Assembly (NCBI GenBank): GCA_036971615.1
Contig: JAYKKR010000004.1
Span: forward strand, 2,046,001 to 2,110,000
From: Amyloporia xantha
Taxonomy: Eukaryota > Basidiomycota > Agaricomycetes > Polyporales > Adustoporiaceae
Length of the DNA stretch: 64,000 nt
Direction: 5' to 3'
Shown here in pieces: positions 1 through 64,000 of the stretch (positions are counted from its first letter, which is position 1; the number at the start of each line of letters is the position of its first letter). The notes under the pieces are model-generated. The model worked only from the letters and a program-made list of their open reading frames with translations. It was not told the origin of the DNA and searched no databases. The translations under genes and the position numbers were made by a program.

Positions 1-2880
1 CTTACCTTAGGGAATCACTGAGACTGACTGTCTTCAGGACGGATATCGCAGTGCATCTCTGCACGGTTTGGTTCTCGCCAACTTATCATCTCAAGCTACA
101 GTAAGAAGCTATGGTCAGCTTGAGTCCCAAGGCTAGCATGACTCATATCGCTTACCAGCACTGGCAGATATCCGAGTAACCAGTTGGAGTACCAGCCTGA
201 GGTGTAGATAAGGAAGAGACAACAAATATGATACTCCAAAAGGAGAATTGCTTTTGATAAGATCACATCCCGGAAGATGAACGTAGCACTGCTGAAATGG
301 CTTCCAAAAAGACAATATTACAACTGATATAACAAACCTATGGACCACATGCACAACAGTATTGCCCTGTTACACAGTTACACAAAGTTGTATTACGATC
401 CAGTTCTGGATTTTCTTCCCAGTCTGCTGGAGACCGTGCAACTTGAAGCCTGGTAGTGTACCGAGCCAAAATGACTCATATCTCGTAGCGGTAGAATTGT
501 AACGTAGCAATGAAAGTGGTGTTGACAGTGAGATTGGGGACAGGAGCAGGATATCCGGAGATATGTGTTGCCCATGCAGTATACGCAGTGAGAGTGCTGA
601 GGAACGTCCATGAAGGAGAAGTGAACGAAGTCACGGTGCGAGCGAGAGCGATCGGCGAGATCTTGATTAGACGCCTATCCCGATTTGGCTTCAGCCACAG
701 ACGTCCTCCGAGTCTGGATGCTTTCTCCTCTAATTTTCTTGTCTACCCTGCACTGCTGATCGGTCAGATCTCGACACGGATATCATAATCTGGGTGGCGT
801 TCATCGGCCACAGGAAATAGGAATCCATGCCGCCTCCACTGCATTCATCGCCGCCGCGTCGCTCAAAACGCTAGCCTTCATCTTCCGTCCATCTTTTAGT
901 ACAGTCACTCTGTTTCTACGCTCCATACACTCAGAGTACACTTTCCTTGCCCCACAAGTTTTAGGCTGTGACTAGTACTATAGATGTCCGAGGCGACTCG
1001 GAGAAGTTTTGAATTCAAGTCCGTCAGTTCAGAGTCTCCAAGTCGTTGAATCCGTCCTTCTACGCTATATTTTTGCCTCGGCCCGCTGGACTCTAGAACC
1101 ACTTGCAGCCCAACAGCATTTGTCGGCAGGTACAGCACTCGAGCTGACCATACACCAACTACGGCCGTCTGCAACTTCTTCCGCCCACTCGTGCATACAT
1201 CTCTCAGAGCCCGGATCAATTCAGTATTCGGAAATTCCCTTTTTGTCTGAAAACACTTCTCAGATCGTACTAGATCTCGTGTTTACATATCCTGTCCCGT
1301 CGGTTCTGCTTAAGCACCACCGAAACATTTTAGGGAAGCGAGCGATATTGGCATCTTGATGCGACTCGGAGGTGTCTCGCGTTCGGCATCCTTCGCTCGA
1401 GTCCCAGGGGGCCATATAGGTACGTTGAGAACCTCTTGACACCTTCTCCTGCGTTTGGTATGCACGGAGATGTACGACTCGGAGTCGGATACACAGACCT
1501 ACTTACAGTATGTTTTCCTTCGTAAACTGCACCGTTTGCCGTAACATTAATCCAATTCTATGCTCTTACAGACTTTGAATATGATAGTAGACAACATACT
1601 GTACAGGGTGATTTGATGAATGAATACCAACAGTCAAACGAAACTTTCAGTAGTAAGGATTCGCGGCATCGGTCGAGCGAGGAACACAGTGAGCCCTGAG
1701 AGAAGAACGAGCGAGAAAAGCACGACACTTGGCCTCTCTGCTTCGCGGCCAGCGCTTGGTCATCATATCGCGTCGGTGGTACGTTCGCGTTTCAGCATGT
1801 CCCTACGTACTCCTCCGAATCTCCTTCCAATAGCCGCTCTCTGTCCGCTCGGATGTACGGCTCGTTCCTGTTCCGATGGGAATGACTCGGCCCTCCGTTT
1901 GAATTGGTCCACGGGCTTGGTAGTTCGTGCTCCGATTCTCAGTGGTGACGGCAGTAGAAGCATTGCCCGTCGCAGGTAGGCAGGTACGTTTGTTCACATG
2001 TTTGAAAAAAGTCGTTTCTCATTTCCGTCCAGCAGCTCACTCACGGAGTGTGCTGCTGTCTATATCATATATTGTTTTGCAGACCACGACAACGGCGTCA
2101 ATCGCCTCCCGGGCCGTAGCTTGCAAGGCGTCGGACGGCCGTGCCAGTGAAAGCAAGTATCCGGCGTACCGCATATGCGCCAGAGTTCTTGAGTACTGAA
2201 CCGATGTGATGTCATGTGGCGTCTCGTTTGTGTGCCATTACGACGTTCGCCTAGATCGAAAGAATGTTCGCCTGTTTACTAACTCGGCGCATCGAATTCC
2301 GTACGCTTGGAAGCGCGGCATGCCGTCCACTGATGTAATTACACAGCTTTCGGGACATACAGACTGGACGACACTGAGATGCGCGCGGCCATCCCATTGG
2401 AATCGGAAGTAGAGGAAATCGGAAGCGTTACCTGCATGAACGAGGGATGCGTTCATCGTATCCGAAATGGTAGGCTCTACACCTCTCATTCAGTTTTGCG
2501 GACGCTGACCGACACTGCTCCCTCATCAAACATAGGACCTGCACCACTGCGTTCCTATGTGCTCTGTGTGCAGCGCGAGAATCAGGGGATTCCGTTATTC
2601 TGTCCTCCTGATCGTCTTCCTTCCGGGAAGACGTGTTGACGGTGCCGCTCTCAGATGCAACGAACAGCTTCGCAATATGATCGATCACGCGTGCGAATAC
2701 GCGCGCGGGCATTTCACGGTGGACTTCGCCTTCCTCTGACGCATAGGCGATGTTTGAACACTTGACATTGAATTCAAGGTTGAAGCGGTTGCTGCGTACG
2801 TACGATGGTAGGGATTGGACACAAAGATTCCGGGGCGGATGGGGAAGCCGAAGTGGGGAATGGGGCGGGTATAGCGTGGG
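1..2880. other. No recognisable gene
   Basis: I see only short, overlapping open frames on both strands with no family signature, no consistent splice-site series and no RNA gene. Base composition is moderate to GC-rich and there is no long tandem array. The stretch may be decayed intergenic or repeat-derived DNA. Confidence 0.6.
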
Positions 2881-2884
2881 AAGG

Positions 2885-3010
2885 ACCGATTGGAGGAGGA
2901 TATAAGCTGGGGGGCTGTTGAGTGACGGTCAGTATCCTCTCCTTCTTTCCTCCCCTTCCTGCCTCTCGAGGGAGCACCTCAGCTCTCCATCTCTTCTCCA
3001 TTCACGTTCC
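2885..3010 (+). promoter_or_regulatory. Promoter-like segment without a recognisable gene
   Basis: An inverted CCAAT box (ATTGG, about 2889) is followed by TATAAG at 2901-2906 and then a long CT-rich leader (about 2935-3000), the usual layout of strong basidiomycete promoters. The first ATG after it (3058) opens only a 75-codon frame with no family signature. The segment may be a captured or orphaned promoter; this is inference from layout alone. Confidence 0.35.
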
Positions 3011-3299
3011 TTGCTCGCTGCTGGTTCCATCACATTTCCGTCTTTCGGGGATCCGTTCATGAAAGGTCACGGTTCGGAGTCGTCGCTTCGTTCCCATCGT
3101 GCTGATGATGTGGTTCAGCTCGCCATTCATGCCTGCACGACGGACGCCGAACGTGCAATGCACGCTAGCGCCGCGTCTGCCACTGGCAGGCATCACATTC
3201 GATTCTTCTTATTATCCGCTAACGCCTCGAACGCCTCGAATGCCGCAACGACTTCGGATCCTCACAGCACCCGTACCCGATGACGAGCATCGGCTATCT

Positions 3300-6200
3300 A
3301 CGTGATGCGCCGATCGACTTTAGCCGTCCTGGGTCTTACGTCGCCCGTTGTCATAATCGGGCAGAAGCTGTCTAATGCTCCCCGCCAAGCAGCGATTCTA
3401 TCCGATCTGTTCAGACTCAGTCGCCCATCCGCCCGTGGTGCGACAAGGCTGTCGATTAATAGATGTTATGAGCCTGTAGCGAAGGTATGTATAAACTCGA
3501 GTATCCGTTGTTCTCTTATTGGTGCTGACCAATGAAGCTAGAGTCTATGTACATGTAAGCTGACTATGCCCGCATCCGCATGCAACGGCGTCGGCGCAGA
3601 TCGGCGCATACTGTACGTCTTTAGTCAAAGTCTCATCTGCCCGACTCACTACTGATGGCTGTTTGTCGCTCTAGAACGGAAGGCGTACTCTTCGAAGTCG
3701 ACCCGTGCCGAACGGCCCGCGCACCACCTGCGCCCGTGAATAAAGCGATTGCCGCGACGAGTCGGGCGCGCTGGTTCCGACGAGAGGCGAAGGACGGCGA
3801 TTGCAGGTGCCGGGAGTTAGCATCGCTGTAGCTGAGCGCGAACGGCACGTGGTAAGCTCGAGTTCTGTTCAAATATCTGAAGACTCGTGGCCGACATCTT
3901 TGGACAGATACATTTTTGCTAATTTATCTGTGTAGACTACATGACAGGTACATAATGGCCCAGCGGACGTCCGCGCCCGCAGTGTTTCTGGGCGAGACGT
4001 CGAGAGCGGTCCCCCGCTTTCATCGAGTGATCGGCCAGCGCGTCCAGCACGGGTCGACGTCTGTCCCCACAGCCCCGCTGCGGCTCTGCCGTCCGACGTC
4101 GCCCTTTGCGTCCTGTAAGAGAACGACGGCGCGGACGGATGCGCCCACCCGCATCGCCCGTCTGCTGCCGGGCAGCGCGCTACCTGCCCGAACCACCGCG
4201 AACGGTCAGTTGCAAGAGAAAGTAGATGTAAGATACGTAGTGTCCTGCAGCCGGACTCAGGCAGACGCCTGCTCGCCGTCCGGATCGTCCAGCAGACGAC
4301 TTGGACGTCGCGATTGCGAGCGCGCTTGCGCCCTGCGCTCGCAGTGTGGATCGTCCAATAGACGACGACTCGAGCGTCGTGAGTGCGCGCTCCCGGAGAC
4401 GGATCCGCACCCGCGCTTTGTCCGCCGGACGCGGACGCACGGTTCCCGCACAATCAACACGATGCTGTAGTAAACCCCGCTCCGCCTCTGGAACGCAGTG
4501 GTGTGGGATCGACCAGAGTCCACAGGCATCACCTGAGAGACGATGCCCGGCCCCCTGTCCATAATGGACTGCGTGTGATCGTCGAAGGAACGCGGCTGCC
4601 GGACAGCACGAGACGCGCTGCTCGAGGACTGTGGGGCGGAAAACCGTACCAGCCTGCATAAGAAGAAAGCGCACCCGGTAGTCTCGCAGTATCGAGACAG
4701 AGCATGCGCTGGCGCCTCAACTGCTGCCGGACGGTGTGAACGCCGTCAACGTCAGCGCACATTCTCTGCGCCCATCGTCCGAGGGACAGTGTGAGATCGG
4801 TCGAGCGGGCCGACGGACGAACGCTGCCCCCGCGCCGCTATCAGACGGGACGAGATGCGCTGTTCATGGACAGCATGAGCGAGGTACTGTAAGTGTTAGT
4901 AAGCACGTAAGAGGCGAGCGCGCTACTTAACTGGGCGACACTCGTGGTGGCTGGATGGAAAGTGAACCTCGGGTATTCATGTCCGGATAGGCGGACGGCG
5001 GGGGCGCGTGCTTTGATGTACAGAGGTAGCGGGAGAACCATCGGCGAGTCGGCGAGTCAGTCTTGACGGATGATGTTGACGGAGATTGGGAGTACAGAGA
5101 CCGGCGGGGCTCGACATGGGCGCTGCCCTGCTTCTGACTGCATAGTGTGCTGCTGTTGTCGGCAGGGTGGTCTGGGGATGGTGTGAGTGTCTGACAGCAC
5201 GGCTGGATTGTGTATGTACCTAACGAATTGCACGATCAACAGACGGCGCACGCAGAGGGGAGCTGTGTTAAAAGGACTGTCCGTGGCTGGTATTCGACAG
5301 GGGGATGGATCAGATATATCGTCCAATCCACTACAGCCGGACGATGAGGAGCTGAACGTGCACGCTACCATGGGCCGGACGTTGTGATTCAAGCGTGTAG
5401 AGCGGCCGCGCTGGTGCATGATAGGGTCACGGTGCTATCGCGTCTGCGTGAGATGGAGTGTGACATGTGAAGACTCACCGTTGGGTAGCATGTCGAGTAT
5501 CTCCTCTAACCTGGACGCGTACGGCAAGCGGAGGGTGATGAGCTGCAGCGGAAGGGAGATCGTGAATGCGAGACGAACGGGAGGCATGCGCATAGAGGGA
5601 GAGACGTAGAAAAGCGGATTTGAAGCCGAGGGCTGTCGCGGGCTGTTGAGGCGAAGGGTCGGAATGGCAGGGAGCTCCGAGGGACGCGATCGAAGGCGAA
5701 AGACGGGCTGTGACAGCGAGCGGAGCGAGAGACGTCGTGAGCGAGCGAGCGATCGAGGGTGGCGTGCGGCTGGCTGATCTTGGTCGATTTAGAGAGACGA
5801 GTGATCCATGTGAGCGCTAGGCTGGTGACTCGGCCTTGAATTCATGCTTCGAGTGCTGAATCAAGCTCGTCTTTGTATAATATGCACCCGTGAGACGGCT
5901 AGTTGCTCGCGAAGCTGAATCACACAAAACGCAGCAGGCTCTCCACTTTTCCAGCTTGGCCATCGTGCACGTGACTCGTGTTGCGCGCTGGGTTTATTCA
6001 GTCAGGTTGAGCAACCAGAGCTCATTTGTTCACACATCGGATAACGGTTCATTTCTGCATCTTAAAATGAAGACACAGAGTAGATGATTCTTTCAAAATT
6101 CAAATGGAGTGAAACAGAGCAGATTTGCACAGTCTACGGTGTGCCATAGAGAAATCGACACGGGCGTCTGCAGTCACTATTTGGCAATGTTTGTTCCCAC

Positions 6201-6300
6201 TGAGAGACAGGTCTCAACCTGTCTCAACCCCCTACGAATATGCTCGCTTCGCTCGCAATTAGCCCACCACCACGTTCTCCAATCCGGCAGATATAACTAT
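3300..6300. other. GC-rich stretch with no recognisable gene
   Basis: Between about 3.7 and 5.1 kb the DNA is very GC-rich, so open frames appear in all six frames at once (for example 3916-4470 plus and 3869-4453 minus), which is what base composition alone produces. None shows a conserved motif. A short local duplication at 4.28-4.39 kb is listed separately. The last part (5.9-6.3 kb) is the upstream region of the threonyl-tRNA synthetase pseudogene and includes a TATA-like stretch (gatataac) about 35 bases before its ATG. Confidence 0.5.
4279..4390. repeat. Diverged tandem duplication, unit about 68 bp
   Basis: The segment starting GGATCGTCCAGCAGACGAC at 4279 recurs as GGATCGTCCAATAGACGAC about 68 bases later; both copies run on into a GCGTCG/GAGTGCGCGC-type end. 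The copies differ at several positions, so the duplication is not recent. Confidence 0.6.
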
Positions 6301-6324
6301 TCGACAGCTCATCTAGTCTCCAAT

Positions 6325-9186
6325 ATGACTACGCCGGTCGCGTCTACTTCGCAGCTTCCTGCGTTACAGGGTCCCCACGCAAATGAAGGCAAGAAACCAA
6401 AGGACAAGAAGGACAAGAGCGTTGCGGCCACTGGGCAACCATTGGAGGCATGTACATGCATTATGGACTATGGGCATACACTGAACTCGTACTGGTTAGC
6501 TGCAACCTCCGGAGTTCTTCGATAACCGTATCAAAATGTTCGACCAACTGAAAGCCGAGTACGACGAGTGGGTAAAATGTGTGTACCCTGGAATTACGCG
6601 GTGTTGAGCATGCTTGACTTCTTCGGACACAGCGCAGCCTCGTCAGGAGATCGATATCACCTTGCCAGATGGATCAAAACGCAAAGGAACTAGCTTGGAG
6701 ACAAGTCTGATGGACGTCGCGAAAGAGATCTCGAAGGGTCTTGCCGATCGCATTGTCATAGCAAAGGTGGTAAATTTGTGGGAATGCGGTGCGCTTCGCT
6801 GACTCCTGCTAGGTGAATGGCGACGTCTGGGATCTGGAGCGACCTCTCGAAGCCTCGTGCTCACTAGAGCTGCTTGACTTCGAGCACCCAGAAGGTGAAT
6901 ATCTTTTGTAATCAAGCTGTGCTATCTTTTTTGTCTCCATTCATTGTCCGCGAGGGCATCGCCCTATGTAGGCAGTAGGTTCCGGATTGGCCACGTAACA
7001 CCTGTAGAATCGTCGTGACGAAAACATAAGGCTGTGCTATCTTTAGCTTTCACTCATCCGAGTCTTCAGGGAAGTGCGTTTTCGGGCACTCGTCGGCTCA
7101 CGTCTTGGGGGAGGCTGCGGAGCGTCACTATGGGTGTCACTTGTGTATCGGCCCACCCACGGGGGAAGGTTTCCTCTACAAAATGGCAATTGATGAACGG
7201 TGAGATCTATCGGTGTCGCATTGAACCCTTTGATTGAAAATAGTTCGTGAAGGGTCGTCACGAATGCAGACTATCCCACTCTGGAGAAGCTCTCCGCTGT
7301 GGCGAATAAAGAGAAACAGAAGTTTGAGCGACTCGTCGTTTCGAAGGAGGAAGGAGATGCCCCTCGAGATGTTCGCGGTGAGTCATCATGTTTAAGCTGC
7401 GCAACAGCTTGTGTGGACTCACTTTATTGCACGTAGTACAACAAGTACAAGAAACATCTCATCGAGTCGAAGATTCCCGATGGCACGTCGACCACCGTAT
7501 ACCGCTGGGGGCCGATGGTGGACCTGTGTGTCGGCCTCCATATCCCTCACACGGGCAAGATCAAGGTGTTCATGGTTACCAAGGTAAATCGATACGCATC
7601 ACTTGCCCACGTTGTTCTCACCGTTCATCCTCCTACAGAACTCCGCCTCGTATTTCCTCGGAGACCCGAGCAATGACTCTGCAGCGGATCTACGGCATCT
7701 CGTTCCTGGACAAGAAGCAGCTTGCCGAATATAAAGAGTTCCCCGCGGAGGCAGCACAGCGCGACCACAGGAAGATTGGAAAGGTCTGTGTTTAGGGCCT
7801 CTAGTCGACGCGGGGGCTAACAGAAACGCCAGGAACAAGAGCTATTCTTCTTCAACGATCTTAGTCCCGGCAGCTGTTTCTGGTTGCCCCACGGCACCAG
7901 GATCTACAACACTCTCGTCGAGCTCATGCGGGTGCGCACTCTGCGCTACCTGATCGTCCTCTCGGATCGCTCATTTCGTTTTTGCAGTCTGAGTACTTCA
8001 AACGTGGCTACCAAGAAGGTGACTGCCTTGCCTCTTCCTTCACTAATTTTCGTGACCATTTCCGCAGTCATCTCGCCGAACATGTACCACAGCAAGCTCT
8101 GGGAAACGTCCGGGCACTGGCAGAACTACAAGGACGACATGTTCACGCTCAACGTCGAGAAGGAGGGGTGGGCCCGGAAGCCGATGAACTGCCCGGGCCA
8201 CTGTTTGATCCTCGACTCGCGCGGCCGGAGCTACAAGGAGCTGCCTATCCGGATGGCCGAGTTTGGTATCATTCACCGAAACGAGGCCTCTGGTGCGCTG
8301 ACGGGGCTGACGCGAGTGAGGATGAGGAGGTTCGTCCAAGACGACACGCACGTATTTTGTATGCCGTTGCAGGTAAGCATGCTCGCGGTCGGCTGCCTCC
8401 GACGTCGATTGATGGGCTCCAATGACAGATCGAGGAGGAGATCGGGTATCTCTTCGACTTCAAGCAGCATATCTATGGTCTGTTTGGGTCCGATTTTCGT
8501 CTCGAGCTTTCCACTCGGCCTGGCAAGGGCACCATCGAGACCTGGGACGAAGCCGAGAACATGAGTGATCAAACCTGAACCGCTCGTTCTGCTTTTCCAG
8601 GTCTGACTTCGCTCTCCCTTGCATCCAGCAATTGAAGACGGCTCTGGAAAATCAGTATCCGGGCAAATGGGAGATCAACCCTGGGGACGGCATTCTATGG
8701 ACCGAAAATCGACATCACCATCCGTGATGCGCTGTGCCGTTCGTTCCAATGGGCGACCTTCCAGCTTCCTGAACAATTTAACCTGAAGTACCGCAGTGCC
8801 GATGACACCGCCAGCGCGGATAAGGCACCATCTCGGCCTGTCATCATCCATCGTGCGATCCTGGGTAGTTTGGAACCATTCATCACCATCATTATTGAGC
8901 ACTTTGCCGGGAAATGGTGAGATACATGGCCAAAGTCACGCTGCTGATGAGACTGATATTTTCTCTTGTCAGGCCATTCTGGCTGTTTCCTCGCCAGGTT
9001 CTGGTTGTCCCCATTGTAGCTCCATATGTTAGTTGTCTCCTGTCTCCGAACAGCAGACACCCGTTTGTACTGATAATGTCTATCGCTCGCAGAAAGAGTA
9101 TGCGTCAGAAGTCGCACAGAAGCTGTCCGACCTAGGGATCTTCGCTGATGTCGACAACGGAGAGCACACGTTGAGCTTGAGGTAGC
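6325..9186 (+). pseudogene. THS1: Threonyl-tRNA synthetase pseudogene (cytosolic type)
   Basis: The family charges tRNA-Thr with threonine. In about a dozen exons one can follow the TGS domain ([15 protein letters not shown]..., 6632 on), the second additional domain ([19 protein letters not shown], about 7090), the class II core with motif 2 ([14 protein letters not shown], about 8278) and motif 3 ([13 protein letters not shown], about 8840), and the start of the anticodon-binding domain (KLSDLGIFADVDNGEHTL, to 9180). It is broken: frame is lost before LEMFA (about 7350), by two missing bases after DPSND (about 7675) and again in GDG/YGPKID (about 8695). Two codons are duplicated inside motif 2 (VRMRRF) and two lost in [12 protein letters not shown]. 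The motif 3 arginine after GSLE is proline (CCA, 8876-8878). The C-terminal half of the anticodon domain is absent after a stop at about 9184. The ATG at 6325 fits the family start (short lysine-rich leader); intron 1 appears to use a GC donor (GAG/GCATGT). Confidence 0.9.
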
Positions 9187-9249
9187 AGGAACAGTAGCGT
9201 GGGCTCAGCTATTGCTCCTCTTTGTATATTTGCTACCCACAAACGAAAC

Positions 9250-9620
9250 ATGGCCGAGAACCTGGAGGAGGCATTGGCCAAAATCCGTCCTCGCACCTCT
9301 TCGTCTCTGGCTCATCAGAAAACTCTTCCAAATCTACTTCATGCTTTCGAGGCTACCTCCCGCAAGCAAAGTGTGCAGGCATTTCCTGCAGCATACTTTG
9401 CTGCTCTTCTAACTACCCTTGATGGCACACTGCAAGCAGCACCTACCACTGGCCCACCACTGGGGGGGGGGGCGGTGACATATTGCCTGCCATACTGTAC
9501 CTGCTTGCACTGGTTGCTCCTCATGTTCCTCCTCCCGTGATTCAATCTCACTTGACTACTTTGATCTCTCTTGCATCACCACCATTTCCCGCGTTGCTCC
9601 AGCATGCTCCCCCATTGTGA
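9250..9620 (+). pseudogene. RRP12: RRP12-like 5' fragment
   Basis: RRP12 is a HEAT-repeat nucleolar protein needed for export and processing of pre-ribosomes. The frame from the ATG at 9250 (MAENLEEALAKIRPRTSSSL..., then AYFAALLTTLDGTLQ) resembles the N-terminus of fungal RRP12. The frame breaks in a run of 11 G (9462-9472); in another frame the sequence continues as GDILPAILYLLALVAPHVPP and ends at a TGA at 9618-9620. No further RRP12 exon follows; AT-rich DNA begins at once. It lies 65 bases after the truncated synthetase, so two unrelated gene ends are joined here. The G-run frameshift alone could be a sequencing error; the truncation is not. The name rests on recalled N-terminal similarity and is less certain than the others. 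Confidence 0.55.
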
Positions 9621-9807
9621 TCTAAGCTTGGGCTGTATGGTGCAGTACTCTTCACTGTAGAAGACAGGATCTGGGTTTTACACTTGACAATCTGGTGTAA
9701 TTTTCAGCAAGAATAGGCCACTGTATAAATGTTGAAAGACTAAAAAGATATTTTCTGACTTGTATAAACTATCCATATTACAAACAGGGGAAATTTGGAT
9801 GACCTTG

Positions 9808-12800
9808 TCATAGCATTCTTTCAAACTCTCCATCTTCATCTTCATCATCTGACTCTGCAACTATGTTGTCTGCAAGTAAGGCAAAAGAAACAGGCAAAAC
9901 CTCATCCTCTTCCATGAGATAATTTCTCAGGCCTTTTGATCTGGCATCCTCATGCACAGCCTGACAAAATGTGAACCAGGATTTGGGGCGCTTGCATTTG
10001 TAAGCATTCAATATCTGGGTACATTCCTGAATTTGTGATTCAATGGAATGTGTTTGAACAGCTAGATTTGAACTTTTCAAGAACCCTGAGGCCCATTCTG
10101 ATAGTGCAACCACAATCTAATATAGGAGGTTTGCTCAGTAGCTTTAAGACCAGTGATGGACAAACTGACCAGGCAAATTGAATTAGCTACAGCATCTACT
10201 GGGAATCCATCAATTGGAGGAAGAGCTACCGCTGAGGGCTGGGTATCGCCATAATATGCTGCAGATGTTACAGCAACAAGAACATGATCTCCTAGCATTG
10301 ACCACTTTGGCAAAGCAGCTTCAGAGCCAGCTATATCCTGTTCATCCTGTTCCTGTTCATCATCTTCCTGTTCATCCTGTTCAATCTAGTGAGAGATTAG
10401 TAAAGATAAGTAGCTCCTGGTTCTAGACATACCTTAGGGCCATAAAGAAATGGCATATTCTTCAAGACTTTTTGCACTTGATCAACACGAGAAATAATAC
10501 TAAGTGATTCATCAACAACACCATAGGCTCCTTGTAAAATATGCCGCCGTGCTGTATCCAAGGCCATCTGCTTGAAGCGATCAGCATTATACATAGCCTG
10601 GACTCCAGGTGCTGCATATTGACTCCAATGATAGTCTGGTGGCACCAGACCAATGTAAGCCTGAATTGTCTGGCTTATGGCAAATTGGAACTTCTGTTCA
10701 TCAGTTGTTGTTCTAGTGGCCCTAGTCATATCATCAACCCCATAGTGAGCATCATCAACTGCTTTACTATGTTGACCCTGGCCCATTGTTCCAGCAAGTT
10801 CTTGTGGCAAAGATTTTTGAAGCATATGTAGAAAATGATGCTTGACAATTGCACACATAACATGGCGGTATGCTCTGCTCTCCATTCTTAGCTCCAGGGG
10901 AAGAGTGTCTGAAAGAAGAGCTTTATTGATATCACTTCCAGACCATCGGCGAGAGCGCTGTGCCTCTCTGGTACCAGTGTGGATGAAAATGTATGTGGAT
11001 GCCTCTTCTGTCTTGTAGCCAAAATTTGCCATGAGTAAAATCTCAATTGGCCTAAGTACCCCAATTGTGAATATCAGGATCTCTCCTAATTGAGGTGGCA
11101 GACCCCAGAAAGCTTTGGCAATGTCAGAATTGGTCTGCTTTGCTCGAGGCTCAGCTAGGATAACAAATCCATTGCGGGTCTTGCGAATGTTTCTAGGAAA
11201 GCTGCCTGCACCTTTAAAGCACATTTCGGCCATCTGCCATGCTCGAGGAGGGATACCCATACAACCATATAGAGCTGATGCCACATGGTTGAGTAATTCC
11301 TGACTTTCTCCTAGAAATTTCTTTGCAGCAGTTTTGTTTATCTCCCCACTCTTCCTTCTGACCCCAGCCTCTTTTAAGGCTTCCCAAAGCATTTCTTGGA
11401 GCTTGCGAAAAATTGCCTGATTTTTAGGCTGGTCAAAAAGAGATTCTCGATGATCTGGCTCATCGTGGATAGTGTTGAATTCGAATTCACCAAAGTCAAA
11501 GCCTTCAGGTAAAAGGTTCTGAAGATGGGCTTTGAGACCTTCAACATTGGTTTTGATTGAGTTGCGCAGCTTTATAAGACTGATTTCCCGGGCCTGAATT
11601 CCACCAAATGTGAAGTGGAATGATTGTCCATCAGGCTGCCAATCCAACTTGACAGATCCAGGCTCATCTTCAGCAGCTCTGGCAGCTATCTCCCAGATTT
11701 TCTTTAGCCGGCTCATTGCTGTACTGCTGTCGGTGGGACGTGGAAGAATATACTTTCGATTCATAGGGTTGCTCATGAAGCTTCATTAGAAATGTACAAA
11801 TAATGAATTTCATATGAAGAATTAAGACTATAATGTTGCTTACAATAATATAGGGTCTTGCTCATCTTGCTCTGAGATACTTGCAAGAAGAGGTGCCTCT
11901 TTAGTGTCATTATCTGCCTCTTCAAAGCCATCATCTTCAATTAAGTAGCTTGATTGGTTGAATATGCTTTTGTCCAAGGTTTGATCTGCATTGTCCAAGT
12001 ATTCATCGTGCAAGTCTACAGTGACTTCATCCATATCATCCAGAGCATCCATAACAATGTCATCTGCATCAAAAGGGTCTGTATTTGAAGAGTCCTCCAC
12101 TTGGCCACTAGATGTATTGCTTGTAGATATAGCTGCTGGTGGGACCCAATCTTGATCAAAATCTCCCAAGAATGCAGCATGAACGAAGATAGAGAAGATG
12201 GCGCGCTGGCCCCGAGCACAGAGTGCAGTCAATAAATTTGCACTTCGATACTGGTGATCTTCTGTGATTAATAAGAGTAGCAGAACCTGCTCCAGAGAGC
12301 AACCAATCTGTTTGGATATTGGTATATTCATGGTGAACAATGACACCATGAAGCGATAAAGGAGGCCCCCTAGCACAGCTTGGTTTAACTTTTCCCCTTG
12401 ACGCAAGACCATGTAGATATCTCGAATGATTGAGGCTTGCTTTGATGTAATTATAGGGACAAACTTTCCCAGAAGAGCTTTTTTCTTGGGAATCTGGCGC
12501 CATAAAGTCACACGAACTAGCATTGCAACTTCTTGAGTCATTAATGACCGGTATGCAATAAGAGTCTTATTCTGAAGTTGCCGGAAATGAGCCTTTGTGC
12601 TGAAAAAAACATATTAGCATATGCCTTAATATAAGATAATTTTGCATAAACTCACTCAGCTGTGATAGCATCTCGGAGAGATGCATGTGCTTCTGATACA
12701 CGATTGTTGGCATGAATTAGAAGTGTGCCATGAAGCTGGTGCGCTATTCCAAGACCTATTTCCACTGCCCGGCCCTCAGAGTCTTCTGGCCAATAATTTG

Positions 12801-15540
12801 CAGTGCATTTGGAAGGTAACTGCACAAGCTGCATCAAAGCATGAGGTTTGGCATCTAGGCTATCCAGATACTTGTGCCAGCCAAGCTTGATGATGAAGAA
12901 TGGTTCAGGAAATTTATGGATAAAATGTTCCACCTTGGCAGTTGCAGCTGGAGCTGGAGGAATGTAATGAGGGAGAGAAAGATGATATGAGTGGTATGCG
13001 ATGGCGTCTTGCAGCATTCCCAAGATAACCAAATAGAATCTGAGCCCAGGATAAAGAAAGTTGTTTTCGCTTTGAATCAGAAGGCACTGATTGACATGGG
13101 CGTGGAGAGTAATACCAGTGAGACTTGAGCCCCTTTTGTATTTCTTTTTCTACAGCATTACACCATTCTCCACAGCCTGGACATTGGATAGAAAGAACTG
13201 GTCTTGGAAGCCCTGGAATTGGAGTACTCAACTGAATTGATTTCAGTTGAGAGGTTATGGTGTCCTCAGTCTGATACTTGGAAATATTGAATGCGACACG
13301 AATATGCTTTAGAAGAGTTGACAGGTGATGGCCCCAAGTTGAAGCAGATTGTACAGAATATTTTGCATGCTTCTCCACAAATCTTTCAAGATAGCTGAAG
13401 GGTATTCCAGTCTGAACAGCAGGACTAATTATCATCCCAAGAAGATGATTATAGTATGCTCCGTTAACCAGATATGACAGAACTGCACAGGAAGTGTCAA
13501 CTTCACAGTATGCAATCAATGCCTTCTCTCCATGAGTGCATTGATGGCGGTCATCAGACCAGCAGTACACAGGCTCAGTCCTAGTGGGTTTGACAAGGTG
13601 AGGGGAACTAGCCAGCCCTATTAGATTCAGTAAATGTTAGCTATTAATGATGGAGACTAATAAAATGCAAATACTAACCTGTCACAACATCAGGAACAAA
13701 TGGTTGTGGTGGTAGGCTCACAGGTTCTGCATCTATGCCTTGTACAGTAGCAATAGACTCCATATCTGCAATGTCTGAAACATCTAGTTGGCTGGAAGTG
13801 TGTGCAGCAAGATTTTGAACAGATGTGTGCTCTGAATCTGAGCTGGCTGAAGTGCCAGACTGGACAGAAGTTTGTGCAGAAAGATGCTGAGTGAAGCTGT
13901 GATCTGCTGTAGACACGGCCAACTTGGCTGATTGGCGTGTTGACCGTGCAACACCACTATCTGATACTTCTGCAGATAAAGAAGCATGTGAAACTTCAGA
14001 TTTCTGTTGCAACAAAAACAGTTTATTAAACAAGGCTATATAAAAACAAGATTGAGTACAAACCTCGTGTGAATGTTTAGTCCGGGAATGTCCTGAGAGA
14101 TGATGAACATTATAGGCAGCAAACTGGCCACAAGGGCAACAAAATGCTCCAGGAAAAGATGGATGGTTCCCTCGTATTACAAGTTTCTTTTCCCCTGAAT
14201 GTGAAGTCAATATGAGTGATGTGAATGCTCAATTACAGAAAAAGGCTTACCATAATACACAAGATTTGTTTGATTTTGATGCATCACAAGGTGGTGGATT
14301 TTCTTGTCTTTCTGTAGCTTGAATGATGAACTACAGCCCTCCTTGTAAGTACATTTTATCTTCCCATTTTCATCTCCCTCCACAATATTGCGGGATGCTG
14401 CAGCCACAGTGATACCATCAGCTGAATATTGTAGCCGCCTTTCAAAAACTAACATAGCTATGAGATACATTGCTCAAGAGAATAAACATTATCTGACCTG
14501 GCTTGGTCTCATCTTTCACTGCTGCTGCTCTTTTCTCTTGAAGATAGAGAAGCTTTGCTTTTTTATGCCATTCTTGACACGCCACTTCCATCTGCCCACT
14601 GATGTTGTTGAAACCTTGCATATCAGGCAGGCTAGAAAACCTCTGCTCATTACTCCAACTAGTTTCACATTAGTGAAACCAAAAGTGATATGTCTGAGTT
14701 ATCTCCTACGTACAATTGAACTTTCAGTGGTTCTTTTTCATCTTGAATCATAACAGCAACACTCATTTTGACACTTGCTTCTGCAATGATGCTCTGCATA
14801 GAGCACAATACATTCTCAGAGAACAACCTGCCAGTGCATTTAGTATTATATAGACTGAAATAGGGTGTATGCAAATCCACTCACAGACTTGGCAGTGTAT
14901 CAACAATCAGTTTTTTATTTCCCACTTCATCCTGCAGCGCATCATGAGCCATTTCATTGAACTTAGATATTGAGCCAAGAGCAGAAGCTTTCTTGTTGGA
15001 GGTGTGCATGGAAGATGAGCTGTAAAATGCATTAATGAACCTATGTAATAGATGATCTCACCAATCTTTACCTTTGTACTGGGCCATCCTCATTGGGAGA
15101 GTTTTCCACAGTTGCATCATCACTGGCACTACTACTTTTTGCTTTGCTAGTCTCATTCTGTATTTTTCTACAATGCAGGAAACAATTACTTCAAGTTCTC
15201 AGAAGAAATGCACATTAAGAAAAAAGCTTACATGAATTGATCCTTCCACTGCTGCTGCAGAGCAAGAGTCTTTTCAGACCGGGTGGCATTATTTATATAG
15301 TTTTTAATTGCCTTACATTACAGCCAGAATTTATCAGAGCTTGTTTAGTTATAGATTTTTAGTCAGGCTCACTTTTGTGTATTCAGTTGCATTAGTCCAC
15401 TTTTTACCAAATTCCTGAATGATATGGCTTGCCAGAGCTTGACACTCTTGAGTACCCTTTTTGGATGCATATTCAGGCATAAAGCTCTGAACAAACTGCT
15501 TCTGCTCCTTTGTGAGGAGGCCCGTGCGTCCACCAGCCAT
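9808..15540 (-). CDS. AT-rich multi-exon zinc-finger protein of mobile-element type
   Basis: A chain of minus-strand exons separated by short GT-AG introns reads from a start at 15540 (MAGGRTGLLTKEQKQFVQSF) through at least nine coding segments to a stop at 9808-9810 after an acidic tail (ESDDEDEDGEFERML). Visible parts, in order: an N-terminal helix-rich exon; two C2H2-like finger segments (CTYKEGCSSSFKLQKDKKIH, about 14.3 kb; CCPCGQFAAYNVHHLSGHSR, about 14.1 kb); a CxxC segment (CPGCGEWCN, about 13.16 kb); an acidic D/E stretch (about 12.0 kb); and a 459-codon exon (10397-11776) carrying YRHVMCAIVKHHF and AVDDAHYGVDD, which recall the large zinc-finger/recombinase-like proteins found in many copies in mushroom genomes, often beside RecQ helicases. 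No helicase domain is present here. Coding sequence is AT-rich, unlike the GC-richer flanks, suggesting transfer or transposition. Exon joins were not all verified; no terminal repeats were found. Confidence 0.6.
10332..10384 (-). repeat. Short coding repeat (Glu-Gln-Asp)
   Basis: CCTGTTCATCCTGTTC-type units, read on the minus strand, encode an EQDEQDDEQEQDEQD run inside the zinc-finger gene. It is a low-complexity acidic linker, not an independent element. Confidence 0.7.
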
Positions 15541-15861
15541 TGAGATGTAGAATATAAGTGCAACTTGAAGATTGTCTTCAGATTGTATAGATGATTGGCA
15601 TAAGATCTGTCAGTGCATAATCATATAAGGTAATAGGACACATACTTGATGCAGCAGTGGGAATCCGGTAGCTAGAGTGAATCAGAATCAGGCATGGAAA
15701 TAACATAATTTACAAAAAACACACCAATATCCCAATGAGTCAAAAGCACTCCTAAGTGGGCCTGCAACAGACATAAGGATACCCAGTCATGAACATGAGT
15801 ATGACATAATTCACAGCAGCTATAGAACACACCAATTGCACCAATTTGAGGTCTCAAAACA

Positions 15862-15945
15862 CCTAGCAGCAAAAGTCCAACAGACTTTGCGCACAGGTTA
15901 AGTAGGCTGCGTTGGAGGGCTCAAACCGTCCCGCAGACCCACAGA
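15862..15945 (+). repeat. Dispersed repeat, copy 1 (inverted copy at 55.3 kb)
   Basis: The sequence around GCGTTGGAGGGCTCAAACCG matches the reverse complement of 55330-55415 (GCGTTGGAGGGCTCAAGCCG) at roughly three quarters of positions over about 80 bases, including AGCAGCAA(A/G)AGTCCA at one end and GTCCCGCAGA at the other. The two copies are in opposite orientation, 39 kb apart. Confidence 0.7.
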
Positions 15946-15988
15946 GTAGGAAGATCACAAATTTGGAATTGGGGAATAGGGTTATGGT

Positions 15989-16020
15989 GGAGGACTGGAG
16001 GACTGGAGGACTGGAGGACG
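15989..16020. repeat. 8-bp microsatellite (GGAGGACT)4
   Basis: Four near-perfect units of GGAGGACT. Confidence 0.9.
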
Positions 16021-16328
16021 TACTATGAGGAAGGAGGAGTTGTGGACAAAAGATGGCGCTGATAAGGTTTGTTGCGTGCATTGCTTTTGAATCGCCGCTT
16101 CAGGCAACTGCCACTCGTGCCCGTGCGAATATAATTAATATTGCGTCGATCGCTACACCTATACTCTGAGTGCCTCCGTGCGCGTGACATCCTGGCATCT
16201 CTTCGCTCTCCCACCACTACGGAACAGTTCTGTGCAGCCACAGCCAAGAAATATATTTCTGAACTGTATGTACACACAAGGCGCCCGTCGCCATACACCA
16301 GCATGAACGCACGAAGAGATGCAACCAC

Positions 16329-16600
16329 TCATCAGCTGTGTGAAGAAATACTTCATGTCCGCCAGCCGAATCAGCTGAGGCAGCGCGCCCGTCAACCTGA
16401 ACGAGTCCTGCAACCACGCCGTCTCGCGTCGCACGCCAAACCGGCTCTCGAAATAGCGCTGCCCAAAGATGAACTGGCGCGTGAGAGGGGGGGAGGGCAG
16501 GTTCGAGTCTTCTCGACCCAGGAGCCGCCGACTGGGTGGAACTGGTTCGAGGCTATCTTCACCTTGACGCGCTTGAAGAGCGGGGGATACAGCTATTAAA
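16329..16600 (-). pseudogene. AMS1: Alpha-mannosidase (GH38) internal fragment
   Basis: On the minus strand, ASNQFHPVGGSWVEK (about 16.54 kb) and then, in a different frame, RQFIFGQRYFESRFGVR (about 16.47 kb) and LPQLIRLADMKYFFTQ match the catalytic domain of vacuolar/cytosolic class II alpha-mannosidase, which trims mannose from free oligosaccharides. The frame shift lies in the C/T-rich stretch near 16.50 kb. After FFTQ the similarity stops at 16.33 kb and no further exon is seen. Open minus-strand sequence upstream (16620-17008) may be a decayed earlier part of the same gene, but I cannot match it. Only about 80 residues of a roughly 1,000-residue enzyme remain. Confidence 0.75.
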
Positions 16601-16996
16601 CGCGTGTAAAATTTGACGATCAGGAAAGGCAAGAAGGTCCTAGCGTGAACGACGAACTTCCATCGCAGGCATTCGTTATTTGGAGTTCGCAGACGGGGAA
16701 TATGCCATAGGCCATTTCGTCCATTGTCCAAGTACGAGCTGCCATCAGTTCACCGCCATGGTCGGTCTCAAAGTGCGCCCTGCCAGCTATATGAACCTTG
16801 CTTCCCTGGAGCTCAGGATCGGCATAGACAGTGACAGAGAGCCGGTGGGAGTCCCAGTCAAGAGCAGGAACAGGACCATGGCTTCGAACATAGTGGAGCC
16901 TATGCATAACCGCGATAATACCACGGGGTAAGCTCTTATGGCCGGTGTTTGAGCGGAGATGTCTCGAGTGAGGAATCCAGGAGTCAGGCGTAGCCC

Positions 16997-17800
16997 TACA
17001 CACCACATACAGTCAGCATGACAACAAAGGAAACCCGACTGAAGTACTGGTCGTCTATGCTGATTCTGCTCTCGAGTTGTTCTTCGGCATCACCATCGAT
17101 CAGCTTGAGTGGTTCACGTACTTCACCACTGTAATTTCGAAGCACTTTCGACGCCTGCATGTCGGCAAGGATGATGGAGAGTTCGCGCGAAACCTCAGGA
17201 TCTCGGTCATCTTTATTCTCGCCACCTTTCTTCTGCGCATTTTCTTCTGTTTTCTTCTTTTCTCCTTCTTTCGAGTCTTCCTGTGCCTCCGAGCCTTCGT
17301 TGTCCGACTCCACGTTGGATTTCTGTTCCGAGTTGTCCTGACCGCCTTTTCCATCGCCTTCTTGCTCGTTCTTCTTATCGTCTGGATGCTCCTTGCCAGG
17401 CCATTCCTGAGATTTTATGGCTGCCTCAGAAACCGGGAGAACAAAATGGGCAAAGGCATGGTGCTATGGGAGAGGTTATCAGTTTTGCGAGATGTTCAAG
17501 CTCTGTGGTCATTACTCACTCGTGGGTCAAGTAATTTGAAGCTAAAAGTGGGGACGTGTCAGAGTATAGAGGACTGAGGAAGACCAACATTGATTGGGAA
17601 CCGCCTTCTTAACGTCTCGTACGATCAAAACGGCAGAGGGGTCCTCCAGGATGGCATCAACGCTACCCTTTGCTTCTACTTCCTCTTCGGTGCGCTCCCA
17701 TTGTTTCCTGCCGTCTTTCAACTTGCCGATTGCGTCCTCATCCTCGTCTTCGTCTGCATCGTCGGGATGCTGCCATGTCGCGCCGGAAATGCCATACGTC
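16997..17800 (-). pseudogene. Unknown charged protein fragment
   Basis: Two minus-strand exon-like segments can be read: an acidic one (DADEDEDEDAIGKLKDGRKQ..., about 17.74 kb) and, after an apparent intron, HHAFAHFVLPVSEAAIKSQE followed by a K/E/G-rich linker (about 17.2-17.35 kb) and a more ordered end (NYSGEVREPLKLIDGDAEEQ, about 17.1 kb). The composition change and splice sites suggest a former real gene. I do not recognise the family. Hydrophobic plus-strand frames over the same bases are its antisense. Confidence 0.4.
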
Positions 17801-18382
17801 CCAGATGTTCTACTGCCGTCTCAGTACGTCTGGCCTGGAATCTGGATGGCGGTGCCTGCAAGTGCTGTTGGCATTGGGAGAGCTGTGGATAGTGTATGCA
17901 TCGGGAGATTTGAGGCGGATGGTATGAGGAGCGCTCCAGGGGAAACGGAAGCTGGGCTGCTGGGGGCTGATGTCTGGCATATGAGCAACAAGAGAGGGGA
18001 ACGGGAGTGGCAAGCAATCTGGAGCTCATTGACGTGACGATATATCCGACAGCAAGGTTCAATTCGAACGGAGCATCGACATCGACAGCTAGAGAACTTA
18101 GCACACTACCAAATCTGGCAGGGCGATGTCCATTCTGGGACATGATTGGGGTAGCATACAGAAGGACGACCAAGTCGCAGGACGAGTCCGACGAGGTTAG
18201 GGCCCTCGGCGGCGGCTTAGTTAGACCTAAATCAGTCAAATCGTAATGCTCCACGGCCGCAAACATCGGAAAACATGCCTTGGTCGCCAACCCCAGACTC
18301 AGTGAAAACGCCGACATTTGAGGTCGGATGGTATCGACTCTGCCAGCAGTCTGACTCGCGCGATCGAATGGGATCGATCCAC

Positions 18383-18428
18383 AGTGAATGCAATCCCCCC
18401 ACCAAAAGTTACGACGGTGGTCACGTGC
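18383..18428 (+). repeat. Left terminal inverted repeat of the MITE
   Basis: Pairs with 18950-18995 in inverted orientation, one mismatch (G/A at the eighth base). Confidence 0.9.
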
Positions 18429-18505
18429 ATTCCGTTGCGCTGGCTCGTGGAGGGAGGGCTGCGCTCCCATAAGAATATTATATTTATAAAGGCACATATT
18501 GTATG

Positions 18506-18575
18506 TGCGCTGTAGTCTAGTGGTTTGGTTGTATGTCTGCTTGTGGTCGTTGTGGGTTCAATCCCTCCAACTGAT
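18506..18575 (+). tRNA. tRNA-like sequence (pseudo-tRNA or SINE head)
   Basis: An A box (TAGTCTAGTGG, 18513-18523) and a B box (GGGTTCAATCC, 18554-18564) are at normal tRNA spacing, followed by a run of ten T (about 18580-18589) that could terminate RNA polymerase III. The acceptor arms do not pair and the T stem has a mismatch, so it is not a working tRNA. It could be the head of a tRNA-derived SINE carried inside the TIR element. Confidence 0.4.
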
Positions 18576-18949
18576 TAGTTTTTTTTTTCATTTGAAACAT
18601 GTTTTTGGTCCCTCCCGAGTTTATAAGAATCGGTCACTCTATTTTAGTCTATGTCTTGTCTCAACTTTGGACACCTCACAGTGCTCGCAATAGCTGTGGC
18701 ACTATGAAGAAAAAATAAGGGCAAGTAAACTAAACAATACTTATAATTATAGTTTGAGCCATATTTGTATTCTCATCAACTTCTCTAAATAAATTACACT
18801 ATTCTATTGCTGATTCTTACCTACCTTCATTGTATTCTTAGTCCTATGAACTATGCCAGAAAATATGAAGCAAATGAAGTCTCCAAACACGATATCTCGT
18901 TCTCAGAGGCGGGAGTCCGCGGGACTTAGCGCTGAGCGCGACGCGGCAG

Positions 18950-18995
18950 GCACGTGACCACCGTCGTAACTTTTGGTGGGGGGATTGTATTCACT
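18950..18995 (-). repeat. Right terminal inverted repeat of the MITE
   Basis: Reverse complement of the left terminal repeat, one mismatch. Confidence 0.9.
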
Positions 18996-19009
18996 TCGAT
19001 CCACGCAGC

Positions 19010-20015
19010 ACACCGAACACGCGAACACGACTCCTCACGAGGGGAAGCAGAAGCTGCAGACGTCACGTGGAATGTTGTCGCTCTGCTGGTGCTTAGGCTT
19101 ACTGACCATCTGGATTCTGTCTTACCCGTCGCTTCCCATCGAATTGTGTCGACTAACTCGGTAGACTCCTCTTCGATACTTACTTCCTAATAGACGATAT
19201 GTATCTTTCTCACTTTACTCTTGGCACGAGAATACTATGCTGTCCCTGGCTAGTCTGTAATGAATACTATCGAGTCCGAGGACAAATGACGCGTTCTTCT
19301 GTGGATGCTTAAAATGCCAACGCGATGGAAAACTTTGGTGTTCATACGCTACCTGGTACCGACATAAACAAGCATGCGACGCTCAGATCACTGAAGGCAA
19401 GATTCCGCAGGCAGACCCTGCTCATCGTATACCAGCGCGATTTTCTCGGCAAAAGCGTTTTCTAGCTAATGGACACGAGTCCAAAATTAGACGAATGCGT
19501 GCACGGCAAGGGTCAGTCGCAAACGTCGGAGGTTCGTGCCAGGTGCCACCAATTGCACAGACTTCCTGCATCACATCCGCAGATTCTGCAGACAATCAGC
19601 GGAATGCATTCCATATCGGAAATCCCAACATCATGGAACTCAATGAACAGGTAATAGTCCTATTACACTCGGAATTATCGTAGTTTTTGTAATAATATTG
19701 CATTGGTTAGGATATGTCTGCCCACACAGCGATCTCAGACAGTCTCCCTGCCATGAGAAATTTCGACAATCAAAGTCACCTCGTCGAAGACCCTGCAAGT
19801 GTAGTCAATACACAATACAGGTGCGCGTAGCCCTTACCTCACGTATTCCAACCATAGACACCGCATTGAAGTTCATTCACCAGTTGCAGTCAAACCCACT
19901 TCTGACAGACGGCAAGCTTGACGAGGCACCCAGTGGCGGCTTCGACATCCGTTAGTCGAGCAGGCGACACTCAGTCCTGATCGGCGACTCTTAATCAAGC
20001 TTTTTGTCGCCGACA
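19010..20015. other. No clear gene; possible decayed 5' part of the Plavaka gene
   Basis: Short plus-strand open frames (19469-19654, 19698-19955) precede the recognisable Plavaka exon and may be degraded upstream exons, but no family signature can be read in them. Confidence 0.4.
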
Positions 20016-20017
20016 CA

Positions 20018-20756
20018 GATAGATTAGAAAGGATCTATAATGAGACGCGTGAGGCGATTCTGGAACGACATCCCGAGGACAACATTCTGACACATCATTG
20101 TGTCAAAGAGAAAGTTGCCGAACTCAGTGGTATCACCCCGATCCTCGAGAACATGTGCCCAAATACACGTATCAGCTATACCGGACCATTCGAAAATCTC
20201 GACACATGCCCTTACTGTAGCGAGTCACACTATGATACCACCCCCCTAGCCTCACGCAGTATCAAAAAGCTGCGTCAGCAATTCAACACATATCCAGTCG
20301 GACCCCAGATTCAGGCACGATTTCGCTCGCCTGAGGGGGCCGTCAACATGCTGTATCGCAAATGTCTCATGGAGGACCTTCTCGCAGAGCTTCACGCATC
20401 TGGGGGGTTGAATATCATCGAAGATATTCCGCACGGATCTGATTTCTGGGATGCCTGTCAGGATTCTCAAATCTTGCCAGACGACGTTTGTCTTATCTTC
20501 TCCATGGACGGAGTGCAGCTGTACAAGCATAAGGTGTCAAATTGTTGGGTTTATATTGGGATATTTGTTGATGTCTCTCCCGACAAGCGCTACAAGAAGA
20601 AGTACATCATGCCAGGTGCGATTGTTCCAGGCCCGAACAAGCCGAAGAACCCTGACTCGTTCCTATTTCCTGGCTTGCACCATGTCGCTGCCTTGCAGAA
20701 CGAGGGTCTCATAATCTGGGATGCATCCCGAAATCTCTCATTCAAGTCACGCCGCG
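20018..20756 (+). mobile_element. Plavaka (CACTA-type) transposase, N-terminal half, truncated
   Basis: A continuous open frame carries the marks of the Plavaka transposase family of mushroom genomes: ERHPEDNILTHHCVKEKVAE, MCPNTRISYTGPFENLDTCP with a CPYC pair, the first catalytic-domain strand FSMDGVQLYKHKVSNCWVYI with its aspartate, YKKKYIMPGAIVPGPNKPKN and FLFPGLHHVAALQNEGL. The family signature ends at about 20756 (after WDASRNLSF) where the upstream region of the PSY2 fragment begins. The rest of the transposase, which should follow, is absent here. It is a different part of the protein from the fragments at 30.2-30.8 and 48.5-48.8 kb. Confidence 0.9.
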
Positions 20757-20847
20757 TGAACCCTGACCAGCCACCGCTTCACGATCGCGCATTTTCCCTC
20801 ATTTTCCCCTACATAAATTCTGCTTCTGCCGGCGGTCTCCCATTGTC

Positions 20848-22518
20848 ATGAGCAGCGTCCATGCTGTGGCTACTGCTACAGAGACACAGACCCTGGGCCC
20901 CGTCCTGTCGTCAGGTGTGCCATCACAGCAACAAGTATCCCCCACCAATCACGCTCAAAATTCGTGCGATGTCTCGCCATCTGCAACCTCTCCAGAGCTC
21001 AACGGACGCGTCAATGGGGCAGCGAAGGTGCTGGAGGGGCAGGAGGCAGCAAGTGAGGCAGATCCGACAGGCGAGGTTGTAGGCGCTGCGGGCGAGGCAG
21101 AGCATGTTGAAGTGTTGGAGCAGGAGCGGCTGATGTCGGGCGACGACTCGGGCCAGCGGGCAGAGGAGGATAGCCATGAACTGAAGCGTGTGAAGGTCTA
21201 CGAGCTCATCGGCTCGCGCTGGGTCGACCAGGGCACCGCGTTTTGCTTCGGCGACTTCCAGGAGAACGAGGCGCTCCTAATCGCCCGCGCCGAAGCCGAC
21301 TTTAACCACATGATTCTGTCGACGACTATACGATCCAATGATGTCTATCAGCGGCAGCAAGGTGCGTGATAAGCCTATCTTGTTGCATTAGATGTAGTAT
21401 TAAACCCGGCGCACAGATACTTTGATTGTGTGGACCGAGCCAGATGGAGTTGACTATGCACTGAGTTTTCAAGACCCGGAGGGTTGTGCTGAGGTGTGGC
21501 ATTTCATTCAAGAAGTTCAGCGACACATGAACGCTCGAGGTATGTGTCTTACCCTGTTCCGCATACAAAGAGTCTTGTGCCAAATGAATTCATTAGAAGA
21601 GGCGCGGTTGTCTTCCTCTCTCATGATTGGGCCCGAACAATCCATCACCCCGTCCAGCGTCTTCAGGACTGGACAACTGCCATACCCACAGCTGGGGATT
21701 ATGGGCGAGATTGAGAGAGCTATCAAGTCGTTGGCACGGAACGCTACCTTCAAGGAGCGCATTTATAAGTGCATTCAAACAGAGGTGAGGCAATTTGTGC
21801 TACCGCGGACTTGTAAGTCTCACCGGCCGTCTAGCACAGGAATACGTTAAAGGCATGATTGACGTCATGCACCAGGCCGAAGACCTAGAGAGCATCCAGA
21901 ATTTGCACACTTTGTGTCCTTGTATGCAGGCTATCCATAAGTTTCCATACCCAGCGTGAAATTCAAATATTGAGAATGAGATCTAGTCTCGTTGAACGAA
22001 CCCACCCTCTACGAACATATTCTCGAAGACGATTTACTCCTCGGTGTCGTTGGCATGCTCGAATGTCCGTCATGCTCTACTCTGCCTGTATGCGCGCAAT
22101 TCGTCTAACCACTCCGTACTTCACAGACGATCCTGAATTCCCTGGTCACAAAGCGAACTATTAGGAGTTTCTCCACCAGACGTCGCGCTTCCATCAACCT
22201 GTCCTGTTGCGAAATGAGGCGATACAGAAGAAAGTCCATCATACCTACTGCCTCCAGTTCCTCAAAGACGTCATGCTTGCTCGCGCTATCGACGACTCCA
22301 CGTTCAACATCCTCAACTCCGTCGTTATCTTCAACCAGATCGACATCATCAACTATGTTGAGAATGATTCCTCCTTCCTTCGGGGGGTGGTCCGTACCTT
22401 CATGGACGAAGACCTGATCCGCGCACTTGGACCTAAAGGCAAGGACGTGCAGAAAGATTCTGACAAAGAAGATGTCTCGAAACCATCCGCTGCGTCCAGC
22501 CAGGCCCCTCGACGATGA
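20848..22518 (+). pseudogene. PSY2: Protein phosphatase 4 regulatory subunit 3 (PSY2/SMEK), 5' part
   Basis: PSY2 targets PP4 phosphatase, chiefly to DNA-damage substrates. After an unusual 110-residue leader from the ATG at 20848 comes the Ran-binding/PH-like domain (LKRVKVYELIGSRWVDQGTA, then SNDVYQRQQ / intron / TLIVWTEPDGVDYALSFQDP), then the SMEK domain (LPYPQLGIMGEIERAIKSLA; EYVKGMIDVMHQAEDLESIQ; LNEPTLYEHILEDDLLLGVV; RFHQPVLLRNEAIQKKVHHT; NSVVIFNQIDIINYVENDSS). There is an in-frame TAG at 22162-22164 inside HKANY*EFLHQT, and the gene stops after FMDEDLIRALGPKG, so more than half of the usual protein is missing. A TATA-like TACATAAA lies about 40 bases before the ATG and directly abuts the truncated Plavaka exon. 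Confidence 0.9.
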
Positions 22519-22519
22519 C

Positions 22520-23060
22520 CGCTCGCGCTCATCCCCATGCCCCAAACAGACCTTTCGCCGGCTCGCAGAACCTCGAAATTTGATCGGACGGCCTTCGGAT
22601 AGCGCACAGGATGCTCAGAGCAGACACGAGAGAAGCGTGAACACAGTCCGACGCCCCCGGATGAAGTCCCCCGACCCCCGCCCTCTCGCCGGACGACGAA
22701 ATCCATCAAATGTCGTCCACTGCACTCGGGGCACTCGCGGCGCACGCACAGGCTGCATGAGGGAACATGCCTACAGCATGCACATCACACGTTGTGCCCA
22801 TCCGGTGCGTTCGGGAGGCCCTCGACGACGTTCGTGCGCACTGACGCTCCCTTTCAGCAGCCATTGGGAAACCCATCAAACATCGCCCAGACACTGTGGG
22901 GTCCACTCCACACAGGCGGACGATGACGGTGAGCATGCTCCGAACCTCTTCGCCCACGGTCTCCGTCGCTGATTCGCGTTCTGCAGCCAGCCCTTCTCGC
23001 CGGACGACACAAGTGCAAATTTCGTCTGGGGGACTTGCGAGGCTCGCTGGAGGCGTCCGG
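22520..23060. other. Unrecognised GC-rich stretch between PSY2 and BRE4-like pseudogenes
   Basis: A long plus-strand frame (22427-22972) rich in Arg, Ser and Pro runs on from PSY2 but shows no PSY2 or other signature. The word CTCGCCGGACGAC occurs at 22684 and 22994, about 310 bases apart. Confidence 0.4.
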
Positions 23061-23067
23061 GGCGGAC

Positions 23068-26000
23068 TCAGTCAGGTGCATGCAGCGCGGAAGTGGGTAC
23101 ACCAATTCCGTGGATATGGCACTGTTCGCCAACCAGTTCCTTTGCGGTGACTATCAGCTTATCCAAGCGTAGAACGATGCCGAAAGCGGTTGTAATGCCC
23201 ATGGCGAAGGTTGTATGGCAATGCCACCAGTCTGACGAAACCAATAACGTCCCAAGGGCAATACTGTTCATTCTCCAATGTATCAATAGTCACCGTCCGT
23301 GTAAGACCATAGTCGTCGTCCTCTTCCTGTCGGATGACGTTCAGGCCGTGCGTATAAACCATGAAACGATCTAAGAGTGGGCATGGCGTTATCTGTGGCA
23401 GAGGAGTACCAGTGCGCAGCGCGGTTGAGATCATGTCTACCATAGAGGAAGTTATCAGTGACTGATAATTTACCATCGAGCATCGAGAAGTACGCACTGA
23501 TAACGGCCAGAACAGCACCTTGGAATTCCGCATATAGAAAACGAGAGCGGCGAAGAAATGCTCGAGACCAAGCAGGGTCCAGATGTTCCACAACAGACAT
23601 CAGATGAGATAGTAAGAACGTCAATTGCCTGCAGGAAAAGACGATCAATGGGACGAAGAATATTGAATCACTCGCTATGAACATTACATTTGAAGCTCTA
23701 GGATGTGTTGATACCGGTCAGCTGGCCATTTGCCTCGTAGGGAGAACTAAAAGAAGTCAGACGTGGATGTGTCGCAATATTATACAATGACGCACTTCGA
23801 GATGATGTTGGTCTTTAGTACAACTGATCGCTTCAGTTTCATTCGAATGGCCACCGGTGCCTGAACAATCTCCCCTTTATCCGTATCGTGGCGACCTCGT
23901 GTGTTCGCAAAGGAAACGATCGAGCATTACATTGTACCTAGCTCTGCTGCTGTCGTTGACAGCATCGCACGCTGATACCGACGAAGTGTCGTGGATGGGG
24001 GAAGGAAGGAAAAAAGACTGCCGCATGACTGAGTAAGACATCTATAGCAAATACAAGTAGAGTAGACGCACAATGCTGCAGTGACACCGGCCGTTACAAC
24101 GACAAACCTCCTCCAAAGGACAGGATATTGAGAATTTCTAACCAGGTGGTAGAAAGAAAATACGAACCCATGCAAGATCAAAACTGTAGAAGTGAAAAAT
24201 TACAGGAAAATGTTTATTCTGCCATGAAAATCCGAGCACCTAGGCATAGAAATAGATGAGTCTGCGATGCGTTAGACTTGTCGGAACGCTGATTAACGCA
24301 CCAGTGCAGTAGTAACGAAGAAAATAATGTTGGTCATCGGTGGACCTGGCCAATATAAACGGCCGTAGTAGAAGAATGGAAAACACACTCCAAGCGTCGC
24401 GGTGAAGCCATATTAATAAGTGTTCCCTTTTCCCCTCCCAGCGGATATATACCTAACATGAAAATATTAGGGCCTTGAGTACTGCGCCCTGCTTTTCGCA
24501 TCAAGAATCTCAATCGTACCATAATACCATCCCCAATAAGCAGCCCAAAAGCGTACTAATTAGACGGGCAGCTAGCGCGAAAGTCACATCACCCCGAAAC
24601 CGCGCGAGTGTCAACTGGCCCATGAAAATAGTCAAACTATGGACACTGCTCTGCGATGGATGACTTACATCCCCCAAACAAATCTTTCAGCTGTGAAGAG
24701 TCAGCCGCTGGTACACAACAGAATGGAATTAGCGAATTATATGCGAAATGGGTAGAACTATTCAGGAAACTAGGAATACATAGGATGACTGGGATTGAGA
24801 TATCAGTCCCCTTCACGTTAGTGACGGCTGGCTTGCTGCTCAACTTGTAAACCAGTCCCGCCTTCTGGGAAAACAGTGCATTCCCGCCCGACAGTGCTGC
24901 GAGAAGATCATGGAGCCACGACATAACCTCCTCAAAGACGTTCCCAGGCGGCAAGGCATCGGGGTTTCGACGCGAAGCCAATCCGAGGTCTTCTTCTCAC
25001 TCTGTCTGCATACCCGGGATAACATGTAATAGTACAGCAACAATGAGACTATAGCAAAGGGATCTAGTGAAGAAACCGACCTGGGTCTTCGTCATCGTCA
25101 TGTTCCAATTCAGCTGAGCCATCATAACGGTTCCAGTCGAACAGCTTCTTTAGAGTCTCGCCTTCTTGTTATTTTCTTCTAATTGAATGATGGCCTCCAG
25201 CTGACACTGGCAGTAAGAGTGAGCAATGCACTTATCGTGCGAGAGCCAAGGTTCGACTTACAATTTCGGTCAAGATGCAAGAAAAGCATATGAGATGGTA
25301 CTGACATACATAGCAATGGAACAAATATCGATGCTGAGGAGGCTCTACGGTCCCTTCGGGCGAGCCCACATGGTTCAGATCAAATGCAGAGCGGTATGGA
25401 TCCGCAACCTGATGTCACTGTTAATCACGCTCATAGTGCCAACAATCAATCCCTATTCACCTGTAATCTTTCCTGTCCCGCTCAAGCGCTTGTGAGATCT
25501 TTTCCTTGAAAGTGGCCAGGGTGGCTAAGTGCTCCGCCCTATCTCTCTCGATGCTAGAGCGCCGAGCGAAGCTTCTCTCCCATACGCTACCGATCCAAGA
25601 TTTCACGCCCCTGACAATATCTGCGCAGGCTACCAATAATTCATACCAGCTCTCGCTGAGCAGGACCACGAACTGCTCTGTCACGTCCGGTGAGTCGGGA
25701 TGCGAAAGCCAAGCCGCTTCGAGCGCTAGGTACCGCTGCGACTCAAACACGCCGACGGCCGCCTCCAACGACATCGCATGTGGGACGGAGAGCGAATGCG
25801 CCAGGTGCAGGAGGGAGAAGTGGAGCCGCTCGTGGTGGCTGTCTTCCTCATGCCGGTGCAGGCGGAAGCTCAGATGCCGCGAAATCGTCAGGCGGAGGGA
25901 CGACGCGCTCGCCTGGTGTGACCTATTGCCCGCGCAGTAGCGCAGCTTGCCCCGATCGGCGCCGGGCGAGGTGGGCCGGGAGTGCATGGGGCTCCAGCCA

Positions 26001-26860
26001 TTGGGGTCCATCCTGGACGTGGTGGGCATTATGGCGGGACTGGATGGTCTTGACCCGAATGGTGTCCCCGGTCTTGATGTCACGGGCGTGATCGGTCTCA
26101 ATCCGATAGGGGTGCTCGGCTTCGAGGGGAGCGGCGTGACAAGGAACCTCTCGTGCATCGGCTCGATGAGCGTGAAGAATATACCCAGGCCATTTGCACG
26201 AGTGACGAGGCGGCGCTGCGCCCATTGCAAAAACAGTTTGGACGAATCTTTGAATTTCGTCGTCTGGCAAGAGGGCGGGTATGAGCGCCGCGGGCGTCCA
26301 TCCGAGGGCATCGGACGGTGCGTAGGTTCGTCATCCATCTTCTCTGAGCGTTTCCTGCCCCATCCGAAGGCGCTCTGATCGCAATTCGAGATTTCGCGGT
26401 CCGGCGAAACGAGCGCTGGGGGGTAGTGGATGAGCGAGGGGCATGGTCAGCAAGGAGCGTGCAGAGCTTACCGGAAGGCATCGAGATGCCTCTGCGACGC
26501 TGCCCGGACGTGCTGGAGTCATAGCAGTGGGCGGTGTAGCTGGTAGATGCTTCACGGAAGAGTCCTTGAGTGTCCAGTAGTGGACGGACAACGACTCGGA
26601 GCACGCTTTGATCGGGGCGGCTCGTAGAGGCGTTGGGGGACGTGCTGAAGTTGTCATTGAGATGATGCGTAGGGTAATCCAGCCAGTGTCGGCTCACGAG
26701 AGTGAGCATCTGCGGGTTGCTGGAAGGAGGTGAACGAGAAGTAGTTAGCATTCGCATATGGAAATAGGGGTACAATACATACGGGGCGCATTTATTGCCT
26801 CATGCTCATGCTTACTGGATCGCAGAGTCGAAATCCAGCCTAATGGCATCTTGTGAGAGT
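23068..26860 (-). pseudogene. BRE4: BRE4-like aromatic-acid-exporter family membrane protein
   Basis: This fungal family (DUF2422 plus DUF2421, ArAE_2) has two membrane halves around a cytosolic region. Reading the minus strand: a 293-codon exon (26338-25457) with SKLFLQWAQRRLVTRANGLG, a Ser/Pro/Gly linker and ESQRYLALEAAWLSHPDSPD; then VADPYRSAFDLNHVGSPEGT and YLFHCYVCQYHLICFSCILT (about 25.3-25.4 kb); KKLFDWNRYDGSAELEHDDD (about 25.12 kb); the start of the second membrane half (GNALFSQKAGLVYKL..., PSFLNSSTHFAYNSLIPF, 24.7-24.9 kb); WRRFVVVTAGVTAAL and FSFLPPSTTLRRYQRAMLST (24.0-24.1 kb); LLSHLMSVVEHLDPAWSRAF (about 23.6 kb); TGTPLPQITPCPLLDRFM and VTIDTLENEQY; and the conserved end MGITTAFGIVLRLDKLIVTA. 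Frame is lost near 25.17 kb (before LKKLFDWN) and again before the C-terminal domain near 23.23 kb. The N-terminal membrane segments are not recognisable, so the 5' end is uncertain. Confidence 0.75.
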
Positions 26861-26869
26861 GGCGAGGCA

Positions 26870-27585
26870 GGGATAGTACGAGGGATGGGCCGAAGAGCGA
26901 GAATGGCAAGGATGAGGAGGGATAGAGCCTGGTGTGGAAGCAGGTGGGAGATCGAGTAGGGCAGACTTGGACTGGAGCAGAGCGAGGCACCGAACAGTGC
27001 AGAGAAACGCCACACCGTGCTTTACAAGCCAAAATGCAGGTACTGCCGTACATTAAAAGCCGAAAGGCAGCCTATCTCTCGTATTTCTTGTGTGCACTCG
27101 TCGAGCCTTTTGGACAGAAAACATCCTCTTTAGCGTAGAATGAAGGAAAGCCAGCAGGGGACGTCATGTAGAGTGTGCAGAAAGTAGTCGACGGACGCCA
27201 AGGAGCTATAATTAGACTTGCAAGTGACAGCCCGCCAACTTGGTTGAAGACCTGAGATAGCCGCCGTCGCGGCTGTCCTGCACCTTACCACCGTGCAGTC
27301 TCGACACTGTGCAGGCAGACTACATATCTGATTACTCGTCGACATGTCGCCTTGTCGTGGTGTGCACCGCGCACCGTCGTCTGAGGAGTTCGCGGACTAC
27401 CCCAAGATGAACTAAGTACGGTGCTGGCAACAAGTGGATCAAGCACCTTACCCAGGGCCGTCTCGGTACTTTCAACGGCAGGCACGGACTATACCAGTGT
27501 CAACCTTGAATCCATCCTGTATACGCATCAGATCGATGACTCCAGCTTCGTCACGCTGCAGGTATCCTGATCAGTTCCGACGTAC
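26870..27585. other. No recognisable gene
   Basis: A CT-rich minus-strand stretch (26.88-26.99 kb) may be the leader of the BRE4-like gene. The rest, to the SYF1 fragment, has no signature. Confidence 0.5.
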
Positions 27586-27589
27586 CATT

Positions 27590-28088
27590 TGACAAATTTC
27601 ACTTGTCTCTTAACTTGAAGCTCTCCTCGTAATACTTGTTCTCTTCGAGGAAAGTTGCGTAGTTGACAATTATCTGTGCGTTCGCAATATGCAAATCCAG
27701 GATTTTGTCGTAGACAGCTTTTGCGGACTCAACAGTGCCGAGCGACTCTTCAAGATCGACGGAGAACGACCACAGCTTTAGCGATCGGAAAAGTCGAGCT
27801 TGCACCGGTAACGTCTGTAGAGATATTCAGTCAGACCAGTAAGGAGACAGACCGATGAGCACTGACGTGATCATGATAATTAATTTTTGTGTTCTTCAAA
27901 ATGGCCGAAGCCCACTGCATGACGCGAATCGCTTCGTCGTAGCTCCTGCGCTCATGATTAGGTCTCATATAGACGCAGGAACACCCACTCATGCCGGATT
28001 TCCGTTTCTGCCCATTCAGGCCATGTCTCCGCTAGCTCGTCCAGAGACTTGAATTTGACTTTCGTCGCCTTGTGGACGCACTGTGCGC
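27590..28088 (-). pseudogene. SYF1: Pre-mRNA splicing factor SYF1, internal fragment
   Basis: SYF1 is a HAT-repeat scaffold of the Prp19 complex in the spliceosome. Three minus-strand exons show HAT motifs: KATKVKFKSLDELAETW and WAETEIRHE (about 28.0 kb); YDEAIRVMQWASAILKNTKI (about 27.9 kb); and LFRSLKLWSFSVDLEESLGT followed by AKAVYDKILDLHIANAQIIV and NYATFLEENKYYEESFK (to 27.6 kb). Only about 110 of the usual 850 or so residues remain, with nothing recognisable at either end. Upstream it is joined directly to the 3' end of PMA1 copy A, within about ten bases of 28090, and both lie on the same strand. Confidence 0.9.
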
Positions 28089-30150
28089 GCCGTCCATGAA
28101 CGTCACACCGAACTTGCGCCAGCAGAAGTCCGTCCTGATGCAGACAGCCACGAGCGCGATGCTATATCTTGGCTATATCATAATCAAAGTTAGCGCTCAC
28201 TCGATATGACGTAGAAGATACGCACGTAGAAACAGTGAGGTACAAGCCATGAGCAACTGCAAACGAGAAGATCTCAGCGAGATCCCAGCTATCAGGTGTG
28301 CTGACGGCAGCATCCGATCGACCGACAACGTCATGATCGTCCCGTCGTTGAGCAGCGCAATGATCAGGACCATGAACGGCGGGAAGTCGAAGCGGAACGC
28401 GAAAGCAAGGATGGCGAAGCAGACAGCGATACGAATGGTGACAACGCAAGCGTAGATGGAGTAGTTCCTCAAACGCTGGAAGATAATACGCGAACCACGG
28501 ACAGCGTGGACGATCGTCGAAAGACTGGGCTTCGTCAGGACAATGTCGGCAGCACCACGAGCGGCGTCAGTGGCACCCTCGACGGCAATACCGACGTTAG
28601 CACGAGACAACGGGGTACATGTGGTACATGTGGTCACCGAGGCGGAGACGACATCCAGCTTCTTCGCGATGGCGAGCTGGTCACCGGTCACCATCTTGAC
28701 GCGGACGCCGAGGGCCTGAGCATCGTCGATGGTCTGCTTGGTGTCCTCACGGGGAGGGTCGAAGATGGGAAGAAGACCAATGAGTTCAAAGCCATTACCT
28801 TCACCCCCGTAGCCATCATGGTCGAGCTCCTTGTAAGCAACAGCGAGCGCACGGAGACCACGCATGGCAAACTCCTCGACATCGGCCTCGAGCTTGTTCT
28901 CGATCTTTTCCGTCTTGTTGCGCGTGCTCGATGATGATAACGGTCATACCCTTGGTAACATGCTTGAGCTGGCCAGTCGACTCCTCGCGGTAAGTGATCT
29001 CGGTACGCTTGTCGACAGGGTTGAGCGGCTTGAAGTCGAGCAACTTGATCGACAAGCGAGCACGAGCCGTGTCGCCGAGTGCGCCGCCAACGCAAGCATC
29101 AATGGCATCCTGGTTTTCAGTACGAGAGGCGTACGCCGCGAGAAGGATAACGTCCTCCGCCGAGAAGGAACCGTAGGTACGAACGGTCTCGCGAACGATG
29201 GTCAGCTTGTTCGTGGTAAGCGTACCAATCTTGTAAGCGTACCAATCTTGTCCGAGCACGAAATGGTGACAGCAGCCAGCTCCTCGATGGCAGTGATACG
29301 CGTGACAATGGCCTTGTACTTAGCAACCTGCTAAGCACCGACGGCAAGTGTGACGGTCAAGACGGTAGGCATGGGGATGGGAATACCACCAATCCAAAGC
29401 ACCAGGATGTTGTTAAGACCACGACGATAATGATAACGAAAACTGGCGTAGAGACAGAAGATCTCGGCGAGGACGAAGATACAGATGGTCACCAGGCAGA
29501 AAGAGCCGACCTGAGCGAGAATCTCCTGCAAGTGACCGGTAGAGTCGTCATCCTGACCGACGAGCGACGCAGCGTGACCAAAGAACGTGTTGAGACCGGT
29601 AGAGATGACAACATCTTCAGCCTCTCCTTGCTTACAGATTGAGCCGCTATGAAGCACGCGACAATATAAGCGTCTCGACACGAACTGATACCACGAATCA
29701 ACTTACGAGAAACACTGGTCACCCATCTTCTTGTCCGGGAAGAGACTCGCCAGTGAGAGTGGCCTGGTCGATCGACACATCGATGGCCTCCGTCAGACGA
29801 CAATCGGCGGGAACAATGTCACCGATCTTGAAGGAAACCATATCATCCGGGACCAACTTGATCTCGAGCCACGAGCCACTGCGCTTGACCTTGGCCTTGG
29901 GGGCCAACGAATCCATGAGCACCTTGACGGCATTACCAGCGTTGTGCTCTTCGTAAAAACCGATGGCCGAGTTGATGAACAGAAGGAGGACGATATCGAT
30001 GAAATTCTCCCAGTCAAGAGGCATGTGCTTTCTGTTCGACAGAACAATAGCGACAAGCGCCGGCTCCGCGGTTGCCCAAATCAGGCAGGAAACTGTCGCG
30101 ACAGCCTGTCGGAGCGCCCACCTCAGTGCTTTGTCTCCGGCTCCGGGGTG
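28089..30150 (-). pseudogene. PMA1: Plasma-membrane H+-ATPase, copy A, inside a Plavaka intron
   Basis: PMA1 is the P-type proton pump that energises the fungal plasma membrane. Copy A begins within the second membrane segment ([12 protein letters not shown]) with no N-terminus. It keeps the actuator motif (TGES, about 29.75 kb) and much of the P domain, but is heavily broken: frameshift after TGESLP; TGG to TAG in VGA*QVAKYK (29331-29333); a 17-bp tandem duplication (29218-29251) in the phosphorylation motif, which also reads CSDKIGT instead of CSDKTGT; frame loss near 28.93 kb; deletion of about 55 codons including the TGDGANDAP hinge near 28.62 kb; and a frameshift after DRMLPS. It ends in the last but one exon (TDFCWRKFGVTFMDGA), where SYF1 begins. 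It is divergent from copy B, so the two were not copied from each other recently. Confidence 0.95.
29218..29251. repeat. 17-bp tandem duplication in PMA1 copy A
   Basis: AAGCGTACCAATCTTGT is present twice head to tail. On the coding (minus) strand this duplicates the codons of the aspartyl-phosphate motif and shifts the frame. Confidence 0.95.
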
Positions 30151-30151
30151 T

Positions 30152-30840
30152 GAGATCATCGAAAAGAGGCAAAGGATGAAATAAGAGTAGAGAAAGAACA
30201 CTTACCACTATGTCACCAACGAGTCCATACTCATCCCATAGAACACCAAGCTCGAAGGTTTCAACGATCTGCGTGAGCTCGTGATCGACGACCTGATCCT
30301 GGCCCGTTCGTCCTAAATTCGTACTCTTTGCAGTGCATCTAGATATACAAATCATTGATGAACGAGCTGCTTGGTGGAGTTGAATGAGACATAGGACTTA
30401 CTTAGCACACCAGCCCTGCATGATGCAAGCGAGTAAAGCTTGTTCCGGATAGTCCGCGATGTATGGGCCAAGACCGTAGATAACACATCTGAAATGTCCG
30501 TCAGCATAACGGACTACCTCGGGTGTCGTCATCCCAGGTTTCAGAGACTGGAATATTCTTGACAGGGATGAGTGAAATAGCTGTCGACGAAACTTCCCAA
30601 ACTTGTTGTCGTCCGCACATTGTCTATCAGCTATTGGAAATCAGGATTAATGCACGGAAGCTTCCGCAGTGCAATACGGACTTACTCTTAGGAATCACCA
30701 GGAAACCGATTAATGCAAGTGTGCGTCGAACATTATTGTGAGTGCTACCAATCCCGATATATAGCGGATAATATTCATTCTGTCCAGTTGCAACCGAAAC
30801 AGTTGTCTTATCACTGCCAACTATATATATGATAGGCACA
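30152..30840 (-). mobile_element. Plavaka transposase, middle exons, ending at the PMA1-bearing intron
   Basis: Three minus-strand exons with good splice sites: about 30839-30686 (GSDKTTVSVATGQNEYYPLY), about 30623-30403 (KFRRQLFHSSLSRIFQSLKP, GMTTPEVVRYADGHFRCVIY, GLGPYIADYPEQALLACIMQ) and about 30338-30206 (HELTQIVETFELGVLWDEYG, LVGDIV). These follow, in family order, the part seen at 20.0-20.8 kb. The last exon ends with a GTAAGTGTTC donor; 54 bases of intron (30205-30152) match the intron start at 45.14 kb, and then PMA1 sequence begins. The exons are open, better kept than PMA1 copy A. Confidence 0.9.
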
Positions 30841-30856
30841 AACGCAAGGCGTACAT

Positions 30857-32745
30857 CTAGTTAGTACAGTTAGCAGACACTTCCTTCTTCACATGCTCTG
30901 CCCCCTCTGCAACCAATTGGTCTAAATGTCCCCTCAATGACCGGCGCTGCTCCGCCACATCAATCTCCTCCTCAGCCTTTCGCTTGTTCGACTGCCCAGC
31001 CCTGCTTGCCGGTGCTACTGGAATCAACCTCTTGGCTTCCCACCTCTGCTCTGCGGTCTGCTTCGCACCTTCCTTCAGAGCATCAAGGAATGCAGGTATA
31101 TAACCTTCAACATTCTGCCTGATGCACGCCATGACATTGTCGTCAGGTTGAAGAAGGCATAAAGAAAACTTGGCAATCTCTAGCGCCAGCATACTTAACC
31201 TCTTTGCCTCATTCGGGTCTACACCGTCGCCTTTTCCAGCCTCTTTGTATGCCAGCGCCTTTTCACCCAACTCATCGCCCATGAAGTCAAGCAAGTCCTT
31301 GCGCTGTTGCACGATGCCATTGATAAATGATTGCCGGTGCAAAGATAGCTCAGGGTATGCCTCAGATAATGCAGGGTCGTCATAGTTGTCAACGACTGGC
31401 TGTTCACTGACATCAGGTGGTATATACATACAATAAAAATAGATCCTTACTATAAGAAAGCCTTTATTGTACCACTCCCTGATTGGGGCCTGGGGAGTTT
31501 TGCACACCAGCACCCGGAATTCTTCGAAGCGTGTCTGACCTACTGAAATCCAAAGCAGCTCCTCTGCTGCTCCGAACTCTGCCACCTTACCAATATCCCC
31601 CTCCTTGTACGCTTTCCAGGGTCCTGTCCCTTTAACCAGTGCAGGCTGCCTTGTCTTTAATTGCTCAAACTCATCAGTATCAAGGAATAGCGGTCCCCAA
31701 TTCTGCTCCGGTCCCGGCAAAGTCCAATTCTTGCCAACCGTTTTTAGAATGGTGAAACCTAACACCGCTTTGAGTTCGGGAAAGACAGACTTATACTCCG
31801 GACCAAATATTTGTGCCATCTGTTAAACATGGTCAGTACTGGATCGTATCCAATTTCAATTACCCACCTTGTCGATGACACCTTCACTTGGTGAATTCGG
31901 GTTAATGGAGCGGAATCCTTGAGTCACCGCTGCCTCGCCAAGTTCAATTATGTGCCGATCTTGGCCTATTGAAAGGGTCATTCCAGAGTCAGGAATGACA
32001 GCATTTCCACGGCCACCCTGAACCTTTCGTCGAGCTGTGAGGTGACGGGCCAGAGGTGCTACTCTCAGACCTAGCCTTCTGTATAGTTCTGGATTTAGAG
32101 AGAGAAGGAGGGTCTCGTGGTAGTCATAAATACGCGTGTTGTAAGCTTGACAAATCTGGTAGTGGAGCATCGTTGTGGCCATGGCAGTCAACGTCCTCTT
32201 ATCACTATCGTATATCCACCTTTCATACCACTATTCAAATACTGATGAACAGAGATTCCACGACATAGACTTACTTGAAAGAGTAGAGTTCTGGGTGCTC
32301 ACAGGCACAGTCCTCAAGTTTCTGGAGGTCTTCTGCCGTAAAGTCTTCGCAAGTCTGTTTGTGCAAGATTGAGATGAAAGCAATAAGCAGTGAAAGGAAA
32401 GACTCTGTTTTAACGCACAATGTCATCAACAACGTTGTAAGGAAAGTCGCTACCACCAGCGATTTCACCCCAGATCTTGAAGATCACCGGGGGATAGCTG
32501 ACTACGGACTCATCTTCTGCGTTGGTTGTACAGAGCACAGGGACAGAGTGCGTACCTCCGCACTTGATTTTCTTGAGGGGCCCACGAAGAGCCGGGACAC
32601 TATCAGAAACACGTAGTGTCTCAACGCCGTAACTATCACTGCGGTGCTTGGTGTAGAAGCTGTTGCTGTTCAGCGGTGACAGCGGTGACCCAGGGGAAGA
32701 GTGAGGAGAATAATCGCGGGTGGGAAATCCAGAGGAGGCGGGCAT
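30857..32745 (-). CDS. Unknown intact protein, about 600 residues, 5-6 exons
   Basis: This is one of only two conserved-looking genes in the window without a visible lesion. Start ATG at 32745 (MPASSGFPTRDYSPHSSPGS, Ser/Pro-rich leader); intron with GTGCGT donor near 32415; short exon TCEDFTAEDLQKLEDCACEH; intron 32274-32230; exon WYERWIYDSDKRTLTAMATT to GFRSINPNSPSEGVIDKV; intron near 31.84 kb; exon FGPEYKSVFPELKAVLGFTI to REWYNKGFLI; probable 51-nt in-frame intron at about 31.41-31.46 kb; last exon PVVDNYDDPALSEAYPELSL to a basic/acidic coiled tail and stop at 30857. No membrane segment, signal peptide or catalytic motif is visible and I do not recognise the family. It sits immediately upstream (16 bases) of the Plavaka fragment on the same strand, so it may be a transposon passenger or a neighbour at an insertion site. 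Confidence 0.65.
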
Positions 32746-33025
32746 AGCGAAGGCGAACCTGGCAGTGAAGGATGAAGAAAACTAGGGAGAAGAGCGTGAG
32801 TCAAAGTAACTCATCGAAAGACCTGGGCCCCCTCTCACGCCGTGTTCGTAGCTGACTCCACATGCACTGCTACCACCAATCGCCCTTCTTTCTCTCACCA
32901 ACGATTTATGGCACCCCTCATAGGCCCAAGCTTACGGTTGGCATCTATATATTGCGAAGTTTGGAAGGCCGGATGTCTGAGTGTAAGGCCCAACAGCGGA
33001 CTGCGGCCCGCCCGCACCCGTCACA

Positions 33026-33146
33026 TGCACTCGGCCTACCCCCCATGTCGGTCAGCAAGCCAATTTTCCCACCAAAAGCAGGCAGTTTTGGGCCCCAAAT
33101 TTACTATATAAGAAAAGGTGCTGACATGCGGGGTATGCCGAGTGCA
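33026..33146. repeat. Imperfect inverted repeat (hairpin or small MITE)
   Basis: TGCACTCGGCCTACCCCCCA at 33026 pairs with TGGGGTATGCCGAGTGCA-like sequence at 33120-33146 (arms of 27-31 bases, a few mismatches and a 2-base indel), with a 63-base spacer that contains TATATAAG. No clear target duplication was found. It lies 280 bases upstream of the intact unknown gene. Confidence 0.7.
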
Positions 33147-33239
33147 CGGTTAGGCATAGTATACTGCCTTCCACCGTTGAACACCTGCATCTCACAAGGT
33201 GATCATGAACATGTCTCGATAGCATTCACGTCTTAGTGC

Positions 33240-34070
33240 GTGAGCTGCCCAGACTCGACACTACATACCTGTAAGCTCCACACCGCGTCTTGATCAATCG
33301 AGTCATGGGTTACATAAAAAATAGCCAGAACAGCCCATGGAAGCAAAAATGGGCGACACAGCGTCACGTCGGTAAAGGATAAAGGCGCGATGCTGGTCGA
33401 GAGAGAGAAAAAATCACGAGTCGTACAGGTAGAGATACTGAATGCGTTTCCGTAAGGTTTTTACAGACATTCCTAATCTGTAAACTTCCCAAAAGAGACA
33501 GAAAAAAATGAAGTTTCACTGCTGTCTCCTCGGCCGATCCCGACATCCGACATCGTCCACTATCCGCCTTTACTGCTCCTCTCGGCGAACTGCCTTTTCA
33601 AGCCAAACTGCATGCCCTGCCCCTATGCGCACCTCACATTGATGGTGCCCACGTCCGGTGACCAGCTAGCATGAGCGTCGCCCGGTAGCATCAGCAAATG
33701 TCAACTTTGTCTTATTGGTCTTAAATGCCTTAGATAAGTTCGTAAGTGCCCTAATGACAGAGAGAAACCGTAAGACATAATACACTTTACCAAGACCAAA
33801 TGGTTTAAATAAGACGATCCCTTTACTTTAATCGTCCTTAAACCTCTTTTATGTTCCTTTCCCAGACTTACTGCCGTCATTAAGTGTATCAGTAATATCT
33901 CAAATTCACTTAGCGGTTCTTATTGTCCTTAGATGCTGGTCTAAGTACGTAAAACACATGTCTTATAATTCTTATTCCACTTAAATCCAGCTTACTAGGA
34001 TCTTGATCATGTTCTGAAAATGCTTCTCTGCTTGATAGCAAATTTATTATTGACTCCAAGACAGAATAAA
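33240..34070. other. AT-rich stretch rich in CTTA/TTAAG motifs
   Basis: No gene. From about 33.70 to 34.00 kb the words CTTA, TTAAG and GTCTTA recur about every 15-25 bases on both strands. The part ...CATTTAAGACCAATAAGAC... followed by ATTTGCTGATG (reverse complement near 33.70 kb) resembles ACATTAAGACTCAATAAGG ... ATTTGCTGATG at 42.29-42.33 kb, so the two AT-rich stretches may be copies of one element in opposite orientation. Confidence 0.45.
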
Positions 34071-34769
34071 GTGACCACAAGAAGATGAAGACGTAATAAG
34101 TAAAATAAAGTACAGGAAAAGATGGTCGACAGGGCCCGCACAGCCCGTCCAGCCATAACCAGCGGATCACGAGCGGAAGAGATGCAAAGCTTACGAGATA
34201 CCAGAGCTAGCGAATTCGGTAACGAACATCCCTCCGCCATCTGCCGCGAAGCCTGAGAAGGCACCATCAGACACACCGCTCCACAAAAAGATACTTCAGT
34301 GTCACCGTACGAGCTGGTGGATGGCGTCATCACCACACAGCCCTCGTTGCCATTCGCAGCGGTAGAGCAGTCCGTCGAGTTGATCAGCTTGCTCATCTGG
34401 ATCGTGTTTGCGGAGTGCGAGCAGCCCTATTAGATCACCATCAGCGCCGCCGTCCCGCACATTAAAATGGCACCACGACTTACTGAGGTGGTGTGCAGGG
34501 TCATCTGGTTCATCGTTACCTGGAATTGACGCCTTCGAAAGGGTCGATCTAAAATACACAGCTTCAGTTCCGCCGATCAATGCCCGAACACGATCTATCC
34601 ACGCACGATCTATCCACGTACCTCTCCGCCGCTCGGCCAGTCCACCGCGGAAGACCAGAACGCAGGCCATACAGAGCACTGCATACAACTTGATTGAGCG
34701 GGCTGAATGGAGGCCGCGGACCGGACGCGGAGCCGCTGATGCAGAGGCGAACCGTCCGAACGACAGATC

Positions 34770-36330
34770 GGCGAGATGGCAGAACAGCCAGCCCCAGCCG
34801 ACACTGCAGACGGCCTGAGCATCGAGAATCGACCCAAGCACGCACCTCTGCGACGGGATTGCATGGTGCTATCGACCGGCAGCAGATACTGACCTGTGGG
34901 CACGGTCTTGTGTCTCGAGTCCTCGATGGACGGGAATCAAATGCTAATGTGCGGATCAGCTAGAGACGTGTGAGATCGAATGTACAGACTCACCTGTGTC
35001 AGTCTCCGCACGATCCCGCCGTTGCCAGGATCCACGGGGCGTGCACTCGCCCTGATCCCCAATCTCCATTCTCCTGCATGCTATCTTCAAAACACACACT
35101 CGATCCCGCCCTCCCTTCTCGAGCGCGCGAAGCGGACAACACACTACACACTACAGCCTGAGACGGACGGACAGGGGCTGCCCTGACGGACTAGGCTTGC
35201 GTGACGGCACGCCAGTGAACGGCCGAGATAGGAGCGGGGAATGGGTCCATAGTGTGAGCGCAGGAGTGCACAGCGGGGCGGGACCCGTGAGGGGACGGCG
35301 CAGGGGTGCGCGCCTCGGGTGGAAGGATGGCCAGCCCCTGCTGACGTTGCCCACAGCCCGAACATCGACGATCGGCCCCAGTACGTACTTGTGAGACACG
35401 ACTGCACGGTCCCATCGACCGGCGGGGCATGTACATACCGGTCTGCGGATGCAGTTCCGAGACCCGAGTCCTCAACAGACGGGGAGTGGACGCTCGAGCG
35501 CTCATCAACGAAAGAATAGCGAGAGTAAGTGGACGGACTCACCTGGCATGTCTCCGCATGAACCTGCCCTTGCCAGGATCCACGGGCACACGCTTGCCCT
35601 CAACCCCAGTCCCCCTTCTCCTGCATGCTACCTCCAACACTCAGTCTCGGCCCCGCCTTCCCTTCTCGCATGCAGTGGACAGCACACTGCAAATAGCAGA
35701 CCGGACTGGCCGACGAACGAGGGCAGCGCCGACGGACTGAGCTTGTGTGATGGCGCGCCGGTGAACGGGCAAGAGGGGAGTCGGGAGTGGGTCCATAGTG
35801 TGAGCGCGGGAGTGCACAGCAGAGCGGTTCCCGGACGAACGTGCAGGACTTACGCTAGGAGCTGGAAGTGGGCGAGGTGTACGATCAGCGCTGAGCGTCA
35901 GCTGTCGGGAAAGGGGAGGGCACTAAATGGGCGCTGGTGAGTGCTGTACGGGGCTTGGACTGGGTAGAATAAGATGCATGGTTGAGGGGTGTGCATGGGG
36001 ATGGAAGGGAGATGGGAGCCGACAACAGGCGACACGCCAAAGTAGCGACGGGGCTCGTGCTTGTGCTACACACCACTAGATGCAGAGCCGTCCAGTGCGC
36101 CGTCATTCGCGCGCCGCGCTCGTTGATGTCGTATGCCTGGTCAAAGGTGCAGCGCTATAGCACTGTGGGCGTGACTGAACGCGTCGGGGGGTCGGTGGCG
36201 CGCCGGTGAACGACCGAGAGAGGAGTCGGGAGCGTGTCTATGGTGCGAGCGCGGGAGTGCACAGCGGTGCGGTTCGCGGAGGAACGTGCCGACCTTGCGC
36301 TAGGGGTACGATCAGCGCTCAGCGTCGAGT
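34770..36330 (+). repeat. Diverged tandem repeat, unit about 545 bp, two copies plus a partial third
   Basis: Copy 1 about 34770-35310, copy 2 about 35311-35850, partial copy 3 about 36190-36330. Shared landmarks in order: ATCGACCGGC; CGAGTCCTC; TGCCAGGATCCACGGG; TCTCCTGCATGCTA; CGCCGGTGAACG (and variants); GTCCATAGTGTGAGCGC followed by GGAGTGCACAGC. A second word, AGCTGTCGGGAAAGG, recurs at 35.90 and 36.34 kb. The many open frames here are shadows of GC-rich composition. No coding function is visible. Confidence 0.8.
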
Positions 36331-36364
36331 GCTGAGTGTCAGCTGTCGGGAAAGGGCAGTGCGG

Positions 36365-36545
36365 GGATGGGTCCTGCCCACGGTGAAGTGGTCTTTCGTC
36401 GAGATGCGCACGCTGTTGCGATTGCTGCCGACATTCACGGTAGATGTGTTGTCGACCTTGATCATCGTGTTCCCGGCGCTGTTGACGAACGCGAGGTTGT
36501 CCTTGCCTGCTTCTTGTGCGCTGGACGAAGCTGTGGAGGTAAAGA
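36365..36545 (-). pseudogene. GH16 beta-glucanase fragment
   Basis: One minus-strand exon reads AGKDNLAFVNSAGNTMIKVD followed by NRNSVRISTKDHFTVG, the strand pattern upstream of the catalytic site in fungal GH16 endo-glucanases acting on cell-wall beta-glucan. The expected continuation with the WPAFW and EIDI(I/M)E catalytic motif is missing; GC-rich repeat DNA follows. Upstream minus-strand sequence (36.6-36.95 kb) may hold a decayed earlier exon but is not readable with confidence. Confidence 0.65.
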
Positions 36546-37198
36546 GCCTTAGTTGCTGGTGCAGGAGAACGCACGCTTCAACCTACTTAACATTCCCCTG
36601 GGTCAGATTGTTGTCTGTGCGCCGAGTCAGTCGCATTAACAGTAGACAGAATAATCGGAGAAGGTGAGGGTATAATGCTCGCCATTATCGGCGGGGGAGT
36701 CGAGCGGGCGCATGTTGGCAGGGCTGACGGAGTACTGGGAGGCAAGGCGGAGGCTGAGATGATGACGATACCATGTGAGTGATGCCGACAACGACGACAA
36801 CGCCAACAAAGGGACTTGGTCCAACCAATGTCCAACTCAACATCGACACCGAACCCACACGTGCCCGCCTGCAACAATGCACTTACGTAATCTAGGGCTG
36901 CTTCAGGCCCTCCGTCTCGAGTCGAAACGTTAACTAATATTTCTTGATATACAGGCATCACGTTGGGGAATCTGCACGGGAAGCACTTACTGTCCAAGAG
37001 CTGCTCGCTGGAGTTCGACACGTCAATACACAACGTTGTACTGGCCTCATGTCAAGAGGAACCGACCCCCGACGACATCCGAAAGGAACCAGAAGCGTCC
37101 ATGGGAGAACACCTGAGGACCAACGAGTGCAATTCGCGGGACACAGATACATGTAGACATCGTTGAACTGCGTGCAGATCGAATCTTTTCGCAGCGCA

Positions 37199-37205
37199 TA
37201 TAAAG
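37199..37205 (+). promoter_or_regulatory. TATA box of the AAT1 pseudogene
   Basis: TATAAAG, about 40 bases upstream of the first recognisable aspartate aminotransferase codons. Confidence 0.45.
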
Positions 37206-37237
37206 ACTCCAGCCCAACTTCGGATCTCCTGTTCCCC

Positions 37238-38381
37238 CAGATCCACCCTCACCCGCCCCCTTACCCGAGCTGCGCCGCAACAAGTGCGCCATGCTGCTGC
37301 CCTGTCGACCTGGTCTGCGGTCCCCGCGGGTCCGCCGGACCCGATTCTGGGTGCGTAGAACTGTTCTTTGGCCCGGGCTCTGTTTCCTGGGATTCGTTGT
37401 GTGGTCTTGGCTGGGTGGGCGTGCTCGTGAGCAGACGAGAATAGGCTGTCTGGAACCTTGTCCATTCAACGAAGCTATGAAGCCTATCTGGCTGTCCTAA
37501 ACGGTTTTTCGTGCGAGCGTCTCCCGATGATCCTCCGTGACGCTCACCACCGTCCTCCTCCTCCACTCCAGGTGTGACGGAAGCCTTCAAGGCCGACAAG
37601 GACCCGCGCAAGATTAACTTGGGCATCGGCGCGTACCGTGACAGCAATGGCAAGCCCTATGTCCTGAACAGCGTCAAGAAGGCTGAGGACTTCCTCACGG
37701 CGCACAACCCCGACAAGGAGTACCTCCCAATCAGCGGTCTGCCCGAGCTCACGAAGGCTGCAGCGAGGCTTGCGTACGGTGCAGACAGCAAGCCTCTCAG
37801 ACAAAATTCGGTGTGTGTCGGTTCTAGTCATGCCCTGTGTTGCAACAGAAGGAGATGCGCGGTGCTGAACTGGGTTTAATGTGGTGATCGCGCACAGATC
37901 GCCGTGGTTCAGTCGATCTTGGGCACTGGTGCTTTGCGGATCGGCGGTGCGTTTGCAGCGTTTCTTCCCGCACTCCATCCCAACCCCTCGTGGGACAACC
38001 ATACCGCTGTCTTCTGCGACTCCTGGCTGGAAGTGAAGCAATACCGATATTTCGACAAGAAGATGGTAGGTTGCGCTACACCACTTTATCTCTTCTGGAC
38101 ACCAGGTCGCGCTTGCGCAGTCGTTCGCGAAGAACATGGGCTTGTACGGTGAACGTGTCGGCGCGTTCTCGCTCGTTGCGGCAGCGCGTGGAGAGCCAGC
38201 TGAAGATTGTGATCCGGCCTATCCGCCGCTGCACGGCACGCGGATTGCGAGCACCATCTTCATGAATGGCTAGCTGTATGGTGAGTGGGAGACTGGGGTG
38301 AAGGGCATGGCAGAGCGCATCATCAGCATGCGAGACCATCTGTACAATAACCTGGTTACATTGAACACTCCGGGCCAGTGG
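37238..38381 (+). pseudogene. AAT1: Mitochondrial aspartate aminotransferase, internally deleted
   Basis: The enzyme interconverts aspartate and oxaloacetate with PLP and serves the malate-aspartate shuttle. Visible: targeting leader LTRPLTRAAPQQVRHAAALS and STWSAVPAGPPDPILG (37.25-37.35 kb); [20 protein letters not shown] (37573 on); IAVVQSILGTGALRIGGAF (37899 on) to EVKQYRYFDKKM; then, after one intron, VALAQSFAKNMGLYGERVGA, which carries the PLP lysine (SFAKNMGLYGER), and KGMAERIISMRDHLYNNLVT. The exons coding for the whole middle of the large domain, between YFDKK and the PLP-lysine segment, are missing, cut exactly at intron positions. There is no start codon in the leader, a TAG in FMNG*LYGEW (about 38.27 kb), and the C-terminus stops at NTPGQW, where the BDF1 leader begins. 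Confidence 0.9.
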
Positions 38382-39695
38382 GCTCTCCTGTCACTCCCCA
38401 TGATGGTCATGCGTTTCCCTTCATTCTCCATGGCCGACGCGACTATCGCCGTCTCCGTGAGCCACATCAACGGTCACGCAGACCCTGCCTCGCCTGCTAT
38501 CGACTCCCCCATTACCCCTATCGACAACTCGACCTCCTCAGACAGCAAGATCGATGTCGACTATACCGGTGCCGAGTCAGATGTCCGCCACGAGCCAGTC
38601 GCGATGAAGATCGACTCGGTCGAGGACGCGTCTGTGCAGCCACAGATGGGCACCCCCATAGATCCAGGTAACGCGCTCCCTTTCGCTCGTTGTCCTCTTA
38701 CTCATCCCCTCTCAAGCCACCATTCCCATCAAGCCACCCAGTGGTACCCCTCCTCCGCCAGCGGGCCAGCTCCTTGAGGATGTCCGGTCGGCCGAAGAAG
38801 CTCTGCCCACAAAGGACAGCGACGTGCAGATGGCGGACGCTGACGTGAACTCTACGTCTTCTAATGGACTCTCTAACGGACACGAAGCCGAGTCTCCGCC
38901 TTCTTCTCTACCCGCTGTATCGTCCAGCGAGACCGTTGTCGACTCACATGCTGCTGATTCTCCATATCCTAATAATACAACTAGTGATCACAATGATGAT
39001 AAACCCCCTCCCGCTACGAGAGCAAGAAAGTACTTGGACGCTGAGAGAGCATCGCTCGCTAATGTAAGTTGTTGTCTTCTGTACACCGTTGCGGGCGTGC
39101 TGATGGCGTCGTCTGCAGACTGGCACTCCACCTCCAGCATCCGCGTCGCCCGAATCGCCGCCGACGGCTCTTCCCCTGCACACTGGTCCTCCGGTCAACA
39201 ATTCGTATATTAAAGAAGATCAAAGACTCGGGCCCTTTCTTGCACCCTGTTGACCCTGTTGCGTTGAACGTCCCGCACTACCCTTCGATAGTCAAGCATC
39301 CAATGGGCTTCTCGACGGTCGACCGCAAGATGACTTCTCGAACCCTTCGAAGCCCGATCTGAATCCTACCAATCCTCGTTACTATAACGTCGACGAGTTC
39401 ATTGCTGATGTTCGTCTAATCTTCGTCTAATCTTCACTAACTGCGCGCTGTTCAATGGTCCCGACCATCCCATCACCGCTATGGGTAAGTGGGTCAAGGC
39501 TGTTTTCGACGAACAGATTAAGCAGATGCCGCCCGGAGGAGGTATAAACTAATTATTTGTCATTTTATCTCAACAACTACTTATTTTATATTGTACTAGT
39601 AGCAGAAAGCCCCTGCCGTCAAGAAAATAGCCACACCTCCACCTCCCCCTCCAGCAGCAACCTCACGGTCTCACAGACATCAGCGTCTGGTGATA
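38382..39695 (+). pseudogene. BDF1: BET bromodomain protein BDF1, first half
   Basis: BDF1 binds acetylated histone H4 and works with TFIID. CT-rich leader, ATG at 38430 (MADATIAVSVSHINGHADPA), long acidic/Ser-rich N-terminus, intron at 38668, exon to about 39063, intron, then bromodomain 1: IRILKKIKDSGPFLHPVDPV, ALNVPHYPSIVKHPM, RYYNVDEFIADVRLIF, NCALFNGPDHPITAMGKWV, QIKQMPPGG. Lesions: frame change before IRILKK (about 39.21 kb), frameshift in the ZA/BC linker (DRKMTSRTLR, about 39.34 kb), and an 11-bp tandem duplication (CGTCTAATCTT, about 39413-39434) in helix B. After the P-rich linker the gene is interrupted near 39.69 kb by the segment that holds a hexosaminidase; its second half resumes at 41.58 kb. 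Confidence 0.9.
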
Positions 39696-40100
39696 AGTCG
39701 AATCGATACCTGCTATATCGCATTTCATCAGAACATTGACTCGACAACGACCCGCTTTGCAGCGAGACACAAGATGTGCCTGTGCAGGGGAAGAGATGCT
39801 TAGTGGGGCGCGTGTGTCTTAGGAGATGTGAGTGTCAAAAAAAAAGCGACCATCTGGAGATGTCGCTGACAGAGAAGCGATAGAGGCAAGCTAATCTCAG
39901 GCCTCGAGAGTGATCATGCGACTCAAGATGTACAGCCATGTGTCGAAACGGACGTGGATGCGCCGAGGATGCACACGCGGTGAGAGAGATACGGTTTGAT
40001 GGCCTTCGGTTCCCTGTGAGAATACAAGAAGGCGGAGGTGCGTGCAGTCAGCCGTGCTTGTCCGCAACGACGTCCAGCGCTCGACTCGCGACTGCCCACC

Positions 40101-41532
40101 ATGTTCAGCAAGGCTGTCTTCGTCGTGTCGTGTCTCGCCGTTGTCTCGCGCGTCGATGCCATCTGGCCATTGCTTCACAGCCTGAACGAGGGTACGACTG
40201 CCTTGTGTTTGCCCTTCAGCTTCCACATCGCTCTGTCTCGGGATATCGCCCCTGTTCCCCAGGACCTATACGACGTGATCGGTCGCACTCAGCAGTACCT
40301 CTTTACTGACAACCTCGGGCGGCTCGTCGTTGGACGCGGCTCAAGCGATGTCAGCGCGTTCGAGACCGCGGCGTACCTCCCGAGCTCACCCTGTCACTCG
40401 AGCCTGGCTCGAAGGTGCTCTCCATTACCGAGGAGGCCCAAAAGCTCATTGAGGAGCGCGACGAGGCATACACCCTTACTGTCTCCTCGAACGGGTCTGC
40501 GGCCACGATCACAGCCACCTCCACTCTGGGTCTCTTCCGAGGCTTGGACGACGTTCGCTGAGCTGTGGTACACGTATGATGGCACGATCTATGCCACCAA
40601 CACGCCTCTGGAGATTGAGGACTCCCCGCTACGTATGTTGATCCCTCGTTGACGTTGTGTTATGATGCTGATTGAGGTGTCGCCCAGCCCTACCGTGGTC
40701 TTTTGTTGGACACTGCGCGTAACTAGTAAGTGCCTGATGGACGTCACGGAGAACAGCTTATTGAAATGTCAGCTTCGGGGTGTCCGACATCCTCCGCACT
40801 CTTGACGCTATGAGCTATGTGAAGGTCAGTCGCGTCACATACTAGTTGATCTACTACCTGCATACTAAAATCCTCGACAAATCAATCAGCTCCACTGGCA
40901 CGTCGTTGACAGCCAGAGCTTCCCGCTCGAGGTCCCCGGTTACGAGGATCTCGCTGCCTATGGCGCGTACTCGCCCGAGATGGTCTACACCGCCGCCGAT
41001 GTTAAGAACATCATCTCGTATGCGGGAGCTGTGAGTGCTTTCTATGGAGTGTGGCGTCAAGAGATGTCGTACTCAAATGTACGATCTAGCGCGGTATCGA
41101 TGTCGTCGTTGAAATTGACACCCCTGGACACACCTCTGCCATGGCTGACGCACACCCCAACTACCTGGCTTGTGTGGACTCTCGCCCTTGGGCCAACTAC
41201 GCAGCAGGTCCGGCCCTTCTCCACTTGTCCATGGGCATTTGCTGACCGTTCGTGTTGTCGCAGAGCCTCCTTCCGGCCAGCTGCGTCTTGCCAACTCGAC
41301 CGTCATGGAATGGACTGCCGGCTTGTTCACTGCCGTCGCTGACATGTTCCCATCGTCCATCATCAGCACTGGCAGAGACGAGGTCAACACCTACAGCTAC
41401 GAGACCGATGATGCGACCATGGCGATTCTGAACGCCACCGGTGCGACGTTGAATGACGCACTGGACAACTTTGTGGGCAGCACGCACACTGCGCTGATCA
41501 AGGCCGGGAAACCACCGCTGTTTGGGAAGGTG
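40101..41532 (+). pseudogene. GH20 beta-N-acetylhexosaminidase inside BDF1
   Basis: A secreted enzyme that removes terminal GlcNAc from chitin oligomers. From the ATG at 40101: signal peptide (MFSKAVFVVSCLAVVSRVDA), GH20 N-terminal domain (DLYDVIGRTQQYLFTDNLGR), then after a segment read in the wrong frame (about 40379-40540; one base lost at YLP, one gained before TTFAELWYTYDGT) the catalytic domain: PYRGLLLDTARNY, QLHWHVVDSQSFPLEVPGYE, RGIDVVVEIDTPGHTSAMAD, and the acid/base site SIISTGRDEVNTYSYE. The family has GGDE here; the second glycine is arginine (AGA), although the Asp-Glu pair is kept. The gene ends at GKPPLFGK, so the C-terminal third is missing, and BDF1 sequence follows within about 45 bases. 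Confidence 0.9.
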
Positions 41533-41574
41533 AGGCCGAGAGCTCTTCGATCGAGACGCCTAAGAGGCAGGCAC

Positions 41575-41829
41575 CTGCGCGAGACCACTGACGACTGTGC
41601 CCGTCATACGTCGTTCTGAGGAGACCCCTCAAGGTGGAAGACCCAAACGCGTGATACATCCACTGGCACCGAAGGATCTCCCTTACGATGCTCCAAAGAA
41701 GGCGAGGAAGGCAAAGGCGCCGAAGAACGACGTCTTTGCGGAGCAATTCAAGTATTGCGACGAAATCTTGAAGGATCTTCATAAGAGGAACCTGTACAAC
41801 ATTGCGCATCTGTTCCATGAAACCGTCGG
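41575..41829 (+). pseudogene. BDF1: BET bromodomain protein BDF1, second part
   Basis: The linker TTVPVIRRSEETPQGGRPKR, the KDLPYDAPKKARKAKAPKND segment and the start of bromodomain 2 (EQFKYCDEILKDLHKRNLYN, IAHLFHETV) continue BDF1 on the same strand as the first half, 1.9 kb away. A GTAAGT donor follows at 41830 but no further bromodomain 2 exon is seen. The obvious reading is one BDF1 copy interrupted by a hexosaminidase-bearing insertion and truncated at the 3' end. Confidence 0.9.
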
Positions 41830-41834
41830 TAAGT

Positions 41835-42480
41835 ATCGAATCCCCTGCGCGTGCAAAGCCGACCCCTGATCATTCGTTGATCGTTCAGCAAAAATATCTG
41901 TCGTTCTTCTCGACTACATTGTACGAGCGGCGCACTTGATCCCTGTTTACAGAACCACACAAGTGCCATATAATATGCGCCATTTTCATTCCTTGGATGC
42001 ATTTCGTACTTTCTATGTAAATAAGTTTGCGGACCATCACATGTATGAAATCTTAGCATAGCTTGATGTATAGACCGGGCTTATAGCGACTTCATGAGAT
42101 GAACAGTCTCTCGCCTTTTGTTAGATTTTGCTTTGTTCTCTTTCTGAACTTGTCAAAATTTAACTCTTTGGTCTTTTTAGTTATATCTCCTCTTTTTGTG
42201 GATTAAAGTTTACTTAGTTACTTGAATGACTTGGAGAGCGTACAGCCAATGTATGATCAAGACCGAAAGTAAAATAAGTCCATTGAAAGTACATTAAGAC
42301 TCAATAAGGAAAATTTGAGATTTGCTGATGTGGGCGCCAATCAAATCTGACAAATCAGCTGTTAACTCTGAGGGCGGCTCACACATTCAGAGTCAGCTGC
42401 AACTCCGCCATGCAGCTTTGTCACGTGGCGGCAGGTGCACATGGCCTTAGGGCACTCTGCTCTCACCACGGGCCCTAGCA
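41835..42480. other. AT-rich spacer, no gene
   Basis: No open frame of interest. The part 42.10-42.35 kb is AT-rich and partly resembles 33.70 kb in inverted orientation (shared ATTAAGACTCAATAAG-like and ATTTGCTGATG words). Confidence 0.5.
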
Positions 42481-42483
42481 GAG

Positions 42484-42673
42484 GTGGGGCTATGATGCGG
42501 CGTGGGCGCCTGCTCTCCCTGCTGATGACGCTATGTGGGACTGCGGGCTGTATCTTTTCATCACAAAAGCAGCAGAAGTGGGGCTATGATGCGGTGTGGA
42601 CACCTGCTCTCCCTGCTGATGACGCTGTGTGGGACTGTGGGTTACATCATTTAATTACAAAAGCAGCAGAAAC
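42484..42673 (+). repeat. 95-bp tandem duplication
   Basis: GTGGGGCTATGATGCGG starts at 42484 and again at 42579; both units contain CCTGCTCTCCCTGCTGATGA and end ACAAAAGCAGCAGAA. The copies differ at about ten positions. A plus-strand frame reads through both (AVWTPALPADDAVWDCGLHH in one) but has no family signature. Confidence 0.9.
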
Positions 42674-43223
42674 AGGGCTCCGCTGCCCTTGCCATCTGAT
42701 TCCTTGTGCGAAACCGGGCTCTCCTCGCTGTCAGACCACTCGATGACAGCCTTCTTCCTTGACTGGATCCCTGGAAATGTCAGTGGTACATTGCTTCCGC
42801 CATCCCATTAAATAACTGACAATACCTTTTTATTTTGGACTGGAATGTCTTCACCGCTGTCTTTATCAGGGTTCAGACCCTTCGATCCTTTGACACCTTG
42901 GTCGCCAAGGACGTTTAGCATTGCGTAGGTTCGTCAGAGAGGACCAGGCTGACCGGGTTTACGAATAGGTCTCCAACTCCGCGATGCATCCTGATTATGG
43001 TCCCCAGCAGCCATCTTTTTTTTTTGGTGGAGCGTTGCACCCCGGCTAGGACTTAAGTCAACTAGGACCGGTCTGAAAGGTGCACCCCTCGGCAGCCGGC
43101 AAAGCCATCTCTCTGGGGCCACTGGCGTTTGTAGGGAGCCTAAGACCCCACAAAGACGCCCACGTTGGGAGGAAATGCATTATGCATACGACCGGCCCAT
43201 CGATACGGATTACCGGAAGTAGT

Positions 43224-43240
43224 GTGGGACTCTCACCCAC
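43224..43240 (+). ncRNA. T-arm-like hairpin beside the left inverted repeat
   Basis: GTGGG-ACTCTCA-CCCAC is a perfect 5-bp stem with a 7-base loop, the geometry of a tRNA T arm, ten bases before the left arm of the 43.25-44.82 kb segment. The loop sequence is not a good B box. Only suggestive of a decayed tRNA-derived SINE. Confidence 0.2.
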
Positions 43241-43269
43241 TAAAACCCCCCATGGTAGTGTCTCCTAAG

Positions 43270-43430
43270 TTCAGTTCAGTTCAGTTCGGCAGGTATTTTG
43301 GCCGAACCCTGAACCGAACCTGCATCCATATGCCTGAACCTGAACCTGAACCTGAACTGAACCTGCCAAACCGGTTCAGCAGGTTCAGTTCAGGTTCATA
43401 ACCAGTTCGAACCTTCTGAACCTGTAATTT
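43270..43430. repeat. (GTTCA)n / (GAACCT)n simple repeat
   Basis: Short units GTTCA and GAACCT are repeated in both orientations, giving palindromic stretches such as AACCGGTT. A GC-richer relative occurs at about 44690-44800. Confidence 0.85.
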
Positions 43431-43882
43431 ACCAAATAAACAAAATTTAAATCAATTTACACTAGAGTACTGCACACATCCACAACATGATCATACAGCA
43501 GCGCAAGTGACACAGCCATGCCTGCTAGAAAGCCCTCATAACACACTCCTCTAGTACATGCACTCTCCACCAGACAATGAAAACTCCAATTTTGTCTGGA
43601 CCCTTTGCGAGATGCACTGGGGCCATCAGCTGCAGCTGCTCGATCCAATGGCTAATCACCCCCTCTGCAGTGCACGAATGACCGTCCACATGTACTCCAT
43701 CACCGCGAACAATGGCGCAAACGTGCGGGGCCTAAAGTCCACTGATGCCCTCCTCACATCCAGTACAACCTCCACGCAAAGTTCAGCAAGACAACGGTAC
43801 ACTTAGTTTGGCTTGCGCACGCACCTTTGGAGCCTGCGCTAGTAGCTGCGCCCGAGCTTGATGATGGCTGTATGCCACTCCC

Positions 43883-44380
43883 TTGAGGTTTCTTGCCCAA
43901 CGTCACCGGCTTGCGAACGTGCCGGTGGTGCTGCGACGGCTGCTGTCGTTGGTCTGCTTGCCCCATGTTGACTGCGCGAAGAACGCTCGGTTCCCGAGGG
44001 GATCCGAGTCGCTCGGCGTTACCAAAGGCGCGCCTTTGCAGTGCGCAACGCCGGCGCAGGGTGTAGATGCCGTGCGTTTCGGCGGCGCGCCTGTCGAGTT
44101 TGCACTCGATGCGGAGCCCCCTAGCAGATCGACGCTCGGGGGCAATACGTCTGTGGCGCGAGGTTAGCTGTCAGCAGTAGTGGCCGCGGCGTCACGCACC
44201 TGTAGGGCCCCTGCTGCTACTACCGGCGCTCGAGCTTGACGGTGCCGGTCGCGTTGTGTCATTGTGCTTGCCTGGTGTTGGCTGCACGAAGAACGCTCGG
44301 ATGCCGAGTGAATCGGCGTCGCTCTGAGCTACCTTTGAGGTGGGCTTGCGAACGCGCGCACGGGCGATGCGCAACTTCAC
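43883..44380 (-). repeat. Diverged direct repeat encoding LGxRAFFxQ
   Basis: Two segments about 315 bases apart (about 43.95-44.02 and 44.27-44.34 kb) share GAAGAACGCTCGG and, read on the minus strand, encode SDSDPLGNRAFFAQSTWGKQ and SDADSLGIRAFFVQPTPGKH. The shared peptide pattern suggests a repeated domain in a former element protein. Family unknown. Confidence 0.5.
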
Positions 44381-44832
44381 GGGTGTTTGGTTCTTGAGTA
44401 GCAGTGCTGGCAGGTAAGCTAAGTGTTAGGACTGTGGAAGGAAACAGCGAAGGCGCCGCGTGGAAAGGCTGTTCCTCACCTTCGGGGTGGTGGTAGGCGG
44501 CGCTGTTAAGCCGGCCATCCGCGTCGAGGGCACAGTTCGCGCTCAGAAAAGCGAGAGAAAGCACTTGCGAAAACGAAAATTGGGACGCGCGATGAAGATC
44601 AATCTTGATCAGATCGATCAACTTTCCCAATTCGGTTCTTGGTTCGAATGCGTTCGCACCGGGTTCGACCAACGCGCTGCCACACCAGAACCGCGGACCG
44701 AACCTAACGGCCAGCGGCCGGACCGAACCTGGACCGGACCTGAACCCTAGGTCCGGTTCACCGGTTCGGGGTTCGGACCTAGGTTCAGGACCGAACTTAG
44801 GAGACGCTACCCCATGGCAGGATTCAGACGGT

Positions 44833-44905
44833 AAACCACCCAGGACGGGCTCGAACCTGCGACACACTGACATGATCAGTTGCCACAAGCTGAGGCTTGT
44901 TGGTG
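44833..44905 (-). tRNA. tRNA-like sequence (Met-type anticodon), probably SINE-derived
   Basis: On the minus strand there is a perfect B box (GGTTCGAGCCC, plus-strand 44847-44857) and an anticodon-like hairpin ACTG-ATCATGT-CAGT whose 7-base loop has T33 and CAT in the anticodon place. The acceptor ends do not pair and the T stem is poor, so it is not a working tRNA. It lies just outside the right arm of the 43.25-44.82 kb segment. Confidence 0.3.
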
Positions 44906-45061
44906 ATGCTGCCACCGCACCACCGCCACCCCCCCCCAGCAGCCATCTTATCCTCTATATCAGCAGCACGACGAATATCGTTTTTTTGTATATCTTTCTT
45001 GGCCTCTTTGGTGGCGGTTATAACCTTTCTAGATGCCTCCATTTCTGCCTTGGTGCGCCGG

Positions 45062-45200
45062 TGGCTATGCTCGTTGAAACGTTCGAGCTTGGTGTTCTAT
45101 GGGACGAGTATGGACTTGCTGGGGATATCGTAGTAAGTGTTCTTTCTCTACCCTTATTTTAAACTTTGCATCTTTTTGATGATCTCGCATACCCGGCTAT
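45062..45200 (+). mobile_element. Plavaka transposase exon end and intron start (copy B, upstream half)
   Basis: VETFELGVLWDEYGLAGDIV is the same exon end as in the minus-strand copy at 30.2 kb, followed by the same GTAAGTGTTCTTTCTCTAC donor and intron start, identical or nearly so to about 45192. The upstream transposase exons are missing; tRNA-like and repeat sequence precedes. The next transposase exon is at 48489, after PMA1. Confidence 0.9.
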
Positions 45201-45229
45201 TCGTGGTTTGCACATTATCTTCTAACATG

Positions 45230-45300
45230 CGCTGCGCTCGTCACCATCGTCCTTTCCAACAGTGAACACGCGCCTCCCGACTGGGAGGATATCATCGGGG
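45230..45300 (+). pseudogene. PMA1: Short extra PMA1 fragment in front of PMA1 copy B
   Basis: AALVTIVLSNSEHAPPDWED reads like the second membrane segment of the H+-ATPase and matches 46128-46195 in copy B. It sits where PMA1 sequence begins in copy A, shortly after the shared Plavaka intron start. So the plus-strand unit holds a remnant of the copy A type junction and, behind it, a second PMA1 that starts from its own promoter. Confidence 0.8.
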
Positions 45301-45618
45301 ACAGGCTGCAGCTGATGGGGTCAGTCAGCAGAGTTGGCATTCAACTTGCCGATGTCCGGCGGGTCACTCTCCTCTGCGAAGGCTCGGGCGCAGGCATTCC
45401 CAAGCAGACGGCTCAGGGCTATGATATCTCAGCGGCGGGGCTGTATCCATACCCTCTAACATGGACTCCGCCGACCGATATCCCCCCTTCCCTCATACCC
45501 CCAACTCATCCTCTGTGTGTCGCATCGCCCGACCTCTCTCGCGCTAGTGAAGCCGCTCTCCCTCTAAGGTTCTCCCTACGCTCCTGTTCCCCCATCCCGT
45601 TCACCTACCTGCCTCACC
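45301..45618 (+). promoter_or_regulatory. PMA1 upstream region
   Basis: The region before the ATG is CT-rich (about 45530-45615) and ends in CCTCACC before the start codon, the usual layout for highly expressed basidiomycete genes. No clear TATA box is seen. It shows that copy B was copied as genomic DNA with its leader. Confidence 0.5.
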
Positions 45619-48440
45619 ATGTCCACTCCCAACGAGAAGGTCGCTGGCCCTACAGAGCCGGTGGCAGACTCCAAGACGCCCGGTACCCCCAATGGGCCGG
45701 AAAAGAAAAAGAGGGAGTGCAAGGACTTCGGCCATGAAGAGGAAGCGGCTACACGTATGTTTTTTTCCTTGTCATCGCCTGTGTCGTCTTCGTCATCTGA
45801 CACGTAAAACCTCACAGATGCCAAGGTGGACATGTCCCAGATTCAGCTCCGCGCTGAGGACCTCTACGACAAGGAGAAGGTCGATCTGGAGACAATTGTC
45901 GTCGAGGACGTGTTCAAGCTCCTCCAGTGCGACGAAAATGGTCTATCCAACGAGAAGGCTGGCCGCCGTCTCGAGCTGTTCCGTCACAACAGGCTCGAGG
46001 CTGAGGAGCAGAACCCCTTCCTTCAGGTATGCGCTCTCGTCATTGTTTTGTTAATGCACTGTTCATCGCGTGTTTTTTGCAGTTATTGGGCTTCATCTGG
46101 AACCCGCTCTCATGGGTCATGGAGGGTGCCGCGCTCGTCGCCATCGTCCTTTCCAACGGTGAACACATGCCCCCCCATTGGGAGGATTTCATCAGTATCG
46201 TCCTCCTCTTATTCATCAACTCCGCCATCGGTTTCTACGAAGAGCACAACGCTGGTAATGCTGTCAAGGCGCTCATGGACTCGCTCGCTCCCAAGGCGAA
46301 GGTCAAGCGTAGTGGTTCATGGAAGGAAATCGAGTCTGCAGACCTCGTACCTGGTGACATGGTTTCGTTCAAGATCGGTGACATCGTTCCCGCAGATTGT
46401 CGCTTGACCGAGGCTATCAACGTCTCGATTGACCAGGCCGCGCTTACCGGAGAGTCCCTCCCCCAGAGCAAAAAGATGGGTGACCAGTGTTTCTCGTAAG
46501 TAATGGTGGATGTGTAAATTGTCATGCGAGTCTAATATTTCTTCACAGTGGTTCCACCTGTAAGCTGGGTGAGGCCGAGGGTGTTGTCATTTCTACTGGT
46601 CCCAACACTTTCTTCGGTCGTGCCGCTTCGCTTGTCGGTCAGGATGATGACACCACCGGTCACTTGCAGAAGATTATCACCCAGATCGGTTCTTTCTGCT
46701 TGGTTTCTATCGGTATCTTCGTCCTCGCTGAGATCTTCTGTCTCTACGCTGGTTTCCGTTACCAGTACCGTCGTGGTCTCAACAACATCTTGGTCCTCTT
46801 GATCGGTGGTATTCCCATTGCCATGCCCACCGTCTTGTCTGTTACGCTTGCCGTCGGTGCTTGGCAGGTTGCTAAGTACAAGGCCATTGTCACTCGTATC
46901 ACTGCCATTGAGGAGCTTGCCGCCGTCACCATTCTGTGCTCTGACAAGACCGGTACGCTTACCACTAATAAGTTGACCATCGATCGCGAGACTGTCCGTA
47001 CCTACGGTCCTTTCTCTGCTGAGGACGTCATCCTCGTGACAGCATACGCGTCTCCGAGTCATACCGAGAACCAGGATGCCATCGATGCTTGCGTCGTCGG
47101 TGCACTCGGCGACGTGACCCGCGCTCGCGCTGGCATCAAATTGCTCGACTTCAAGCCGTTCAATCCTGTTGACAAGCGTACCACGATTACTCACCGCGAG
47201 GAGTCGACTGGCTCGCTCAAGCGTGTCACCAAGGGTATGACCGGTATCATCATCGAACTCTGCACACGTAACAAGACGGACGAGATCGAGAACAAGCTCG
47301 AGGCCGATGCCGAGGAGTTCGCCATGCGTGGTCTGCGCGCGCTCGCTGTTGCTTACGAGGAGCTCGACCACGTTGACCACGAGGGCGAGGGTAACGGCTT
47401 CGAACTTATCGGTCTCCTTCCCATTTTCGACCGTCCCCGTGAGGATACCAAGCAGACCATTGACGACGCCCAGGCTCTCGGTGTTCGCGTCAAGATGGTG
47501 ACTGGTGACCAGCTTGCTATTGCGAAGGAGACAGGCCGTCGTCTTGGTCTCGGTGATCGCATGTACCCCGCCAAGGTGCTCAAGGATGGACCTGCGCCCG
47601 GAGGCAAGCACGGTTCGCTCGACGAGATGATTCTCGACGCCGACGGTTTCGCTGGTGTCTTCCCCGAGCACAAGTATGAGATTGTCAAGCGTCTCCAGGG
47701 TCACGGTCACTTGGTTGCCATGACTGGTGACGGTGCCAACGACGCGCCCTGCTCTGTCCCATGCTAACGTCGGTATTGCCGTCGAGGGTGCTACTGACGC
47801 TGCTCGTGGTGCAGCCGACATTGTGCTGACCGAGCCTGGTCTCTCGACGATTGTGCGTGCCATCCGCGGTTCGCGTGTCATTTTCCAACGTATGAGGAAC
47901 TACTCCATCTACGCTTGCACCATCACCATCCGTATCGTCGTCTGCTTCGCTATCCTCGGCGCTCGCGTTCACGTTCCGCTTCGACTTCCCGCCCTTCATG
48001 GTCCTGCTCATCGCCTTGTTGAACGACGGTACTATCATGACGCTTTGGGTCAACCGTGTTCTCCCCTCAAACACTCCAGACAGTTGGGACTTGGCTGAGA
48101 TTTTCTCGTACGCCGTCGCTTACGGTCTCTATTTGACTGCGTCCACGTAAGTCATCAAGCTCTCTCATGGCTTTTATTATGTATTGATTTAATTGTCCCA
48201 TTCAGGGTTGCTCTTGTCGCTATCAGCATCAAGACTGACTTCTTCTCGCGCAAGTCGGGTGTGGCATTTATGGACGGCGCGGCGCGCACAGCACGGCCAC
48301 CGACTGCAATGACCCCGATCTTGCACTCAATCGTCTACCTCGAGGCCATGATCATCTCGTAGGCCCTCATCTTTGTCACTCGTTTGCACAGTTTGTCCTT
48401 CATGGAGCGCCAGTCTGTCACGCTGTTCTGTGCCCTCTTT
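45619..48440 (+). pseudogene. PMA1: Plasma-membrane H+-ATPase, copy B, nearly full length with three late lesions
   Basis: Five exons: 45619-45754 (MSTPNEKVAGPTEPVADSKT), 45818-46026, 46083-46495, 46549-48146 and 48206 to about 48440. All P-type hallmarks are present: actuator TGES (about 46447), phosphorylation motif CSDKTGTLT (about 46938, with the invariant Asp), KMVTGDQ, and hinge TGDGANDAP (47723 on), plus the ten-helix layout of fungal PMA1. Lesions: one extra T just after GDGANDAP (about 47750) shifts the frame; a second indel follows at [15 protein letters not shown] (about 47960); CAG to TAG at 48360-48362 (IIS*ALIFVTR). The regulatory C-terminal tail is missing; Plavaka intron end follows. 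The first 710 or so codons are intact. All introns are kept, so it is not a retrocopy. Confidence 0.95.
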
Positions 48441-48488
48441 TCTAGTCTTTTTTCAGTAATTATAATGACTTATGTTGCCTTGTTTTCA

Positions 48489-48818
48489 GCCATTCACCAA
48501 TGACTTCCCCCATGCCGATATTCACGAGCTTATTGCACCCGACCTCCTTCACCAGCTTATCAAGGGAACGTTTAAAGACCATCTCGTTGATTGGGTCGGA
48601 CAGTATCTACACCTGAAGCATACAAAATGCGAAGCAGAGAAGATCCTGGCGGATATAGATCGACGGTAAGTAGCTGAAGTCCACAGAAGTTCAGCAGAAC
48701 ATCTAACAGCCGTTCTAGTATAGCAGCGGTTCCAGCGGTCTCATGCCTTCGGCGGTTCCATCAAGGATGGGGATTCAAGCAGTGGACCGGAGACGATTTG
48801 AAGGCACTTATGAAGGTA
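48489..48818 (+). mobile_element. Plavaka transposase exons downstream of PMA1 (copy B)
   Basis: After a good acceptor (TTGTTTTCAG) the exon reads PFTNDFPHADIHELIAPDLL, HQLIKGTFKDHLVDWVGQYL to ILADIDRR (ending about 48667), then an intron and IAAVPAVSCLRRFHQGWGFK, QWTGDDLKALMK with a GTATGT donor at 48816. In the family these residues directly follow the GDIV exon end found at 45134, so about 3.35 kb containing PMA1 lies between two consecutive transposase exons. No further transposase exon is recognisable beyond 48.83 kb. Confidence 0.95.
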
Positions 48819-48839
48819 TGTACATAAGCTTGTTGACTC

Positions 48840-49800
48840 ACTTTGTGGCACCCAGGAGTCCTAGAGGTCATAGTTCCCCGTAACAGCCTGTTTGCAGTGT
48901 TGGAATACATGGTGACAAGGGAAGTCATCATCGACATGCATAGCAACAGAGAATCTGCCCATTCTCTCAGCATCCAGAGCGTGTTGACTTACCAGACTGC
49001 ACGAGGGCATATCTCCTTTATCCATAGTGACGGACCATCAATATTGCTACCAATCTCACTCACCAGCAACACTCTCGACATGTCCTTCGTCGGTTCGGAT
49101 ACATTCTGTTGTCCTTACCCCTCCCTTGTATTTCGGCAGCGTGGCCTGGTGGTTCTGCGTGCGACCCGCCCGTCGGAGGACTGAGGCTGGATCCAGTTAT
49201 ATCGCTCACATGGTTACTCCCTCGAACCCCATCCATCTCGTTGGTCAGACACCGCTGTCAGTCCCTGTTCCGACTCATGGTATTGTCTGTCCCGCACTCG
49301 ATACTTCGGGGACGCAGGTTGTATGTGTGGATCCTTTTCGCCTCTCAATATAGCCTCCGTGTTGCAAGATCATCCTGGAACCCCACCTTATGGCATTGGC
49401 GCTATGTGGGCATTGGGAGGCATGTGTCCCGGTGGCGGGTGCACGTATGTACCAGCACGCAATTCACAACCTGTCCTTGTCCTTGTTAGATGAGTATATT
49501 GATACATGATGTATAATATTGCTCTGTAGCCACCAACATAATATTATGCAGCTGACCAACTCTCCTGTGTTGTTGTGCAGTGGCGTTCTTTCCAAGGCTA
49601 AGCGGCACGCATACGCTGACGGCGGGATCTTTCCGGCCCTTGTGCCCTTTTCGGGAACTGTGGGCGGGCCGTCAAAGCTGCTCATGCGCGTGTCCGTCGG
49701 GGTGCTGAACGGGTTGCCACGGGCGTTGCTTGATGTAACGCGGGCACAGGCAGGGAGGCCATGTCGTCCTCCACAGCGATGCCTGCGCTGATGGCGTACT
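48840..49800. other. No recognised gene
   Basis: Some plus-strand segments look once coding (PIHLVGQTPLSVPVPTHGIV at 49.22 kb and, after a stop, IASVLQDHPGTPPYGIGAMW at 49.36 kb; SKAKRHAYADGGIFPALVPF at 49.59 kb), but I do not recognise them and the frames are broken. Confidence 0.35.
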
Positions 49801-49806
49801 CGTTCG

Positions 49807-50363
49807 TCATCGACGAGCGTCGGCAGTAGTGGTTCCGTGTGCGGGGCGCCGCCTGGCGCAGGAGAGGCTGCATGCGGCGGACGCCGGCGCGGCACCTATG
49901 TCTGCGTTGTTGACATTGCTGGCGGTAGAGTTATCAACGGACGAGGATCGCGGCGGGGCACATACACCTGCACCGACACCCGCGAAGTTGGTTGCAGAGT
50001 AGTCGCTGTCGCTGGCGGGCTCGGGGTGGGTGCCCGTGCTGAAGGCGCTCCAAGATCTGCGGTCGTCTGCGCGGTACTGGGGGCGCGGGGGCCTGCAGGG
50101 CAGGGACTTCGCGATATCACGTTCTTCGCGCTCTGCGATGCTCTGGCGGCGGCGGGACCGAGACACGGAACCCGGACGGGAGCGGACAAAGGCCTGGGCG
50201 ATGGGGGTGGGTGCCGGTAGGGGGGCAGTGGGGTGGGCGTCCTCGTCGGAAGAAGAGTGGTGGACTGGCCGTGGGTGTGTGTGAGAGATGGAGAGGTCGA
50301 AGAAAGTGAGCAGTAAACATCAGCGGAGGAGTAGCCCAAGGAGTCACGCTGGCGGTAGGCCAT
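49807..50363 (-). CDS. Possible 5' part of an unknown gene
   Basis: From an ATG at 50363 the minus strand reads MAYRQRDSLGYSSADVYCSL into a long Pro/Ser/Thr/Ala-rich, low-complexity N-terminus; a different minus frame continues lower down (SDSDYSATNFAGVGAGVCAP, about 49.97 kb), implying an intron or a frameshift. The upstream DNA (50.37-50.58 kb) is CT-rich on this strand, like other leaders here. No family signature. Confidence 0.3.
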
Positions 50364-51095
50364 GGTTGCTGGCCTGTGGTGGAAGGGGAAGGGGAGGAGA
50401 AAAGGTGTAAGGATACGACTAAGGGAAGAAAAAGCAAAGAGCGTGAGCACGGTGTGTGGAGCCAGACAGGCAGAAACGAGTGGATGGTAATGATGGTGGA
50501 GAGAGATGGAGCGAAAGACGGGCTTACCGTGCTGATGGCCTGGGACACGACGACAGAAGAGAGGAAAGAAGAAAGCAGCAGGAGCCGAATGGCGGAATAA
50601 AACAGACAGGGAAACGATGCGCGGGCCGTTGGGCGTGTGTCTGGGACTGCGTGCTGCGTAGCATCCGGTAACGGAATCGATGGGGGTGGAGTACAGTCAG
50701 TCGCTCATCTGGAACAAATTCGTCCAGACACGGTAAACTCACCGCTACAGTCGCCCGACGTTAAGTGCCATAGCCAACATCGGGTGATCGAATGGAGACA
50801 TCTGAGCAGCTGAGCATGGCGGGCTCTGCGGAGAGCGCGGCTGGGAATCCCGACCAGATGCCGCGCGGGCGATACAGTGACTAAGTTGGTAAGCCTGTGT
50901 GAAACTGTACCCATTCGCGAGAACACGGAGAGCTTACCGTCAGCAACGCCCGACGCAGAGGTAAGACGTGTGCGATCGACAATATTTCAGTCGGGAATGG
51001 CGGAGATATTCCGAGTGTCCCTCCTATCCCATCCCAGTACCTGAATCAAGGCCACGCTCCGAGAATGGGCATGACCTCTCCTCCGCTGAGCCAGA

Positions 51096-52860
51096 ATGGC
51101 CGAACTCATAGCCGTGGCCAGTCTCAGAGGGGCTCCCAGGGCGGACCAGACAGAGAGGTCGGCTGCCGGCTGTTCGCAAGGCTGGCGAAGACTCGGATTG
51201 CGTGTCGAACAGGGGAAGAGACGGTGGGTGGTACAGATGACAGCTCAATCTGTGAAGGGCGCACGGACGTCCCGGTTCACAGGGGCGCATGCCGCACAGA
51301 ATAGAGGCGAGTCCATGGTCGAGTCAGTTTATTCACAAGGGAGCTATGATCTGGACGACATCACGGGGCGGTACCGCGACACCTGGCAGTCCACTGATAC
51401 TGCGAAGCCTGGGGAATCGTCGAGGCGGTCCACCCCCGAGCCAATTGTCCCCACTGTCGTCGTCTCCACCGAGCCTGAGCCTGAGCCACTGGCGGAACCC
51501 TGGCCTGCCTTAGACCATATACCCCCGCCAACAGAAGCTGGACGCGTTCCGTCCCACGTCAAGGTCGCAGGAAACGTTAATTTCTCGCGGCCAAACCTCT
51601 CGTCTATGGATAGATCGGAAGAGCGCAAGAGGGAAGTGCTCAGGCGGAATCAGCGGCCTTCTGCGTCTGCGTCGCCCGGGCCCTCGCAGCAGCCTGCGCG
51701 GTCGCCACTCGGACAATACGAGAACTCTGCAGATGCAAGCCGACCTTCTACAAGCATGAGTATGAGCATTCGCACCGCCTCTCCGCAGACGCAGTCCCGG
51801 GCACTTAGTTCTTCCACCTCTCAAAGCAATGCCGCACGCGTCTCGTCTCCCTCTCAACCTTCTGACCTACCTCGCCGTCGTCCAGGCCCAAGTCCGATGC
51901 CCTCCTCGTCATCAACAACGTCGGTACCTCCTCCGCGACCCCCACGGCCGCCGTCACAAGTTAGTCTCTATTCGTCCTACTCCTACTACCAGCTGGACAG
52001 CGCCTCGCCCTCCCCAACAACCCCGAGTGGCTTTCCGCCCTCAAACACACAGTCCTCTGCTAACCTCAGCCCTACCTACGTCCCGTCACACAAATCCCCG
52101 CCCACTGCATCTCCATCTGCTGCACCCCTTCCACCCACGTCTTCCCCCGCCCCCAACACAACCAACCCGACAACGCTACAAGACTACCTCCAGCTCGGCA
52201 TTCAGCACCACGAAGCAAACCGGCTCACCGAGTCTGCCGGGTGCTTCGAGAAGAGCGCGACGCCTGCGGGCGGGTGTGGCGTGGGGATGCTGATGTGGGG
52301 ACTGGCTCAGCGGCATGGATGGGGCTGTGCGCAGAGCGAGCAGGCGGGCTTCCGGTGACTGCGGAGGGCTCGAGCGAGCGAGGAAGGGGGCGGACACTGG
52401 GCAGGTGAAGGTGAGTTGCGAATCGGCGTCTTTGATTAATGTATGCGTGCTGATGTATGCGTACTCTGTATGTAGTCCGAGCTTGTGTTAGCCATCTACG
52501 AAGTGGGACAGAGCTTCTATCGCGGATAGGGCGTGGAGAAGGATAAGAAGATGGCGGTGGTATGTGTGCTGCTCTGCACGTTATTCTGCATGATCTCATC
52601 TGTTCCGGCAGTCGTATTTCCGTGTCGCGTCACGTCTCGGGGATCCGGACGCCCAGCAGGAGTTGGCGTTTTGCCTTGCTAATGGGAAGGGGTGCAAGAA
52701 GGACAAGAAAGAGGCGGCAAAATGGTACCGCGCAGCAGTGAGTATTCGCCTTTCGGTCTTCGATGCTCGAAAATGAATGAGTGCCTGGTGTAGGTCGCGC
52801 AGGGCGTGAGTGATGTCGGGCTGGCGTGGATTTACAAAGAGAAGTATCAATTTCTCTTAT
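51096..52860 (+). pseudogene. SKT5: SKT5/CHS4-type Sel1-repeat protein (chitin synthase activator)
   Basis: In fungi this family recruits and activates chitin synthase III. A long Ser/Pro-rich disordered N-terminus (51.3-52.1 kb) is followed by the conserved repeats: LQDYLQLGIQHHEANRLTES, CGVGMLMWGLAQRHGWGCAQ; SELVLAIYEVGQSFYRG; then SYFRVAARLGDPDAQQELAF, CLANGKGCKKDKKEAAKWYR and the end VAQGVSDVGLAWIYKEKYQ. Two tryptophan codons are stops: TGA at 52356-52358 (GFR*LRRA) and TAG at 52527-52529 (FYRG*GVEKDKK). The normal stop after KYQ is also lost, and the frame runs on for about 18 codons. Exon boundaries and short introns are otherwise well kept. The true start may be the ATG at 51315 (MVESVYSQGSYDLDD). 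Confidence 0.85.
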
Positions 52861-53565
52861 GTGCTCTCGTTACTGGTGTCTATTTTCACTTGCTCGAGAT
52901 GCAGTGACGTTGTGCAGCGTTTTCATTATTGCCGCTGTCATTTCTTGTTCGGACTTTGGGCTCTTATAGGACTTCTTGATACCCTCCCTATACCATGCCT
53001 TGTGTTGTAGCCTTATCCCCTTTCGTTGCTTGTACTTTAGTTAATTAGTGTTAGCGTACGTACGGATTGAGATGAAATGAACGATGAATTCGTGGATCCG
53101 ATTATCTTGAACTAAAAATGCAAGAGACCACAGAGGACACCCAAATGATCGTAGAATGATGACGTCTGCACGCGTTGGTTTTCTCGATGAAACAGTTGGG
53201 ACCACCTGTAAATGTGCTGAAACGTCGAACGATTCTCCAGATCAGTACAAGACGGATGGAGTTTTCATGACTTCGAAATATTGAATGAGGGACGAACATT
53301 AGAATTCCTCTTGGTTGTGGCCGTGGAAAGCCATGATCTCAGTAACTGATCCTATGAAATCTGATCCATATTCATGGACTCGAATCATTGGAATCTGACA
53401 CGTAATTTGACGTATCGAAGGTTCGCACATACGGGGAGAGACAGGCCCGCCTCGTCGATCTTGTCACAGTAGTCCTCCTGCAATTCCGACTGTATATCGG
53501 CAATCGCAGCAGGAGATCGATCCTTCCAATCCTCCGTCTCAAAACTCCATGGTTCAAGGACGTCT
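52861..53565. other. No recognised gene
   Basis: Only short frames. Nothing links this stretch to SKT5 or CAJ1. Confidence 0.5.
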
Positions 53566-53569
53566 AGTA

Positions 53570-54790
53570 TTATCCGGCCTTCTCGGCGGCTTGAATCTGT
53601 TCAAAGACGTTCTTCAGATCCATTGCTGCACGAAGCGTCGACGCCCTGAGCAGAGCGATTGGAATGACAGAGTTCCATTCAGTAGGTTGAGCGGCGGAAA
53701 TACTGAATGACGCACGTCTCACTAAATACATGGTACGTTCCCTGTAAGTTGGGCAGCCAGCCACCGACACCCAGGAAGGTCTGATTCGTCGCCTGATGCT
53801 GGTTCGCTTTCGAAAGATACACAAAGCCGATGACATTCAGTAGCTCCACGCCATATGACTCCCTTTTGAGCTTCTGAATCAAGCGATCAGCCACCGTTAG
53901 CAGAGAATCCAGTGAAAAAGTGCATACTCAGCCTCCAGTTGGCCCGCCCTACAACTTGATGTCACCTGTGGATCGTTCGGGCCCATCGCTGACTTGGTGA
54001 ATATCCCGAGCTTGCGCTCCAGATTCTCCAAGAGCTTCTGCATTCGTTCCTCGCACACCGCCGCTTTCTGTCATATTTGCTCATCGTTAAAATGAAATAA
54101 TAGGAGCAAGCAATGCGCACCTCAGCAGCTGCCTTCCGTGCTTTCTCCTCCCGCCGCGCCTTCTCCTCAGGACTAAGGATCTCACCCCCCCTTCGCGTCA
54201 CGCGGGACTGGCTCCCCGCCCTCGCCCTCCTCCATATCTTCTGCCTCCTGCAACGCCGCCTTCATATCATTCGCGAGGCTGATGTGCCCGATAATCGGCA
54301 TGAAGCGTTCTCCGCCGAATATCGTGCAAAAAGCTCCTGTGCAATGAATCATGTCGTTAGAAAAGAAGAGCTAAAAATATGCAAGAGCAACGCACCTCCG
54401 GATCCACATATCCGCCCTCTGGTGCACTCTCCTTCGCTCCAAACTCATTGTACTTTCTGCGCAGCTCCGGCTCAGAAAGCGTCTGATATGCTATCGCGAT
54501 CTCCTTGAATCGCTCCTCCGCATGGGGGTTATCGGGATTCTTTTCCTGATACTGCTTGATGGCAAGACGTCTTACATTGACAGTAAATCCTTTAGCAAAT
54601 GCTGGAGCATCCAGCACTCACGATACGCCTTCTTGATGTCCTCCGTCGAGGCATCTACAAGGACACTCAAAATGTCATAATACCCCGTCTCCAGCGGCTT
54701 CTCCTACGTCCCGACCTTCCTTCCTCTTCGTACTGGGGCCCTGGCTCTGTGACAATGAAGAGCTATGCCCATTCGTGAATGTTGACATGG
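53570..54790 (-). pseudogene. CAJ1: CAJ1-type DnaJ protein with DnaJ-X domain
   Basis: These J proteins stimulate Hsp70 ATPase. The minus strand reads MSTFTNGHSSSLSQSQGPST from 54787; a frameshift precedes the J domain (TGYYDIL...ASTEDIKKAYR, about 54.65 kb); helix III and on are [40 protein letters not shown]; then FGGERFMPIIGHISLANDMK, a charged linker, LLENLERKLGIFTKSAMGPN, the DnaJ-X segment ESYGVELLNVIGFVYLSKAN, TFLGVGGWLPNLQGTYHVFS, and TLRAAMDLKNVFEQIQAAEK with a TAA about 53.57 kb. The universally conserved HPD loop is replaced: where families have KHHPDKNPDN this copy reads [11 protein letters not shown] run of G in RDAKGG(E) shifts the frame near 54.19 kb. The C-terminal part after AEKAG is missing. 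Confidence 0.88.
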
Positions 54791-54799
54791 TCCCTGGGA

Positions 54800-55600
54800 G
54801 ATTCGGCAGTAAGGTGGAATAGAAGGCATGGGTCATGACAGTGCTTCCGGATGGACGGAGGGATGTACGTTAGCGATGCTCAAAGACCAGCGCAAAAGCA
54901 TACCTATTTCCTCTTGTACGCTCACAAGCATCACTGAACTTAATTGTCCTGCAGTCACCCAGAGAGCTGAGCCAGAGAGCGCGTCTCAACCACTCGCGAA
55001 CGAGAGGGAGCACAACGCAGAGAACTGCACACTCGACGAGGGCCTCAAGGCGCTCAGAGCGTGCAGCTACAGAAAGATACACGACAAGAAGGTGAGGAGG
55101 GGAGGAGACGAGACGGGGAGACGAGGAGACGGATGAGCAGTGAACTACACCGGCGCAAGTCTGGACTTCAGCGCTTCAGCTCTCACGGTCGATCACACTC
55201 ATTTCCTAAGTCCATCGATATCCTTTCCTCCACCATTCCTTCCTGTGCTCTGCTTGTGCTTGTCTGTCTCTGCGCTACTTGGCTTCGTCTACACTGCTTC
55301 CTCCTTCCTCTGCGAAAAATTCCCCCACTCAGGTTCTGCGGGACGGCTTGAGCCCTCCAACGCGTCCTGTAGTTGTCTATGCGCAGAGTCCCCTGGACTC
55401 TTGCTGCTGGACACTTTGCACGCGAGAAGTCGCAAGTCTCAAGCGTCAGGTCTCGGTTCCCGTTTGTCGGTTTTGCGTTCAAGCAGCCTTGCAAGCATCA
55501 GTCCCAGTAACTTTCTGCCGGTAGGTATTTTCACATTAGCGCATATCTCTCAATTCTGACATTTATTGTGTCGCGCTTAATGAGTCTCCAACTATACCGG
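54800..55600. other. No recognised gene
   Basis: Short frames only. The stretch contains copy 2 of the dispersed repeat (55330-55415) and a CT-rich segment (55.20-55.31 kb). Confidence 0.45.
55330..55415 (-). repeat. Dispersed repeat, copy 2 (inverted relative to 15.9 kb)
   Basis: Reverse complement matches 15862-15945; shared core GCGTTGGAGGGCTCAA and GTCCCGCAGA. Confidence 0.7.
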
Positions 55601-55787
55601 CCCGCGTATAGTACGTAGCCCATTGGACCGTCATATCACTAACTCATTTCCTTCTTACATGCGCAGCAAGTTTAGAGTGGCTGGCCTGACGGACGTCGGG
55701 GCCCAACATTATTGCGTAGGCTGCAAGCGTCGTGGTGCGTTTAGTTCTATCCCGTTCTCTGCATTGCTGATCTAAGTTCATCAGATC

Positions 55788-58111
55788 ATGGCTGATGCAA
55801 ATGCACTGAGGAAGGGAACGACCACAAGATTTGCCCTACGGCCCACTGATGGCCTCGGTAAGGGCGTCGCTCTGCACGGCGCAATCCACACTGACCGATC
55901 TTTGCAGACCCGCACCATCGGTGTAAACCTTTTGATGCAGAAGTTGCGGCCGACGCTGGGGACAGCTGCAACGTGTTCACGTCTCCGAGCGAGAACTGGG
56001 TTCCCCAGTTTCCTGTCATCCCTGAGGGCGAGATAACTACTCACTCTGACGGCCTGTGGGGTGCTCAAGAGTACACCCGCTGGCCGCAGCCGTTCCATCC
56101 CGAAGTCATTCACCATGCATGCATTCCAAGGAAGCCAGGGCCCGACGCCCCCGGTCGTCAAGTTTTTGATGGCTTTGATTCAGATTTCTGGCAAGAGGAT
56201 AGGAGCTGTGGTGTTGTCGGGTTTGGTTTCATGAAGGACTCGGAGATGATGAGTTTACAACAAGAGGCCGAGAAAGCCATATCTCGATTAGACCGCGTGC
56301 AACACGATTTCCAATCGAAAATGGAGGTGGAACGTGTCTTAGCAGCGAGCTCGATTAAGATGGCCCCAGATTTTGCACAGGTCGACCACAAGCTCGGAGG
56401 CACCTTATGCCTACTGCTTCGTAATGCCATAGATCGACTCCGTGTCCTCCCTAGTGGCCAAATACATACCCTGATCACGGCACGCATGGCCCATCGCCTG
56501 ATTCTCGAAATCAGCGGTCTTGCCAACTATTTCTCTGTATTTGCACCTCGACTTCGCGATCCTGACTATGCAGCATCTTCATTTCTGCCGGTGCGCGGCG
56601 TGTTCGTGAGGAGCGCTCCTACGGCGCAGTTGTGCTACCGCATCGGCCTGCCATACTGGTTCATACAGCCATGGACATCACGGCTCGTTATCCGCAAGGT
56701 CGTTAACATTTCGGATCCGGGCATTCTCATGAGCACGCAGAAGGCCTGGCCGCGGATTCCCAGGTCATTGTATGATCCCAGCGGCACGCATCAAGACCCA
56801 TCTCGGTGGCCACATGCCGCATTGTTCCATGCGTCTCACATACTCTGTTCGTCCTCACTACCTCGCCTTGTTGCCCCTGCGGTGGAGCCTTCAGACCTAG
56901 GCCCAAGCGACGCCAAGCGCCACAAGGGCCCTGATGGCGCGAGTACCATTGGTCCGGTCACACAGAGTGGCCCAAGCACATCCAAGTCGCACAGGGAGCG
57001 TACAGGCAAGAAGAGGAGCAGAGGCACACGCGGATCGGGCATGAGTGGTAAGGAACAGGTCCAGGCGGGCACGTCAACGACAGGCGAATGGGAGGACGGT
57101 GAGCTACACGTAATTCCTCGACAGCCGACACAACGGCCCCCTCATCCGGCCACTACTTTCATTCCCCTCCCCGAGGACCTTGTGGCGCCTAGTCCTGTGT
57201 GGGCGGATTCGCTCCGCGCTGTCTCTCCTCTGCGAAGTCCTCCTCCAATGGCTGCAGTCTATTTCTTCCCCCCACCCTTCCTTTTTGCGGAGCTTGACGG
57301 AAAAACAGGGAGATATGTACATAATTATGTCCGGATTCGTACATTTTGTCGGCAACGTCTTCTCGATCGCAATATCGGTGCAGGCCCTCTGCGCACAGGA
57401 CAGTGGCGTGAGGCGCTATTTGGCGAATATGAAGTCGAAAAGCCCAACAATCTTCTTCAAAAAGCCACTGCCATGGGGTTGGCGGAACAGCCTGAACCCA
57501 TTGCCAGCTATACTCAAAAGCAAATCACCAAGCGCACCAAAAAAGACAATTTGCGGTGTCTTTTTGGTAAGCTGGGTGGCCTCGAGTCGTATTCAGATCA
57601 ACAACGGCCGCGGTATGGCGGTAAGGAAGTCACGTTGGAGATCGCACAGCAAGACCGGGCTTTACTCACCCAAATCATCTGGGAGGTCAGTGAGGCCAAC
57701 TGGCGATGCGAGTTGCGCGCACTCGACTCGCTCCTCACAGGTGTGGATGGCTCGAATATCGCATGCTGGGAGCGAGAAGTGGCGATCAATCAGGTGTGGG
57801 GAGGGCGCCGAGTCTTGTCGGGATTCGCTATTGTCCCCAGTCCCGTGCATGGCTTCTGTTGGGTACCAGCGGGTGAGAAGGGGTGGGAGTCGCGTTGTGC
57901 GGAGCTGGAAGGTTTTGTCCGCGTCCTGAGCCGGTGGCCTGGTTTTCCAGCTGGTCTGCGCCCTTGGCTGGGCAAAATTGAGAAGTGCGAAGACGTTGCG
58001 CAGTTCGCCATGGTGGACAAATTGGCTGTCTGCTTCTATGTAGACTCATTCATCTCGCAGTATCACCGCCTGCCAATTGTCCCTGTTCGTCGTATTAGGC
58101 AGACATCATGA
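55788..58111 (+). CDS. Unknown large protein, about 755 residues, intact
   Basis: The ATG at 55788 opens a short exon (MADANALRKGTTTRFALRPT) spliced by a GTAAGG...TTGCAG intron (55859-55909) to one long exon that stays open to a TGA at 58109-58111. The protein has a Cys/His-containing start (PHHRCKPF), an N-terminal helix-rich part (LQQEAEKAISRLDRVQHDFQ), a long Ser/Thr/Pro/Arg linker (about 56.9-57.2 kb) and a C-terminal region with WREALFGEYEVEKPNNLLQK, WEVSEANWRCELRALDSLLT and CWEREVAINQVWGG. This layout resembles an expanded family of hypothetical proteins in mushroom genomes, often repeat-associated; I cannot name a function. An upstream exon (about 55.67-55.73 kb, VGAQHYCVGCKRR, with CxxC) may belong to it. 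It is the longest undamaged frame in the window. Confidence 0.65.
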
Positions 58112-61030
58112 GCATTCATGTTCTTTCGTTTTCCGTATTGCTATCGCATGGTTGCTCGTTGCTTTGTATCTACTTGAATATGTCACGCATTATTCATTGT
58201 TTGTAATACTATGCCCAAAGCTCGACACTAACTAGGCTTTCTAGCTACTCTCGCAAGAGACCACGCCTCGTACGCGTGCTGCAGGGTGGAGGAGACAAAC
58301 AGAGCAGACGGTGCTGTGCTTCGGTCTGAGGGCTTGGCCCATAGATGTCGAAAACCCACTCAGAGTGCTCGGCGAGAAGCAGAGAGCATCATATTGCTCT
58401 CTGCCTTCGGCAATCGAACTTGGGTCAGTCAGCGCCCTAGCGAGCGAATTCGATCTCGCTCGCTCTCGATCATACGGCACTAGCATGACTGATAGGTGCA
58501 TTCTGCAAGGATCCGTTCCAGCGGGGGAGCAGGAGACACGAGCGTGCGCTGCTCACGTAATCGTCCGGCGCACCAGCACCTCGAGCAGGAAGTGGAGCTG
58601 TGAGAGGGACAGGACGTGTAGGGTATGGGGTGGGGAAATGGATAGCGATTGGGGCTCTGTAGCGAGCCTAGGTACTTGTACATACAGATAATCTAATATA
58701 TTTTTGTTTCTACATCATGGTGTAGAGGTGTGAGTCAAATCGTCTGCAGAATGACAACGTACATACCTGACTGAATGACATAACGGTATTCTTGGATGTG
58801 AGTGGGGAGCCGTGCGTCTCACTGTCCGTAGTAGTCTGTCTATATGGACGGCAGGGAAGCCGTCCACAAACATATGTCAACGCGCTATGACCTTTCGATC
58901 AGTGGCGATAGTTACTGAGCCGAGTGGGCGGGTATGCCAGTGTACGGGATACGACCGAGGCTCCTGCACTGGCGGGCGCAACATGATGCAGAGCTGGCGC
59001 AAATGATCAGCTAAATGCCATCACCTAGTATAGGCATGTACCGCTCTGTGCCGCTCGGCACAGGCTGAGTCTGACATTCAATGTATCATTGTCCCGTCAT
59101 CCACCCCAGCTCCCGTCTATTCGCCGCAGGATAGACTCCGCATGATCGTCGACCATCCGTATGGAGACAGAGAGGCTGGAGCTGCCCTGTCTGGCTGCAG
59201 ACCTTATCACGCTGTGCGGGTGACGAGACATTGCTGGACAGTCGAACGGGCGTCCGGCACGTTGTCCATTTCTTTACTATGAAAAGATATGTCTCAGCCA
59301 GATCTACACAACAATCTCGACCACGAAGTGCTTACCCGACCAACCTCGAGTTCATGGTGTTTAGCTGATGCCAAACGTTAACGGGGAGTCCACTTCGCCT
59401 GGCACAAGCTCCAGGAATCACGGCATGGCGGGCTCTTGGTAGATTCAGTCTGTGAATGACGAATCGGCGTCTTCGCCTCGCCACAGATGGCTAGGTGCGT
59501 GCACGATACGGCTGACAAAGCGGTGCTTACGGTCGGGTCGGACGTCTGCTTGAGGCTACGTAGAGAAGTTAGCCGGACAGCAGTACTTATATAGGCATAC
59601 GGAAACGGGCAATAGGTGTCCGCCGAGAGTACACGCTGGGTGTGTTTGCTCACTTCCGAGCAGATGGTCTGAGACAGTGAGCGGGAAAATGTACCCGGGT
59701 ATGGATGTTGTGAACAATGCATTGCACTCCTGGGAGGTGCAAACTGTGATCGCGCAATCTGGACCAGAATTCAGATGTCAGCGGGGTAAGCAGAAACATG
59801 TAAACTGATGGATATTCACCGGATTTCTGTCATCAATTAGACGGCAGCTGCATTAGACTCAATGGCGACATGAGCTTGATATGCAAGATTGCAAGTCTGA
59901 ATTACTCACGAAAGGCGAGCACATGCGCATCGTTACAGCTGACCGACGATTGACGGCGTGAGTATTGAGAAAAGAATGGGATGAGGGAGGACAGGAGGGG
60001 AGAGTGAATGAGGTTAGGCCCAGGCTGCTGGTATTTCAGCAACATTTATACCTTTCAGCTGGGTCCGTACACCGACTGATGTCAAACGGACATCCATTCT
60101 TGGAGTACCTGCGTAAACCGCACCAATGCGGGTCTTACGACACGCGGAGGACCATCGCCGTCTCGCCTTCCCACCTGCATGCAATGTACGTCCGAAGAAA
60201 GCTCAGGGAAGCAGTAGCGAGCGGGAGGACTCTACCTCCATGTTCTCTTCTGTGCTGTCCTGTAATCCCTTGCATTCTTGGCAACGATCAATAAGTGATC
60301 AGTGTGACCAGACAGAGAATGCGCTAGGCGAGTCTGACATGAAACACGCCAAGCACCGCTGGTTTATAGCAAGTGGATTGAAGGTTAGCAGAAGTGGAAT
60401 AGCGATGCGAACGGCGTACGTACTTCCATGGGCAGAATTGCAAAGCGTTCGTATCGGTTGGCAATGAAGGCACATAACAAGAGTGCTCGGCGCTGACATA
60501 CAACTAAGTTGGAGTAGAGTTGAATGAATTCGTACCATACCACCAGCTGTATGTGAGAGCAGAATAAGAAGTAAACAGCTGAAACACCAAGACGACCCAT
60601 ATTCGGCCTGTCCTTCCAGGACAATCTCATTAGTTGCAGTGCCGGTTCTCGAAGAATTTCCCCGATTGAGGCACCGGCAGCCGTATGAGTTTATGCGCTA
60701 AGTCGGCCTTTTTGGGAATTTTCGTTCCCCGGTTGAGAGTTGACTGATAGTCCTCAAATGGTCGTCAGACGGGCTCAAGATGGTCATAAGATGAGCTTCA
60801 GATGACGATCTTCAGACGGTTCAGAATTAGACGTGCGATCGTCGATCGACGGGCAGAGGCGCACCCGCTGAAGTCGCGTCCAAGTCGCGGGCTCTAATAA
60901 CACTTTCCTGCATCCCCCTGCCCGACCCACCCTGGCTTGTGCTCTGCATCTCTACCCTTCTCTACTGTCGTGTCTGTATGGTTCTCTCTCCGCGCTCTGC
61001 ATCTCGCTCGTTATTTCTCACCAGCCATGG
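58112..61030. other. No recognised gene
   Basis: Short frames only. Around 60.74-60.85 kb the words GTCGTCAGACG, TCATAAGATGAG and GACGATCTTCAGACG recur as a loose repeat. A CT-rich leader-like stretch (60.90-61.02 kb) precedes an ATG at 61026 whose frame runs into the HSP60 fragment. Confidence 0.5.
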
Positions 61031-61054
61031 CGCTCAGGCCCTCATTCAATTATC

Positions 61055-61478
61055 GAACAGTCTCGCAGGCTGCCATGGACCGCATCGTCGAATAACTCTC
61101 CTCCCATACGAAGACGATAACGACAATCGCCGAGATCGCCCAAGTAGCTGCCATCTCAGCCAACGGTGACATTGGCAACCTCATCGCCCAAGCAATGAGC
61201 AAGTTCGGCAAGGAGGGTGTCATCACGGTGAAGGAGGCCGGACTATTGACGACGAGATTGAGATCACCGAGGGCATCCAGTTCGACCGTGGCTTCATCAA
61301 TCTGTACTTCAACACCGATGTTAGGAGCCAAAAGGTTGAATCTGAGAAGCCATTCATTCTGCTCAGCGAGAAAAAGATCAGCATCCTTCAGGACGTCCTC
61401 CCCGCTCTTGAGATCGCTGCTCAGGCAAGGCGACCGCTCTTCCATCATCGGAGAGGACATAGACGGAGAGGCAGGTAC
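61055..61478 (+). pseudogene. HSP60: Mitochondrial chaperonin HSP60, internal fragment
   Basis: HSP60 folds imported matrix proteins. SQAAMDRIVE, then a stop (TAA, about 61093-61095), [49 protein letters not shown]; frame loss; [60 protein letters not shown] match the end of the intermediate domain and the start of the apical domain. A base or more is lost at 61240 and again before the II-(A/G)EDVDGEA segment. About 135 of some 580 residues remain, and nothing of the ATP-binding equatorial domain. Confidence 0.88.
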
Positions 61479-61869
61479 GTTTGGGGTGCGGGGATGAACA
61501 GGGCTGTTACTTATCTCCAAGGTATGTTCGCTTTCCATGCAAAGAGCCTTTTCTCATACTAACGCACATCATGCAACGTATCTCTACCTATGGGATGTCC
61601 AAGTGCACTTGCTTGCTGCCTTTTCGAATGCCCGTCCACCAACCCATACTTATCCACTGCCCCTAATGGACTGGACATTGGCTCTTGCAGACGGACTCGG
61701 CAGCGCTATCCGTTTTGGGTAGACCCCATCACAGGCTGTCATTTGCAGCCCTGAACGAAGATCGTCGGCCCAAAATGTTTGTTAGCAGTGCAGACTGTGG
61801 TAAGCACCCAATCCCTCATGCTCAGATACCTCCGAATAAGCACGCACATGACTCATTCAGCGCATGCAT

Positions 61870-62110
61870 CCACCACACAATGCATGAAAAGCGTGACCTC
61901 GGAGATGGTCAACGGGTGGACGAAGAGCGTCGAGGGGCACTGGAGCGGCGTGCAGGAGGAGTGGAACGAGGAGCGTGAGCGGTTGCGCCGCGTGAGGGAT
62001 GAGTTCGAGACTCGGATGCGTGTGGTGGAGGAAGGATTCGGCACTACCGTCTAGAAAGTCGAGTCAGGTTTGGTCGCGATGGCCTCCTTTCAGGCCCAGT
62101 CGCCCCAACA
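61870..62110 (+). pseudogene. Coiled-coil protein fragment, family unknown
   Basis: SEMVNGWTKSVEGHWSGVQE, EWNEERERLRRVRDEFETRM and VVEEGFGTTV form a highly charged heptad-like helix, followed by a TAG and then, in the same frame, KVESGLVAMASFQAQSPQQY. The continuation past the stop looks natural, so the TAG is probably a nonsense mutation. The family is not recognised. An exon-like LNEDRRPKMFVSSAD lies 130 bases upstream. Confidence 0.4.
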
Positions 62111-62119
62111 GTATCTCAA

Positions 62120-63560
62120 CAGTGGTGCAAAACTGAACCACAGTGGCGGTCTCATCACCCCTCCCAGCCCAAGATCCCTCTCTACAGAATCAACACGTCC
62201 AAGGCAAAGGCAAGGTGTGCAAGCTCGTCGAGAGGGCGTTCATGATCGGCTTCCACGTAAGTGCAGGACTTACCTAAGCCTCCTTGTCTTTCGTCGCTCT
62301 CGCTCTCGCCCACCGTGGACACAGTAGCATCGTTCCGAATAGACGCCCTCCGAATCCCTCCATTCTTGTGCTCCAGCTCACGAGACACCCCGATTGTCGA
62401 CGTCTCGCCTGCTCGAGTACGCGCATCCACAGGCCGGCGGACGTCATCCGTCCGCAGGGTCGTGCTCGGCATGTCCCTATGTCCCCTGTCGGCTTAGGTA
62501 TCTACGACGGCCCATATATCCGTGCTACACCTCAGTCTCATCGCTGGCTGCACGCTGAGCTTACCTGCTGCAAGGCGTATGCGCGAGAACAACTCCAGAG
62601 CAGCGCGCTTTAGGCTCTGCTGTGAGTAGCCTATGGCTCAGAGCAAACACAAAACATCAAGAGAGAGCCGCGTAGTGCCGACGTCCAGCACTCAACGTCC
62701 GCCCATCGAGTGCTGAGCACTGAGCGCTCACAGTTTCTGTCGATCGTCTATCTGTTCCCCCGATATAAGGTACGCGAATCAAACATATTTTTGTTTTTAC
62801 GGTATGCTCAAAACTGGTCTATCTAGCTGGCAGTCTACTCTCTGACGGTGTGTCCACGATCTGCATACTGTATGTGAACCCCTCGATCTCATGACATGCC
62901 CCGTGCACCACTTCCTGAACCAGGAGCACAATCGACCAACTGCATGGCCTTCTCAGTGCCAGACCCGCAATTCTGAGGTCGCCCCTATAGGAACAACGCG
63001 TGTGCGCGTTAACCGCATTCCTACAGATGGCGAGGAGACGCAGGTCGAGGGCCATCAATACGTGTTCTCCTGTCTCCCTCACGAACCCCTCTACCACAAA
63101 CGCACACCCTTCCCATCGAACGGCATTCTTATAGCCTGCAAGCCATGCCGAACACCTCAGATGCACGCACAGGCACCGGACGGCGGGCCCGCGTTCGCAG
63201 AGGAAGCGCGTACTCTACATCCCTGCGAGTCCTTCGTCCATCGCAGTAGCTACGACGGTCCACTGCACCAGATAGATGCATCCGCGTCATCCCCTCGGCG
63301 CTCAACTTTCGCTGAGAGCCAGCAGCCGTCGAGACGACTGCGGTTCACTCTGCAAGTTGCCCGCGATCAAAACACGGCACATAGAAGGGTGGTAGAGTCT
63401 ATACAGGTACGCGCTCTCCATCTGATTCTCTTCCAGCGCGTCCTCTCGCGTCCAGATGCGATCTTCTTCACAGCGTTCAACTCGAATTCAGCCACGCGGA
63501 AGAGCAGTAGTTGCAGAATTGGAAGCGCCGAGCGACGACACTCGTGCCGATCGGCGCATG
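62120..63560. other. No recognised gene
   Basis: Overlapping GC-rich frames on both strands (for example 62891-63565 plus and 62819-63166 minus) with no signature. Confidence 0.5.
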
Positions 63561-63569
63561 CTTAATGTT

Positions 63570-64000
63570 TGATGCTTGATTGTTCAAAAGAAGCATTTTT
63601 GGAACGATGGATTCACTGGGTGCATAGCTCGTTTTAGTGCTTGCAAAATCAGAAACTTTTCTCAATAATAATCATTCTTTTATCTTGTTTTTTCTTATGT
63701 CAATATGTGATACACAATTTGAGCAAAACATGGAAATATGATGAATTCATGAATAAACTAAGAAAGATTTCACATTTTTCTATGAGAAAAAGGTGTAGGA
63801 AAGGATGATTTTGCCCAGGAAATTATTCATGATTTGCTTGGGTATAAAACAGGCTATGCACCCTGTGATTGGAAGTTGTGTGCACAAATTGAAAGGTTGA
63901 TGAGACACCTGAACGGTGTTTTAGGTAGGGATAAGGTTGTTCAAAGGGGAGTGATGGATACATGTGTAAAGTGCCAATTGTTTTCTCTCTTATTGTTTAA
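63570..64000 (+). other. AT-rich end of window; possible start of a degraded helicase-type element
   Basis: The base composition drops sharply to AT-rich at about 63570 and stays so to the edge. The plus frame DDFAQEIIHDLLGYKTGYAP followed by CDWKLCAQIERLMRH resembles the segment just before the Walker A motif in RecQ-like helicases of mushroom mobile elements, but the following bases do not give a clean Walker A. Truncated by the window end. Weak call. Confidence 0.3.

Follow-up and report, generated by a model that had tools for sequence, protein, structure and literature searches.

PMA1 between two Plavaka transposase exons

How did a host proton-pump gene, PMA1, come to lie between two consecutive exons of a Plavaka transposase, and do such transposons move with host genes aboard? 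This question was raised by a locus in the window, the whole stretch of 64,000 nucleotides of Amyloporia xantha DNA analysed here. Contigs are labelled C plus a number, and elements and loci are named by their contig. The window copy lies on C34 and, at 99% identity and with the same junctions, on a second contig, C13; C55 is the contig of one host PMA1 gene and also of two loaded Plavaka elements. The locus comprises the following features:

42678..48838, + strand: Plavaka relic belonging to the PMA1-cargo clade, lacking both termini and the 5' transposase exons
44934..45065, - strand: fragment of a second gene of the element, read divergently, beside the internal deletion (92% to C10 3687-3818)
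45067..45132, + strand: upstream transposase exon, terminal part (MLVETFELGVLWDEYGLAGDIV; 91% to the C42 exon by tblastn)
45133..48489, + strand: cargo intron, GTAAGT...TTTTCAG, 3357 bp (versus 56 bp in sister copy C58)
48490..48666, + strand: downstream transposase exon, first residues PFTNDFP (tblastn; Pfam Plavaka on the joined exons)
48729..48815, + strand: following transposase exon (VPAVSCLRRFHQGWGFKQWTG...; tblastn)

Direct reading confirmed the order given in a preliminary description of the locus, namely a Plavaka exon end with a GTAAGT donor, PMA1, and a TTTTCAG acceptor followed by the next Plavaka exon. The upstream exon (...LVETFELGVLWDEYGLAGDIV) stops at 45132 and the donor occupies 45133-45138; the acceptor CAG is at 48487-48489, and exon PFTNDFPHADIHEL starts at 48490. 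The PMA1 start codon, at 45619, is inside this intron, and the placement of PMA1 in a transposase intron, in the orientation of the transposase, is supported by the empty-site comparison, the same exons being 56 bp apart in C58. The joined exons matched the Pfam Plavaka profile PF18759 at 3.7e-66 (profile positions 168-325; the query combined C42 and window peptides). In a strict motif search of 120 listed fungal Plavaka proteins, no residues separated the two exon peptides in 55, in agreement with the family order given in the preliminary description, and 1-30 residues did so in 5. The exact motif was absent in the other 60, eight of which were inspected: four were contiguous with a variant motif and four yielded nothing.

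Four segments of the relic (42678-43016, 44934-45065, 45066-45298 and 47732-48838) are 88-94% identical to C10, whose stretch 3819-6380 is missing from this relic. The window copy is a dead member of the Plavaka family, since its 5' transposase exons and both ends are missing and its PMA1 is frameshifted and truncated at the 3' end. By eye, the peptide of 44934..45065 resembles a minus-strand ORF of C25.

The same intron in sister copies

The cargo intron measures 2.0-9.5 kb in 14 of the 15 sister copies having both flanking exons, whereas the neighbouring introns are short (48-66 bp in 20 rows measured and 56-86 bp in 16). Plavaka copies in which the intron is ~49-74 bp also exist. The cargo differs by clade, each type having its own transposase clade in the tree: PMA1, RNA polymerase II Rpb1, clathrin heavy chain, bromodomain plus kinase, and mannosyltransferase. 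The Pfam scan named Rpb1 domains 5-7, Clathrin, Bromodomain, kinase, Glyco_transf_15 and P-type ATPase; of the 28 protein pieces scanned, 13 had no match, several ORFs of C12, C22, C23 and C29 among them. All five types match DNA elsewhere in the genome (PMA1 at C11 and C55; the others at C1; C8; C12 and C23; C12 and C17). The clathrin piece of C23 is inverted, so sense orientation of the cargo is not universal. The empty C58 is nested inside the cargo clade with a support of 0.77 (0.65 for the whole clade), and an early gain of cargo with later loss is thus possible.

Besides the copy described above, the genome search proposed in the preliminary description found that C42 and C10 have PMA1 in this intron too, and located a further PMA1 relic at 28.1-30.8 kb. 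Part of the gene is missing at all four PMA1 cargo loci. The cargoes of C42 and C10 differ by a dS of 0.20 and their transposases by 0.82; by this measure, the PMA1 cargo is younger than the split of the elements bearing it.

Mosaic structure and decay of the PMA1 passenger

The passenger in the window consists of segments of different affinity:

45231..45298, + strand: 68-bp remnant of an older PMA1 passenger, preceding the leader (86% to 46128-46193)
45297..46246, + strand: PMA1 segment of host-gene-C11 type, with upstream region, leader and exons 1-3 (93.1% to C11, 71.9% to C55)
46259..48003, + strand: PMA1 segment of host-gene-C55 type (96.2% to C55 vs 83.6% to C11 over 46258-48126)
48007..48438, + strand: truncated 3' end of the passenger, older-passenger type (over 48127-48440, 91.4% to the second fragment of C10, 77.0% to C55 and 75.9% to C11)

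The 68-bp remnant falls in a stretch 93% identical to C10, where that stretch continues into PMA1. Diagnostic sites in 45297..46246 were C11-like in 172 of 185 cases, and the breakpoints at 46246/46259 and 48003/48007 each gave 0/1000 in permutations. A simple single capture does not describe the window PMA1: compared with today's host genes, it resembles first C11, then C55 and finally older cargo.

The passenger retains PMA1 introns and complete host PMA1 genes still stand at C11 and C55, in agreement with the proposed uptake as genomic DNA. Capture of a host gene was thus upheld, while its qualification as whole, or nearly full-length, was not: the copy is 5'-complete, but it carries several frameshifting indels, is interrupted in the host frame by a stop at 48360, ends at ~48438, before the last exon of the host gene, and contains no complete ORF such as a functional PMA1 gene would have. 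Pfam still matched E1-E2_ATPase (6e-16) and Hydrolase (4.8e-12). Of the polarised amino acid differences in the window copy, all 34 fall to the passenger side, and 25 of these affect positions that do not vary among the 45 homologs used. The window, C10 and relic copies gave no support for functional selection on their PMA1. For its part, C42 is ambiguous in this respect: from alignment column 971 on, its cargo has no stop and no exonic indel, its differences from host C11 are mostly synonymous (dN/dS 0.054), and its passenger-side changes comprise 15 amino acid and 30 synonymous ones.

The cargoes of the window copy and C42 change between C11-like and C55-like sequence in the same alignment interval and in opposite order, which had prompted the idea that, after capture, the two host PMA1 genes exchanged ends reciprocally. 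Under such an exchange, close relatives should have an N-part nearer one host gene and a body nearer the other. This is disfavoured by the nearest homologs, P0001-P0005 and P0016 being nearer C55, and P0010-P0013 and P0017 nearer C11, in both parts. Among the 45 homologs used of 120 listed, the N-part/body tally was 21 C55/C55, 5 C11/C11, 18 C11/C55 and 1 C55/C11. In the N-part tree, C11 grouped with P0010-P0013 and P0017 (0.69), apart from C55 with P0001, P0004 and P0016 (0.835), whereas the body tree joined C11 to C55 (support 0.0) inside the P0001 group (0.95). The two host genes may therefore have become homogenised in their bodies. Recombination between cargo copies would be the simplest cause of the mosaic, and change in the host genes is a possible partial cause.

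Movement of loaded elements

Three clathrin elements of 15.4 kb, with PlavakaB-type ends and 2-bp duplications (AT, TA and AG), occupy three sites and are 99.83-99.87% alike over 11.9 kb. Related empty sites are present for one of them, and transposition of some loaded elements seems to have been recent. Both CATCA..TGATG ends were read in seven loaded elements, namely C25, C55 (two copies), C17, C23, C16 and C29; the left end of C29 is the least certain. Five of the seven have 2-bp target-site duplications (AT, TA, AG, CA and AA), and the flanking dinucleotides of C17 and C29 are unmatched. A search of the flanks retrieved for the Rpb1 elements C41 and C3 turned up no left end. The comparison proposed in the preliminary description comes out in favour of mobilised capture: further copies have PMA1 in this intron, and relatives loaded with other cargo have moved, complete with termini and target duplications. 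Both ends were found in no element bearing PMA1 (neither C42 nor C10 showed a left end, and C10 has just a right end), and the window copy is a relic without CATCA..TGATG termini; movement of the PMA1-bearing members is, for this reason, one that we infer.

Constraint on the transposase exons

Transposase exons lie on both sides of the cargo, and their constraint was evident in three pairs. Downstream of the cargo, synonymous to nonsynonymous differences numbered 15:0 between C25 and C17 and 18:0 between C25 and C23, while the clathrin cargo of C25 and C17 gave 44:53. Between C42 and C10, the exons flanking PMA1 had a dN/dS of 0.040 on one side and 0.043 on the other. The pair C12/C22 showed no clear constraint (2:3 and 3:2), and the exon comparison of C41 with C58 was saturated. 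Given the strong constraint on exons beyond the cargo, the cargo intron is probably spliced out.

Origin of the cargo and alternative explanations

The window copy is probably a relic from a lineage of Plavaka DNA transposons that uses one transposase intron as a cargo site. The route of capture that we infer is repair copying: pieces of host genes would have been copied as DNA into the cargo intron, most likely during repair of a break in the element with the host gene as template, and old cargo, by supplying homology to that gene, could permit later re-copying. Removal of the intron by splicing would keep the transposase functional and thereby the loaded element mobile. It is unlikely that, instead, the cargo breaks the transposase and the loaded elements are non-autonomous, moved in trans by short-intron relatives in a Pack-TYPE-like manner. 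Introns of 3-9 kb are far above the usual fungal size and may splice badly, the copies with introns of ~49-74 bp could supply the enzyme, and the upstream exon of C10 contains two stops; but a broken gene would not show 15:0 and 18:0 in exons past 6-9 kb of cargo, or a dN/dS of 0.04 on both sides of PMA1 in C42/C10. No likelier is an evolved cargo site, an intron undergoing repeated cycles of filling with pieces of essential host genes, loss and refilling, which would be favoured because homology silencing of the element would also hit an indispensable host gene. Such silencing would act by small RNA or by methylation of duplicated DNA, and repeated re-copying of PMA1 would keep the protection fresh.

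That PMA1 DNA entered a single Plavaka copy by accidental insertion or segmental duplication, never to be mobilised, is very improbable. The window copy is indeed a relic without ends, and C34 and C13 share the place, as alleles would; yet PMA1 occupies the same intron in C42 and C10, whose transposases are 0.82 dS apart, and there are relatives bearing other cargo that moved complete with ends and duplications. Slighter still is the chance that a working PMA1, as an extra proton pump, benefits the element and was retained as a functional passenger. The intact stretch of C42 and its low dN/dS against C11 would fit, but they are also expected from copying of a diverged functional allele or species, and all four loci are incomplete, the window copy having frameshifting indels and passenger-side changes at invariant sites. 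As for a misassembly joining PMA1 to Plavaka, both being repeats prone to such errors, its likelihood is negligible in view of the same junctions on two contigs at 99% and of cargo in this intron at 14 loci, among which Pfam named five types.

Relation to known systems

The upstream ORF of C25 matched PF18759 (1.7e-28), and the termini read CATCAG[GC]AA..TTGCTGATG with 2-bp duplications, as in PlavakaB, for which CATCA..TGATG ends, duplications of 2-3 bp and a transposase with a catalytic D/D/E and C(2)C and H(3-4)H motifs are described (PMC12730594). Strict CACTA/EnSpm elements differ in having CAC..GTG termini and 3-bp duplications. Plavaka transposons carrying a TET/JBP dioxygenase passenger (PMC12730594) share the family, the combination of transposase and passenger, the ends and the duplication size; their passenger is described as one recurring enzyme gene, whereas here varied, broken host-gene pieces fill one transposase intron. 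Pack-CACTA/Pack-TYPE elements, described as non-autonomous, and soybean Tgm-Express1 (PMC8903248, PMC1947982, PMC13317346) are CACTA-related and contain pieces of several host genes, with introns kept in Tgm-Express1. Unlike Pack-TYPE elements, which are without transposase coding of their own, the present ones confine cargo to one intron flanked by transposase exons, constrained in C25/C17, C25/C23 and C42/C10. A hAT transposon in Pseudocercospora and relatives also captured and multiplied a housekeeping gene, histone H3 (PMC6710886), but this is one gene in another superfamily, and the abstract mentions no transposase-intron site. Helitrons of the mushroom Pleurotus capture host genes too (PMC4289320), by the different mechanism and anatomy of a rolling-circle element. 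Among the titles and abstract openings listed by a search of mostly open-access literature, none reported host housekeeping genes in a Plavaka transposase intron. Host-gene capture is thus already known, and a single transposase intron as a recurrent cargo site appears to be new.

A DNA transposon may accordingly carry kilobases of host genes, confined to one intron, while its own enzyme stays strongly constrained. The PMA1 cargo, with sharp switch points and an age below that of the elements, is an inspectable record usable for testing capture by break repair, and the three near-identical 15.4-kb copies offer a natural system for testing giant fungal intron splicing, gene capture and a possible shielding of elements by pieces of essential genes from homology-based silencing.

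Other Plavaka relics in the window

Two further relics were located:

28072..30846, - strand: second Plavaka relic with PMA1 cargo; upstream exons at 30401-30628 and 30203-30337, PMA1 28623-30060 and 28072-28609
33689..42330, + strand: third relic, with Plavaka-type ends CATCAGCAAATGTCAA / ATTTGCTGATG, bromodomain-gene pieces and a piece of a GH20 hexosaminidase gene

No downstream transposase exon was found for the relic at 28072..30846. The one at 33689..42330 is flanked by unmatched dinucleotides (AG/TG), and its 3' transposase exons are deleted relative to C16.

Structure and decay of the window copy

The PMA1-carrying Plavaka copy was compared with the rest of the genome (46.8 Mb, 60 contigs). 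Its relevant features, read in the window sequence, are as follows.

42678..48838, plus strand: Plavaka copy carrying a piece of the host proton-pump gene PMA1
45067..45132, plus strand: transposase exon end, followed by the donor GTAAGT
45133..48489, plus strand: cargo intron
48490, plus strand: start of the next transposase exon, preceded by TTTTCAG

The PMA1 piece between the two exons retains its own upstream region, leader and introns, and the joined exons gave a Pfam Plavaka match. The preliminary description had held the two exon peptides to be adjacent in Plavaka proteins, and this was borne out: among 120 listed proteins from other fungi, they touch directly in 55 (strict motif), with linkers of 1 to 30 residues in 5 and the exact motif lacking in 60. 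The joined transposase query matched a Laetiporus sulphureus protein at 76% identity across 66% of the query, and the PMA1 protein encoded on C11 (C-numbers denote contigs of this genome and the Plavaka copies on them) was 92% identical to its Wolfiporia cocos counterpart, which makes a polypore the probable source.

The window Plavaka copy is a relic. The counterpart of positions 3819-6380 of the C10 copy is missing, both element ends are gone, and PMA1 carries frameshifting indels and a stop at 48360 and lacks its 3' end. A SINE-like insertion at about 43017-44936, recognised by eye from a tRNA B-box-like motif and from short direct repeats (CAGCAGCCATCTT), holds a nested repeat of about 1.55 kb at 43258-44810; the counterpart on C13 lacks this nested repeat.

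Size of the intron across copies

The flanking exons served as queries to locate copies across the genome, intron size being the gap between them. Among cargo-clade copies with both exons, the intron was large at 14 loci and measured 56 bp at C58.

Size of the cargo intron at the 14 loaded loci
C41, 1989 bp; C3, 1992 bp
C42, ~3030 bp; C10, ~3290 bp; window, 3357 bp
C16, 4533 bp; C12, 4960 bp
C17, ~6370 bp; C25, C55 at 482 kb and C55 at 571 kb, ~6885 bp each
C29, ~7170 bp; C22, 8556 bp; C23, ~9460 bp

This count omits copies in which one side was not found, namely those without the downstream exon (C34:2076 kb with its counterpart on C13; C18:189 kb; fragments at C5:900 kb, C29:273 kb and C53) and those without the upstream exon (C4:1149 kb; C42 at 54, 74 and 168 kb); the window copy and its C13 counterpart count as one locus. 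Among the more distantly related Plavaka of this genome, the same intron measures about 49-74 bp in 13 copies (by search coordinates), 8 of which were fetched and re-measured. One distant copy, L031 (C32:72450-76200), has a 2.4-kb inverted repeat there, in which no host gene was recognised. The neighbouring introns are short, at most 66 bp upstream (20 rows) and 86 bp downstream (16 rows), as measured at 8 and 12 of the 14 loaded loci, respectively; the upstream row for the window belongs to a separate relic at 30 kb, not to the 45-kb copy.

Cargo content and number of loadings

Cargoes were named by a Pfam scan of open frames in the inserts, which identified Rpb1 domains 5, 6 and 7 in C41, Clathrin in C17 (with pieces below the cut-off in C4 and C25), two bromodomain matches and one kinase match in C16, and Glyco_transf_15 in C12. 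Matching DNA was found elsewhere in the genome.

C1:4110080-4111392: Rpb1 cargo, 95%
C8:262380-266203: C17 clathrin cargo, 95-97%
C12:1288936-1291177 (94%) and C23:1056476-1057607 (82%): C12 cargo
C12:3035838-3038225 (91%) and C17:494120-494928 (89%): C29 cargo
C1:3441990-3443454: C16 cargo, 86%

These places are presumed to be host genes; the complete host genes read were the PMA1 genes of C11 and C55. The C22 cargo resembles that of C12 (87-91%), the C23 cargo has pieces in common with C29 plus an inverted clathrin fragment, and clathrin pieces in the C25 and C55 elements show rearrangement and, in part, duplication. A Copia-type gag in the cargo of L030 (C22:382900-391900; Pfam) indicates that retrotransposon sequence also enters this intron.

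In a tree built from the transposase peptides on either side of the cargo (88-209 residues per copy), each cargo corresponded to its own clade, with supports of 0.87 for PMA1, 0.98 for Rpb1, 0.99 for clathrin plus mixed cargo and 1.00 for mannosyltransferase, the bromodomain cargo being C16 alone; the entire cargo clade, including C58, had a support of 0.65. Since five cargo sets fall in five clades, these data suggest that the intron was loaded, or its cargo replaced, at least five times.

Constraint on the transposase

Comparison of the downstream exons gave 15 synonymous and 0 nonsynonymous differences between C25 and C17 (199 codons), 18 and 0 between C25 and C23, and 20 and 2 between C17 and C29. 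Transposase dN/dS was 0.040 upstream and 0.043 downstream for C42 versus C10, both with PMA1 cargo (the upstream exon of C10 being compared without its two stop codons), and 0.034 and 0.053 for C16 versus C25. C12 versus C22, with synonymous-to-nonsynonymous ratios of 2:3 and 3:2, is uninformative or against constraint, and C41 versus C58 was saturated. Stops within the four pieces of flanking exon were seen in C10 alone. Between C25 and C17, the clathrin cargo has 44 synonymous and 53 nonsynonymous differences (dN/dS 0.32, a value lowered by the choice of in-frame segments). Constraint on exons around the cargo implies that the enzyme has been made either across the cargo or from both its sides, and splicing across it would be the simplest reading.

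Mobility of loaded elements

Three complete clathrin elements start with CATCAGGAAATGTCAA and finish with TTGACATTTGCTGATG.

C25:184831-200201, 15371 bp: flanked by AT on both sides
C55:480140-495514, 15375 bp: flanked by TA on both sides
C55:564974-580343, 15370 bp: flanked by AG on both sides

They are 99.83-99.87% identical over a common 11.86-11.96 kb (5-6 mismatches and 10-13 gaps). Duplications also occur at C23 (CA) and C16 (AA); flanking dinucleotides are unmatched at C17 (GC/TG) and C29 (AG/TT). The flanks of C55:480140, the only pair searched, joined with one TA, gave single-stretch matches at C28, C21 and C3 (98-99%) and C18 (91%), spanning query positions 21-418 or 25-418 of 418, which we read as related empty sites. 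By these features, loaded elements are mobile.

The terminus pattern occurs at 106 places in the genome (reversed control pattern, 0), and among the matches listed many are pairs about 200 bp apart, as in MITE-like derivatives. Such ~200-bp elements with Plavaka termini are found genome-wide (e.g., C1:1036151-1036351 and C12:4038472-4038672), probably a MITE family mobilised by this Plavaka lineage.

Mosaicism, renewal and decay of the PMA1 cargo

The two host PMA1 genes, on C11 and C55, are 81% alike as DNA. At sites that differ between them, the window cargo is C11-like before 46246 (172/185) and C55-like after 46259 (282/327), and past 48007 it follows older cargo sequence known from C10; each breakpoint was reached in 0 of 1000 permutations. 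A 68-bp piece of older PMA1 precedes the C11-like upstream region. Over the same interval, the C42 cargo has the opposite order, C55-like at 18 of 18 sites and then C11-like at 283 of 327, after which comes what is left of a second PMA1 copy. One breakpoint each was also obtained for the relic at 28-31 kb and for the second C10 fragment (0/1000 permutations). Mosaicism is not universal, since the first C10 cargo copy had no significant single breakpoint (472/1000).

The mosaics may have arisen either by recombination among cargoes or by later exchange or homogenisation between the host genes. The two host genes (L012 on C11, L011 on C55) sit with different relative groups in the N-part tree and in one group in the body tree, so that their bodies may have been homogenised by gene conversion; of 45 homologs, 18 have an N-part nearer to C11 and a body nearer to C55.

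The age of the cargo is independent of how the mosaic arose. Between C42 and C10, dS was 0.82 for the transposase versus 0.20 for the PMA1 cargo, each cargo being 0.19-0.26 from host C11. Thus, the cargo dates from after the two elements diverged, which requires re-copying from the host, a new capture or a swap between elements.

All 34 amino acid differences of the window cargo (two segments, compared with 45 homologs) lie on the passenger side, 25 of them at invariant residues, which marks it as a decaying copy rather than a working pump. The C42 cargo (C42:96600-100830) is less decayed, and its differences from host C11 are mainly synonymous and partly on the host side; its source may have been a functional allele that had diverged, or another species, horizontal transfer of the element being one possible reading.

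Proposed mechanism of loading

We infer that break repair copying a host gene is the most likely mechanism. A break in the element would lead to invasion and copying of the host gene, with end joining on one side. Such copying would leave the host gene in place, its introns kept in the copy, and duplicates of parts of the old cargo on the side of the end joining; a seamless switch would be expected where the copy re-enters homology. Cargo already in place would provide homology when the element is next repaired, and this would account for renewal. Exon insertions would kill the transposase and intron insertions would be spliced away, but exon lethality by itself does not explain the exclusive use of this intron, with neighbours of about 60 bp; a long intron might be a larger target, or the site might have a special property.

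It is already known that CACTA-type and other DNA transposons capture host genes and that Plavaka elements can carry passenger genes (PMC1947982, PMC13317346, PMC6710886, PMC12730594). In the literature searched, we found no report of a single transposase intron as a recurrent cargo site in an otherwise constrained element; that site, with cargo differing by clade and renewed, appears to be new here. One further study (PMC8903248) is said to deal with capture by CACTA-type elements as well.

Other loaded relics in the window

The window holds three loaded Plavaka relics, at 28-31 kb, 33689-42330 and 43-49 kb. The second has Plavaka-type ends and bromodomain-gene pieces at 39057-39646 and 41557-41879, between which, at about 40310-41616, lie fragments of a GH20 hexosaminidase gene.
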